A DNA stretch of 64,000 nucleotides. Source: Cyrtodaria siliqua. Its lineage: Eukaryota; Mollusca; Bivalvia; Adapedonta; Hiatellidae. The stretch covers positions 248,001 through 312,000 of the forward strand of contig JAWPHD010000290.1 of NCBI GenBank assembly GCA_037043455.1, given 5' to 3'. The position numbers and the translations under genes were made by a program. The notes under the pieces were generated by a model. It saw nothing but the letters and a program-made list of their open reading frames with translations. It was not told where the DNA came from and did no database searches. Shown one piece after another: positions 1 to 64,000 of this stretch. Each line of letters begins with the position of its first letter. Position 1 is the stretch's first letter.

Positions 1-646
1 CAGCCTCAGAGCCTTGTGCTATGTAGTCAATGTTGTATGTTGTATCGCTCTCATAGAATGTAAAACTCATCGTTTTGTTGTCGCATATAGAATTTTTTAA
101 AGGATGATAACCAATATTTGTCCAGTAATTATAAATTGTTCCTAGACCGTCATTATAGCTTTGTTTCTGTCTCCAGTCCGAATTTAAGTCAACGTTAAAC
201 TCCTTGCATATTCTCTCGTATGCGTTTCGGTTATATGTGTTACTAAACGCATTCCAATTTGAGTCTTGCGGCATTGCTACACTCATCTCAAATAATATTC
301 TTCTGACTTTGTAATAGACATGAAATCGAAATAACGAACCAACCAGAGCATCAGCTTTCAGATGATTGTTAAAATCAATGCCACACCCAGTTGTCGCACA
401 CCAAATAGCAAAATTCAACTGGTTCTGCCAAAATGACATCCAATATGTGTCCCAGCGTTCGACTATAGCATCTGACTTGACGTATGGGAGTTTGTATTTT
501 TCAAAGACAATGGGGAATGATGCTTTAAAGTCTTTACCGTTTGATGTAATCACTATATTTTGATTTATTATATCTATCACTTTTTTGCTGAAAGTACTTG
601 AATTGTAGTGAGCATCTGAGCTATATTTGAATTCTTTAGAAATCAT
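1..646 (-). CDS. Virus-like cluster, leftward gene (partial, runs off the window)
   Basis: On the minus strand an ATG at 646-644 opens a frame with no stop for 215 codons to the window edge, so the gene is 3'-truncated by the window. It starts MISKEFKYSS. A central stretch carries NFAIWCATTGCGIDFNNHL, followed by an aromatic and basic segment (RFHVYYKVRRILFEM, about residues 105-120). I see no signal peptide or membrane segment. It is the only gene of the left cluster whose visible part is intact, and it starts 15 bp from the opposite-facing gene at 662. I have an impression of similar uncharacterised proteins in virus-derived elements of cnidarian and mollusc genomes, but I cannot name the family. 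Role unknown; a capsid or other structural protein is only a guess. Confidence 0.7.
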   Translation of the reverse strand, partial: MISKEFKYSSDAHYNSSTFSKKVIDIINQNIVITSNGKDFKASFPIVFEKYKLPYVKSDAIVERWDTYWMSFWQNQLNFAIWCATTGCGIDFNNHLKADALVGSLFRFHVYYKVRRILFEMSVAMPQDSNWNAFSNTYNRNAYERICKEFNVDLNSDWRQKQSYNDGLGTIYNYWTNIGYHPLKNSICDNKTMSFTFYESDTTYNIDYIAQGSEA

Positions 647-661
647 TTTTATACAAGAAAA
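647..661. promoter_or_regulatory. 15-bp divergent intergenic gap
   Basis: Only 15 bp separate the ATG of the leftward gene (646) from the ATG of the rightward gene (662). Any promoter must be shared, lie inside the neighbouring coding sequence, or use very short leaders. Such packing is typical of virus-like elements and unlike host genes in this window. Confidence 0.5.
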
Positions 662-1303
662 ATGTTTCGTACAATTTCAAACATAGACAACTACTCTATT
701 AACTTACAACAGTATATCGATAATAGAGATGGATATAAACGTGTTGGATTAGAGAGTTTTATATATACTATCGGTTGGTATAATATTAATCATGAAGTCA
801 TAAAAAGGAAAAACCCAGACCATACGTATCATATACCAGATGGGCACTATAACTTTCAACAGTTGGCAGATATATTTGAAGGACTGAATATTACCCTAAC
901 CGTTGATGCACAGAATGGTATAGCATCTTTAGAGACACCAACAGAGACACGATTATCAAACAGTCTTTCAGAAATGCTGGGATTCAAGGACAGGAAATCG
1001 TTAAAAGGTACTCATATTGGAAAACAATGAATTGATTTAACTCCTTATAAACAGCTATATGTTCATCTGGAACAAGTTAATACGAGGGGTAATTATTTCA
1101 ATGGCGCGCCAAGCACTATTATAGGGGTTATACCTGTGGTAAATAAGCAGTTTGGAGATATTGTATATACACGTTTTTATTCTAAATATCGCTGTCTTTC
1201 GGGTGGTGCAATGACTGAATTAAAAATAGAAGTCAGAGAAGAGCATGGCAAGAAGATAAATAATCACGGCTTACCTATGAGTTATGTTTTAGAATTTATT
1301 TAA
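662..1303 (+). pseudogene. Virus-like cluster, rightward gene 1 with one in-frame TGA
   Basis: An ATG at 662 opens 122 codons ending at TGA 1028-1030. The same frame then stays open to TAA at 1301-1303, so one nonsense codon splits a frame of about 213 codons. The first part holds YTIGWYNINHEVIK and the DGHYNFQQL segment. The composition looks like a folded soluble protein, without membrane segments. The next gene follows within a few bases. Short ORFs packed head to tail behind a divergent gene suggest a cassette from an integrated DNA virus or a Polinton-like element. That assignment is inference, and I do not recognise a catalytic motif. Confidence 0.6.
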
Positions 1304-1309
1304 AATTAT

Positions 1310-1818
1310 TTGTATTTTAAAAAAACAATAAGTATTTTTGGAGCAACAAAACCTGAAAAAACAGAAGACTTAGAGACTTTAACCAATCATGTTTTAGATT
1401 TACATAGGCGAGTTGTGCCTATTGTTAACCAATTCAAACAAATGAGAGATAAAGTTGATAATCTTAAATATGGGATTATTACAATATTTGCGGAGGCTAA
1501 GGGTCCACTTGTATTAAATAAAGTACTCTCATTTGGTAATGGCGGAGCAGAAACAAATGTGCGGTATGTAATGACACGCCGTGGGCGTATTATGGGAATA
1601 GGTTTAGACGCCGTGGGCGTATTATGGGAATAGGTTTAGCAAGTGAACGATTAGTTGGTGACGTGTCTGTAGTAGTCTCTGTTAATGATGTTGAAAAGCC
1701 AAATTATGGTATAACGCTTCACATCATCCCGCGCAACCACGATAACTTTGATAGACCTTTGGATATTAGTGCTGGTTCTGTCATTTTGAATGCAAGACTG
1801 CCAACGCTACCGCTATAA
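1310..1818 (+). pseudogene. Virus-like cluster, rightward gene 2, broken by a 32-bp tandem duplication
   Basis: The frame open from about 1310 reads into a helical N-terminal segment (DLETLTNHVLDLHRRVV) and ends at 1633. A second frame continues from 1624 to the stop at 1818 (end ...ARLPTLPL). An exact 32-bp tandem duplication, 1576-1607 and 1608-1639, causes the switch: 32 is not a multiple of 3, and the shift it creates equals the offset between the two frames. The start is uncertain because there is no ATG near 1310; the true start may be further left or mutated. Function unknown. Confidence 0.55.
1576..1639 (+). repeat. Exact 32-bp tandem duplication
   Basis: Two identical 32-bp units lie side by side inside a decayed coding frame. 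Each runs from acgccgtggg to ggtttag. The perfect identity implies a recent event or an assembly artefact. Confidence 0.9.
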
Positions 1819-1877
1819 ATACGGTGGAGTCGTTATTAATTGAATTAATTGAATTTTTTATTATTAAATAAAAAAAA

Positions 1878-2514
1878 ATGAAGCAACCAACAGCACCAAG
1901 TTTATAACCTGAGTTGCCAGTAGAAGACGGACAGAATTTTAAATTACAAAAGATTTCAGAGATTGAACAGAATTACAGAGCGAGACACACGCAAGTATCT
2001 TTATAAAAAATATAAACGTGGTATTAATGTCACAGATGGAATTGACACTACCTTAATATCTGCAGGTGTTATTATGGCTGGGATTGGATTTATTGTTCCA
2101 GTTTTGTTACCTTTGGAAATAGCAGCAATAGTATGTGGGACTACAGGTGTTTGTATTAATTTCATCAGACGCAAGCTTAATACAAAAGCTCAAAAACATC
2201 ATAAAATAAAAACTTTGGCAGAGTCTAAGTTGAATAGCATAAAAAAATTGATATCAAAAGCATTGAGTGATGCGCAGATATCTGAGCAAGAGTTTAAGTT
2301 GATTTTGTATGAGTTGGATAAATATTATAGTTTGAAACAGGAACCAAAAAGAAAGCTGAAATTAGTGAAGTTAAAAAAAAGAACTAGTGGAGCATGGAAG
2401 AAAGGAAGCAATGGCAACCTTACAAAAAAGTCTAAAAAGTGTGTGATTTATTGTTTTAGTAGTGTGTTTGAGTATGATCCACCACCTTTGTATTCAAGCT
2501 CGGAGAATTGTTGA
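1878..2514 (+). pseudogene. Virus-like cluster, rightward gene 3 (basic, with one hydrophobic helix pair)
   Basis: An ATG at 1878 opens a short frame stopped by TAA at 1905-1907. Coding-like sequence resumes one frame over from about 1963 and runs to the stop at 2512-2514. The main part has a basic start (RDTRKYLYKKYKRG), then a hydrophobic stretch from about 2080 to 2160 (SAGVIMAGIGFIVPVLLP and on), which may form one or two membrane helices. A Lys-rich helical segment with QISEQEFKLILYELDKYY follows, and the tail is very basic. The last codons run into a repeated intergenic motif. It could be a small membrane or virion protein; I do not know the function. Confidence 0.5.
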
Positions 2515-2563
2515 TTTTGTGTTGATTTGGTGTAATTTTGATAACAAATCAACTTTTATTAAA
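2495..2563 (+). repeat. Intergenic repeat copy 1 (ctcggagaattgttgattt)
   Basis: The motif caagctcggagaattgttga lies at the end of gene 3 and is followed by an AT-rich run ending in cttttattaaa. A second copy lies at the end of gene 4 (2946-3006). Its repeat at gene ends suggests a shared terminator, poly(A) or promoter element of the cassette. Confidence 0.6.
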
Positions 2564-2565
2564 TA

Positions 2566-3021
2566 TGTATGTATATATAATACAAGATGGCACACTTACA
2601 TTCCTCGACGGAAGATTTTCAGAAGCCGCGTTTTAAAACGGGGTGATTGACGTATGAAGAATTATATCAAATAGAGCAATTAAAAAATTGTAATATTTCG
2701 ATGGAAAAAATAGAACAAAGGTTTGGAATCAGTCATAAAAAATTAAAAAGAATATGGAAATGGGATATTGCATATGAGCATTATTTGATTAGTAATAGAG
2801 AAAGCTATGGTTTAGAAAGATTTTATACCAAGCTTTTAGCTTTAATTAAGCATAAAAAGTTTACCAAAGTGGAATGGTGTTTCAACTCCAAGAAAACTTT
2901 CTTATATATAAAAATGAAAAAAACAACAGTATTCCCAAAGTATCCCCAAGCTCGGAGAATTGTTGATTTGGGTGTTAATTTAATAACAAATCATCTTTTA
3001 TTAAAAAATCTCAGAATATAA
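2566..3021 (+). pseudogene. Virus-like cluster, rightward gene 4 with a possible helix-turn-helix
   Basis: A short frame with IIQDGTLTFLDGRFSEAAF begins at the ATG near 2566 and stops at TAA just before 2640. A coding-like frame then runs from about 2647 to 3021. Its EKIEQRFGISHKKLKRIW segment resembles a small DNA-binding helix-turn-helix. The C-terminal end is AT-rich and overlaps the repeated intergenic motif at about 2948. Two lesions (a stop and a frame change) make it non-functional as it stands. The DNA-binding role is an inference from one short motif. Confidence 0.4.
2946..3006 (+). repeat. Intergenic repeat copy 2
   Basis: This is the second copy of the gene-end motif, 451 bp from the first, again followed by aacaaatcat and a ttttattaaa box. 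Confidence 0.6.
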
Positions 3022-3063
3022 CCCTGGCTCAGCTTATTTCAGCACCTTGTGGTAGGAGTTTTT

Positions 3064-3149
3064 CATATATATGTATTTTGGGCTTTTCTGGCTCCAACTC
3101 GTGTGAAACGAGAGCTTTGTTCCAGAAACCCCAGAATACATATATATCG
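3064..3149. other. Long imperfect hairpin with a nested stem-loop
   Basis: Arms of about 28 bp (3064-3091 and 3122-3149) are near-complementary: catatatatgtattttggg pairs with the ccccagaatacatatata side. The loop holds a nested stem CTCGT-gtgaa-ACGAG. It lies just after the last gene of the virus-like cluster, so it could be a terminator or RNA-processing structure, or a replication or terminal hairpin of the element. Confidence 0.65.
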
Positions 3150-3239
3150 TGTTATAAGTTGCGCTTTCATTATATAATGAGGTAAAATTATGGATGTCTC
3201 CGTAAAGTCTAAGCCCTATAATGATATATAAGAAAGAAC

Positions 3240-4860
3240 ATTGTACCCAAGTTGTGTGAGTGCTAGTAGACTTGAAATGAGTGACAGGACTGAGTTGAAA
3301 AACACAGGAAGGCTAAACCTCGGAAATCCAGCTTCCTGTTATCGTGACAGTTTCGAAGTAATGACAGTTGAGGCCACTACTGCACCAATCCTAAAAGACC
3401 AATCCTAAAACACCAATCCTAAAGGTGTGTGCCGTGTAACCATTGTAATCATTATTTAGCAGAGACAGAACTCTTCAGTACGGATGAAAATATGTCGGTG
3501 TCTAAAATTACAAGGTGAAAATTAAATGCATGCCACTCTGATCAGTCTCTGCAATGGCTGTAACAGTTATAATGCCAGTTTTTACTTGACCGTTTTCCCA
3601 CTATTTTATCAGGTGCAGAGGGCCACACTTAATGCATGCATATGGCTAACTGAATGATTGGAAACCACGCAGACCCACAATGTAAGAGACTTTCATCTTA
3701 ACATATGAAGATTCGGTCGGCAATCGTGAGGCTTCACGATGTGAATCCGTGATAAAAAATGACTCGGTATGTGTGGGTTTGTGCAGTTATAAGGTTTATA
3801 GTTCCGTCGAAATAAAACAAATAGCCCGTATCTCTCCAGGCAGTGCCAAATATAATCTGCCATAGAAGTACGTATGGATGATAAATGGGCTTGCCTAACC
3901 AGATGAATAAGACGGTAAGACATGGGTGCCTGATTATTCCTCACTTTGGCCAGTGCTTTAGTAACAATACGCAATATTATTGCTCTGTTTGCTAGGCCCA
4001 GGAACTCATACTAAAACTGCTAACACTACCGGAACCGTCTTAAAAATTGTGATATCAGACCTAATAGGAGTAGCTTTCCGACTAAAAGGTCACGGACGGA
4101 GGGAAAACGACAATGTATTGTAAAAGCCACAACTACGACCCGTGAGCACAAGACGATAGCGCGACTTTTTCGGAGTATATGGCACCGAGAACAATCTTAC
4201 TCAATAGTTGAGCCGACAGACTTTACATCCGCAGAAGGAACCCCTAGATGACCAAATGTGTTAGTAATACATGCCACCAGTCCTGACATCAATTTGACTT
4301 GTATCATGTTTATCCCTCAAAAAATAAATTTATTCTTCCAGAAAATAATCAAGTGTTTCTAAGAGGGGTTATCAAACTCAAATCACAGTCCTATTTCTTG
4401 ACTAAGGCAACCGGCGCAATTTGGAGATTTGCTATCCTTGAAGTATTTAATGAGCCGCCTATACTAAGTTAACATCTGCGGTAGTTGCTTAATATGATTA
4501 TCAGCTGATTGAATATTGTGTTCCAGAGAATCCATTCTTGAACTCGAGATGGAACCAGTTCTAAACTCCTCCTTTAATACGATGGCATCGTATATGGGTA
4601 GGATACAGATTAAAATATCTTACTAGAACAGAAGTATTACTGGGAGGGGTGCCGATTGGCCATACATGAAAACCATGGTTACAAAACGGGCCGTCCAGGC
4701 ATGCATTAGTTTGGAAGAATTTATGCGGGCCCTGTGAAACCCATACTCGCATTTGCCTTCCACATTACCTCTTGACAAGCTTGATGAAACAGAATAAATC
4801 TGAAGTCACTAACCAGTTTCTAACCATATCTAGTTTTATTTAATGTAATTTAAATTTCCC
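3240..4860. other. No recognisable gene
   Basis: Only short ORFs without recognisable motifs or codon bias. A small direct reiteration (caatcctaaaa) sits near 3395-3425. I see nothing else. Confidence 0.5.
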
Positions 4861-4866
4861 TTTTAC

Positions 4867-5910
4867 TTAAGTTATTATTAAAATCATTATTATTATTATT
4901 ATTATTATTATTTTTACCGTTATTATTATTATTATTATTAAAGCTATTTTATTGAACCTATTATTATTATTATAAGTAGTAGTAGTAGTAGTATTATATT
5001 TGTTTGTGTACTTAATGCACGTGGAGTTCCAATATATATTAAAACTGTATTTATTGATGTGTTTATTTATTCGGTTGATTATCAATTTATTTATTCATTT
5101 TGATTAGTACTATTTACTTTGTTGAAGTTTTTATTACAAAAAAATTATTTTGAGATTGTATATATGTATTATTATTTATTCATTTATTTATTTTTCTTTC
5201 ATGTATTTTTTATTTATTTATTTATTTATTCATCTATTGATTTATATTTCCTAATAAATGTTATTTGTATTTATTGTATTAGTGGCTTTTCTTTTCCTGA
5301 TTGGGCGACCTATCTTGTCACACACGAGATATGAAACAAAATAGGATTGCAATGACTTACCAATTTCAAAACATATGTATTTATACTTACATTACTGTAC
5401 CATTGCCCGGTTTGGTAGTAGTATCCATATCTCGTAATATGTGTTTATTAGTTTATTTATTAGTTTATTAAAGTTAAAGTTACATGCCAGTCTGTATGTA
5501 TTTAATTATTCTTTCTTTAATTTTTTAATTAGATACAATTTATTTGCATTTCGTCTTCTTCTTCGTCTACTTCTTCTTTTTCCTTTTTTTAAGTGTATAT
5601 ATACTATGCCTATTATTATTATTATTTATTGTTATTTGTTAATATTGTCTATGTGTATTCCGTAAACGATTCATTCAATGAAGTATTTATATACATATAT
5701 ATTTTTCTATTTATATGCTGTATTGAATCTTTAAATAAACATGATAAAGCTTATATATGTTTATTTATTTGTATATTTATGATGTATTGATTTATTTATT
5801 ATTATTTTATGATTATTATTTCATTTTTTATTACTTTATTTTTATTTTATTGTATTGATTCCTTGATTAATTTATTTATTATTATTATATATACTTTTTT
5901 TATTGTTATT
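4867..5910. repeat. AT-rich low-complexity region with ATT/AGT microsatellites
   Basis: Runs of tta/att, a short agt run near 4978-4992, and ttta/ttat tracts fill the region. The small ORFs here are Ile-, Asn-, Tyr- and Phe-rich products of the tracts, not genes. Confidence 0.85.
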
Positions 5911-7680
5911 AATTTTGAGAAAACCTGTACGACCCTGCAAGGTGATTATGTATATTGTTAGTATTGTTGTTATCTATTAAACATGCAAATTGCACTTGTC
6001 CTATTGTATTATGGCCAGTTAGAATAACTTCTAATGCCATTCAATTAGTAATTTCCCTTTCCGTCGAAAACAATACCGCCTGTACCTTTAATAATCATGC
6101 CATTATCTCGCAATGAGAGTGTTAAGCGGTATTCTGGCAAGCTTCCAATAAAGCCAGAGCTGGGTTCATGTATACTTATTGAATTGTTTGTAATTCAGTC
6201 ATCAATGCATGCCATGTATGTGGCTGCGCAGCGTGATAAATACGGGGGCCCGCTGTACCTATGCGCCTACTTGCAAGAAAGGAAAGGGTTAACCAAATTA
6301 AATTACATAGTTAAACTATGCATTACAAAACTCTACACCCGAATACGCCAGTATCATCAACATATTCTTAGAGCAGAAATAATCATAAATAAAGTTCAAA
6401 TAAAGCAGAATATGCTTACATTATGAGACAAAGAATTTCCATCCAGGCAAAAACAATATCTTCAAAAATCTGAATAATTTGAAAGCATCATGAATTTAAA
6501 CTATGGCGGAGGACATCTTAACATCTCGGCGGGCGGTAGAATTTGATGATAACAGGTAATAAAGATTAAATAAATATTCTCAATAACAGATAACAAAATA
6601 TTTATTTCGCCAATAACAGTTTAACAGAAAAAAACACATTCCCCCTCCCTCCCTCACCTCCTCCACCCTCCACCCATTCAATACACCCTCACTACCTACC
6701 TACTACTACCTATGAGTCTCATTCATTAAACATAGTAAAAACATATGAATTCTTCACATAACGATTTTGATGGGTGTTAATGTCAAACGAATATAATCTT
6801 GATATTCCAATTCTATGTATACACTTATATGGACTTAAGGGTGGATTCAAGTTAAGCGGACCCCACGTGTCCCCATACTCCCTCCACCATCCCCACCCTG
6901 CGCTCTCCACAAAAAGAATAAATAATAAATAAATCTGGTCTTCTGTAAATGCGAGGGTATTAACAAAATGCCATGTTGCTGCATGATTTCACTCACTCCA
7001 AAATTTAAAACGGGTCTGCATACGTACGTTTCTAGATAATGATTCATTGAGATTATCTCCAGTCCTGGAACTTTTCTAACACGAGATTGACATTTAAAAT
7101 ACTTAAGCAAAATAAAGTAATACCTGTGTTTACTGTGACCCGACAGACTCTTTTAAAACGCCGCCGACACCTCTTTTTGAGAATAAAACAAATCTAATTA
7201 TTCCGACAATAGTAATTAAGATTATGATGTGATCAAATTTAAAAATTAGAGTTAGTTATCACCCTTAAAATAGAGACAGGTATATATTTAAGGCCTTAAT
7301 TTAACAGTGTAAAATGTACTTTTTATCGAAGTGCTTTGTCCGTTACATAGCCTAGGTAGTGCATATTTCATATTGTTCTGTAACATGCAATGTCAACTAA
7401 GGTCAACGAAGGAAATGAAGAAAGGGACGACTCATGGCTGTTGGCTTCGCTTCGCGAAGCTTACCAAAATATAATTGCTTAATCAGGGCTTCGCTTCGCG
7501 CGAAGCTCAATACGGGGGATTGTCCTCCGGATTTGTTTTTATGTTTGAATACATTTATAGAGATATTTTAAGGTAAAGATAAGTACAATGTCACAGAAAT
7601 CTGAAAATACCCATCCCTTCTCCATTGCCAGACGTATCATGATGCATACTTGCAAATAGTGCAAAACTAATTAGCCCATT
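5910..7680. other. No recognisable gene
   Basis: A 109-codon ORF at 6097-6426 has no recognisable motif and no splice context that I trust. A pyrimidine-rich tract (ccccctccctccctcacctc) spans 6641-6720. Two small palindromes containing cttcgcttcgcg lie at about 7447-7510. Confidence 0.5.
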
Positions 7681-7687
7681 TTCACGC

Positions 7688-8415
7688 ACATGACATCATG
7701 TTTACAAATAATGTTGCATGACGTCATATTTAACGTCAGTTGATGATGCACCAGTTACAATTCTTGACGTCACATGCTGCTTCTCACAAGTTAAAAGAAA
7801 TTAACATTTAAGTAACTTGAAAATACGCTTAATTAATGACAGTGAAAGGTTCAGAATCCGTGTGCCATAGGGTGTACTCAAACAATTTGAAGCAGGCCGG
7901 ACGAGGTAAATTCGGGACATGAAGAACGCGGTGTCTTATCAAAATGGCCGACATAATGTCGTAAAGATGAATAACTTGGAACTTCGCTGCGCGCACCTTA
8001 GGGGTAATGTAACTCTGTTGCTTTTTGAATTTCGGGGCTCAGTGGCTCGTTTGTAGATCTTTGCTCGTCTGTATTGTTTTCACGACTTTCCTGAAAGTTT
8101 ACTTTGCGGTTTTTTTGGGGAACTTTTTTCGGTAAATGCCGCCATTGCATTGGAGATGAAATTCAAGTTGGACGCATTATGAAAATTAGTTGTGTTAGTT
8201 AGTGAGTACATACGTGTACATACGTGTAACCTATAGTCGGGCTTTGCCCGTATTATTTGTTATTGGTTGTCAAAATTAAACTAACCTTCATTAAACCAAT
8301 GTTTATATCTCTGTTTACAACAAAGAAAAACACAATCGTGAAAACTCGACCAATCCCGTCATTTTTCGGGACCACGTCCTGATGACGTCAATGTGTGACG
8401 TCAATGCATGACGCC
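7688..8415. promoter_or_regulatory. Cluster of TGACGTCA (CRE-like) motifs
   Basis: TGACGTCA or close variants occur near 7718, 7764, 8380, 8396 and 8410; the last group is spaced by about 15 bp. TGACGTCA is the classical CREB/ATF site. I see no linked gene, so this may be a repeat-borne motif and not a promoter. Confidence 0.35.
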
Positions 8416-8599
8416 AATGTGTCGTTTTGTTGGTAAACAGAGAACTGACAGCTGTGAAAACCGTCAGAATATAGTTTTTAATTTGTGCATAGAAAGATCT
8501 CTCTCCTGAATTCAGTTCATCGCAGGTTAAGTCCGAGTGACCTTCACGCACACACTGCTTTTCTGTTTAAAAATAGTGAACTGACAGGAGACAAATCTT

Positions 8600-9605
8600 C
8601 CAACTGAGTTCAGCCTTCAAGCTTGTCCCACTTATATTAACAATGCTCCATTCAACAAATACAATGTGCCTGGTGATGGTGACTGCTTTTTTCAGTGCCT
8701 ATGTCTAAGCATCATTGGAAAAGTAAATATGTTCAGAAAATACAGGAATGAATGAATGAATTAATGGTGTTTTACGGCACGTCGACAAGACAATATAGGA
8801 GAAATATATGCTCTTATATTGCTGATAACAGGGTTGACATGGAGGATTAAGTCCAAATTTACCACAGTCCTGACATGACCAAACTTTAATACTAGAGGGA
8901 AATGATAAATGGTCAAGGGTGGGCCACAGCTTGTGAGATTGAAACTGTGTCTACCATTTTAGGCTACAACATCAATGTACACATGAGTTTTACGCATCAA
9001 AATGGTGCAGAGCAATATCACATGTATGTATTCTTTTTCAACCAATGAAGGAGAATTGTCGTGTACAACCATTGACTTGCTCTTGAACAATAAACAGTTT
9101 CAAGTTCTAATGACGCTGATAGTAGTAAAAGTAAGAAGCGAATATCACCCACCGAAAACACGCATGGCAACAAGAGCAAACATAATTCAGAAGACTATAT
9201 TAGTACATCATATACTGAACCAAATAAGGACTCAAATTCCAACTCTAATATAACCAATGACATCCAATCTTTATGTAGGAAACTAGGAATCAATTATGAA
9301 AAACCTCTTGAAAACGAAACACAGTCAGAATCAAAGAAAAGGGAAATGAAAAATAAACGGGGAAAAAGGTAAATTAACAAAACTTATCAAATAAATGACA
9401 TACCAGAAGCTGCACCATTACAGAAAGATGAAAAATTCAACCTTGCTATGAATGCTTTACTTGCCTTTGAAATAGAACAGATGTCGTACGTTTTTCCTAA
9501 ATGCGAAATTTGTCTAGAAAGAAGAACTGAAATGAAAATGTTCAATGTAGCTGCCAAAAAGATATGTCTTATACAAAACTATTCTCTCTGGAAAACAATA
9601 TAAAC
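8600..9605 (+). pseudogene. Relic with an OTU-protease-like motif, possibly Helitron-derived
   Basis: At 8640-8755 the plus strand reads NNAPFNKYNVPGDGDCFFQC and on to a stop. The GDGDCFF block matches the catalytic Asp/Cys motif of OTU cysteine proteases. A SINE-like insertion (about 8745-8960) follows, after which coding-like pieces continue: LLLNNKQF near 9080, and a Cys-rich piece FPKCEICLERRTEMKMF at about 9495-9545. OTU domains and such CxxC segments occur in the large Rep-helicase proteins of many animal Helitrons. Several stops and frame changes show it is dead. OTU is moderately supported; the Helitron origin is inference. Confidence 0.45.
8745..8965 (-). mobile_element. SINE-like insertion within the OTU relic
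   Basis: On the plus strand it begins with a gaatgaatgaatgaatt tail and ggtgttttacggca, the reverse complement of the 3' end type (tgacgtaaaacacc) seen in the tRNA-SINE at 9738. The gaat repeats suggest a 3' tail, so the element points left. Confidence 0.45.
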
Positions 9606-9737
9606 CCAGGAAAGGTGCCTTTTGAGTTGAAAGAGTAAAAATAAGTTAATTTTCAAAATTTGGTTTTAAAAAAAATCACACTGTAAATACCTTAACTTTT
9701 ACAATAAACTTGGTTGAACATCTATGATAAAGACGAA

Positions 9738-9990
9738 GCGTCTCCGTGGTCGAATGGTTAACGACGTTGCATTCTAAACCTTCACCTCTCATCGCTGCGG
9801 GTTCGAATTCCACTGGGAGCTCGACTTGTAAGTGAGGAAGTGTCGATTCTTACGGATGACAGGAGGTTTACAGTACTGGTTCTACCCCGGAAATGTAGGT
9901 GGATGCCTCCAACACAAAACAAATCGATCGTCATACTAGTATATAACCTTACATGTGTTGAAAATGACGTAAAACACCATATAAACACAA
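9738..9990 (+). mobile_element. tRNA-derived SINE
   Basis: The head is tRNA-like: a box A region (ccgtggtcgaatggttaacg) and box B (gggttcgaattcc) are spaced as in an RNA polymerase III promoter. A non-tRNA body and a 3' end tgttgaaaatgacgtaaaac follow. A partial relative of the body and tail is found at 35320-35430. Confidence 0.7.
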
Positions 9991-9999
9991 ACTATGATA

Positions 10000-10735
10000 A
10001 AGATCGAGTTTGAATTTACCACCTACCACAATTTAGAGGTGTGTCAAATGCCTAGGCCATTGCTTGGTCAGCTGATTTTGATGATCGAAATTATGAATAG
10101 TCAATTAATTTACTCATATGTTTCGGTGATTTTTAACATGACGGTTTATGTAATTCATCTACATTTTCAATAGTTTTGGTTATTTCTCAGGCCATTTTAA
10201 TGAAACTTCAATCCGCCATTGTCCATCAAACAGGGACAGCGTGCACGTCGCGATGTATGCGCAAGTTATCATTATTATACATATAGACAATAATGACAAC
10301 TTGGCGGATGACCCCTGGTATGCTAATCATTTCTTGCATATCAGAGATATTTCAGGATTTGATATGCTGTCATTGACAAGAAACTTAAGATAGGTTAGTC
10401 TTTTATCACAACAATATAGAATAATTATTAAGAGTAAAATATTTGGTTTACAAGTTAAATTTTACATGCGATCCGATATATTATGTAAGTATTAATTTTA
10501 AGAGCTCTGCTCGGTCTTAGGCAGTGCCTACATTCATATTAAAGAAGATGACTTAAAGGAAAGGGAGAAAAAAATCAGTTTTTTACTCAGCATGAGAAAA
10601 TACATACTTTACTCTATAATTTTGGCAGGAAGAGGATGTAAAGTGTTGCGCATGCGCAATTATACGAATATTACAATAGCAGAGCTAGCTTATATAACCG
10701 TGGGTGCCTCCAAATAACTCTGGCTATTAACGAGT
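10000..10735. other. No recognisable gene
   Basis: AT-rich sequence without a long ORF or repeat that I can identify. Confidence 0.45.
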
Positions 10736-10744
10736 AATAGCCCA

Positions 10745-11790
10745 TATTATAATGAACGACACTAGTTTGTATCGGCATTAGTTGCATGCGCATACATATT
10801 CGTTATAATGCACGACACCAGTTTGTATTGGCATTAGTTGCATGCACATAGATACTCGTTATAATTCACGACACCAGTTTGTAGTGGCATTAGTTGCATA
10901 CACATAGAAAATCGTTATAATGCACGACACCAGTTTATAGTGGCATTAGTTGCATGCACATAGAAAATCGTTATAATTCATAGGACCAGTTTGTAGTGGC
11001 ATTAGCTGCACGCGCATGTTATAATGCATGACATCAGTTTGTAGTGGCATTAGTTGCATTCACATAGATACTCGTTATAATGCATAACACCAGTTTATAG
11101 TGGCATGCACATATTAATACTCGTTATAATGCACGACACCAGTTTGTAGTGGTGTTAGATGCATGCACATAAATAATGGAGAGAACTGTAACTAATGTTG
11201 TAATAACTTGTAGTTCAATCCATTTGCATATGTTTCTATGAATATTGTGATGTTGAATTGATGTATTGTAACATATCTGCAATAAAATATTAATAAACTA
11301 ATAAATAATCGATATATTGCACGGCACTAGTTTGTAACGGCATGAGTTGCATGCACATAGATAATCGTTATAAAGCACAATACCAGTTTGAAGTGTAATT
11401 AGTTGTCTGCATATTATATATAATTGACGATATCTGATGAAGTGGCATTAGTTGCATGTACATAGATAAACGTAATAATACACGATACATATTTGTCGTG
11501 ACATTATTTAGTTGTATGCACAATATAATACACGATAACAGAGTGTAGTGGCATTAGTAGCATTTCACATTATAATAGCTATAATACGCGAAACCTGTTT
11601 TAGTGGCTTTATTTGCATGCACATAGATAATCTTTATAATGCACGACACGAGTTTGTAGTGGCATTATTTGCATGCACATAGATAATATTTATAATGCAC
11701 GACACCAGTTTGTAGTGGCATTATTTGCATGCACATAGATAATCTTTTTGATACATAATACCAGTTTGAAGTGGCATTGGATTCATGAAG
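10745..11790. repeat. 56-bp satellite array
   Basis: Units start with cgttataatgcacgacacca and contain gtagtggcattagttgcatg. Successive starts at 10801, 10857, 10913 and 10969 give a period of exactly 56 bp; later units are degenerate. The array is interrupted at about 11177-11320 by a sequence that also occurs at 24375-24465. Confidence 0.9.
11177..11320 (+). repeat. Dispersed repeat 3' tail within the satellite
   Basis: It contains cttgtagttcaatccatttg and gtattgtaacatatctgcaa before taataaa-like runs. The same string occurs at about 24380-24465, so it is the 3' part of a dispersed element, possibly a SINE or LINE tail. Confidence 0.6.
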
Positions 11791-11960
11791 ATAAATTGTT
11801 GACTAACTTACCTTGAATACGTCAAAGACATATCAACGTATTGTTGTAGAAAGTAATGTTTGGTAAAAGACAAACTGGAATCCACAGAACCGTCATGTTA
11901 CAATTGACCGGTTGCTCATGCTGGATTACAGGGATAGTCATTATTAACCATATAACTTAC

Positions 11961-12039
11961 CAGCTCGTATACGTAAGTGGTGAACCGTCATCCCATACAT
12001 AATCTGCATGTGTTAAATTGCCGGTTTTCACCTTCAAAC
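11961..12039 (-). CDS. C-type-lectin-like domain exon (partial gene)
   Basis: On the minus strand an acceptor (ttttagttttag, pyrimidine-rich) at 12040 is followed by a 79-bp open exon and a consensus donor gtaagt (11960-11955). The exon encodes NLTHADYVWDDGSPLTYTS and ends inside a Trp codon. The W-x-D-G-S-P-x-x-Y-x-x-W pattern is the conserved core of the C-type lectin fold, where an exon boundary at this Trp is plausible. Phases are 1 at the 5' side and 2 at the 3' side. No other exon of the gene is recognised nearby; the next should lie to the left. An extracellular carbohydrate-binding or related role is likely, but calcium-binding residues are not visible in this piece. Confidence 0.6.
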
Positions 12040-12309
12040 CTAAAACTAAAACAATTCTAACTTAGACGTTAATTTACAGACTCACAGCAGAATCATGTAT
12101 ATTTGTCTTAATTGATTCCATTCTCTTAAAAAGACGAATTCATATATATGGAAATGCTTTAGCGTATTCGGTGTTTTAACAGTAATAATCTCTAAAACAC
12201 ACGTCCATACTTCTCCGCCTACCTGCCCACACCACCACCCTCCCACACTCGCACACATAATAATATGGTATACAAACAGTGTCGTGATATGCATTGAGAA
12301 TATCAGTAA

Positions 12310-12400
12310 ACTGCTTGGAGAAAAGGTCTATTTATTTTTTTATTGATTTATTGATTGCTTTATTTATTGATAGAGTAATCGATCTATCATGTGTTTATTG
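12310..12400. repeat. TTTATTGA-type microsatellite
   Basis: A short tttattgattta tract directly abuts the 5' truncation point of the Penelope-like copy that begins near 12385. Confidence 0.7.
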
Positions 12401-13343
12401 CTCTCATTCAAAAAACTTTTGCTAGGGAAAATAGTACATTTTGGCCTGTCAATATAAAAGCGTTTTTTAGTAACGGCAGATTGGAAAAGTACACTATGTG
12501 GACTTGCCATGAAGTTTGTGAATCGCTTATTTTTCTATAAGATAATATTTTCGTCATGAATAGAACTACCCTTTATACACACATTGTTGGTAACCCTATG
12601 GGTAAGAACTGTGCACCCCTTGTCGCAGATTTGTTTTTATATTGCTATGAAAGAGATTTCGAGTGTTTCACCAGGTACACAGGTAGATGCTATTGAAGCC
12701 TTTAATGACACCTCTCGATATCTGGATGACATATTGAACATTGACAACCCTTTCTTAGCTGTGGTTAATAGTATATATCCTAAATAACTTCGACTTAACA
12801 AAGCTAATATTTCTGATTCTAACGCTTATTTTCTCGATTTACATTTCTCTATTGAAAATGGTGAAATAATTAGCAAAATCTATGACAAGAGAAATGATTT
12901 TAATTTTGATATTGTTAATTATCCCCGTTTAGATGGAGCAACTTCATTGTGGCTTTCTAGGCTATTGTTTTTTTGTATTATATTTACACGAGTATATTTG
13001 TGTTTTACTTGTACTGCCTATTGGTGCTGCCTTTTTGGTTAGAGATTAGATCATGGCGGGGATTTCTTTATTTACACTGTCCTGTTTTAATGGGATGACA
13101 GTAGGGTAAGTGTGAGGTTTGGTGCACCCTAGAACCGGTTTAAACCCCCCAGTGACCTACTTTGCCACTGACCGTTCCAAGGCGGTAGCCCTATTGTCAA
13201 CCATTTTGTGTTTGTGATGTCGTTTGCATTTATTATTGCTTTTGCCTTCTTGTTTGTCTGTTTGCGTGTTTGTTTCTGTGTTTTGTGGTTGACTGTCCTC
13301 CTTGAATGCTATTTTCACTGTCCGATTTTTTTATATTTCTTCT
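12385..13343 (+). mobile_element. Penelope-like (Naiad-type) copy A, truncated with an internal deletion
   Basis: Begins within the reverse transcriptase (match to 18406 of copy C). It carries the catalytic block RYLDDILNIDNPF at 12716-12755, then jumps at about 12944 from coding sequence directly into the 3' UTR (match to 19495) and runs to about 13343. Stops and frame changes are frequent. It joins copy B without a gap, a tandem arrangement often seen for Penelope-like elements. Confidence 0.75.
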
Positions 13344-14235
13344 TATGGGGTCTAAGCGTCTCAACTTATTCGTTTTTCTAGAGCTTGTACTCGAGTTGAG
13401 ATCTTCAATATCCGTACACTTTGTATAACTAAAAAGCTACTCCATCAGGGCTATCGTTACCATAAACTTCGTAAAATCTTTTCACAATTTTATTTTCGTA
13501 ACCCTGGTTTTCTTTCCAAATATAAAAGTAATTTAAGAACTCTTCTGTGGCAAGGACTATCAAAACATGACTTCTATGGTGATGTGATTTACAAACTTCG
13601 TAAGATCCTTGTCATGATCAATTCCATACCATCTTTGTTAAACTTGTTAAAAGGTTTATCAAAAGAGGTTATCATCATATATCATCATTTTGCAACGCAC
13701 TTCATGCTTGGTAGCTTGCCACTACGCTTTCCTCTTTAATTGTGCGATGACCGGACAGGCTGTAGACCCTATAATGACAACTACCTGAAGCCCAAAAGGA
13801 GGTGACGTTTGATGTTTGTCTGCAATCTTGTATTGTCGTGCCCTCAGTGGTTTATTCTCTTGTTTCTCCGACTTCTGCCAAGTCAGAGTACGAGCATCTT
13901 TGTGTTTTACTCATATTGCCTATTAATGCTGCCTTGTTGGTTACAGAATAGTTCATGGCGGGGATTTCTTTATTAACACTGTTTTATTGGGATGACAGTA
14001 GGGTAAGTGTGAGGTTTGGTGGACCCAAAAACCTGGTACAAACCCCCAGCGACCTTTTTTGAAACTGACCGTTCCAAGGCGGTATCCCTATTGTCAACCC
14101 TTTTTGTGTTTGTGACGTCATATGTCTTTATTCGTTGTTAATGTTGCCATTCATTTTGTTCTTTTGCTTGTTTTGGGGTTTACTGTGTTCTGTGAAAGCA
14201 CCATTTCCTGTTCGACTTTTATACTATTTGTATAT
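13344..14235 (+). mobile_element. Penelope-like (Naiad-type) copy B, C-terminal part and 3' UTR
   Basis: Starts at tatggggt, corresponding to 18945 in copy C, and covers the RT C-terminal region (RACTRVEIFNIR, KLLHQGYRYHKLRK) and the 3' UTR. It ends in a poly-pyrimidine and ATTG/ATTT microsatellite. Confidence 0.75.
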
Positions 14236-14239
14236 ATTG

Positions 14240-14334
14240 TTTCATTGATTGATATATTGATTGATTGATTATTTATCTTTTTATTTATTCATCTACCTAT
14301 TTATCTATTTATTTATTTATTTATTCATTCATTT

Positions 14335-14386
<52 letters not shown>

Positions 14387-14710
14387 TTCATTTTTTATTC
14401 ATTTTTTTCTAATTATAAAATGCTATTGAAAACACACATCTATTTATCGATCTATTTATCGATCTATTTATCAATTCATTCATTCATTCATTCATTCATT
14501 CATTCATTCATTCATTCATTCATTCATTCATTCATTCATTCATTCATTCATTCCTGTATTTTATTTGTTTTCCTTCTAAGTATAATTATTACACATCTAT
14601 TTATTTATCTACTAACCTATCTATTTATCTATCTATTTATCAATATAATCATTGATTTTATTATTCATTCATTCATTTATCTATTTAGTATTTATTTTTC
14701 TTCTAATTAT
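14240..14710. repeat. ATTT/ATTC/ATTG microsatellite tract
   Basis: Long runs of ttta, ttca and gatt. The 152-codon ORF inside is Tyr/Leu/Ile/Ser/Phe-repeat translation and not a gene. Confidence 0.95.
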
Positions 14711-14719
14711 AAAATGTAA

Positions 14720-16085
14720 TTGAAAACACATACATACTATTACTATTCTTTGCTATTGTACCATGTGAATAAATACTGAAACGGGGATCCCAGTACTGCA
14801 ACGGGGATCCCTTGGAAGCAACAAACAAAAACCAGAGAGAAAAGTAGAATGTAATTAAGGTACTTATAACTTTCTGTTTGAGTTTTTCCACATTCTTATT
14901 TATGATAAGGCGGACATTGAATTAAACAGCGATGAGTGGGGTTTAGAAATTTACAAATTAGTTGTTCAGCGAGTTACCTTTTCGTGTATTGATATATGTT
15001 AACACCTATATAATTATAATGTTGTTAATGTTTAATATACATGATCAATACCGGTACTTATCAATATCTTTAATACGTTCTCCAAATATTTACTGAAAAC
15101 ACTTGACTCATCCATTTTGACCAAAGGTGTTCTCTATAATGACAAGTTACATTTGTCTTATCGTGTAACATATTTTCATTACAGTGTCACACTGGCAAAC
15201 CACTTTATGAACAATGATGTTACCTGTTCTTTGAAGGTGGAATATATTAAATGAGATAGTAACGACTCCACTAACAACTTGTCACACATTGCTGTGTTCA
15301 TACACATACATATATCTTGTATTGTGACTAAATACTGTTTATTATTTTTCTATAGAGTAGCCACTACTTGAACGATGTACGCCTATCTCCTTACAGTTAG
15401 GCATGCACTTCCTCTTATATAATTATCTTCCTTTTTTCCAAGACCTAAAGCAATTAAGATTGCATTGGTGGAATGTCATTAAGAGCACCATCGATGAATG
15501 TAAACTACCATCATCGTTACTTTTTTTTCGGTGAACTACAAGACATGCATTATGAAATAAACACAAAATAAAATATTAAAATAAAACATGTATATATCCT
15601 TAATTTAATTTGGTTTCACATTGCACACCAGAAATATCGCATTTAAAGAAAGAGTATTATAACACATGATTACCTAGTTCTGTATACTGTTCAAAGGGTT
15701 TATTGTTTATAAATTGTAGGTAACGATAAAGTCTTCGTAGTGTCATTTCGCTTCTAATTACTAGTGTTTCCCCCTTTTCGGCCTGACATAGGTACTCTTT
15801 TAATATCACAAAGCAGGCGTTTCTGAAATAATATTATAAAATATAGGTGTATGCATTAGAATTTAGTTGTCATTATATATAAATGAAGTATTCCATGTAC
15901 AAGGTTTTTTATTATAGTTTGTCCATGCATGAACAACTCAAGGATAACACATACTACTGTTATTTGGAATTCACGCTGGCGTAGAACTATTTATTTTCTA
16001 TCGAACGATACCGCATGTATAGATATATAGATATACATGCACGCAATCAACATCTTTGACAATTTGAAGCAGTCTGGTCATTAAC
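14720..16085. other. No recognisable gene
   Basis: A short direct repeat (acggggatccc, twice near 14781-14811). Otherwise AT-rich without coding signal. Confidence 0.45.
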
Positions 16086-16089
16086 CACT

Positions 16090-16600
16090 GTAAAAATATA
16101 TGGTTGGCGGGTCCCCTTGGGGCGGAGTCAAACATAATATTGCTCTTGCACGTTATGATGTGGTGAAATACTACACAAAGTTTGGTTAAATTTATAAGAC
16201 ATAATAAAAAAGGGAAGATTTGACACACCCCCGCCCCCGCGTCCTCGATGACATTCGCCCAACCCACGGTCGGACATCGGTGGTTGAAATAAAAAACTCG
16301 TTTGATATTACCACAATGTATCTTATATAGATGGTTATAAACACTTATTTGTATGTCAAAATAAAAAATAATAGTGTAGTAACGGTTGAATTTTAGTGTA
16401 TTTGACCTTTTGAACCCTGGGGCGAGCACCTTTGGGAGGATCCAAAAATAATGTTGCTCTTGCACGTTGTCATGATGTGGGGAAGTCATACACTAAATTT
16501 GGTTGAATTCCGCCTAGTGGTTTAGGAGGAGTTACGCAACATTAAACACGGACGGACGGACGTAAGGACGTACGGACGGACGGACTGACGGACTCCCCAA
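16090..16600. repeat. Dispersed mollusc-type repeat with acggacgg tail
   Basis: Two diverged modules share ataatgttgctcttgcacgt and a tttggttgaattt end. The second finishes in a cggacggacggac run, a common ending of dispersed bivalve repeats. Confidence 0.6.
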
Positions 16601-16739
16601 ATAGTTTTCCAAATTATGTGGTGATAACCAAGAACGTGATTGTATGCGGAAATGATATGGTCATAGGGCCAATATCTGTATCTGAATCGTCCGCACGCCA
16701 CTGAAGTAAATACTTGTTCAGTTTGTAATGACTTAGTGA

Positions 16740-17230
16740 AAATATGCAATTACGTTTTAGTCCGTAGTCTGTTTATGTGTATAAGTACCTAGTCAGAGTG
16801 TATTTGAAAGTGTTTAGTAAAGTATGGTAGTAAGTTCTGAGTCAGTGTTTTAGGTCGTAGTCAGTAAGTAAGTTCTTACCAATATGTTTGGGTAAGAAGT
16901 AACTACCTCGGCAGCGTGTATTTGGTCACAGTCAATAGTATATTAGTAAGTTCCGAGTCGGTGTTTGAGTTCCGATTCAAAGTTTGTTTGGCCGTAGTCA
17001 GTATATGTTAATAAACTTCTAGTGATTGTTCGACTGACAACATAAGTTATTAAGTTCATCGACACATTGTTTATTAGTCCGTTTTCATTATATCTTCCTG
17101 GTGAGATCGTCTGTTGACCGTAGTCAGTATATAATAGTAAGTGTATGGTCAATATATGTTAGTCTGTAGATATAGGTAAAATTCTAATGAGTGTGTGCTA
17201 GTCCGTAAATGTAGTTAAAGTTATGTTAGT
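16740..17230. repeat. Degenerate minisatellite (gtagtcagtatat-type)
   Basis: Loosely repeated gtagtcagtatat, agtaagttctgagtc and gtgttt blocks in irregular order. The ORFs on the minus strand are by-products. Confidence 0.55.
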
Positions 17231-17516
17231 TCTTGACCATATCAGCACTTCTTAACTTTCTTATGTACTCAGCGTTGTTTTTGTTTTGTTTTTTGTGTTT
17301 AATTGTATTAGAACTATTTATAATCATACTTACTTGCTGAGTTTTGCGAAAGGATATGAAAATCCGTAAGTTTTTGTGACCTGTAAGCACGAATCCATGA
17401 CTTCAGTATCTGAAAAAGGGTTCCATTACAACTTAAATAAAAGTGGATTAGTCGTAACTCTTGGTTGTTAATGCATATACTTTTCAACACGCAAATTAAT
17501 TATGTAAACTTTGCAT

Positions 17517-17700
17517 TCGCTAAACAAGGTCAATCAAAACAATTACAAAAGAAAACAGAGGCAAAGTCCAAAACCACGAACAGAAAAGTGTTAAAGATAG
17601 AGTTACCGCTCTGGAACGGTCAGTTGCAAAAGAGTCGCTGATTGTTTAAATCAGGTTCTAAGGTGTAGAATCCTCGCTCTAGGCCATACATAATTTGCCA
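17517..17700 (-). mobile_element. Penelope-like 3' UTR fragment, inverted
   Basis: Contains the reverse complement of the family 3' end block (aactgaccgttcc) and the aatcctcgct string also present near the 3' end of the minus copy at 48020. It faces opposite to copy C, 0.3 kb away. Confidence 0.55.
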
Positions 17701-18085
17701 TACGTCATGTTCTTATCAAATGTAGGTCAATATGAATGACCTTATCCCATTTTTCGCACTTCGTTTGTACTAACATTTAACTTTTTTTTTCATTAAGTCC
17801 ATTATTCAGATATCAAAAACAAAACGCTTTCAAATTGCACAAACACATCTACCTGAGAGCAACACGTATGCATGTATGTACACATGTATGGGATTTAACG
17901 TCGTTTTTAACAATATTTCATTCATATCATGACGGTGTATACTACATTACGTCAATGTTTTATCTCTGAAACTCGGCAGCACCAATTCGTATACTCCAGT
18001 TAATTCTACTGAGGATGATATTGTTTCCGCACATATCACTCGGTGCACTACTTTCAAGGCTGGTGTAAACGATAAGCAAAATAAA

Positions 18086-18748
18086 TTGCCTACCATGTAC
18101 TGGATTCATAAATTACATAAAAATCCGTATAAGGCTCGCTTTATTTTTAATTCTAGTGCCTGCACAACAACAAGCATCTCCAAACTTTTAACTTCTTGTC
18201 TTACTGCCGTTAAAGATCACGTTAAAATATATTGTGATAAAACTTATGAAAACTCTGGAATTAATTTATTTTGGTCTATAAAACATTCAGGAGACGTTCT
18301 CGATAAAATTTTCAATAAAGGTCAAGTTTCATCAATAAATACTTATGACTTCTCTACACTATATACAACCTTACCACATCATCTTATTAAATACAAGCTA
18401 ATTTCTCTTATTCAAAAAACATTCGCTAGAGAAAATACTACATTTGTGGCATGTAATAATATTAAAGCGTTTTTTACTAACGGCAGTTTAGACAATTATA
18501 CTATATGGACTTGCTATGAAGTTTGTGAAGCACTCATCTTCCTATTAGATAATATTTTCGTCAGGTATGGTACCACCGTTTATAGACAAATTGTTGGTAT
18601 CCCTATGGGTACGAACTGTGCACAACTTGTCGCAGATTTGTTTTTATTTTGCTATGAAAGGGATTTCATGTTGAGTCTTTCACCAGATACCCAGGCAGAT
18701 GTTATTGAAGCTTTAATGACATCTCTCGGTATCTGGATGACATATTGA
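18086..18748 (+). pseudogene. Reverse transcriptase fragment of copy C
   Basis: An open frame of 220 codons, continuous upstream to about 17965 without a stop. It holds RT motifs A (YDFSTLY) and B (GIPMGTN) but ends just where the YLDD catalytic motif should be read, because a base is missing near 18713; the YLDD block is present one frame over (18730-18745). Family: Penelope-like RT, related to telomerase RT. RNA-templated DNA synthesis is the ancestral role; this copy cannot perform it. Confidence 0.8.
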
Positions 18749-19650
18749 TATATTAATATGTATCCTAAAGAACTTCAGCTTAATAAAGCTAATATATCTG
18801 ATAATAACGCTTCTTTTCTTGATTTAGATCTCTCGATTGAAAATGGTGAAATAATTAGCAAAATCTATGACAAGAGAGATGATTTTAATTTTGACATTGT
18901 TAATTACCCCCACTTGGATGAGGATGTTCATCGAGCAACTTCTTATGGGGTGTATGTGTCTCAACTTATTCGTTTTTCAAGAGCTTGTACTCGAGTTGAG
19001 GACTTTAATATTCGTAATCTTTGTATAACTAAAAAGCTACTCAATCAACCATAAACTTCGTAAAACCTTTGCAAATTTTTGTTATCGTAACCCTGATCTT
19101 CTGTCCAAATATAAAAGTAATTTAAGGACTCTTCTGCGACGAGAACTATCACAACCTGACTTCTATGGTGATGTGATTTATAAACTTCGTAAGATTCTTG
19201 GTCATGATCACTTACATACTATCTTTGTTAAACTTGTTAAAATGTTTATCAAAAGAGGTTGTGACCCTATCATTTTGCAACGTACTGCATGCTTGGTGGT
19301 GGACCCTTTTACAGTTCGCCACTATGCTTTCCCCTTTAATTGTACGATGACCGGACAGGCTGTGGACCCTATGATGATGCCTACCTAAAGCCCATTGGGA
19401 CGGTGACGTTTGATGTTTGTCTATGATCTTTCCTGTCGTGCCCTTAATGGTTTATTCCCTTGTTGGTCTGGCTTCTACCAAGTCATTGAGTACCTTCATT
19501 GTGGCTTTCTTGGCTATTGTTTTTTTTTTGTATTATATTTACACGAGCAGATTTGTGTTTTACTTATATTGCCTATTGATGCTGCCTTGTTGGTTAGAGA
19601 TTAGATCATGGCGGGGATTTCTTTATTTACACTGTCCTGTTTTAATGGGA

Positions 19651-19753
19651 TGACAGTAGGGTAAGTGTGAGGTTTGGTGCACTCTAGAACCGGTTTAAAC
19701 CCCCAGTGGCCTTTGTTGCCACTGACCGTTCCAAGGCGGTAGCCCTATTGTCA
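19651..19753 (+). ncRNA. Conserved 3' UTR hairpin of the Penelope-like family (copy C)
   Basis: Inner stem CAGTGGC-ctttgtt-GCCACTG (about 19704-19724), enclosed by an outer stem tgacagtagggta with tagccctattgtca. Copy D has different bases in both stems that still pair (CAGTAGGC/GCCTACTG and aagacaggataa/ttatcctgtctt), which supports an RNA structure. Confidence 0.6.
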
Positions 19754-19822
19754 ACCCTTTTGTGTTTGTTGTTTGTGATGTCGTTTGCATTTTTTATTAC
19801 TTTTGCCTTCATGTCATCATAT

Positions 19823-20335
19823 GTCTATGGCGTCGCATACCGGTGTGGCAGCACTATAAACTGAGCATAGAGCTCAGTGCTACAAGAAAGATAAAAATAG
19901 CGGACAGGGAAAGCAGCATCCAAGGACGACAGTCAACCACAAAACACAAAAACAAACACGCAAACAGACAAACTAGAAGGCAAAAGTAATAAAAAATGCA
20001 AACGACATCACAAACTATGATGACAGTAGGGTATGTGTGAGGTTTGGTGCACCCTAGAACCGGTTAAAACCCCCAGTGGCCTTTGTTGCCACTGACCGTT
20101 CCAAGGCGGTAGCCCTATTGTCAACCCTTTTGTGTTTGTTGTTTGTGATGTCGTTTGCATTTTTTATTACTTTTGCCTTCTCGTTTGTCTGTTTGCGTGT
20201 TTGTTTTTGTGTTTTGTGGTTGACTGTCGTCCTTGGATGCTGCTTTCCCTGTCCGATATTTTTATCTTTCTTGTAGCACTGAGCTCTATGCTCAGTTTTA
20301 TAGTGCTGCCACACCGGTATGCGACGCCATAGACA
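19823..20335. repeat. Inverted duplication in the copy C 3' UTR
   Basis: 19823-20014 is the near-perfect reverse complement of 20147-20335, around a spacer that repeats the hairpin block. Each arm includes gagctctatgctcag and the tgtttgtttttgtgttttgtgg tract. Tandem and inverted insertions of this kind are reported for Penelope-like elements. Confidence 0.85.
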
Positions 20336-20535
20336 TAGGATGACATGATATCCCACCCGCATTATAATGCCACTGGGCCGACCAGTCATAGAACTACCAT
20401 GTAAATGCTGAACGCCAAGTAATGAAGCTGATAGTACCATGTGTATGACTTATTTGTTATGACACGGCCAGGTAATAAACCCATGATACTCCGCATGCAA
20501 GGCAGACGCTTTATCACTAGGCCAAGCTGCGGTAT
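20336..20535 (-). mobile_element. tRNA-derived SINE
   Basis: On the minus strand a tRNA-like head (gcttggcctagtgataaagc as box A, gggtttattacctggcc as degenerate box B) spans about 20533-20457. A body follows with catggtactatcagcttcat and agtggcattataatgcgggt. The ORFs that cross it are not genes. Confidence 0.7.
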
Positions 20536-20539
20536 GACA

Positions 20540-21335
20540 ATACGTTCATAAAATCGGTAGTTTTTACCAAGCATGATCACATTGACCTTTACCTACTGTC
20601 TTTATTTAGTCCATTTCTCACAAATAACTCCCAGAGCTTTTAAATTGTTAAAGCACGTAAATCATAAACACTTGCAAACACATTTAAAAAACAAGTTCAA
20701 TCACAGTCAATGGGAATAAAGACCTTGACCTATTTTTCGTAATGTGTTTATGTAATAGATTTTTCACGCTATAACAGCCGTACAACTTTCAAAATTTTCC
20801 TTTCATACTCTGTTTTTATACATACTAACATCTAAACGACAGCAACATCTATTTTAAGAAGGTCATTGAGGATGACCTTGACATGCTGACACAATGTTTT
20901 AATTTGTCTGTGACTGACAGCGGTAACGCGGGTTATCCGTGTCCCATGGACACATTCTTTTCAACAATATGTAGAACGTGAATGCAGGTCTTGCAGCTAT
21001 ATGGACGTATACATTCGCTAATACATTCATACGTCAACTGTCTCCTGGGCGTACTTATGATTAAACTAGGCGATACCTACGTGTGTATCTGTGCAGGAAA
21101 AGACATGCATGAATGCCATTGTTAAACAATTTCATTTGTATTTATAATTGGAAGTCAGTCTCACTTAATAGACACAAGTACATATATATAAAACTAGAAA
21201 TCAGAATGTTGTGCTTAATCTCGGAACGGATCCTTTTGATTGCACAATGAGTCTGTCCTCGTTCTCAAATTGACAGGTAGTTGGAGAGGATTACATCAAA
21301 AAGAGTAACGTAGTACTACTCTGGTAAAGCGAATG
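20540..21335. other. No recognisable gene
   Basis: Only short ORFs; no repeat or exon signature found. Confidence 0.45.
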
Positions 21336-21339
21336 TAAT

Positions 21340-22395
21340 GTTTATCAAACAATGGGATTTGTTCTACTAGGGAACAAATACTAATTATTTCAGGGGGTGG
21401 AAATCAGAGGTTATTATGAACGTGTAATTCTAACGCATACACCTCTTTGCAGTGACCGCCTTTGGTCAGTATCGATCTGTTTTTTTGTGTTCTAAAAATC
21501 GGTATTTAATTGTTATCTCCAAACTACTTGTTGATAATACGCATCAAATATTAGTGTTGAATGCTTGTTACATGTCGGTATGCCCTGCTTATGTTCGCAA
21601 CGGCCGTATTGTGCTACGATGTTGACAGATCGGAATTCTCAATCGGAGAATGCAAAAGGAACGACAATTCTGGTTATTGATTGAAATTTTGAGTCGTGCA
21701 GGATGGGAGATGACGTTTGCCAAGGCTGTGAACTTATTTAGACATAGAAAAATTATAAGTATGTGTAACATTATGTTTAAATAATATCCGACAGGTATTT
21801 AAGTGTATAATAACAGTTTTGAAACGGAAGTGTTGATTTCGATTCTTCTGTCATAGCCTAACAGAAGTATGACACTGTATGTGCTATTGCTTTTAAACGA
21901 AAGTTGATTCCAGTATAATTATTTTGTCATTTCTGTATCGAACACAAGTCGACAATATTGTCTACAATGTTGTATTAAAGGAAAGTGTGGATGTCAATTG
22001 TTGGGACATAGCCTAACATAATTCTTTCCAAGTTAGCGGTACAGTGTTACAATTGGAAATCACGGTATTTAAATGCTATCTCGAAACCAATTGTTAATAC
22101 GCATCAAGTGTTATTGAATGTTTGTGTCGATGGGCACATCAATTTCTTTTACATCATTCATCCGGGATGTTTCGGTCTTGTCGTATATACACATTTCGAT
22201 GACTAATATAATTATTCGAATAAAAAGTAAATAAAATAACGTTGTATATTCATTTGTAAACTACTAAATGTGTTTGTTTTATCGTTGATAAAGCGGCCGG
22301 GACATGCTGGATGGTGGATGACCTTGCCAAGGCGGCGATATAACTTAGCTTCAGTCCTAGAAAAATATTATAGTAACACTTTTGTTTAAATAATG
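21340..22395 (+). repeat. Dispersed repeat module with ggggtggaaatcagaggtta
   Basis: 21340-21530 is nearly identical to 45668-45845. The downstream part contains several diverged sub-blocks with acatagcctaacat and gaaagtgttgat, also present at 43215-43380. Confidence 0.7.
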
Positions 22396-22399
22396 TACG

Positions 22400-22680
22400 A
22401 GAGGTACAGACCCAGTTGCGTTCAAGTACCCCAAAAATGCATTACGTCTGCGTATCGTTTGCGTTCCGTTTGCATTCCGTTTGCATTTCATTTTTATGAA
22501 TGCATTTTTTTAAATGCAAATCATTTGCGTTTTTTAATGCATTCAGAGTTTATAAACGAAACTATGCTTTCATTTAAATGCACGGAACGAACGCAACATA
22601 ATGTGTGCGTTTAAATGCACAAACGGAGAAAATGCATTTGCGTTCGTTCGTTCAGCGTTTACCAATCGCAACATCTCTGA
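22400..22680. repeat. Foldback-type repeat built from gcgttcgttc and tgcatt
   Basis: Starts with agttgcgttcaagtacccca, the reverse complement of the sequence at 43150-43172. The interior is made of cgtttgcgttccg and tgcatttaaatgca-like words that can pair with each other. Confidence 0.65.
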
Positions 22681-22689
22681 CGATTAAAC

Positions 22690-23265
22690 TACGCATGATA
22701 TCCAGTCATGCGGTTCTTACCATAAGCCGGCGGCTAATGTTTGTGATCATATTGAAGAATATGTCCTTTGGTTGACATTATTTGGTGGTGCACATTGATG
22801 ATTCTGTTTTCTTCCGGGTTTATGTTATTTTCATCAACAATTTAACATCCTTGACACTATATAAAAATTAATCCAGCAACCCTCCTTCGGTAACCGGTTT
22901 CCAATTTATTTTTCAGGTCAACCTAATACCTTAGTCCAGATAAGCCATGCATAAAAATGTAGGGAAAACCTACCCTTGTCTTGAAATGTCATTAATTTTA
23001 AGCACGTTTTGCACATAACTCTGAGTTAAAGACACTTTTTGTCTCAAAAAATGTTTTATTGATTAATTTATTGCTCTAATATGTTCTCAAAATGAAGGAG
23101 TCAAAGGAAAACAACATATTTTGCGGAAAATATGAGCTGAATTTTACTCGCCAGTAGTGTTGCTAAGCACGTGACCATGACGGTGAAGGTATAAAAAATC
23201 TAACCGTGAAATTAGTACAAAACGACTATGCAGTACGTAGCCAGAGCCTTGAGTATGCGGAATAC
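22690..23265. other. No recognisable gene
   Basis: Non-coding sequence, no repeat recognised. Confidence 0.4.
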
Positions 23266-23295
23266 CAGTTTTACTTTGCGAACGTGTATGGTTGG

Positions 23296-23345
23296 TGGGT
23301 GTGGGATTTTTTTTGGGGGGTGGGGGGGGCGGTGGTGTGTACGGT
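23296..23345 (+). other. G-rich tract
   Basis: Runs of G (tttggggggtggggggggcg) that could form a G-quadruplex on the plus strand. The Pro-rich minus ORFs come from this tract. Confidence 0.6.
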
Positions 23346-23875
23346 GGCATGGTCCTACTGAAAATGTTATGAATGTAAAAAAGTAGATTGAACTCTGGCG
23401 AAGTTCATATAAGGGCAACCGCATGCTGGCGTGTTTGAATAGTTCCAGAATAGATTATTAGGATGCTAGTACCATAGATTGTTAGTCTTCACTATCAGAT
23501 GACCATGGAGGAGAAGATGCCCTCTTTTTTATTTTTTTATTTATATAAAGAACCTTTTTTTAAAGCCGCCCCATATATGGGGACATAATAGATCGGGGCG
23601 GCGGTTTTACGGTGGCATGCTCCCACTGAAAATGTTATGAATGTAAAAATAAAAGAGAGTACATTAAACGCTGGAAGGTCAACGTCAATAGCTCATATAA
23701 GGGCAACCTCATGCTGGCGTGTTTGAATAGTTCCAGAATAGGACGCTAATGCCATAGGTTGTTAGTCTTCAAATTTAGATGACCATGGAGGAGAAGATGC
23801 CCTCTTTTTTCTCTTTTCTTTTTTTTGAAATATTTTTAAAGCCGCCCCATATATGGGGACATAATAGATCGGAAT
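23342..23875. repeat. Two tandem copies of a 265-bp unit
   Basis: Units at about 23342-23598 and 23609-23872 share tgaaaatgttatgaatgtaa, catataagggcaacc, gatgaccatggaggagaaga and aagccgccccatatatgggg. Confidence 0.85.
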
Positions 23876-24019
23876 TCGGGAACGTGCCCTACACCAGAGA
23901 CGTAATAAACCATTATTTCTTAGATATGTGTCTAAACTTATTAAAGCTGGATTCCTAGTGGGTTTTTTTCGAAAAATAGACTGAAATAGTTTAAACATAT
24001 TTTATTCATTGTATTTACA

Positions 24020-24300
24020 AGTTAAGCATATATACAATAATAACAAATAAAGGATTGGAACGGAAGCGTAATGCTTATTAAGTTCATCTTCTTACTCAAA
24101 TACACGAGACCGCACGTTTTACATCCCTGTCCAATCAACGGGGCTAAGGGAAAGTGTCTTGCCCAAGAACGCACCGACGAATATGTGGCGTCGATGATGC
24201 TTGTACATGGGTCCTCCGGGGTTTCACGTCCACTGCATGGGTCACGCCGAGATAAAACGACAAAAGGGATCGTAAATGACATATGGTCAGTACCGTGATT
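24020..24300 (-). mobile_element. SINE copy, same family as 37807
   Basis: The minus strand reads cgttcttgggcaagacactt and ccc-tagcc-cgt, as in the plus-strand SINE at 37890-37930. The tRNA head is not clearly visible, so it is a 5'-truncated or diverged copy. Confidence 0.55.
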
Positions 24301-24374
24301 GTGGTAATATGCCCGATTACGTGCTAAGTTACTGATTAATAGCCCGTATATACATCTAATTGAATTTATTATCA

Positions 24375-24470
24375 CTTTTAATAGCTTGTAGTTCAATCCA
24401 TTTGCGTAATTGGGATGTTGAATATATGTATTGTAACATATCTGCAATAAAGTATTAGTAAACCAAACCT
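24375..24470 (+). repeat. Dispersed repeat 3' tail
   Basis: Shares gcttgtagttcaatccattt and attgtaacatatctgcaata with 11205-11290. Confidence 0.6.
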
Positions 24471-24589
24471 TTAATAGCGCATAAATAGTGTGGACGTTTA
24501 CTTGTATTGCTGGATTGTGAGTGTAATCATCCCCTCTGCCGCCACCAACCCTCCCCCCACCCCCCTCTAATAGACACGTTGAACCGTGG

Positions 24590-24790
24590 CTCTATCGTAA
24601 ATGGAGTATATAGAATTTGCAGCAACTACGCAGTTCTGCAGGTAAGACGGTTCTATGCCCATTCTCCATATTTTATCTTGATGTAAATGGAGTATGAGCC
24701 GGACACGTTCATTCCTGTTAGGCGCCATATAACCTTTCATGTGATGGTGCCCCTTAAACCCAATTCAATTCATTCAGTGACTTACGGCAG
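24590..24790 (-). repeat. Dispersed repeat, inverted relative to 40690
   Basis: Contains the reverse complement of the block at 40690-40890 (ttaggcgccatataacc, cccattctccatattttatc, aatttgcagcaact). Family not identified; SINE-like size. Confidence 0.7.
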
Positions 24791-24799
24791 ATGCGGATT

Positions 24800-25835
24800 C
24801 AGGATTTGAGATGGTGGTGTAATTTTCCACTATTTCAAAGTACATCATGAACAATTACATTGCCCTGTAACTACTGTTTTGTTAATATAAATTGAGTTAA
24901 GTATATGCTATTGGTGTTTAGGCGCGCAAATGATGTTAAGATAATCGGTCACTTTAGGCACCGCGGCCGTGACATGACAAACGGAACGTCAAGCAATGGC
25001 TCTGTTGAGAACCTTGCTATAACACCAAGAATATATCAACATGTTACCTGTATTTTATTAGTCCCATACCGGTTTAAACCGGAGAGTACTATAGGTCAAC
25101 CCCTGTCTGTCTATCAGTCCGTACATTCGGATCCAATAATCTGTCAGTAAGAATTAATTGTTCCCCTGAGATATAATTAACAGGGTGGCGAAACCACGTG
25201 ACGTTTTGATCGGTTTCTTGGCAAAAAAATATCAAAAAACGCTCGATTCAGGTTTTTGCTTCATAACTTCATTTAAAGAATTTTCTTCACCTAAAGCGTA
25301 TATACCTGTACAAACTGATATCTTCTCTTCTCCGGAAACGGTAAAAAATGTATTCCTCCAGTACTTTCTAAGATTAGCCTTCCCAAAATGTATACGGTCA
25401 CAGATTTCTTTAAAAATCCGACACTTTCGGAGGGTTAGTCTCCGTAAGTACTGGATGCATGGAATTATTCTTTGCGGCGGAGGGGTACTTGTGTTTTAGT
25501 CGAGTACAATTCGTTAAATATTAAGAAAGTTATAAATCTGAATCAAGCGTGCTGTTTACATTTTACGATTAACAAGAGTCTCTATTGGACACAAAATACG
25601 CCCATTCTGCCGGCGAATATATTTGTGCATAGGTTTGCTAACATGCACTGGAAGGAGAAGTAATTAATGATAGCTCTTTTGTTTTTGTAAAGAACTATTA
25701 ACGCACTAGTTTCACCAAATATCTTGATATGATATTGGTAATATATTAAAATAAATGTTTTAAAAAGGTGTATATGCATGAAGTAACTGTTGAATTGCCG
25801 GCGAATTGATGCTTTGCATAAAAAATTTCTTGTTT
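24800..25835. other. No recognisable gene
   Basis: ORFs of up to 123 codons overlap on both strands but show no motif, repeat or splice context. Confidence 0.4.
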
Positions 25836-25839
25836 GTAA

Positions 25840-26127
25840 CTGTGATAAATGATTGTCAGTGTTAGTGCCACGACATAATACGAACTCCGTTGTTACCAGG
25901 GCGTTTGGTCTGGTTTTCGAACTTGACCGAGTTTCATCAAGATTAAAAAACAAATATTAAAGTTATTAAGCGGACATCATCAACATGTTCAATAAGTAAA
26001 TGGTCATAACTCCGTTGTTACCGGGACGATCAGAATGGTTTCCGAAACTGACCTAGATGTTATGCCCATAAACATTATTCCGAAGTTTCATAAAGATTAA
26101 ACAACAAATACTCAAGTAATTGAGCGG
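25840..26127. repeat. Dispersed repeat, left part, split by the LTR element
   Basis: Blocks of ccataactccgttgttacc, gggcgattt/ggttttcgaacttgaccgag and aagtttcat-aagatta repeat here and again at 34875-35250. The LTR retrotransposon inserted between the two halves. Confidence 0.75.
26124..26127 (+). repeat. Target-site duplication, left copy (gcgg)
   Basis: gcgg immediately before the LTR is repeated at 34870-34873 immediately after it. Four bp is within the usual Gypsy range. Confidence 0.75.
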
Positions 26128-27696
26128 TGTCACAGGATGACCTTAGTGGTTGGGCTAACTCAGGAAAGAATCAATGACGGTGAATGCATTTACATAAGTT
26201 TAATGCAACTTTTAAAATATGTTTAATATATATACAATTATCTAAAAAAAACAAGCGAATACACAAATGAACTATGAAAAGAATGTTCTCCTGAACGTTT
26301 AAGACGTTCTTAGTATTGTTATAAATACTGAATGTCTAAGACACTAAAGTGTTGTTAAAGCTATAACAATGTTGATCTAGCGCGATAACTGTGATGCGCG
26401 AGAGCTCATGAAGATGATGATGCGCGAATTCAATGGATGATTGTCATCAAATGCCTTCTGTAAGGGTTGATGACGCGATGCAATGATAGTTAATCTCCAC
26501 TGAGATTGTGAATGATATTCCTCCAGTGAGGACTGGTAACGGGCCCACCTTGTGTCCCGGGGTTTGTCGTTAGTAAAACCTGGCTGCGCAGGTACGGGGA
26601 CCGTCTCCACCGCTTGTAACGTTAGTCGTGGAAGCTAAGCTCCACTCCTGGATATCCAAACCCAGATGGCTTACTCCAACCCTGGATGGCTTATATCCTG
26701 GATGGCTTAGTCCAACCCTGGATGGCTTAGGCTGTAATTATACATACGTTTTAGATGTCGGTTGACAAACATAACAATCTTGCAGAATTATCATTACCCA
26801 AACAAATCATTATTCAATCAATATATGTAAGCTGTACTAATGATGAGTAGCAATGTATACATATTCTACAACGCCATGTATACGCTATGTACGTCGCTGT
26901 TAATCAATGCCCCTAATACATGTAATATAAACATGATCAAATTACTCATATATTACACTCACTGAGTTATGCATGCACGCATTTATTCTTGTCACTCATC
27001 TCATTGTTAACTAATGTTAACAATCGTGTATTACAATCACCGAGTTATACGCCAACGTTAACTAATGCACCTATTATCCACTGTTATCAAATTAATATTG
27101 TTTTACAATTAATGATCAATTACAATAATTACATCTAATAAAGTAACTTCAAAATCATATGCTAGTCTAAAGTTATGTTTGAGAAACATCAATGCTAACC
27201 GGATGTCGTAACCGCCAAACAAGATGGCGCCGCCCACTGAATACAAATGTACGATAAAAGTTTAATAAAATTACTAACCACATGTTGCCTATGAATTTTG
27301 CCGTCCAATCTCTGTTCCAACAAAGTACTATCGATGATCCCGGCGAAAGCTAGAAGACAATGGGTTTTATAGCAAACATTACGCCCAAATCATTATTTTC
27401 CCCGTTCAGTCCGTGACAAACGTGGCTAAATCTACAGTATTGAATCTACACGAGAGGCCCCTTATACAATTTTGCCGTTTAAGGAAAATATACCTATCCG
27501 TTTACATGCATTAGCACAAAACTAAACTTATGACACGGCCTCTCTGGCGGCCACTTAATATGTGCACGCTTTTACGTGTTACATGAATAGATCATGAATA
27601 TTGTGAAATTGTTTCAACTCGAACAATAGATTTTGGGTGTAACCGATACAAGAGCTATATACGACCAGTACGCTCTACCCGTGACATTTTGTGACA
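26128..27696 (-). repeat. 3' LTR
   Basis: 1569 bp, tgtcaca...gtgaca ends. It contains a small tandem array of a ccctggatggctta-type word at about 26660-26730. Differs from the other LTR by a substitution near 26636 and a short cluster with one indel near 26917-26930. The 77-codon ORF inside occurs in both LTRs and is probably not a gene. Confidence 0.95.
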
Positions 27697-27697
27697 A

Positions 27698-27710
27698 CAT
27701 CTCCCCACTT
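27698..27710 (-). promoter_or_regulatory. Polypurine tract
   Basis: The minus strand reads aagtggggagatg directly before the 3' LTR, the expected site for plus-strand DNA priming. Confidence 0.7.
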
Positions 27711-27981
27711 AAAGAAAGTGCTACACTTTTAAAATTCAACAAAATGATAATTAATATTTACACGTTAAGAAACTATTAATTCTTCTGAGCAAACGAGCGA
27801 CAAAACGTACAAGCTGATCGCTCAATCGCTTGAGTATGTTAACTATTACCACTGCAGTTATAACCTAACTATAATATGTAATTACAATTTCAACACTATT
27901 CTACAATTGTACACTACCCTGTCGTAACATATACTACTATTGTACAATACACTGCAATACACTATTGTATTAAACCGGTCA

Positions 27982-29196
27982 TTATGTGCGGCGACTTAAA
28001 TAGTCTGCCCCAATATTGTCCTTTCCTCGGATCGCTTTAATTTTCATCCGGTAAGGCTGCAGAGTCAGTGCCCACCTCATTAACCTACTGTTAGCTACCT
28101 TTGCTTTATTCATATAAGCTAACGGTTGGTGGTCAGTCTCCAAGACAAATTCCTTACCAAAAACATATCGGTGGAATTTACTGACACTCCACACTACTGC
28201 AAGACACTCCCTTTCGATAACAGAGTAGTTACATTCCCGGGGTAATAGTTTCCGACTTGCGTAAGCCACGGGGAGACTACACCCATCTTGCTCTTGCAGT
28301 AGGACTGCACCCACCCCGATATCGGAGGCATCCGTTCTGAGGATAAACTCCTGGTCAAGTTCAGGTAATTTTAGTATTGGGGTTTTGACCAGACTCCCCT
28401 TTAAAGAGACAAAAGCTCGCTCCTGGCTTTCCCCCCAAGTTATCCTATTGGGTTGACCTTTCTTTGTCAAGTCTGACAAAGGTGCAGCTATAGCCGAAAA
28501 GTTTGGAATAAACTTCCTGTAAAAACCCGCCAACCCTAAAAATGACCTAACTTGTTTCTTTGTCTCGGGTCTTGGTGCTTCCTGAATTGCCTTAACCTTG
28601 TCGGGGTTGGGTTTCAATTTCTGGTCCCTCCCGACAACATGACCCAGACACTCTATATCTGCGTAACCCATGTGACACTTGCTAGGTTTTGCAGTCAGTT
28701 TAAACCGGCGTAGCCGTTCCAACAGATTACGTAGAGCCTTAATATGGTCTTCAAATGTTGTTGTAAACACCAGGATGTCATCTACAAAACTGTCTGTGTT
28801 GGACAAATCCTTCAGGACTTTCCTCATTAACCTACAGAATGTTGCTGGGGCGTTTACGAGACCAAAGGGCATGACCTTGAACTTAAGAAGTCCTTGCGAA
28901 GTTTCGAAGGAGGTCATCTCTTTAGCTCGGTCTGAAAGTGGGACTTGCCAATAACCTTTACTGAGGTCTAACTTGGAGAAATACGAATATCCCGCAAGTT
29001 TAGAGAATACCTCCTCAATATTAGGCATTGGTTCTGCATCAAAGATGGTACGTTTATTGAGCTGCCTAAAATCGATGCAGAATCGAATTGACCCATCTTT
29101 CTTCTTAATAAGTACGACTGGGGATGAAAATGGGGCGTTTGAAGGTTCGATGACACCCAATTTCAACATGTCTTTCACCTCCTCATCAACAATTGA
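27982..29196 (-). pseudogene. Gypsy reverse transcriptase-RNase H
   Basis: The frame is open from after TGA 29197-29199 to the stop at 27982; the first ATG in it is at 29178 (398 codons). RT motifs in order: APFSSPVVLIKKKDGSIRFC, FSKLDLSKGYWQ (motif A Asp), MPFGLVNAPATF (motif B) and SFVDDILVF (catalytic DD, about residue 130). RNase H follows with FILRTDASDIGVGAVL (about 283), an internal Glu in IERECLAV and ETDHQPL (about 347), and ends DNIGADYLSRRT. RT converts element RNA into DNA and RNase H removes the RNA strand. All catalytic acids visible here are kept. It lies downstream of integrase and ends 285 bp before the 3' LTR. A TAG and a TGA separate it from the upstream polyprotein. Confidence 0.92.
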
Positions 29197-29223
29197 TCAG
29201 GAGTGAAATGGAATGGGATACCC

Positions 29224-32061
29224 CTAATTTCTTATTGGTTCCCCTGATGTGAGTACAATATCATGTTGCACTCCATCTGTCTGCCCCGGGTTTTCGGACA
29301 AGACATCACTGAACTCCGAGAGTAAACTACCCATCTCTCGTTGCTGCTCTACACTAAGCATGCCCGATATGTCTACATCGGCTGCTCTCTCCCTACCTAC
29401 ACTAGTGGGAAAATACATGGGACTAGTGTCCTCACTACTGTCTTCCTCACTATCCTCAATAACTGCAACATTAACTACGGTTAACACCCCTTGTTGCACA
29501 TTATCGGTTCTACTTATATACTCTTTCAGCATATTCGCATGAAAGGTCTTTAACTTTCCGTTTATCTCGATACGGTAATCCATAGTGTTCACTATCCCTC
29601 TAACGTAAAACGGACCTTTCCATTGTAATAACAACTTGTTATTGTCGGTCGGGAGTAACAGTAACACCTGGTCATCTATCTTAAACTTCCTAGCTCTAGC
29701 TTTCTGGTCATAGTACCGTTTATACTTGGTACTTGCCTTAACTAACTGACTTTGAGCTATCTTACAAGTCTCCTCTAGTTTCTCCTTCAGATCTAAAACA
29801 TACTGATATGAAGTCTTAACCTCATCACTATCTACTTCACCTGCCCACATCTCTCTAAGAATCCTCATGGGACCTCTAACTGACCTACCGTACAATAACT
29901 CAAACGGAGAGAATCCTAAACTCTCTTGTGGTACCTCTCTAAATGCAAACAATAAAGCATTGAGATACTTGTCCCAATCTTTGGGTCTCTCGGTACACAT
30001 ACGCCGTAACATTTGCTTTAACGTCCCATTAAATCGTTCGACTAACCCGTTACACATAGGGTGATATGGTGTTTTCATGATTTGACGCAAAGACAATAAC
30101 CTGCTTACTTCAGCCATAAGTTCTGACGTAAACTGTGACCCACAATCAGTCAGCATTTCCTCTGGTAGACCTAGCCTACTGAACATATCAACTAATGCCT
30201 CAGCTACTCTCTCAGTTTCAATTGAGGGCAATGCTACTGCCTCCGGATACCTAGTTGCATAGTCTACCATGGTTAAAATGTACCTATTTTTCCTATCCGA
30301 CACTGGAAAAATTGGTCCAACTATGTCTACGGCTACCCGCTTAAATGGTGTATCTATCAGTGGCATCTGACCTAAATGTACTTTGGTCACTCGACCTTTT
30401 GGTACTGTCCTTTGGCATACATCGCAGGACCTACAATACCTAGTTACATCTCCACTAACGCCTGGCCAATAAAATTCTGCCAATACTCTATCTGACGTTT
30501 TCTTTACACCTAAATGACCTCCCATAATCGACTCATGAGCTACCTTAAGCACTGTCGTTCTATACTGGGTAGGTACCACTAATTGGTGAAACTGTCTACT
30601 ACCACTATCTTCAAATTCTCTGTACAATAACCTATTCTTATGTACAAACTTACAACTACCGGACCCTTTACACTTCTTTACTACACCATCCTTGGCCTTC
30701 ACCTTACAAGGACCTAATGACTCGTCTTGAGTTTGTGCTTCTATAAACTCCGCTTTAGATATGTCACCTACGGCTGCAGGAACCTTTAATTTTCTATAAG
30801 CCTGAGCTTGCTTCTGAACCTGCGCTCTAGTCTCTACGGCATTACTTATGCTACTTCTAAAATCGGACATTACCGGAAGTGCTGAACCATCTATGTTCCC
30901 TGTCGTTAAATCATACATCGGGTTGTCCATACATAGTGCCTCTGTAGTCCCTTTAAAGAAAGGTGTATCTACATCTATTCTCGCTATTGGCACGTGCTCT
31001 ACCGATTTATTTAACAACATACACGGTGACTGTTTACCTACCAACTGGTCATCCGTAACTAAACTACGCCTAACTACCACACCTGTACAACCTGTATCCC
31101 TCATTACAATTACGTCCGTGCCATTCACTCTACCATCTGCCGTTGGAAGATTTGCATACGGAAAGAGACATGTTCCGATCTTCGCCATTACACCATCCGC
31201 TTTAACACAACAGCTACTACTCTCGGTTTTAATAACCGGACTATTACTACCTCTGCCTCTACCTCTACCACGGTTTTGACCACCTCTACCTCTACCGAAA
31301 TTCCATGGGTTGTTAAAACCTTGGTTCTGACTCCCTACATTGTTGTCCACTCTACTATTTTCACTAAAATTGTCTACGACAGCGGACACTTTCACCGCTT
31401 TCCTACACTCATGTGAAGCATGATTCCCATTACAGTGACGACAACGAATAAAAGGTCTACCTATGTTACCACTATTGCTACCTCCTCTAGCACCCATCGA
31501 ACTACCTCCTCCTCTATAGTTTCCACTCTGGCCTTTCTGTTTATGATCGTCCCCTTGCCTATCTCTAAAAGTTCTGTCTTTCGACACTACATTATAAGCT
31601 CCACCTCTAGCCTCGGCAAACTGATCTGCTTGAGTTGCCATTTCATTTACACTAGTTAGTTTTCTTTCTTTAAGAAATAAGAACAGATCTCTACTACAAA
31701 CATTGAATAGCTGGTCCCGCAACAAGAAATCTATGAGGCCCTGATAAGTCTGCGCTACCTTCCCTAACTCTAACCACCTATCTAAGTAATTTCTAGACCT
31801 ACTAATAAACTGAATAAATGACTCGCCTTTCTCAGGCAGACAAGCTCTAAACCGCTTTCTAAAACCTTCTTCAGTTAACTCAAATCTCTTTAAAAGAGCA
31901 TCCTTTAACTTGTCATAGTCAAGAGCATCTACACTAGGTAATCTAGAAAATACATCTAAGGCCTTGCCTCTCAATAACGAACTTAAATGAACTGCCCACT
32001 TATCTTTGGTCCATTCCTGTAACTCAGCATAACGCTCGAACCGTAACAAGTAACTGTCCAT
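29224..32061 (-). pseudogene. Gypsy gag-protease-integrase polyprotein
   Basis: An open frame of 945 codons. A gag-like helical domain is at residues 1-150. A glycine/Arg-rich linker leads to a CCHC zinc knuckle (CRHCNGNHASHEC, about 205). The aspartic protease has its DTG active site (MRDTGCTG, about 320). Integrase has an HHCC zinc domain (HESIMGGHLGVKK ... CRSCDVC, about 505-545) and the DDE core (AVDIVGP, LTDCGSQF about 637, NGLVERFNG about 670). A GPY/F-like module (GPFYVRGIV, about 815) follows, then the first RT-proximal residues. Integrase lies before RT, unlike standard Gypsy. The frame ends at TAG 29224-29226. Residue positions are estimates from DNA coordinates. Confidence 0.92.
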
Positions 32062-32157
32062 GTTATCTTTGTCAGCATCAAAGTATGGTAACTTCGAACC
32101 TTTTAACTTCCCAGAATAACTATCTTTCCCTTCAGTTTTACTTTCCTTACTATGTGT

Positions 32158-32634
32158 CTAAGCTGCTTCCAAATCTAAAGCTAACTTATGCTCAAACTCT
32201 TTTTGCTCCCTTTCCATTATCATCTTAGCCTTAGCTAGTCTACCATCTGTTTCGAACCTCTCATGTTCTAACTCTTGCTTCTCCTTTACTATTCTACTTT
32301 CTAATTCTACCTTCTCTTTAGCTAATCTACCTTCTAATTCTAGCTTCTCTTTATCAGCGTCTAGCTTCTCTTTAGCTAACCTACTTTCTAATTCTAGCTT
32401 CTCTGTGGCTAGTCTACTTTCGTCATCTCGCTTCTCTTTTGCTAATCTACTTTCGAATTCTAACCTATCTTTCTCTTCATCCCTTTCCCGCTTTGCTAAT
32501 TCTCTTTCCTTAAGTCTAAATTCCCTTTCCCTAGCCTGTTCGTCTTTAACAAAGGTTCTAAGCTCCTCTCCAGCATACCCTAACTCCTTACCCATTTCCG
32601 TAAGATCCTTTATGGACGTCATGTCTATAGACAT
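32158..32634 (-). pseudogene. Gag N-terminal coiled-coil segment
   Basis: 158 codons, ATG at 32634, ending at TAG 32158-32160. After a short start (MSIDMTSIKDLTEMGKELG) the protein is an almost continuous charged helix of ESRLAKEKLELE-type heptads, which predicts a long coiled coil. It is in the same frame as the gag-pol frame at 32061, and the stretch between is open, so the TAG probably interrupts one ancestral gag. A multimerisation role in the particle is likely from the family. Confidence 0.8.
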
Positions 32635-33280
32635 TGTGAACTACACACTACAATAATTACAATACACACGTCACTAATAATTCTACTCAACTAACTACTA
32701 ATGGTAAGTCACTGTGTCCTCAGTAAATACCTGGGCATCATCATAGGACAAGTTACATACACATTTGTACTAGCGCTAACTCCTAACGGTTATGTATAGA
32801 TAGTATCTAGCTTCCACAAAACATATACACTACATAAAATATCTATATTTGATATTGGACATAACCTTAAACAATCATAGAAATGTGCATAACATGTACA
32901 TGTATATTTACTTCTCCCATCAATATAAGTATACTCGAGTGTCACAACATGAGTAGAACGTCTTGTTCGCCAACCTAATTGGATACTATGTGTAAATCAA
33001 GGGAGGTAAAACAAACACCCAAATTATTGAGCAAAAGTGCCTCAGACCCACTCGTGTAGACCACTGCGACCTCGCGCCAAGGAAAGAACGGACAAAACAA
33101 CAGTTTGGACTCACCCTACCCTTGTCGTGTCTTGACTTGTCTTCCAAGCTGTGGCCGTGATCGTCGACAGTCGCCTTGATGGATCAGAGGGTGGTACACA
33201 ATTCTAAAATAATAAGTAGAGATTTAGTATATCATAATAAAGATCACTTATTGATTCTTTCCCTCCGTAGTCGCCCAAAA

Positions 33281-33297
33281 TCCCACTTCTGACACCA
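33281..33297 (-). promoter_or_regulatory. Primer-binding site
   Basis: Two bases after the 5' LTR the minus strand reads tggtgtcagaagtggga. It begins TGG, complementary to a tRNA CCA end. I cannot name the tRNA with confidence. Confidence 0.8.
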
Positions 33298-33299
33298 GT

Positions 33300-34869
33300 T
33301 GTCACAGGATGACCTTAGTGGTTGGGCTAACTCAGGAAAGAATCAATGACGGTGAATGCATTTACATAAGTTTAATGCAACTTTTAAAATATGTTTAATA
33401 TATATACAATTATCTAAAAAAAACAAGCGAATACACAAATGAACTATGAAAAGAATGTTCTCCTGAACGTTTAAGACGTTCTTAGTATTGTTATAAATAC
33501 TGAATGTCTAAGACACTAAAGTGTTGTTAAAGCTATAACAATGTTGATCTAGCGCGATAACTGTGATGCGCGAGAGCTCATGAAGATGATGATGCGCGAA
33601 TTCAATGGATGATTGTCATCAAATGCCTTCTGTAAGGGTTGATGACGCGATGCAATGATAGTTAATCTCCACTGAGATTGTGAATGATATTCCTCCAGTG
33701 AGGACTGGTAACGGGCCCACCTTGTGTCCCGGGGTTTGTCGTTAGTAAAACCTGGCTGCGCAGGTACGGGGACCGTCTCCACCGCTTGTAACGTTAGTCG
33801 TGGAAGCTTAGCTCCACTCCTGGATATCCAAACCCAGATGGCTTACTCCAACCCTGGATGGCTTATATCCTGGATGGCTTAGTCCAACCCTGGATGGCTT
33901 AGGCTGTAATTATACATACGTTTTAGATGTCGGTTGACAAACATAACAATCTTGCAGAATTATCATTACCCAAACAAATCATTATTCAATCAATATATGT
34001 AAGCTGTACTAATGATGAGTAGCAATGTATACATATTCTACAACGCCATGTATACGCTATGTACGTCGCTGTTAATCAATGCCCCTAATAATAATGCCTA
34101 TAAACATGATCAAATTACTCATATATTACACTCACTGAGTTATGCATGCACGCATTTATTCTTGTCACTCATCTCATTGTTAACTAATGTTAACAATCGT
34201 GTATTACAATCACCGAGTTATACGCCAACGTTAACTAATGCACCTATTATCCACTGTTATCAAATTAATATTGTTTTACAATTAATGATCAATTACAATA
34301 ATTACATCTAATAAAGTAACTTCAAAATCATATGCTAGTCTAAAGTTATGTTTGAGAAACATCAATGCTAACCGGATGTCGTAACCGCCAAACAAGATGG
34401 CGCCGCCCACTGAATACAAATGTACGATAAAAGTTTAATAAAATTACTAACCACATGTTGCCTATGAATTTTGCCGTCCAATCTCTGTTCCAACAAAGTA
34501 CTATCGATGATCCCGGCGAAAGCTAGAAGACAATGGGTTTTATAGCAAACATTACGCCCAAATCATTATTTTCCCCGTTCAGTCCGTGACAAACGTGGCT
34601 AAATCTACAGTATTGAATCTACACGAGAGGCCCCTTATACAATTTTGCCGTTTAAGGAAAATATACCTATCCGTTTACATGCATTAGCACAAAACTAAAC
34701 TTATGACACGGCCTCTCTGGCGGCCACTTAATATGTGCACGCTTTTACGTGTTACATGAATAGATCATGAATATTGTGAAATTGTTTCAACTCGAACAAT
34801 AGATTTTGGGTGTAACCGATACAAGAGCTATATACGACCAGTACGCTCTACCCGTGACATTTTGTGACA
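33300..34869 (-). repeat. 5' LTR
   Basis: 1570 bp, near-identical to 26128-27696. As the 5' LTR of the leftward element it should hold the promoter; I did not identify a convincing TATA box. Confidence 0.95.
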
Positions 34870-35250
34870 GCGGACATCGTTAACATTGTCTCTTTTCAAT
34901 AATTAAAGGGCCACAACTCCGTTGTTACCGGGGCGATTTTCAATAAAGTGCCATAACTCGTTGTTACCGAGGCGATTGGGCTGGTTTTCAAACTTGACCG
35001 AGATATTATGCCCATAAACATTATTTCCAAGTTTCATAGGGATTGGATAATAGTTGTTCGACAAAAAGGGCGGATTTTGCAAAATTGTCGATTTTCAATT
35101 ATTAAAGGGCCATAACTCCGTTCTTACTGGGACGATTGAGCTGTTTTTTTAACTTGACTGAGGTATTATGACCATTAACATTATTTCCAAGTTTCATAAT
35201 GATTGGATAATGTATTTGAGTTAGCAAGTGGACATCGCAAAACGTAATAG
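34870..35250. repeat. Dispersed repeat, right part
   Basis: Continues the repeat of 25840-26127 after the LTR insertion, with two or three diverged units (gggccataactccgtt, tatgcccataaacattattt, aagtttcataggattgg). Begins with the second copy of the gcgg target site. Confidence 0.75.
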
Positions 35251-35319
35251 ACAGGCGGACGCCACAACATAATACGTCCTGTCTTAGTATAAAAAAGTCA
35301 ATTGGATTCGCCACCGTGA

Positions 35320-35430
35320 TTAAACTAGAAGGGTATAGACTGTCGTTTTTTTTCTCTACCTCCACCACAGAAAATCGACCGTCATATAAAACATTAGAAG
35401 TGTTGAAAATGACCTAAAGCACCATACCAA
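35320..35430 (+). repeat. SINE tail fragment
   Basis: Shares gtgttgaaaatgac-taaa-caccat and a nearby tcgtcata block with the SINE at 9738-9990. Confidence 0.5.
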
Positions 35431-35439
35431 AAATTAGCT

Positions 35440-36240
35440 TGTTATATATCTGTGTGCCAGTGTGTGGCATTACAGATATTTGAAGTAATTTCAAATCAAG
35501 ATCAGCCTCTTAGAGGGTAACTTTCTGTACTCCCTCGAGGAGCAAGTAGAGAAATTACTACTTTAATTATCTCGATCTATGAACAAATACATACATTGCC
35601 AGTCTGTTGGTTTAGTTAATAATCTCATAGTTGTTTATGATAATATATTAATTTAAAAACTGAGTTGTGATATTTCAACTGATGTCTGTTCGAAAATTTA
35701 CCAGTATATGGTTATAATGGCTTGCAACTTAAAATTAAAACATAAGTAAACCAACAGTGAATGTATCGTTGTGTAGCAAAATGTCGATCGAAGTTATTTT
35801 TTTTCTCTCAAATAAACTGAATTGCTAATCAAGCCTAAAGCTCTTCCAGTGTCAATATTTAACTAAATTATCAAACAAAGCCAACATACTACCAACTGAC
35901 GAAATACCATGATAAAATAAACGAAAGCACATGGTAATAATAGTATATTTTATTATCATTTATCTTGCCGATAAAACAAAATCCAACCAATATTTAGTGA
36001 AAAACATTTTTACCAAACTGAAATTGAGGTAATTTCAAAATAATTAATTTGATGTCACTGTTTTCCACTTCTTAATTTAAAGGGAAAATCTATGTTGATA
36101 TTTTAAAACTCTCACCGTTAGTTTTCCTTGCATTTGTTTAATCATTAATATAAATTATAAGAAAGAATAGTATAATGATAATTATTTTTGCTGATTGTTG
36201 ATTGTATTGTTCCAATAATAGTTTCACAACATAGTAGAAT
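35440..36240. other. No gene; a MITE-like relic at 36075-36240
   Basis: Mostly AT-rich unique sequence. From 36075 it resembles the left half of the MITE at 38405 (atttaaaggga, aaaactc-c, ttgcatttgtttaat, ttaatat). Confidence 0.4.
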
Positions 36241-36241
36241 A

Positions 36242-37047
36242 AGAACAAAACAAGAGGCCAAATATGGCCTGTGGACGCTCTACTGGTCGAAATGGCTATT
36301 GTGCATAAACAACAACAACAACAACAAAAAAAAAAAAACAAGAGAAATTTAAAACTTTGACCAATGTAAACAATTAAAACAAACTCACAATTTTAATTTT
36401 AAAAAAATAAAAAATGAATAATAATAAACATTAAACTTAAACAAGTTTGAAAAAAAAAAAGAAGATATTTTTCGTAAACAACCAAAAATTAAAAAACACT
36501 TAATGATCAATCATTAAATAAAAAATATTTAAATATTTCTCTTTAACAACCAAAAAATAATATAAAACAACAGGTCAATGACCTTGAAGCTGTACTGGTA
36601 GGTTTTGATAGCTAGCTCAGCATTCCTGTGAAGTTTCAGGTGCGCCTTAAAATCCAATTCAAATTCATGAAAATCTGTGAGGTAGTTTCAGAGGTGTAGT
36701 CGTTATAAGTTTTTATTACTATATAACTCTATGTAAACAAGGAGGGCCACTGGCAGCCATGTTTAATGTTGAATCAAAATAATTTTCAACAAGGACCAAC
36801 ATCATGTCTTGCTGATCATTTTAGAAAAAGTCCCATATAAAAATCACTGTTGCTACAAATTAGTTTTTAAAAATCTATTTTTAGCAATGGCGGCCATCTT
36901 GAAATTCCGTCCAACCTGAATATAGGCTATGATCAACTAAACATCAAGAGCAACATTCCTGTGAAGTTTCATGAAAATCTGTCAATAGTCGCCTCAAAAA
37001 AAACGTTTACGGACAGACGGACGACGCACCACAGCATAAGCGCCGAG
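36242..37047. repeat. Dispersed repeat ending in acggacagacggacgacgca
   Basis: Contains aagaggccaaatatggcctg, attcctgtgaagtttca twice and a final acagacggacgacgcacca. These are recurrent phrases of dispersed invertebrate repeats. No ORF. Confidence 0.55.
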
Positions 37048-37071
37048 CTAATAAAGTAGAATTAAAATTAA

Positions 37072-37243
37072 GAAATAATAAATATGTACCTGTATTTTAT
37101 CGGTGAATAAAATAGTTAGTCGTTCGAATGCGAGTAATTAAATCACTCGTGCTAACGCACTTGTGATTTAATTACTACGCATCCGAACTCCTAACTGTAT
37201 TTTATTCACCGATAAAATACAGGTAGGTACTTATTTATTATTT
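37072..37243. repeat. Foldback element with 80-bp arms
   Basis: aaataataaatatgtacctg on the left pairs with caggtaggtacttatttatt on the right. The arms continue through tattttatcggtgaataaaa and meet at about 37155. A small related palindrome with gctgtattttatc lies at 37625-37655. Confidence 0.9.
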
Positions 37244-37249
37244 CGATTC

Positions 37250-37800
37250 TAACACAACAATAACCCCATTGTTTACGCTATTGTTTGGGCACTATATTTT
37301 ATCTCGGAGGTCAAGATTATCAGGCTGCTATGTTTACAGGCCTTGCCATTGGGCGTCCCCGTATGCAAAATTCTGTATGCTTGCGCTGTATGACGTCAAA
37401 CGTTCTCAGCTTGTTCAAGATGCTTATTAATGTTATATGTACTGATGCATATGATTGGTTTATATAGGGGTGTGCGCACGGATTTGGGGCATGGCAATTT
37501 TTTTGTAATTAACATTTCATGAAAATTACTGTTGAGTTTGTCTTCGTGACGTTTATTTACCAAGTGACGTCATGAAATGCGGCGCTTCCAACGGATGAAA
37601 ATTACGCGGGGAATTAATGGAACAGCTGTATTTTATCGTAGAATAATATACAGCTGTCTCTCTTCTTTGTGTATATGAAAGACTGCGGAGGTCGTGTTAG
37701 AATAGATAATAATACATTTGAACTCACGACCTCCAGTTCCTAATTTTGCATATTTAAGAAAATCAAGGGCCATTACTGGGGTGTAACTGGTCTGATTAGG
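37250..37800. other. No recognisable gene
   Basis: Short ORFs only. Confidence 0.4.
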
Positions 37801-37806
37801 CTGAGA

Positions 37807-38123
37807 TGACTGGCGTGGCGCAGTCGGGAGCTCGGCGGATTTGTAACCAGAGGCCCCCGGTTCAATCCTCCGTGGTGCCTCTGAGTTTCGTCGGTGTGTT
37901 CTTGGGCAAGACACTTTCCCATAGCCTCGTCCGTCGGATGGGGACGTAAACCGGATGGTCCCGTGTATTGGTCTATCCTCCAAGCATGTTAAAGAACCAT
38001 AGGAATCTATTCGATAATAAGAGTAAGGCACGTTTCCTGGATTTCTATGTATCCTTTCGCTCTCTCTGGGGCGGCTCTAAATAACATATACTGTGTTGAT
38101 GAGCTGTTAAACAACATTCAATT
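37807..38123 (+). mobile_element. tRNA-derived SINE
   Basis: Box A tggcgtggcgcagtcggg and box B cggttcaatcctccg form a tRNA-like head. The body has ttcttgggcaagacactttc and the 3' end is gttaaacaacattcaattct. A related body is at 24110-24300 (minus) and a related tail at 54885-54905. Confidence 0.8.
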
Positions 38124-38404
38124 CTGATCAGGCTGGGTTTTGAACTTCGCCAAGCTTTCCTAGATACAAATACACTGACAAAGTTTGGTAAAGTTCAACT
38201 TAAAAATGAAGGCCCTATCTTGTTAACAAGCAAAAGTTACCGATCGAAGACATATATCTTTAAACAGTATATCTTCGAACAATCTATTAACGCATTAATA
38301 TGACCATGACTGTGAATATAAAATAGTGAGCTTCCATATTAGTATTATTTAAACTTTGTCTCTTAATTTTGCATGATGTTGTCACAGTTATTTTGACTAG
38401 TTCA

Positions 38405-38737
38405 TTTAAAGGGACACACGGCAATCTTGATTTTTTAAAAACTCACGGCGTCCCGTTCTTTTTTTCGTAACTTGCATTTGTTCAATTATTAATATTAATT
38501 GTAAGAATAGTTCAAAGTAAATTGTTTTTATATATTATTGACTTTTGATAATATTGCAGCAATAATATATTTAAAACATATGTAGAATAATGAAGGGAAT
38601 AGGATTTTTATTTTTTTATTTAAATATACACAAGAAGTTTTAAAGTCAAAATGATACGGGATTAAGGGATTAATAAATCGCAGTACTAACTATAATGCAT
38701 GAAATAAAACTCACGATTGCCATGTGTCCCTTTAAGT
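38405..38737. mobile_element. MITE with 20-bp terminal inverted repeats
   Basis: Left end ttaaagggacacacggcaat, right end gattgccatgtgtccctttaa. The interior is AT-rich and non-coding, about 330 bp. The TTAA at each end would fit a TTAA-targeting (piggyBac-like) transposase, which is inference. Confidence 0.8.
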
Positions 38738-38739
38738 TT

Positions 38740-39420
38740 GAACTTAAATGTATTTAACACTCCCTCTAAGGAATACTGTTGATTTTTTGACGGTCACTTT
38801 CCTGATGGAGAGCTATTGCTCTCGCATCCAATATGTCTCAATAGAAAACAGCTATTCCAATGTCTTAAAATACACGGGCCATAGTCATGATAGTTGTCTC
38901 TCTAATACTTTTTTATCATTTTTTTAATATCATTCTCACAAGACACTATTGCTGGTTCTATAGCAATGGGAATAATGTAATTCATTTGGCATTTGTGCGC
39001 TTTTAAATGCTGGTAATAAATGGCAAATTTCATGAAGCGCATTATCTTAACTGTACATCAGACAAATTGTCATTTATTTTGCCAATGTCGCTATTATATA
39101 ATGTCTACAGTTGTGGTGTTTGTGGTGTTAAAACTGCTTCAAATGGATCGCACGGAAGTGACGTCCGTGTTCTGCAATTTGTACATATTTGGAGGATCCC
39201 TGTACATATACTTCATGTAGCCAACCTGAAAGAGAAAAACATATTTTTGTCATCCAGAAAAGGCATAAACAACTGAAACACCCCTTCATGAAATATTTAA
39301 CTTAAAAGGACTAGAGGCAATCTGGATTTAGTGTGATTGGTGAATATAGCACCATTAGTTAGCACTATATATACATTCTCTTATAGTATTTCATTGTGAC
39401 CCTCCCATAAAAGTAAATAT
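38740..39420. other. No recognisable gene
   Basis: ORFs of up to 89 codons without motifs. Confidence 0.4.
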
Positions 39421-39424
39421 TTTC

Positions 39425-40435
39425 CATCTTTTTATGCCCCCAAACATTTTTCGGGGGCATATAGTAATCGCACCGTCCGTCCGTCTCATTCTGTCCGGAT
39501 TCTGTCTGTCTTGTCTGTTCGTCATTCCGCTTTTCGTGTCCGGACTGTACCTTCAAAACTCCTGCATGGATTTTTGATTAACTTGGCACAAGTTATCACC
39601 ATAACAAGATGTGTCGCGCGCAAAACCCAGGTCTCTACCTCAAAGGTCAAGGTCACACTTGAAGTTCATAGGTCAAAAACAGGTACGCAATTTAGTGTCC
39701 GGACCGTAACGTCACAACCCCTAGAGGGATTTTTTAATAACTTGGCACAAGTGATCACCATAACAAGATGACGTGTCGCGCGCAAAATCCAGGTCCGTAC
39801 CTCAAAGGTCAAGGTCACACTTGAAGTTCATAGGTCAAAAACAGGTATGGAATTTCGTGTCCGGACCGTAACGTCACAACCCCTGCAGGGATTTTTAAAT
39901 AACTTGGCACAAGTGATCACCATAAGAAGACGATGTGTCGGGCGCAAAACTCAGATCCGTACCTCAAAGGTCAAGGTTACACTTGAAGTTTATACAGGTA
40001 CGCAATTTCGTGTCCGGACCGTAACGTCACAACCACTGCAGGGATTTTTTAATAACTTGGCATAACTGATCATCATAAGACGATGTGTCGCGCGCAAAAC
40101 CCAGGTCTTCAAGGTCACGGTCACACTTGGAGGTCAAAAGTCAAATTGTGTCCGGTCAATAACTCTGGCATTCATAGACGGATTTTCAAATAACTTGGCA
40201 CAAGTGCTCACCACAACAAGACAATGTGTCACGCACAAATCCAGGTCTGTGGTCCCAAGGTCAAGGTCACACTTAGAGGTCAAAGGTCAAATTGTGTTCG
40301 GTCAATAACTTTTGCATGCCTGGACGGTGCATAAGTGCTCACCACAACCAAACGACGTGTCGTGCACAAAATCCAGGTCCATGGCTCCAAGGTCAAGGTC
40401 ATACTTAGAGGTCACTTCGGGGGCATTTATCACTT
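39425..40435. repeat. Tandem repeat with ggtcaaggtcacacttgaag, units 130-163 bp
   Basis: The key phrase starts at 39644, 39807, 39969, 40110, 40259 and 40391. Each unit also has aacttggcacaagt-atcacc and gtgtcgcgcgcaaaa. The array begins with catttttcgggggcata and ends with ttcgggggcatttatca, so the ends match. This pattern is very common in bivalve genomes. Confidence 0.9.
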
Positions 40436-40689
40436 AGTGATATTTCTTGTTCTGTTTAATGTTTCAGTGTAAAATATTCACACATTTTTTAATTAAGAAG
40501 TTTTTCTTTCCTACTCTTTTGCTTTGGGAATAGTACAATTTTTTGGGACCACTTATATAAGGGGAAAAAACACTGCTCTTTTTCCATTTTAACTGATTTC
40601 TTTCCCTCAAATTCCAATAGATCCACTATTTGTCAGGTGTAAACGTTTAAAAGTTATTCATCATTAACAGTCAAGTCGAACGATATAAA

Positions 40690-40890
40690 CATTTAACTGA
40701 ACTGAACTGGGTTTTAAGGCGCCCCAACACACGAAAGGTTATATGGCGCCTAACAGGAAAGAACATGCCAGGCTCATCCTCCATTTACATCAAGATAAAA
40801 TACGGAGAATGGGCTTAGAACCTTTTCACCTGCAGAACTGCAGAGTTGCTGCAAATTCTATAGTAGACACTACATTTACGATGGAACCAC
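40690..40890 (+). repeat. Dispersed repeat, inverted relative to 24590
   Basis: Contains ggttatatggcgcctaacag, catttacatcaagataaaat and gcagagttgctgcaaattct; the reverse complement occurs at 24590-24790. Confidence 0.7.
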
Positions 40891-40899
40891 GTTTTCACG

Positions 40900-42835
40900 T
40901 TTGCATTTAAGAAATATGTTTTCATTCATACAAACTTGAACATGTTTTAACCCCCTGTGTTAGAATCGCTAATGGCCGTTTTTCTTTTTAAGTAACTTAT
41001 CTCCACATTAAATTATAATAAATGATCTTATTGTTTGGGGCGCTATAGTTTCCGCCAAAGGTTTGTTTTACTTTTCAGACACAATTTGATAACCGGAAGT
41101 GCCTTAATATGTTTTATACAGCGGTAAAACAGACAATTTAGTGGTAAATGTCGTATTTTTAAAATTGGTCGAGAAAATGGCTTTTTATAGGGCATATTTT
41201 TAATTGATACAAACATTTTCTCGTTCAAAAAATGTTGTTTTTTTGGAATTTCAATTAAACAATGGTTTAACTTGTTGGACAAGTCTCTAGATATGGACTC
41301 TTCTTGCGAAAAATTGGGTACGTTTCGTTTTTTGTCTAGAATGTGTTGGATGCTGCATACCCTCGTCATTGGTCATTCTGTACCCTGGCCATCAGATGTC
41401 TTGTAACCTGTACTCAGTTTACATGTTCAATTACGTGAAGAATATGTATGCGTACGAAACGTTCAATGTATGGGCATAGACAGAACTGAGCAGGGGCGTA
41501 GCTGACCTTTTGGAAGCTGTAGGTCCGCTTAATTTCTGAGCACTGTCCCCCAGAATCTTTTCGATAATGTAATTGGCGCAATCTCGCGATGCATTTAAAA
41601 TGCTAAAACATACATGTTTATGCTTAAATTTAAATAGACACACCTCCCCACTCGCAGTGTATATTGCAGATTTGGCATTACCAGGAGGTAAGTATACATG
41701 TATTTCCTGGAAATTCTCAGAATAATCTGCAGGCCCGGGCCTGCAGTGCCTTAGTGCAGCTACGCCACTGCTGAGTTACAGTCGTGAAAAATGTGAAAAC
41801 ACTAGTAAATGCCATGAAATTCAGGTCAAGGGTATGAATTTTCAAAAGCAGGGAACAAAATGTTCAAGCAGAAAGAAAAATAGATATGTTTTCTATGCAT
41901 GCTCTTGGTACTCTGTAGGCATTTTTTTCCAACGGTCTCCCTGAAACCCCACTACATGTGTTTATAAATGTTGAATACTAAATCACTCCGACATAGTACA
42001 CATGCAAAATGGAGTGTCAGCAAAAGAATTATTAAAAACTTACCAGTTCAACATTGTCCAAGTTCCAGTCAGTCAGTGTTTATATCTGTGGTCCATTTTC
42101 GTGCATCTCCCGATGCTTCGTGAGTCTTTCCAGCAATAAGTTGTATTTTAGCAATAATTATTTCATTCTTGAACTCTGCCTGCCATGACCTGTATAATTT
42201 TCACCACAGACTGTCAACAGGTGAAGACGATCTTCTTGTTGGCAATTTGTTGTGATATTTTTTTACCTGAGCACCGTCTAGCTAGCAACGAACTTTTTGA
42301 TTTTTCAGATGTCACTGGGTGTTGTTGCTTGCCGATTTTAGTATCTTATCGGTCAACACTATTATTGTCAAACATACCATTCGATAGAATATATAATTCT
42401 TTTGTCAAAAAACATATTTTTATATCGATATTCCTATCGTATTTTGCACAAACACCCGCATAGAAACTGTGCGCGTTTTTCCCCACATTTTTCAATGCGG
42501 CTTGTCATGAGTGTGTATTCGGTAGGACCAAGTAGACTGGTACCCGGTAGGCAGTATAGTCTACTGGTCCCCGAACTCAAGCTCATGATTGCAGGGTTAT
42601 ATAAAAATATGCCGTCTGATTTTACCAACATTATTTCAGTTTTATAATGAAATAATATAAAGTTTGTGCTACACAATAAATACATTTCTAATTTAAATCG
42701 GTAAAAATTAAAGTGTGTAATCGTGCTTAAAAACACCATTTACGTAGTGTATTTCTTTATATTGCAAATACTGCAAAACGCACTTCGTTTAAATCGAGAC
42801 TTCAATTATGTACTCAAAAGGATAATATTAAAGTT
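40900..42835. other. No recognisable gene
   Basis: A 108-codon minus ORF (41043-41369) is Lys- and Ile-rich with no motif. A palindrome tgcaggcccgggcctgca lies at about 41730. Confidence 0.4.
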
Positions 42836-42839
42836 ATCC

Positions 42840-43175
42840 GAAATAGCGAAATGCATTTGCGTTCGTTTCGTTCGTTTCGCTGCGTTCGTTTCGTTTGTTC
42901 CGTTCGTTTTCAGCGTTAAGCGTTTTAAAAAATGCATTCATCGTTCGTTGCCTTCGTTTTCAGCGTTTAGCGTTTTAAAAAATGCATTCATCATTTGTTT
43001 TTTAAAACGCTGAATGCCTGAAACGAACGAAACGAACGCAACGAACGAAATGCATTTTTAAAATATAGATCGTGCAACGTTCATTCTGCGTTCGTTCTGC
43101 GTTCATTCAGCGTTTATTTTCCGTTCGTTCAGCGTTCGTTCTGCAATTATTTGGGGTACTTGAACGCAACTAGGT
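42840..43175. repeat. Foldback repeat of gttcgtttcg and aaatgcat words
   Basis: The left side aatgcatttgcgttcgtttc pairs with the right side acgaacgaaatgcattt. The end ggggtacttgaacgcaact is the reverse complement of the start of the 22400 element. Confidence 0.75.
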
Positions 43176-43199
43176 CTGTAGGTATAATATTTGAGTAAG

Positions 43200-44850
43200 A
43201 ACTTGAGGTGTTTATTTCCATTTGTCTGGATTAGCCTAACATAAGTATGGCATTATATAGGGTGGCATTGCAAGCGCAAGGCTATCGCGTCAGAATGTTG
43301 CAATAGTATCGCGTCAGAATGTTGCAATAGTTTCAAACGAAAGTGTTGATGTCGATTTCTGGGACATAGCCTAACATTATTCTAAAATAATCATAAAAAA
43401 AAAAACATATATATATATAATGTTCTGTTATTGCATATTAAATTTGGTAAATGTATTGAAGCTCACGACAGTATTAAGGATATTCATAGGGGGGAAGAAA
43501 TTTTTTTAATAATAATAAAAAAAAAAAAACGGTATATACTACCCGTTATGTTATTTTACAGCAAGAGTGCGAGTATGTCGTTGAGCATGTAATTAACATG
43601 TCGCCAGTACTTAGATATCTCCGCCCTAGTGTTTATTTCAAAGTATATTGACAATAGGTTATAATACAACGGCATGTGCTTTATTATTGACAACTGGCGG
43701 CGTGTTGATTGCAGGTCTATGATATTGTTCTTTTGTCAAATTGATGATAGATATATGTCACAGTTTGTTTTGCTTATTACAGATATGTTTTACTTACTGC
43801 TGTGTCTTCTGCTGCTGTAACAGTATAATGTCCTAAATATGTTCGTTTAGCAGTCGGCTTTACACATTTATTCTGTTTGCGTACATTGATCTTTTCATTC
43901 AGTGGCTGTTGTACAGAGTGGTCGCTGATGCTGTTTTGATTATAATTAGATCTCTGTGTTATAGGTTATTTTACGCCATACCTTGCACTTCAGTTTGTGT
44001 CACCATCACGATGTCGTAAGGCCAATCAACAATGTTTCTATGTCGAATAACTGGGTATCAGACATGCGGTTGTGGGACGTACCATAGAGACCTTCAGTAG
44101 TTGGTATCATATGTTAAGCTCTCCGTTTACAATTTGCTAGTATAAATGATAGCCCAGAACAAACATTTAGACCTGGTTTATGAACTAAGTTAATTGCAGA
44201 CCAGACTCGTACTACGACAGCCAAAGTGAATATGTCCCACGGAACTGTATACAATTGGGTTCCTGCCGATTTTGATCGAAGAGTTTATGGACATTTAGTT
44301 TTCTATTGTGAATGTCAAAGTAGGCCTATAACACTTATTTTGTGTTGAATTTGGAAATATATATTGAACTGCTTAATTTCTTGCCAATGAATGTATATAG
44401 TGGCATTTCATGGTTCAGGAACAAGGAAGTAGATGATGCTTTGTTGCCTGGTAATTAGGATGATAAAACGTGGGGCCTGCCCAAACATTTTAACTTGGGG
44501 CTTTTAAATTAATCCTAACAAAGCATAAGTCGATGTATTTATGTTAAATATTGAATATAAAAGTTCGTTTGTTTGTTGTTTTTACGACAATGCTGTATTG
44601 GGATGATGTACACTTGTTTTATCAAGGCAAGCCTTGTTTGTGAATGGTTTACAACAAAGAATTCAATGTTTTATAAGTTAAATTGAAGCGATTATACATT
44701 CAACCTTTAAGCTTGGCTGTGGCTTGGCAATCGTATAGAAAATTCTTATATTTACCCTATTTGGGTTATATCAGCTCTCCGTAGAGATTTTATCGCAACA
44801 AACTGTTGTTGAGCCTTTTTGTAACTTTTATAAATTATTTATAAATTATG
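43200..44850. other. No gene; diverged pieces of the 21340 repeat at 43200-43390
   Basis: A short duplicate (cgcgtcagaatgttgcaata twice, 43287-43330) and poly(A)-rich tracts near 43395 and 43510. Otherwise nothing recognised. Confidence 0.45.
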
Positions 44851-44854
44851 ACAT

Positions 44855-45375
44855 GACACAATCGCTTCATTGGTTGAAGTGTGTCTGTTATACCTCTTTG
44901 GAGGTTTTTGTTTGTGATTTTTGTAGCTTTTTGTATATGACATAATCGCTTCATTGGTTGAAGTATGTCTGTTATACCTCTTTGGAGATTTTTTGGTTGC
45001 TTTTTAAAGTGTTTTTTTATTTTGTTTATGTATATGACATAACACAATCGCTTCATTGGTTGAAATACGTCTGTCATACCTCTTTGGAGGTTTCTATTAT
45101 CTAAGCTGTGTTCCGCTTCCCCCATGTTTGGCGGTACCACGCGGCGTGTGGCATGACACAATCGCTTCATTGGTTGAAGTATGTCTGTTATACCTCTTTG
45201 GAGGTTTTTTGGTTGATTTTTGAAGTTTTTTGATTTTGTATATGACATGACATAATCGCTTCATTGGTTGAAGTACGTCTGTCATACCTCTTTGGAGGTT
45301 TTTTATTATCTAAGCTGTGTTCCGCTTCCCCAATGTTTGGCGGTGCCACGCGGCATGTGGCATACACATGCCGAG
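44855..45375. repeat. Irregular tandem repeat with aatcgcttcattggttgaag
   Basis: The phrase starts at about 44861, 44944, 45047, 45161 and 45254 (spacing 83-114 bp), each followed by tacctctttggaggttt. Two units also include tctaagctgtgttccgcttc. The 137-codon minus ORF is translation of the repeat. Confidence 0.9.
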
Positions 45376-45383
45376 TGTCATGT

Positions 45384-46485
45384 GGCGGTATTTCGCGGAC
45401 ACAGCATAGTGTAGTTAAAATATTCTAAGAACTTTGTTATTTTCTATGCAAGAAGTTTTTAATTTTAAGACTTGTCTTTGTGAACATCTGTTCACAGGGT
45501 TTACACTTTTAAACTTAGTTTGGACTATGAACATTGGATTTACCTGAAATGTTCCAATTTGATTAACTACACATTTTATTTTACACTATATATTTTTGAA
45601 GCCATGGCCAGCTTATTCCAATAAATATAAACTAGTAACATTTTGTTTTTATTTGTAACCCTTCTTAAATAATGGGATTTGTTCTTCTAGAGAACAAATA
45701 CTTATTATTTCAGGGGGTGGAAATCAGAGGTTATTATGAACGTGTAATTCTAACGCATACACCTCTTTGCAGTGACCGCCATTTGGTCAGTATTGATCTG
45801 TTTTTGTGTTCTAAAACTCGGTATTTAATTGTTATCTCCGAACTAACCCACCCACCCTGCCCTGTGTTTGTTGTTTATATTGTATTTGGTACCAGTGTCT
45901 TTGGCTTGTCGTGTATATATTTCAGAGAAAAGCATGAGGAGATGAGATGCCTAGTGGTCTGTCTTCGTCGTCATGGCTCCATCCAAATCTCGTTTGCAAT
46001 CTTTGGGGATACACCTATACGAAGTTTTCAAATACTACTATTGACGGTGCAAGACGTTGTAGTATCGGAACGCGAAGAACTTTAAAATCATCTATAAACT
46101 TTGTGTCGCGGTATTTCGCGGACACAGCATAGTGTAGTTAAAATATTCTAAGAACTTTGTTATTCTCTATGCAAGAAGTTTTTAATTTTAAGACTTGTCT
46201 TTGTGAACATCGTTTCCCAGGGTTTACACTGTACAGTATTCTAAGAACTTTTTTTATTTTCTATGCAAGAAGTTTGTAATATTAAGACTTGTCTTTGTGA
46301 ACATCTGTTCCCAGGGTTTACACTTTTAAACTTAGTTTGGACTACGAACATTGGATTTACCTGAAATGTTCCAATTTGATAACGCATTTTATTTTACACT
46401 ATATATTGTTGAAGCCATGGCCGGCTTATTCCAATAAATATAAACTAGTAACATTTTGTTGTATTTGTAACCCATCTTAAATAAT
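45384..46485. repeat. Composite repeat: direct repeats flanking a shared module
   Basis: 45384-45672 (gcggtatttcgcggacacag to aaataatg) recurs at 46108-46240 and again in part at 46225-46485. Between the repeats lies 45668-45845, nearly identical to 21340-21530. The layout resembles a small element with direct terminal repeats. Confidence 0.7.
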
Positions 46486-46784
46486 GCAAAATTCAGAAAA
46501 TAATGATGAAATGAAAGCTCAAGACTCGACTGATTCATAGTCGAATTATTTCAGGCGGAGACACTGATTCCTGGCTATGAGGGCTATATAAATGGCAAAC
46601 TGTCTTTGAGCCAAAAAGCAATGCGATCTTTCTTTGAATGTCTTGCTACACAGTTATCTCCTGGTGACAACGGGATGAATATCCTTGCCTTTAAATAATG
46701 AACTGTGTTATTCGGTTCTGACTTGTTTATTTCTTAAAGTATGCCATATTTTCTCCTTTTTTGTTCCAAGTGACTAGAATGGTA

Positions 46785-46985
46785 CATGTTGATGATGATG
46801 ATGATGATGGTGATGATAAAATTCATGGCCACTGTTTTCTTATGTAACTGTTCTGACCGGCGTGTGATACTTTGTATCACTGTTTTCTTATGTAACTGTT
46901 CTGACCGGCGTGTGATACGTTGTATCACTGTTTTCTTATGTAACTGTTCTGACCGGCGAGTATTACTTTGTATCGTAATACTGTT
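46785..46985. repeat. gatgatg microsatellite and three 50-bp tandem units
   Basis: Three units of ttttcttatgtaactgttct plus gaccggcgtgtgatac follow a gatgat tract. Confidence 0.9.
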
Positions 46986-46989
46986 AATT

Positions 46990-47610
46990 TTTGTTTTCTT
47001 TTTTACATAGTTACAACAGTCCTCTACTCCGTTGTAATTTTATATTGGAATATCAAACCCCTGCCATTACCTACGAGTTACAGATAATCCTGCAAACGAT
47101 AAAGCAAACGATGTCGATCGCGTGGTAGCTCCGCCCTCGCGTAGGAAATCGCTAATCGAGTTGACAATCAATCGATTATGTGATACGTGGATAAGTTTAA
47201 TGTTGTACACAGTGCTAGTGGTTAATTACGGACAGGTTAGTATATTAATTACCTATTGTATTTGATGAGTTCAAAGGGTGCATTAACGATGCTTTTAACA
47301 CCTATTCAGAAGGTTCAAACATTAGATTAACTTCAAGATGCTGCGCGTTCGGCGAATGATTATTCCTTAAAAGTCTCTTGTGTTCATAATTCAAGCCCTC
47401 AGCAGCATTTTTCAATTAAGAAATCCTCTTACACCCGTACGGCAGTATGCATAAACTTCAGTCTGGTATAATAAGCATTAGCTCTACAAAACATCAAGCA
47501 TCTAATTCGAATACCAAATGTTGCACATCGGTTGATGCAATATTAAAGAAGCCTTAACATGAAATGATAATAAAGTCAGGTGCATACACACAACAAAAGA
47601 CAATAATTAT
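46990..47610. other. No recognisable gene
   Basis: Unique sequence, probably intronic to the LDLa exon if that gene is real. Confidence 0.35.
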
Positions 47611-47619
47611 AAAACATAC

Positions 47620-47743
47620 CACACCCCTCTTCGTCGAAGCCATTTTGGCAGTCACGATGTCCATCACAAATCGTCATAAAGTCTACACACTCGGTATTGT
47701 TGTTGTCGCAGTGGAAACTAGAACTCTCTTTGCAATCGAATGC
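47620..47743 (-). pseudogene. LDL-receptor class A domain exon with a 1-nt frame lesion
   Basis: On the minus strand an acceptor cattttcag ends at 47744 and a donor gtatgt starts at 47619. The first part reads FDCKESSSFHCDN. The second reads TECVDFMTICDGHRDCQNGF, then DEEGC, one frame over. Together they have the six-Cys and CDGxxDCxxGxDE pattern of LDLa, a calcium-binding extracellular module. The change of frame occurs in the gacaacaaacaat stretch, where one base appears extra. The exon is 124 bp; without the extra base it would be a symmetrical phase 1-1 exon, typical of LDLa modules. It is a pseudoexon or a sequencing indel. Confidence 0.7.
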
Positions 47744-47816
47744 TGAAAATGATATGTCAGACTATAAATATAATGCAGCTAATTTTAAAAAATATAAACA
47801 AACGAACTTGTACCAA

Positions 47817-48043
47817 AATGATATATAGGGTCCTATAGAAACCACAGCGTCCGAACGCAATGGCATCGTAGGTCCGCACTGTACTGCAAATAAGGACTTG
47901 AAACTACAATGAAAGAGACAAAAAACAACAGAAAGGGTGGTAAAGACAGGATAACCGACTTGGAACGGTCAGTAGGCAATAAGGCCTACTGGTTAGCTTG
48001 AATCGATTTTATATGGGCACAATCCTCGCTATTATCCTGTCTT
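47817..48043 (-). repeat. 3' terminal repeat of copy D (pseudo-LTR)
   Basis: Nearly identical to 51687-51911 and in the same orientation. The shared start is aatgatatatagggtcctat. Pseudo-LTRs of this kind, arising from tandem copies, are a known feature of Penelope-like elements. Confidence 0.9.
47943..48043 (-). ncRNA. Conserved 3' UTR hairpin of copy D
   Basis: A perfect 12-bp outer stem (aagacaggataa with ttatcctgtctt) encloses an 8-bp inner hairpin CAGTAGGC-cttatt-GCCTACTG. Copy C keeps both stems with different sequence. Confidence 0.65.
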
Positions 48044-48249
48044 CAGCGCACAAATAGACAAGACAGTGTAAACAAAACTACATCCGATCAAAAGGAAATC
48101 TCTATCAATATAGTCCACATCCAGAGAAACCCACTGAAGATATACATACAAAATAATAAACATCTCAGGATGTATCCAGAATCGTACTGAACAACCATAG
48201 TAGTTGCAGCTAAAGAGAAAACCAATCTAGGGTACGACCATAAAACCCG

Positions 48250-48316
48250 AGAGACGAAGGCTCATGCATACCACTCCCTTAGTTGGGGTTTCAGTAGGTA
48301 CAATCATAGAGTCCCA
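48250..48316 (-). promoter_or_regulatory. SECIS-like element overlapping the ORF end
   Basis: On the minus strand: ATGA (48307-48304), exactly 12 nt, AAA (48291-48289), a CCCC...GGG mini-stem, then a returning strand and TGA (48264-48262). Flanking helix II is about 9 bp with wobble pairs and a bulge (tgtacctact with agtggtatg). The AUGA/AA/UGA spacing is that of a type 2 eukaryotic SECIS, which directs UGA-to-selenocysteine recoding. Copy C keeps the layout (ATGA 19371, 12 nt, AAA 19387, CCC-att-GGG, TGA 19411). Pairing is modest, so it remains a candidate. Confidence 0.55.
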
Positions 48317-48720
48317 AGAGGTAGTCCAGTCATCGCACAAGTGAAAAGTGAAGCGTAATGACTGACTGTAGAGGGGTCAATCACTAAATATGCAGTGCGC
48401 TGTAAAACCAAGGGGTTATATCCTTTTCTGACAAACTTCCTGATTAGATTTGTAAAGCGGTCAGGAAACTCGTCAGACCCCTTTAACTTTCGAAGTTTAT
48501 AGACCACATCTCCATAAAATGAGGGTTGTGATATGCCTAGTCGCAGAAGTGTTTTAAGGTTGGTGTTGTACTTTTCCAGCAGACCCTCGTTACGGCGGTA
48601 GAATTTAGAGAAAGATCTACGTAGTTTGTGATAACGAAAACCCTGCTGAAGAAGTTTACTTGTAATAACTTGATTACGATCATTGAAGTCTATAGCATCA
48701 TTACACGCTCTAGCAAATCA
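48304..48720 (-). pseudogene. C-terminal thumb region of the copy D RT
   Basis: After a frame shift near 48718 the coding sequence continues in another frame to TGA 48306-48304. It holds FYGD-VVYKLRKLKG, RKFVRKGYNPLVLQRTAYLV and CAMTGLPLGTL at the end. The same region of copy C ends FNCTMTGQAVDP followed by TAA. The stop TGA is part of the AUGA of the SECIS-like fold. Confidence 0.75.
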
Positions 48721-49523
48721 ATGAGCTGGGAGATATACACCCCATATGAGGTAGCACGAGGTACATCTCCATCCAGGTGTGGATAGTTAACGATGTTAAA
48801 ATTGAAATCATCTCTCTTATCATAGATTTTAGTATGAATACAATCATTTGAAATCGAGAGATGAAGATCGAGAAATGGTGCTACAGTATCCGAACTGTTG
48901 GCTTTATTCAACGTGAGCTCTGGTGGATAAATGTTAGTAACCATATGAGCAAAGAACGGATTATCAATATTGAGTATGTCATCAAGATACCGAGAAGTAT
49001 TATTAAAGGCATCAATAATTTCACCCCGGCTAGCAGGTGACAAACTCAACATAAAATCTCTTTCATAGCAGAAAAAAAACAAATCTGCAACAATTGGCGC
49101 ACAGTCAGTACCCATAGGAATACCAACAACCTGGCGGTAAATAGTTTTACCGTATCGTATAAAGATGTTATCCAGAAGAAAAGATAAGGCTCTACAAACA
49201 TCAGTACAAGTCCACATATTATACTTATCAATGGGGGCGATAGTAAAGAAAGCCCTGACATTATTACAAGCTATAAATGTTGTACCTTCTCTAGCAAATG
49301 TCTTCTGAATAAGCTGAAGCAATTTATTTTTGATAAGATGATTTGGTAGTATAGTATACCGTGTAGAAAAGTCGTAGGTGCTTAGAGAAGAGGCATGAAA
49401 ATGCTTACACCGTAATTTGTCAAGAACTTCTCCAGAGTTTTTGATAGACCAAAACAGATTGATTCCTGAGTTCTTGAAGGCCTTTCCGCATTATTTTACA
49501 ATATGTTCTTTAATCGCGGAAAG

Positions 49524-49526
49524 TCA
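49524..49526 (-). other. In-frame TGA, selenocysteine candidate 5
   Basis: Lies between ISKLLTS and LSAIKEH. Copy C has TGT (Cys) at exactly this position in LLTSCLTAVK, the best internal support for a Sec/Cys exchange. Confidence 0.65.
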
Positions 49527-49784
49527 GGAAGTCAATAGTTTTGATATATTGGTCGTGGTACATGAACTAGAATTAGCGATAAAACGTGCTTTGTAAGGAA
49601 TTTTGTGAAGTTTGGGTATCCAGTACATTGTAGGGAGCTTCATCTGCTTACTAATTACAGAAACCTTTATAGTCTCCATAAAAGTCACATGCTGGGAAAC
49701 AATGTCCGTCTCCCGCAGAGGTGTAGTTAGATAAGCAGAAGTGCTCGCTAGCTCAGCATTCAAAGTATTGATATAATGTAGTCG

Positions 49785-49787
49785 TCA
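49785..49787 (-). other. In-frame TGA, selenocysteine candidate 4
   Basis: Lies between ASNNIIIV and RLHYINTLN. Penelope-type RTs commonly have Cys here; no other copy in this window covers the site. Confidence 0.5.
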
Positions 49788-50198
49788 GACAATAATTATA
49801 TTGTTGGAAGCTTTGTCTGCTGGAACTAGAGCAAATTTAGTATGTAAATTCTGAATACCCTTCTTAAAGTGTCGTAAATTGTGAGTGGAAGGCCGTGGAA
49901 GCAGGGATGGATTTGATTTGTAAAATAAAATACGTAATTCAACAATTTCTGAAATAGTTTTCATTCAAGCAGTAAGTGCATGTTTATCTGCTTTTTCTCG
50001 CTTACACCACTTTGAACAGAAATCCGTTAAAGAACCCGCAATTTCATTGCGACAGACAACAAAATCAATATCAGATGGAATGCGATACTTAGGCCCTTTG
50101 GCAATTAAATGCCTAATCCTCTTATCCTCAATTACATCAAGATTTCCAGTAAGAATGTGGCCGGCAGGTTCGTAACAAAATTTAGAATTTTGACAATC

Positions 50199-50201
50199 TC
50201 A
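50199..50201 (-). other. In-frame TGA, selenocysteine candidate 3 (CxC-type motif)
   Basis: Lies between IETSIPTD and DCQNSKFCYEPAGH, giving U-x-C at the position of the linker CxC motif. In copy E both positions are Tyr (TAT), explainable as decay of TGT. Confidence 0.55.
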
Positions 50202-50410
50202 ATCAGTAGGAATAGATGTCTCGATCTGAAGATCAGAAACGATCCTATTATAATTGAAAATAAGATTTCTAGTAGATTTCTTATACTTGTAACATATAAC
50301 AGGAGTCTCAATATTCTTGAAATACTTTGGAATTTTGTCAGTCACCCGCATATCATTAAAAATACCGGCTAAATTAATGAAATCGATGCCTTTATCAACA
50401 TCAGTTATCT

Positions 50411-51100
50411 TCAAAACAAATGCCTTTGATGGTCAGATGGAGCATCTATATGTGGACGCAAAATACGTTGCGTGTAACTTTGAATAAAAGATGCAACCTC
50501 ATATAATGGATTAGTACGGACATAAATGGCATCCGCTTCTTCGTCAAGTTTCTGTAAGCAAGAAAAAGACAGACTGACTACTTTGCTAAGGAGGGCGTGT
50601 CTACCCGATGTTTTATAAATAGAATAAAGGTCTGCAACAGTAAAGACTTTCTTAAATTTACGTTTAAGATTATGGTTCTTTCGGAGACCATGTGACCGTC
50701 GTTTACGTTTACGAATAGACAATGTGCTAAAAGTATCTATATCTGGGGTATCGGAAATGTTTCCTTCTTGATGAATGTTATCGTTTAACCCCAATGGATA
50801 AGGAGTTTGTAAATGCTTTATCCATTTGAGTTCAGCAATATATCTAGCTTGTATCTTGTAACCTTTGGTAGCAGTATTATCAAATTCAAGATATTCCACG
50901 GGCTGAATGCTAACATCATCTATGGAATGCCCCGAATCCCCAAAGTGTGTATAAAGAAAGTTTTTAAATCGTTTCGACTGACGCATTTTATATAAATGTT
51001 CACGAAAACAAACTTTCATGGATCGACCAGTTTGGCCTATATATTGTATACCACATTTAGGATGATTTCAGGTCAAAACAAAAACGATATTATTTGACGA
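50411..51100 (-). pseudogene. Naiad GIY-YIG endonuclease, between two in-frame TGA codons
   Basis: The frame continues from the upstream ORF across TGA 51101-51103, then TGA 51068-51070, then reads CGIQYIGQTGRSMKVCFREH: the GIY-YIG core with the following conserved Arg/His segment. Further on are FLYTHFGDSGHSIDDVSIQP and a basic stretch (RKRKRRSHGLRKNHNLKRK). It ends at TGA 50411-50413, where the next coding frame is one base over, so this last TGA is from a frame shift. GIY-YIG enzymes nick target DNA for insertion. The two early TGA codons lie where Penelope-type endonucleases carry conserved cysteines. Confidence 0.85.
51068..51070 (-). other. In-frame TGA, selenocysteine candidate 2
   Basis: Follows NIVFVLT and precedes NHPKCGIQYIG, 11 codons after candidate 1 and a few residues before the GIY-YIG core. 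Confidence 0.55.
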
Positions 51101-51103
51101 TCA
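51101..51103 (-). other. In-frame TGA, selenocysteine candidate 1
   Basis: Follows SVSIPSDIN and precedes SSNNIVFVLT; the frame is open on both sides. It lies in the N-terminal part of the endonuclease, where family members carry a Cys. Confidence 0.55.
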
Positions 51104-51520
51104 GTTAATGTCTGAAGGTATACTGACACTAAACTCTCTACCATTGGTAGTGGACTTAATAGTGGACTTTTGCGACAAGTATTTACATGCACTACACCTT
51201 TTCGAGTTGCACTTAAGGATAGAGGGATAGAACGTACGTCTACTGTTTAACTTATTAACATTAACTGGTAGTCTAACTTTATATCGATTAAGTACAGAAG
51301 TTTTAAGTGGTGTTAATTTAATAGAAGCAGTATTTCTGAATATAGAATTAGTGCCAGGAATATGAACGGTAGATGCCGAATGAAGATTAATTCGTGATAA
51401 ATTGATCGATAATTTACGTTTAAAAATATTAGAATTTCCCTGGTGAAGATAAACAGTAGACACAGAGTGTAGTTTAAGAGGAGAAAGAATGACTTTTGGT
51501 GTTCTTAATATACGACTCAT
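51101..51520 (-). pseudogene. Naiad N-terminal region
   Basis: 139 codons from ATG 51520 to TGA 51101-51103, in the same frame as the endonuclease. Ser/Thr/Lys-rich with repeated LHSAS/LHSVSTV phrases and a Cys cluster near the end (KCNSKRCSACKYL). The position upstream of GIY-YIG fits the start of the Naiad ORF. The start is chosen because it is the first ATG in frame after the 5' pseudo-LTR. Confidence 0.75.
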
Positions 51521-51686
51521 GTTTTTATAAGGTGTAAACTGTTAAAAGTAAAGCGCAAAACCACGCTAAAACAACGTCGAACGTCGCCATCTCTATAGGA
51601 TGGGTGAAAATAACAACATTGATCACATGCACGGGGAGATGTTTTACAACCGCCACACTGCACAAGTGACACAGTTGTAAATGCAT

Positions 51687-52027
51687 AATGATATATAGGG
51701 TCCTATAGAAGCCACAGCGTCCGAACGCAATGGCATCGTAGGTCCGCACTGTACTACAAACAACGACTTGAAACTACAATGAAAGAGATAAAAAAAAAAA
51801 AAGGGTGGTGAAGACAGGGTTACCGACTTGGAAAGGTCAGTATGCAATAAGGCCTACTGGTTAGCTTGAATCGATTTTATATGCGCACAATCCTCGCTAT
51901 TAGCCTGTCTTCTGTAGAGGGGTCAATCACTAAACATGCAGTGCGCTGTAAAACCAAGGGGTTATATCCTTTTCTGACGAGCTTCCTGATTAAATTTGTA
52001 AAGTGGCCTGCTGAAGAAGTTAACTTT
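51687..52027 (-). repeat. 5' pseudo-LTR of copy D
   Basis: 51687-51911 matches 47817-48043; 51912-52005 matches 48366-48460; 52007-52027 matches 48642-48663. It is therefore a 3'-end copy with internal deletions placed upstream of the ORF, in direct orientation. Confidence 0.85.
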
Positions 52028-53260
52028 TGTCATTCAGGTCATACGTTTAGTAGCTTTAGTGTTCAACCGGTTGAATATACAATTTATGTTAATGATGCTA
52101 TTACAACTTTACAGTAAAAGCTGGACATATTGCAAAACTAAAGTGGATGAACATCCTGCAGACACCGTATCAACTGGGTCTTATAAAACATTTCAAAAGA
52201 TCCTAATATTGATATTGTTTTCTGTATTTTTTATTCGAAGATTACAGGTGTCAAGTTCGTAGACGTAAGGGTAATATCAATCGTAAATCGCGTGTTACTA
52301 TGTCAGTCACTGATTTACCTACTCGTTTAAATAGTCTAAACGCATTCAATGCTTTCACGTTTCACCTCTTCGTACATTTCTTCACTTACGTTGATCGACG
52401 AGGAAACAGACACAATATGAATTCATTTAGATCCTTTGTATAACACTGCTTCCATAATTCAAAGCTACTCATAACATATTCTCAAGAACTCGAATCATGT
52501 CGGACATTTTCTAAAACTACTTTAGGGTATTGTTTTATTGATATGACTATAATATTTCAAAATAATCATGTTATTGATTATATTCCTAAATATTTAAACA
52601 ATTCAAGAAGTTCTATAATTAGTTATAAGTATAAAAAACAATCAGAAATATTATTTTCAACTGCAACAAAATAGTTTCTGACCTTGACATAGAAAGTAAC
52701 ATTCCTAAGGAATATGAGTATAAAACATTAACAGTTTGCTACGCTCCGGCAGGTCATGTCAGCACTGGTCATTTTTCTATTGTAGATAAACTTATTCTGC
52801 ATTTGTTTTCTAAAGATCCGAAATATAGATTGCCTTCAATTATTGATTTTAACGCAAGTCGTGCTCAGATCGCCCAATTCATTGAGGAATATAGTATAAA
52901 ATGATGTCGTAGAGAACATTCGGACCCGAACTCTATTTTTACTTGGAAAAAGTACGTTCTTAAAATTATAGAAACCCGTATTAATTTTTATAATGCTAAT
53001 CCCTATTTACTTCCTCCACAATCTGTGATTTGGTTCGTAATTTAAAATCGGAAACTATGGAGCACTAATTCGTATATTCCAGTTCAATCTATTGAGAATG
53101 ATATAGTTTCCACGCATATCTCTAGGTGCACTACTTTCAACACTGCGTTAGAAAAACATCAAAACAAATTTCCAACTATGTAATGGATTCCTAAATTACA
53201 TAAACAGCTTTATAAACCTATTGTCGTACGGTCTTTAAACATCATGTTAAACAATAGTGT
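52025..53260 (+). mobile_element. Degenerate inverted Naiad copy E
   Basis: The plus strand has CHSGHTFSSFSVQPVEY near 52028-52080, SDLDIESNIPKEYEY and VCYAPAGHVSTGHFSI near 52690-52780, TWKKYVLKIIETRINFYNAN at about 52940, and WIPKLHKQLYKP near 53185. Stops, frame shifts and a deletion before the RT are obvious. It sits head to head with copy D. Confidence 0.8.
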
Positions 53261-53264
53261 GCTA

Positions 53265-54780
53265 AAGCCTATTCATGTCACATTTTTAAGTATGTAGGTA
53301 CAGATTGCGGCGGTCAAGGTCGAATCAGAATTCCGACCGCTATTTTCAAAATATATTTCAGATTTCGGTGACTATCCAGACGTGTTCATGACTGGGACCA
53401 TACGCCGTACGACATGGGGAAGTAAATAACTCCATGTCCACCGCCGTATGCATGCCATCTTCGGGATGGTTAAAAGTGTACTATTGATTTTATGAATATT
53501 GAGTTCTGCTCAACCCGGGGCTAGAGGGCGTGAGCGGTAGCTAGCATATTTCACTATCGCTCATGAACAGTCTCAATCACACCGAGATTGCAATATTTCG
53601 TATGTATCGTGCTCGGCCGTTTCCAAAGGTCCATTATCATACTCTTTGGTACACATATAAAAGTGCAGGGACAAGACAATTTAGCAATTTCATGTCAGAT
53701 ATTTGAAGACATGCGTGTCCTAACAGGCGATTCACAAACTACTGCAAACAAATCAATAACATTAAGTGCCATGACAGATAGTAGCGCTATTGAAAGCAGC
53801 AGTTTAAATTTCTGATTATCTTAAAATGGAACAATCATGTAAGTTCTGTTTTGAATGCTTTGCTTTTGAAACACAGAGACACATTTTAATTAAAGTTATA
53901 TTTTAATACACCTTCCCTCGAGAATATGGATGTTTTTACACGAAGATTAACGAGGCGAATTATTGATAGTTTATTAACTGAAGACAATGTTACAGCCGAT
54001 AAGTACACCCTATATGTAAAACTATTGTTATCACAAAAAATGATGTTCATCTTTGAGCTTTTATTAAACATTGTATTTGCAGAGTGCAAACTGTTAACCA
54101 CTTGCTGAACAGTACGATTGTTGTTGACATCACTTATAAAATACTATTTGTTTGGATACATTCTTCTGTAAATAGCTACTGTATATGCTGTATTTACTAA
54201 ATTGACGTATGCTGCATAAGGACAACAATAGACATTTTTAATTGAGGTTTTTGTGTCGATTCGACACTAAAGTAAAACTAAAGCGATATAATTCCAAAAC
54301 TGTAGACATCACACAGCTCTTTTCTCACGTTTGTCTGCTTTCGGGTTTATTGCTGCCGTGACGTCAACAGCACCCTGTTCTAAAACAACACGTAGCGGGT
54401 GCAACTATTTAAATATTCCTGTTGTCGGCTTAAAACATAAATCAGAAAAGAACCCCTATCCAACAAGAAATTCTGTGAATTTATATCCTCAGCCAAAGTA
54501 TGTTTATTGTCTTTTGAGTAAAAGTAGAGACAGAAAGATAATAACAGGCGTATTTTGGGAGAGGGGGTGAAGATGAGTTAAGAGATGAGGACACGATAAA
54601 GGGTGGTCATTGGTGAGGAACATGAAACAGAAGAAATAAAAAATGGACGTACAATAGTTTATTTATTTTGTGTGGGAAAGGTTGGGGATGAGGCGCTCTA
54701 GCAGTCGGAGGGATGGCTGCACGTCGTCGTGATGAGGTGAGTATTTGTGCCAATTTATTTTAAAATCCCTACTTGCATTT
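53265..54780. other. No confidently recognised gene
   Basis: A short open piece near 53600-53700 (RPFPKVHYHTLWYTYKSAG) looks protein-like but has no clear splice sites. A related piece of the 59340-type tandem repeat lies at 54705-54790. Confidence 0.35.
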
Positions 54781-54809
54781 GAGATTTATGGAGCAAACAC
54801 GAAAAGGAA

Positions 54810-54811
54810 CG

Positions 54812-54845
<34 letters not shown>
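54810..54845. repeat. (AT)n microsatellite
   Basis: An uninterrupted ta/at run next to the SINE-like tail at 54885. Confidence 0.95.
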
Positions 54846-54847
<2 letters not shown>

Positions 54848-54944
54848 GATGTCTATGTAAGTGACTTGTACTCTGCTGTTGACCGTAAAACAACATTCAA
54901 TTCATGTTAATTCTTATTCAATTCAATATAATTCACGCAGGCAC

Positions 54945-55419
54945 GATCGCGCGCGCGCACACACACACACACACACGCACGTACGCACTCACGCACGCAC
55001 GCACGCACGCACGCGCGCACACACACACAAACGCGTACACAAGTACATTCATGTACACACACGTACACAGGCACGCGCAAAAACACAAGCACATATATGC
55101 ATGTACGCACGCAAGCACACAAGCATGCACGCACGCGAGCACGCACGCACGCACTCACACACGAACACATACACACGCACGCACGCACACACACACACAC
55201 ATGCAAGCAAGCACGCACGTACGAATATAAATGTACAAACACGCACGCACTCACAACAAGTAAACACACACGTACAGACAAGTACACACATGTACATACA
55301 GGTACACACATGGAAACACATGTACAAATGCACACGTACACACACATACACAAGTACATACATACACAGAACACGTATACACACGTATACAAACGTACAC
55401 ACACACGTACACACGAACA

Positions 55420-55450
<31 letters not shown>

Positions 55451-56818
55451 GCAAGCAAGCAAGCAAGCAAGCACGCACATACAAACACAAACATACACAT
55501 GCAAGTACACGCACGTACGTATATACATGTACACACACGCACGAAAGCACTCACAACACGTAAACACACACGTACAGACGAGTACACACATGTACATACA
55601 CGTACACACATGTAAACGTACACACATACACACGTACACGCACACACGTACACACACACACACGCACGCACGCAGGCAAGCACGTACGCATGCACACACA
55701 AACACACACATACACATGCAGGTACACGCACGTACGTATATACATGTACACACACGCGCGCAAGCACTCACAACACGTAAACACACACGTACAGACAAGT
55801 ACACACATGTACACACATGTACACATATGTACACACACGTACACACATGTAAACGTACACACATACACACGTACACAGACACACGTACACACACTCACAC
55901 ACACAAACACACATATACACACACTCACACACACGCCTGCACGCCTGCACGCCTGCCCGCACGCACTCACACACGCCCACACAAACACACACACACTCAC
56001 ATGCAAGTACACGCAAGTACGTATATACATGTACACACAGGCACGCAAGCACACACAACACGTAAACACACACGTACAAACAAGTACACGCATGTCCACA
56101 AACATTTACGAGTACACACACATACACACGTACACACACACTCACGTACACACACAAACACAAACGCACGCACGCACGCAAACTCGCACGCACGCAAGCA
56201 AGTACGCACACACAAACACACACACATGCAGGTACACGCATGTACGTATATACATGTACACAAACGCACGCAAGCACATACAACAAGTAAACACACACGT
56301 ACAGACAAGTTCACACATGTACGCACACGTACACATATGTACACGTACACGCATACACACGTCTACACACACACACATACACCAACACATGTACACACAC
56401 CCACACACCTATCCCCCCACACACAAACACATACACACACACACACACACACACGCACGCAAGCAAGCACGCACGCACACACAAACACACACACAAAAAC
56501 ACACATGCAAGTACACGCACGTACGTATATACATGTACACACACGCACGCAATTACTCCAAACACGTACACACACACGTACAGACAAGTACACACATGTA
56601 CACTCATGTACGCACACGTACACACTCACGTACAAACACACACACACACACGCGCGCGCGCGCGCGCGCGCGCGCAAATACACGCACGTTCGTACATACA
56701 TGCACACACACACGTACGCACGCACTCACTTACAACACGTAAACACACAGACGTACATACACGTACACACATGTGCACACACGTACATACATGTACACAC
56801 ACATACATACATACATAC
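54945..56818. repeat. CA-rich higher-order minisatellite
   Basis: acac/gcac/gtac words dominate. A longer phrase (gtaaacacacacgtacagac preceded by cacaacac) recurs near 55252, 55552, 55769, 56054, 56279, 56558 and 56731. Spacing alternates about 300, 217, 285, 225, 279 bp, so the higher-order unit is about 510 bp. A (CG)n run lies at 56652-56675. ORFs of up to 678 codons (His/Thr-rich plus, Cys/Val-rich minus) are translation artefacts. Confidence 0.95.
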
Positions 56819-57260
56819 ACTTCTCAAAACTGCTAACTACACCGCTCACGTTTTGGATTATATATATCGATGGGTTGAATGTTTTTCAATAAAATAAAAA
56901 GGAAATACCAATTCAATCATTTTTACATCATTTCATTTTATTTTTTTCATGGGCAATGCTAGAACTAAACCACAATAAGCAATTACAAACGACCCATGTA
57001 AACACTAAAGTCACACTTTTCCCATATCTACATGTGTATCTACATGTGTAGATATGGGAAAAGTGTGACTTTAGTGTTTACATGGGTCGTTTGTAATTGC
57101 TTATTGTGGTTTAGTTCTAGCATTGCCCATGAAAAAAATAAAATGAAATGATGTAAAAATGATTCAATTGGTATTTCCTTTTTATTTTATTAAAAAACAT
57201 TCAACCCATCGATATATATAACCCAAAACGTGAGCGGTGTAGTTAGCAGTTTTGAGAAGT
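56819..57260. repeat. 442-bp near-perfect palindrome inside the minisatellite
   Basis: Arms 56819-57032 and 57047-57260 pair with about 3 mismatches. The outer ends are acttctcaaaactgctaact and its complement; the centre is ctacatgtgtatctacatgt. The CA-rich array continues on both sides and is not itself inverted. No ORF in the arms. Confidence 0.95.
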
Positions 57261-58083
57261 GTACATACATACATACATGTACACAAAGACACGCATGCAC
57301 GCACGAATACACGCACACAAGCTCGCGCAAACACACAAACACACATAAACACAAACACACACAAACACACACTCAGGCACGCACGCAGCCGCACGCACGC
57401 ACACACACACGTAGACGGACACGTACCCACACGTACATACATGTACACACACTAACGCACTCACTTGTAACACCTAAACACACACGTGCATACACGTACA
57501 CACACAAACATACACGCACGCACGTGCCAACACACACATACATATATGCATTTACGCACGCATGAACACATGTACACACATGTACATACATTTACACACA
57601 TGTACACAGGTACTCTCACACACACACGCTTGCACGCACGCACACTTACACACACACAGACACACACACGTAAACACACGTTAACACACGTAAACACACG
57701 CGCGCGCGCTCACACACACGCCCAAGTTCACACACGTACGTACGTACATACATACATGTACACACACGCACACACGCACTCACAACACGTGAACACACAC
57801 GTACAGACAAGTAACCACATTTACACACACGTACACACATGAACACACACGTACACACATGCACACAAGCACGCGCAAACACACAAACACATGTATGCAT
57901 CTACTTACGCACGCACGTACGCAATCACGCACACAAACACACGCGCGCGCACACGCGCACGTACACACACGTACATACATGTACACACACGCACGCACTC
58001 ACTCACAACCCGTAAACACACACATACAGACAAGTACACACATGTACAAATACGTACACACATGTACACATACACACGCATAA
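57261..58083. repeat. CA-rich minisatellite, right part
   Basis: The same phrases as 54945-56818 (cacaac-cgt-aacacacac near 57781 and 58005). Confidence 0.95.
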
Positions 58084-58326
58084 ATAACCTGACTGTGTTG
58101 ATGAGACATGTGCACACCGCAAGGCCATATGAACACGCAAATTTTACATGCAGGACATTGCATTATGTTATGTTGTTGTTTCTTTTTTTTTCGTTCGGTT
58201 TAATCAAATGAAACTAAAACACATTATCATGGTTTAACGCGAATTGATACACATTAGTATTCTTTCAAAACGTCTCCAGTACCTTTAATATACCTAAATA
58301 TATATTTGCGATTGCACTCAGGTGAA

Positions 58327-58405
58327 CTCAGTGAACAATTGCATTTGGCGGGAAATGTAAACTCAGTGAACAATTGCATTTGGCGGGAAATGTAGCAGAA
58401 ATGAA
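58327..58405 (+). repeat. 33-bp exact tandem duplication
   Basis: ctcagtgaacaattgcattt followed by ggcgggaaatgta occurs twice in a row. Confidence 0.9.
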
Positions 58406-58728
58406 CACCAACACGTCAATCAAAAAGGTTGCACTACCCTTACACACCTAGACTGTATTGTTGTGTCGATTGGATTAATTGATTGGAGTTTGCTCTCTCA
58501 AATTCATGGAGCCTGTCAATTATGTTCAGTGTTCTGTTTTCACAGCACTTTTGGGCGCGGTGGGCGTTTTATACGGGACTATTGCGTTCCACCTTAATGA
58601 CAACGTATTCATACACTGCACACAGCCTAGCAAATAGTTCCGAGCCGAGATACAAATTCTACTAGTATAACAAGCAATATATACATGATAACTATATATA
58701 CTATATATATATGTAGGCATATATATAC

Positions 58729-59310
58729 TTAAAGTCACCAGGATACTTGGTCTCCCAATTTGAACACATTTATTGGGACCACCCTGAAATAGTGTGTATA
58801 TACGTGTTGGGATTTTTTATGAATTAAGTACACCTAAAGGTACTTATGTATCCCTATATAGTCGTAACTTAACGGGTAATTCAACTGTTAACGCCTTTTA
58901 TTCTCAAACCATAATACTGGGTCTGACCCAACATTTTTGCTGGGTCTTGTTAAAATATATATATATATACCGCATCACTAGTTTATTGGGTCATAACGAA
59001 TTTCCCAATGTATTGGGTCCTGAACTCTGACCTGAACTCTGATTGGATAAACGGTATAAATACACACTTAGCAAACTGTCAAGGGGAGATAACCCCTACT
59101 AAGGGGCCCAATAAACGTGTAAAATAAGTTATGTGCGAGAGGCCTAATTAGGTAAATGTAGTTCTGTTAAACATGCATGATTGTATTGTTGGGTCGTTGA
59201 ATTGTTGGGTCAAGACCCGATAGGCAGATTGAGGACCCAATAACAAGGTAAGGACCCAATATATCAGTATAAAAATCATTTTTGACCCAATAAACTGGTG
59301 TCTTTAAAAC
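58729..59310. mobile_element. MITE-like element with attgggtc words, inserted in AT microsatellite
   Basis: Left end ttaaagtcaccagg...ttggtc, right end gaccc-aataaactggtgtctttaa: inverted ends of about 23 bp. The interior contains many attgggtc/gacccaat words in both orientations. at-runs lie on both outer sides. Confidence 0.65.
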
Positions 59311-59336
59311 TATATATATATATATATATATGTCTG

Positions 59337-59830
59337 GACGTCGTCCAGATCAAATGAGTATGTGTGCCATTTTATCTCAAAATCCCCTCTTGCATACGGG
59401 ATAATACTAGAGGACACGAAATGTAGCTCATTATATGCATACAAGAGGTGTGTGGCATTGACCTTGAAGTTACAGACCCGAAATTTTGGTTTTTGCACGT
59501 CATTTTGATGAGTTGAGTATTATGTTAATCCCTTCATTGATGTGATATTTATGGAGGAAAGGATCTCATTATATGCGTCTATGTGGTATATGAACCTTAT
59601 GACCTTGACATTGAAGATACAGATCCGGGTTTAGTTTCTGCACGTCGTCTTGATGAGTATTTACGCCAATTTGTTTGAAAAACCCTCCTTGCATGTCAAA
59701 GTTACGGAGCGGAAACTGCATGGACATTACTATATGCATATAACTAGTACATGACCTTTATCACATTGACTTGGACGACACAGAACCGGGTTTTGGGTTA
59801 CGCACTTCGTCTTGATGAGAAAAGTATGTG
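59337..59830. repeat. Three-unit tandem repeat (cgtcttgatgagta, 145-170 bp)
   Basis: Units share gcacgtcgtcttgatgag, aaaaccctccttgcat, ggagcgaaa-like and atgaccttgacattgaa phrases. A single related unit lies at 54705-54800. It ends near acgcacgcacgcacg at 59930. Confidence 0.75.
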
Positions 59831-60039
59831 TGAGTTATATAGTTTGCGATCGGACAGACGTACGGACAACGCAAAACCTATATCCCTCCGACTTTTGTTT
59901 TCTTGTGAAGTTTTTTTACACACACGCACGCACGCACGCACGTACTGATATTCAAAAAATACACGTGAGTGGAACTAAACCACATTCTTACCGAAAAGTT
60001 AAAGATAATGTATTCTGATATGTTAAATTATAAGAAAAT

Positions 60040-60690
60040 GTTTGTTTAGTTTACTTCGAGCAGCCTTAGAAAGGGTGGACAGATTAATGTACAGAAATAC
60101 GGGATTTTTGTGAATATTTGCCATTGGGTTTGCTTTTTTCTAGTTTGTGGTTTGAGCTTTTCAACTGCAGGTTCTCTCATTGTAGTAAACATAGTTGAAA
60201 ACAGGTAAACACAAAATGATTAAACGATGTTCTTAAAGAAAGACAAAGAAACTTAAAGTGAGGTTTACAAAACAGAGTTAATAAGAGTATTCAAAAACGA
60301 GCAAAAAAAAAGTTTGACTCAAGATTTGTTTACGTCAAAAAATCTTTAAAGTCAGTGGCCGTTCTTTTTTATATTATTATCAATTTAGAACTTTAACACC
60401 TAAACATCATACATTTATGAACATTTCCTAAAAGTCCGAGAAAAAACACATGAAGTCCGCTTATAAATGTTTATATAAATATAATATATGCACGACGTAG
60501 ATACATTTTACTACATGCTTGACCTTACAGGGAGATAAGGGTAATCTGAACTGACTAGTTGCACAACTATTGCCAGATAATTGACCAATATAGGGACATG
60601 TGAATTAATTTACCTGTTCAAACATTTCTATCTTATTAAATAAAATCGTATTCTTGTTTTGCGCAGTATTTCGATGTGTGAATTGTAAGA
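60040..60690 (+). repeat. Segmental duplication, copy 1
   Basis: Matches 63360-63985 in direct orientation (ttgagcttttcaactgcagg, aaaacaggtaaacacaaaa, gcttgaccttacagggaaat and many more) with small indels. Confidence 0.9.
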
Positions 60691-60699
60691 ACCTATTCT

Positions 60700-61340
60700 T
60701 AGGTTTTGATTTCGATTTAAATAAACATAAAAAAGTTCATGAGAAAAAATGGCCCTATAAATTTAAGGTGATAGAGTTATAGACAGTTAACTATTTTATG
60801 ATTGAAAAACATGTTATATTTTCATTGCGTTTAATTTCATTGTTCTTAATTTCTCATTTGTATCAATTTAAGAAAAGTTTGTCCCTCTGATGTATATATG
60901 CATATATGATATAGAAAATTGAACAACATAATTTCCAACCAATCGGACTGATAACAATATAATTTTAATTAAAGACCGGGAGTGCACACAATGTAACTCA
61001 AGTCTTATTTTAACTGACAGTATTGCGGTTACCGTATTTCGGTATGCGGTTAAAACAATTGTTCTACTGCATCAAATGTCACCAGTGATGGTTGAGGATC
61101 TCGGATGATCGCATTCATAGATCGGTGACGAAATATGTAGATTATTATTATGTAAATATAGATGATATGTATGCAACACATGCTGGTGGCATTAATATAG
61201 CTGTCACCTACACTGTAATTGTCTAACGTAAAGGCAAACAAAAAACACAATAATTGGAGTGTTCCGAATCGCCCATTTTCAACATAAATTTGTAACAGTT
61301 ACGTTTCAAGGAATCATGTTAAGTACAGTCGTTATGCTAG
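60700..61340. other. No recognisable gene
   Basis: AT-rich; probably intron next to the Ig exon. Confidence 0.4.
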
Positions 61341-61353
61341 TATGAACACTCAC

Positions 61354-61611
61354 ATAGAACGTTAAGCATCCATCTTGTAAACGATGTTGCGTATATGTCT
61401 GTCGCTGTGCATTGATACATGCCTTCGTCACGTGACTTATTCACGGAGTATATCAACAGCCAGTTTTCTTTGGTCTCCATCTGACCCGCAATTGCGGACA
61501 AAAGGTTACCGTTCTTGTACCACGTGTATGTATATTTGGAGGCGTCACAGATCAATTCAATTGGCATCCCTGGAAACACACCGTTCTTGTCTGCGTCCTT
61601 AGAGAGTTCCT
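61354..61611 (-). CDS. Immunoglobulin-domain exon (partial gene)
   Basis: On the minus strand a pyrimidine-rich acceptor (ttttccctaacttcttcag) precedes a 258-bp open exon and a consensus donor gtgagt (61353-61348). It encodes IELICDASKYTYTWYKNGN and later RDEGMYQCTATD: first Cys, the core Trp, and the D-x-G-x-Y-x-C motif of an Ig fold. The length is 86 codons and both ends are phase 1, the usual phase of Ig-module exons, so it can be duplicated or skipped without frame change. It likely belongs to a cell-surface or secreted protein (I-set or related). No neighbouring exon is recognised with confidence; flanking sequence looks intronic. Confidence 0.85.
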
Positions 61612-61659
61612 CTGAAGAAGTTAGGGAAAACATATAACAATATATTGCAATCAATATTT

Positions 61660-62835
61660 GATTGACAAATAAATATAATCAAATATAATAATGATTGCTT
61701 ATTTTATTTATAGGGTATATACGTTTCATTTAAGACTAGTCATCTGTAAAACATTCGATCAATTTAACACAATTTAGAGACTTGTATTTGCATGTACAAC
61801 GTACACAAATCCTCACTAATTGAATATGATAATGGCACTCGTTCATTTAAACATTATTAAAAGTATTCGTTAACTCACTATTAATCAATGGTTCAGAGCT
61901 GGCAAACGGACTAAGAATTAAAACCATTGCCTAATCATTTCTATATCGTCAAGTTGTTTCTGAATCCATATCTTATCGTATTCTAACAAGTAGGTTTTAT
62001 CCATCTTGGTTCCATATAACATATATGGGGTTTCAGTACCGAAAAAAACAACCTCCTACTCACTCATTCATTGGTTCATTTATTCCCATATTCAGTCACT
62101 CAGTAGACTAATCAGTAAAACATAACACTTAGATCTAATTGCAAAGAACTAATTCAAATTATGTAAAATAGATAATCAAAAACCAAATATAGACAAAATC
62201 GCTTTAATATAAACTCACTTAAACGGCAATTGAAATTAGGGTTAACTGTGCTATCGGATAACTGTTTCATAGCAATTTTACTCGACATATTAGCCCCTTT
62301 ATCAATGTAAAAAATATAGCAGTTCCAGCAGGGTAAGTGTTTCCTGTTTTTCCCCTTTTTAAATAAAAATCACGTTTCTTAAGAAGATATAAGAGTTCTA
62401 ATATGTTGCATACGGCATACGCGTTCATATTTACATGAAGTCATTTAGGACAGTTCTTTTTTAAAACTATTATGAAACTACAAGAGCTAGACGACTAAAT
62501 TTTATGCATGTAGTATAAAATTATGTTTCTCTACCAAATGTCTTAAATTGCTGACCTTGGGCTCATATTTGGCCCCAACCCAAGGGGTGAAAACGAGTTA
62601 CATATAAACATCTTTAAAACAATATGTTCTGAATCTACACGAGTTAGACATCTAATAGTTTGCATGTAGCATTTATTTAAATAATATGTGTTTACCAAGT
62701 ATATTCAAATGGTAACAGGAAAGTCAACCGAAAGCATTCATTAAGTGTACACTTTTTCTATCAGTAGAACCGAAATGAACTGTTTGTAGATCAGTGCGAA
62801 GTCGTTTTGTGAAGGACTAATTCGGTATGAGATGG
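61660..62835. other. No recognisable gene
   Basis: AT-rich, no long ORF; likely intronic. Confidence 0.4.
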
Positions 62836-62838
62836 GAG

Positions 62839-63318
62839 CATACTATACTACCATGGACATATATACAGGGATATAGTATAACTACATACTATACTACCAT
62901 GGACATATATACAGGGATATAGTATAACTACATACTATACTACCATGGACATATATACAGGGATATAGTATAACTACATACTATACTACCATGGACATAT
63001 ATACAGGGATATAGTATAACTACATACTATACTACCATGGACATATATACAGGGATATAGTATAACTACATACTATACTACCATGGACATATATACAGGG
63101 ATATAGTATAATTACCATGGACATATATACATGGATATAGTATAATTACCATGGACATATAAACAGGGATATAGTATAATTACCATGGACATATATACAG
63201 GGATATAGTATAATTACCATGGACATATATACAGGGATATAGTATAATTACCATGGACATATATACAGGGATATAGTATAATAACCATGGACATATATAC
63301 AGGGATATAGTATAACTA
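62839..63318. repeat. Tandem array with two periods, 46 bp then 34 bp
   Basis: ccatggacatatatacaggg starts at 62851, 62897, 62943, 62989, 63035 and 63081 (46-bp steps), then 63115, 63149, 63183, 63217, 63251 and 63285 (34-bp steps). The shorter unit lacks the 12-bp actatactacat-type segment. Confidence 0.95.
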
Positions 63319-63359
63319 AGAAAATGCAATTATTGTTCAAAGCAATCAAAACATTGTTT

Positions 63360-63985
63360 ATAAATGTTACTCCGAGCCGCCCCGGAGAGAGTGGACAGAT
63401 AAATGTACAGAAAAACGTGATTTTTGTGAATATATGCCTTTGGGTTTGCTTTGTCTAGTTTGCAGTTTGAGCTTTTCAACTGCAGGTTGTGATTGTAGTA
63501 AACATAGCTGAAAACAGGTAAACACAAAACGAATAAACGATTTTCTTAAAGAAAAACAGAGAAACTTAAAGTAAAGTTTACAAAACAGAGTTAATAAGAG
63601 AATTTAAAAACGAGCAAAAAAAAAAAGTTTGACTCAGGATTTGTTTACGTCAAAAAATCTTTAAAGACATTGGCCGTCTTTTTTTATTATAGTATTATCA
63701 ATTTAGAACTTTAACACCTAAACATCATACATTGATGAACATTTCCTGAAAGTCCGAGAAAGAAATCCGCTTATAAATGTTTATATATGCAAGACGTAGA
63801 TACATTTTACTACATGCTTGACCTTACAGGGAAATAAGGGTAATCTGAACTGACTAGTTGCACAACTATTGCCGGATAATTGACCAATATAGGGACATGT
63901 GAATTAATTTACCTGTTCAAATATTTCTACCTTATTAAATAAAATCGTATTCTTGTTTTAGTTTCTTTAAGAGTTCTAATATTTT
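63360..63985 (+). repeat. Segmental duplication, copy 2
   Basis: The direct copy of 60040-60690, 3.3 kb away; together they bracket the Ig exon. Confidence 0.9.
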
Positions 63986-64000
63986 GCATAATTATTATGA

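Follow-up and report, generated by a model that had tools for sequence, protein, structure and literature searches.

A Naiad-type retrotransposon family of the clam Cyrtodaria siliqua with TGA codons at five conserved cysteine sites, a probable selenoprotein

The minus strand of a 64,000-nucleotide stretch of Cyrtodaria siliqua DNA (contig JAWPHD010000290.1; hereafter the window) carries a retrotransposon copy whose coding region contains TGA codons at cysteine positions, and it raises the question of whether these codons are translated as selenocysteine (Sec) or are the nonsense mutations of a dead element. The initial annotation chose selenocysteine, and the comparison of genomic copies, homologous proteins and host genes described below supports that interpretation. 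We consider it highly probable, from sequence comparison, that the window copy is a member of a multicopy Naiad-type Penelope-like retrotransposon family (family A) whose single protein is a selenoprotein.

Organization of the element

From 5' to 3', the element consists of the remnant of an upstream tandem unit, a pseudo-LTR, the ORF, a SECIS hairpin and the 3' pseudo-LTR (Table 1). The 5' ends of family A copies, when compared with one another, were variable or joined to tandem units, and the outer 5' limit used here was taken over from the initial annotation. A sibling family in the same genome (family C), represented in the window by copy C, has approximately 65% protein identity to family A.

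Table 1. Features of the window copy and of copy C, with codon counts at the five TGA sites
Feature	Coordinates	Strand	Evidence or remarks
Naiad-type element, family A	47814..52027	-	18/20 loci with a match ending at window 47808-47817
Upstream tandem unit remnant	51912..52006	-	94.7% identity to 48460-48366
Upstream pseudo-LTR	51684..51912	-	92.6% identity to 48044-47814
Family ORF, single, ~1071 residues, EN then RT	48304..51520	-	Frameshifted twice in window copy
GIY-YIG endonuclease domain, N-terminal, ORF residues ~101-240	50801..51220	-	Fold comparison
Predicted Sec codon 1, residue 140	51101..51103	-	TGA 12/14 segments, TTA 2; sibling copies TGA 5/6, TGC 1/6; Cys 17/17 covering homologues
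Predicted Sec codon 2, residue 151	51068..51070	-	TGA 14/14 segments; sibling copies TGA 6/6; Cys 17/17 covering homologues
Predicted Sec codon 3, first Cys of CxC (50193-50201)	50199..50201	-	TGA 22/22 segments; sibling copies TGT 9/9
Private TGA, decay, not Sec	49965..49967	-	0/21 other segments
Predicted Sec codon 4, conserved [C][RK], start of RT part	49785..49787	-	TGA 19/21 segments, TCA 2; sibling copies TGA 11/11
Predicted Sec codon 5, LTS[C]L site	49524..49526	-	TGA 22/22 segments; TGT in 11/11 sibling copies and copy C
Private TAA, decay	49491..49493	-	0/22 other segments
RT active-site motif YLDD	48978..48989	-	Sequence
SECIS, window copy	48251..48315	-	Rfam SECIS_1 20.8 bits, cut-off 35, E 2.3 in 6 kb
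SECIS 5' core ATGA, 48307-48304; 3' core TGAG, 48264-48261	within 48251..48315	-	Positions computed
3' pseudo-LTR	47814..48044	-	Copy comparison
Copy C, family C, 5' truncated, TGT at Sec-5 site (18197-18199)	17942..19423	+	Copy comparison
SECIS of copy C	19363..19423	+	Rfam SECIS_1 29.8 bits, E 0.0019, below cut-off 35

Naiad elements have a CxC motif, a CCHH motif in the endonuclease (EN) and an insertion bias to microsatellites, and are not known to carry a canonical hammerhead ribozyme. Their GIY-YIG EN is reportedly N-terminal, their reverse transcriptase (RT) is said to be close to telomerase, and pseudo-LTRs and tandem units are likewise said to be typical. In family A, a GIY-YIG EN precedes the RT within one ORF, and the copies bear pseudo-LTRs, form tandem units and show 5' truncation. 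A Pfam search detected neither an RT nor a GIY-YIG domain, and Foldseek alone gave no match for the EN model at E <= 0.001, whereas fold comparison did give both domains, with the RT part of one copy (L011) matching telomerase RT. The CxC motif lies between EN and RT and would read U-D-C (50201-50193); in 35 aligned homologues, its two cysteine columns held C in 30 (W in 4) and 32 sequences. The EN residues C140, C151, C156, H175, H192 and H198 were invariant across 18 rows, which include the window copy itself with its TGA written as C, and the named CCHH motif is presumably drawn from among them. Neither the window nor 20 copies yielded an Rfam hammerhead match over the cut-off, in a search that could miss weak forms, and inspection of the 3' flanks by eye, this being the side looked at, revealed no obvious microsatellite.

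TGA codons at five cysteine sites

All five TGA codons named by the initial annotation are present at conserved cysteine sites, the coordinate given for each being the last base of its triplet. They do not lie in one continuous reading phase, as had been stated, since the window copy uses three minus-strand frames: one holds TGA codons 1 and 2, a second holds TGA codons 3 to 5 and the third encodes the C-terminal part. The frame break near 50417, scored in two adjacent columns, is absent from 19 to 21 of the 22 other copy segments, and that near 48719 is absent from all 22. The single TAA had been correctly seen and is private to this copy, but a sixth in-frame TGA (49967-49965) had been missed, and the statement that so many TGA codons stand beside only one TAA is wrong or incomplete for the window copy.

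The expectation of cysteine at these sites was borne out, as homologues were mainly Cys at all five. Beyond sites 1 and 2, Cys was found in 32 of 37 homologues at site 3 (W 4, S 1), in 48 of 56 at site 4 (W 8) and in 38 of 62 at site 5 (49526), where the 24 non-Cys residues were A (11), G (10), S (2) and V (1). The W entries at UGA sites come from relatives of 45 to 61% identity and look like TGA translated by a gene caller with a TGA=Trp table; Trp is not limited to the UGA sites and was also found in four other columns with five or more Cys.

Of 38 chosen loci, 20 were read. The five sites were tallied in 23 family A copy segments and the stops in 22, one allelic duplicate being excluded. 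Across the 23 segments, 89 of 93 cells were TGA. At the five sites, the 22 segments contained 84 TGA, no TAA, no TAG and 4 cells of TTA or TCA, the last falling in two segments at 51103 and in two at 49787. The rest of the ORF held 20 TAA, 12 TAG and 6 TGA stops, none common to more than two segments. The ORF has five majority stops, all of them TGA and all at Cys sites, and a decay model with TGA at 6/38 gives p ~1e-4 for five of five fixed stops being TGA, with the placement at Cys left uncounted. In the 11 copies of the sibling family, three sites were TGA, apart from a single TGC, and the remaining two were TGT; their stops elsewhere (21 TAA, 4 TAG, 2 TGA) were again common to no more than two copies. 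In the copy alignment proposed by the initial annotation, three of the five sites exchanged TGA with TGT or TGC, either from one family to the other or inside a family, with neither TAA nor TAG at any of the five, and the internal control that it had seen in copy C, TGT at the 49526 site, recurred in all 11 further copies of that family. A TGT at 17936 was considered as the copy C residue for the 49787 site and rejected, both because other copies match copy C only from ~17941 and because all 11 fetched copies have TGA at that site. Random decay, in which a dead copy has simply gathered these TGAs as nonsense mutations, gains something from the two private frameshifts, private TAA and private TGA of the window copy, but is hardly credible. 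These tallies reject it, as the initial annotation had proposed: the five TGAs are family-wide, all at Cys sites and in three cases common to the sibling family, and the other stops are mostly TAA or TAG and are common to two copies at most.

Treating TGA as sense lengthened the longest frame in 18 of the 20 loci, compared to 8 for TAG and 7 for TAA. Between L011 and copy C, dN/dS was 0.134 over 473 codons and 0.137 after the last internal UGA, both rough values with dS near saturation (2.0 overall); the smaller number of amino-acid than silent changes between families supports, in a rough way, purifying selection acting behind the UGAs.

Among the close relatives, several are given as proteins beginning downstream of a Sec site or carrying Trp at it, which suggests that gene callers may break up such elements.

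SECIS hairpins and host machinery

Hairpins with SECIS features (AUGA/UGA core, A-rich apical loop) were found at the 3' end in both families. The score of the window hairpin is by itself at chance level, 11 of its 15 pairs are formed, and its single-strand fold was no better than that of shuffled sequences (z 0.40; 122/200 at least as good). Two loci exceeded the Rfam SECIS_1 cut-off, L014 (35.3 bits) and L029 (38.0 bits, E 8.9e-5), the former being the only one of 20 family A loci to pass. At four helix pairs both bases differ between families A and C, a compensatory pattern, in a count made by script on 17 hand-picked segments of 33 listed, with the register set by hand after MAFFT had misaligned the 3' half; this register allows one bulged U in family C, a choice that favours pairing, and the 13.7 kb row is two bases short, so that helix I there is not fairly scored.

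The host check proposed at the outset was positive for tRNA-Sec, with 7 of 17 genomic matches over the cut-off, five of these at 75.7 to 79.7 bits, in a search that also gave matches in every one of the 14 control genomes, five of which had matches over the cut-off. All eight matches to SepSecS were over the cut-off, seven being successive pieces on one contig. ARAGORN found no tRNA within the window. The mitochondrial cox1 sequence, translated with genetic code table 5, points to an invertebrate host that may be a bivalve.

Because TGA is family-wide at five Cys sites, exchanges with TGT and occurs together with a SECIS, tRNA-Sec and SepSecS, we favour the selenocysteine reading. The one protein, made up of a GIY-YIG endonuclease, a CxC linker and a telomerase-like RT, would be a selenoprotein, with the five UGAs at conserved cysteines translated as selenocysteine by the host tRNA-Sec machinery and the recoding directed by a SECIS hairpin that the element carries near the 3' terminus of its RNA. 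Actual Sec insertion, and a benefit from Sec, are what we infer from these sequences.

The UGAs might instead be passed by generic readthrough, by a Trp or Cys suppressor tRNA or through codon reassignment, given that the nucleotides alone tell only that they were passed. We regard this as quite improbable: in 17 of 19 family A segments the ORF itself terminates at UGA, tRNA-Sec is present, and Trp or other readthrough is disfavoured by the SECIS hairpins that both families have at their 3' ends and by Cys as the exchange partner. A reading compatible with a selenoprotein, and one that is unlikely but deserves more weight, is that the system was real in the past but no copy in this genome is active any longer, so that nothing would be translated today. 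Even when TGA was treated as sense, not one of the 20 loci had the complete ORF open, the longest frame being 991 codons, of which 106 lie past the stop; however, those loci are only 20 of the 38 chosen, and most family A matches show 94 to 97% identity, with some arranged in tandem, which points to fairly recent activity.

The end of the frame and known selenoproteins

A point absent from the initial annotation is that the ORF of the favoured selenoprotein terminates inside the SECIS. In the window copy, the stop TGA (48306-48304) is the UGA of the SECIS core, while in copy C the ORF passes through the core to a TAA in the apical loop. The last residues (MMxxT) are encoded by the SECIS 5' arm in copy C and apparently in all 19 relatives that reach the end. 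The UGA at which the frame stops would presumably be too close to the hairpin for recoding. Taken together, these observations allow a tentative reading, which we hold to be possible though short of probable, in which the SECIS doubles as the end of the frame, its 5' arm encoding MMxxT and its core UGA being the stop in one family, so that one RNA motif would recode five internal UGAs as Sec and leave the last UGA a true stop, and single Sec sites would come and go among sibling families with the system kept.

Selenoprotein Naiads with several Sec residues have reportedly been published from clams and spiders, and to our knowledge only a few Naiads are known as Sec-dependent mobile elements; family A is a well-supported new example. 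It resembles Naiad, as that element is said to be, in its N-terminal GIY-YIG EN, CxC motif, telomerase-like RT, pseudo-LTRs, tandem units and several Sec codons, and may differ in the occurrence of a five-Sec and a three-Sec family in one genome and in the ORF ending inside the SECIS. Among the matches listed for literature titles on Naiad or Penelope-like selenoproteins and on SECIS elements overlapping coding sequence, none was a paper on a selenoprotein retrotransposon; absence from print is not claimed. A viral GPX4-like selenoprotein is a further parallel, the virus being, we take it, Fowlpox, where the source names the related canarypox gene. Its SECIS overlaps the coding sequence and a Cys-coded relative exists (canarypox), but it is a viral enzyme with one UGA-Sec (PMC6769590), whereas here the overlap is confined to the final codons, with the stop itself inside the SECIS. 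SELENOP is similar in that several UGA-Sec codons are served from the mRNA 3' end; it is a host plasma protein with two SECIS elements in its 3' UTR (PMC5133445), whereas here one SECIS was found, overlapping the ORF end, in a retrotransposon.

The overlap of SECIS and stop is a simple recoding arrangement. Since the Sec sites of one family are nested within those of the other and both occupy the same genome, the pair offers a natural comparison for why Sec would replace conserved Cys, some of these cysteines lying in a putative metal site of the endonuclease, and this comparison also bears on whether transposition depends on host selenium.

Five TGA codons in family A

The Penelope-like element in the window carries the five TGA codons described in the initial annotation. 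These were said to stand in one continuous reading phase, but the window copy spans three frames, which hold TGAs 1 and 2, TGAs 3 to 5, and the C-terminal part. The first frame break was absent from 19 to 21 of 22 other family-A segments and the second from all 22. The earlier tally of stops correctly gave five TGAs and a TAA but overlooked a sixth TGA; the TAA and the sixth TGA are both private to the window copy.

Many copies of this element, which make up family A, occur in the window's genome (2.88 Gb, 26,948 contigs), most of them 94 to 97% identical (at least 49 matches; 40 of 8,613 candidates scored). Of the 31 segments aligned from twenty loci, 23 exceeded 1,500 aligned columns and were used; the 8 short ones were dropped. 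The exceptions to TGA at the five sites were non-Cys codons (TTA in loci L010 and L020, TCA in L021 and L023). No majority stop before the terminal one was found in these segments outside the five sites, and no individual TAA or TAG was common to more than two segments. Loci L016 and L017 are one insertion (99.83% over 6,455 bases), apparently on two haplotypes. Without L017, the five sites held 84 TGA, 0 TAA, and 0 TAG, and the rest of the ORF 20 TAA, 12 TAG, and 6 TGA. The whole ORF was open in none of the 20 loci even with TGA read as sense; the longest frame so read had 991 codons (L011), 106 of them beyond the stop.

Residues and codons at the five predicted selenocysteine sites (first base, minus strand)
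Site	Cys in homologues	Family A	Sibling family
51103	17/17	TGA 12/14, TTA 2	TGA 5/6, TGC 1/6
51070	17/17	TGA 14/14	TGA 6/6
50201	32/37	TGA 22/22	TGT 9/9
49787	48/56	TGA 19/21, TCA 2	TGA 11/11
49526	38/62	TGA 22/22	TGT 11/11

Homologous proteins, the sibling family, and the host

The homologue set comprised 63 proteins, and the counts for each site take in those covering it. Both endonuclease sites (51103 and 51070) were invariant Cys columns, and sites 254 and 392 of the reverse transcriptase part rank among the most conserved Cys. Site 49526 was the least conserved of the five, since 24 of 62 homologues, mainly distant ones, had Ala, Gly, Ser, or Val there. Trp was entered 12 times, four times at 50201 and eight times at 49787, in 8 relatives with 45 to 61% identity, and we infer that these entries are TGA translated by the gene caller with a TGA=Trp code. 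In P0007, one of these 8 proteins, Trp also stood in the alignment column of the terminal stop, and outside the five sites four more columns with at least five Cys held 1 to 4 Trp.

TGT at the 49526 site of copy C, an element of a sibling family, had been proposed as an internal control, and it was borne out by the 11 further copies tallied beside copy C (at least 45 matches; 40 of 11,800 candidates scored). The tally therefore gives three predicted Sec sites common to both families and two that are Sec in one and Cys in the other. Outside the five sites, the 11 copies had 21 TAA, 4 TAG, and 2 TGA, with no position common to more than two. One contig carried three copies of the sibling family at intervals of about 55 kb (G000:C973:112346-113599, 167941-169186, and 221860-223105), perhaps a tandem segmental repeat of large size.

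A comparison of L011 with copy C gave a dN/dS of 0.134 over 473 codons. The stretch from site 4 to site 5 had 0.085 (88 codons) and the part beyond site 5 had 0.137 (385 codons), ratios that are rough because dS was high (2.0, 4.0, and 1.9, respectively). Rough as they are, they indicate that the ORF parts downstream of the UGAs were being translated during the divergence of the two families. The host tRNA-Sec that the initial annotation proposed looking for was present, with 7 of 17 matches above the cut-off; 14 of 14 control genomes gave a match, above the cut-off in 5. For SepSecS, 8 of 8 matches were above the cut-off, and 7 of them lined up in order along a single contig (controls, 3/14).

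The SECIS hairpin and the end of the ORF

An Rfam SECIS_1 match lay on the coding strand directly after the conserved C-terminus. That of the window copy, at 20.8 bits, was under the cut-off of 35 and by itself no more than chance would give (E 2.3 over 6 kb; 0.23 over 601 bases), and its fold was no better than shuffles. L014 alone among the 20 family-A loci exceeded the cut-off (35.3 bits); copy C reached 29.8 bits, and the sibling copy L029 38.0 bits, the sole match reported in L029 to L031. When the pairing register was fixed manually from the core motifs, all 15 pairs were present in 6 of 7 family-A rows, leaving aside the window copy (11/15) and A2 (14/15), and all 14 pairs in 5 of 7 sibling-family rows (13.7 kb copy, 8/14). 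Both partners of four pairs, one of helix I and three of helix II, differed between the families. L029:1-343 is a remnant of a third family-A-like element with a SECIS of its own (88.6% to family A), where Watson-Crick pairs stand in place of three G-U pairs and one pair is lost.

In 17 of 19 family-A segments the ORF stopped at the UGA contained in AUGA, the SECIS core (TGT in one, CGA in one). The frame of copy C ran beyond the core to a TAA in the apical loop; compared letter by letter, most of its relatives were alike around this TAA. In the protein set, 19 of 32 close relatives kept the extreme C-terminus, all ending in MM..T, an ending found in 0 of 31 distant proteins. Because codons for this ending fit the 5' arm of the sibling-family SECIS, the overlap seems, judged there from proteins, to be conserved beyond the window's genome. 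P0004 had Cys at the three sites covered and lacked the MM..T end, a single case that proves little. A SECIS within a reading frame has been described in a poxvirus (PMC6769590).

Neighboring features and significance

Features of the window
Feature	Position	Strand	Details
Family-A element	~52027-47814	minus	five TGA codons
Copy C	17942-19423	plus	sibling family
Decayed, older Naiad fragment	52025-53216	plus	26-56% identity in pieces; adjoins 5' end of element; TAT at 50201 site
Decayed Naiad copy near sibling family	12382-13821	plus	degraded SECIS at 13763
LTR retrotransposon	26128-34398		minus-strand ORFs 32061-29227 and 29178-27985
Tandem repeat	10711-11849		unit 56 bases
Tandem repeats	54923-58123		many short units (8 and 12 bases)
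Tandem repeat	62793-63350		units 46/34 bases
Inverted repeat	56799-57280		240 bases, 95% complementary
Possible LDL-receptor class A exon of host gene	~47640-47740	minus	beside element; by eye

The LTR retrotransposon had two 300-base direct repeat blocks (100%, about 7.2 kb apart) and Gypsy-type domains, with a weak SCAN match and integrase domains upstream of RT-RNase H, the Gmr1-like order.

The initial reading of the element as a selenocysteine-coded Naiad is right in substance, and its support is now stronger. Selenoprotein Naiads are already in print, so the window element joins a known group. The points worth following are the overlap of the SECIS with the stop and the nested families with five and three predicted Sec.
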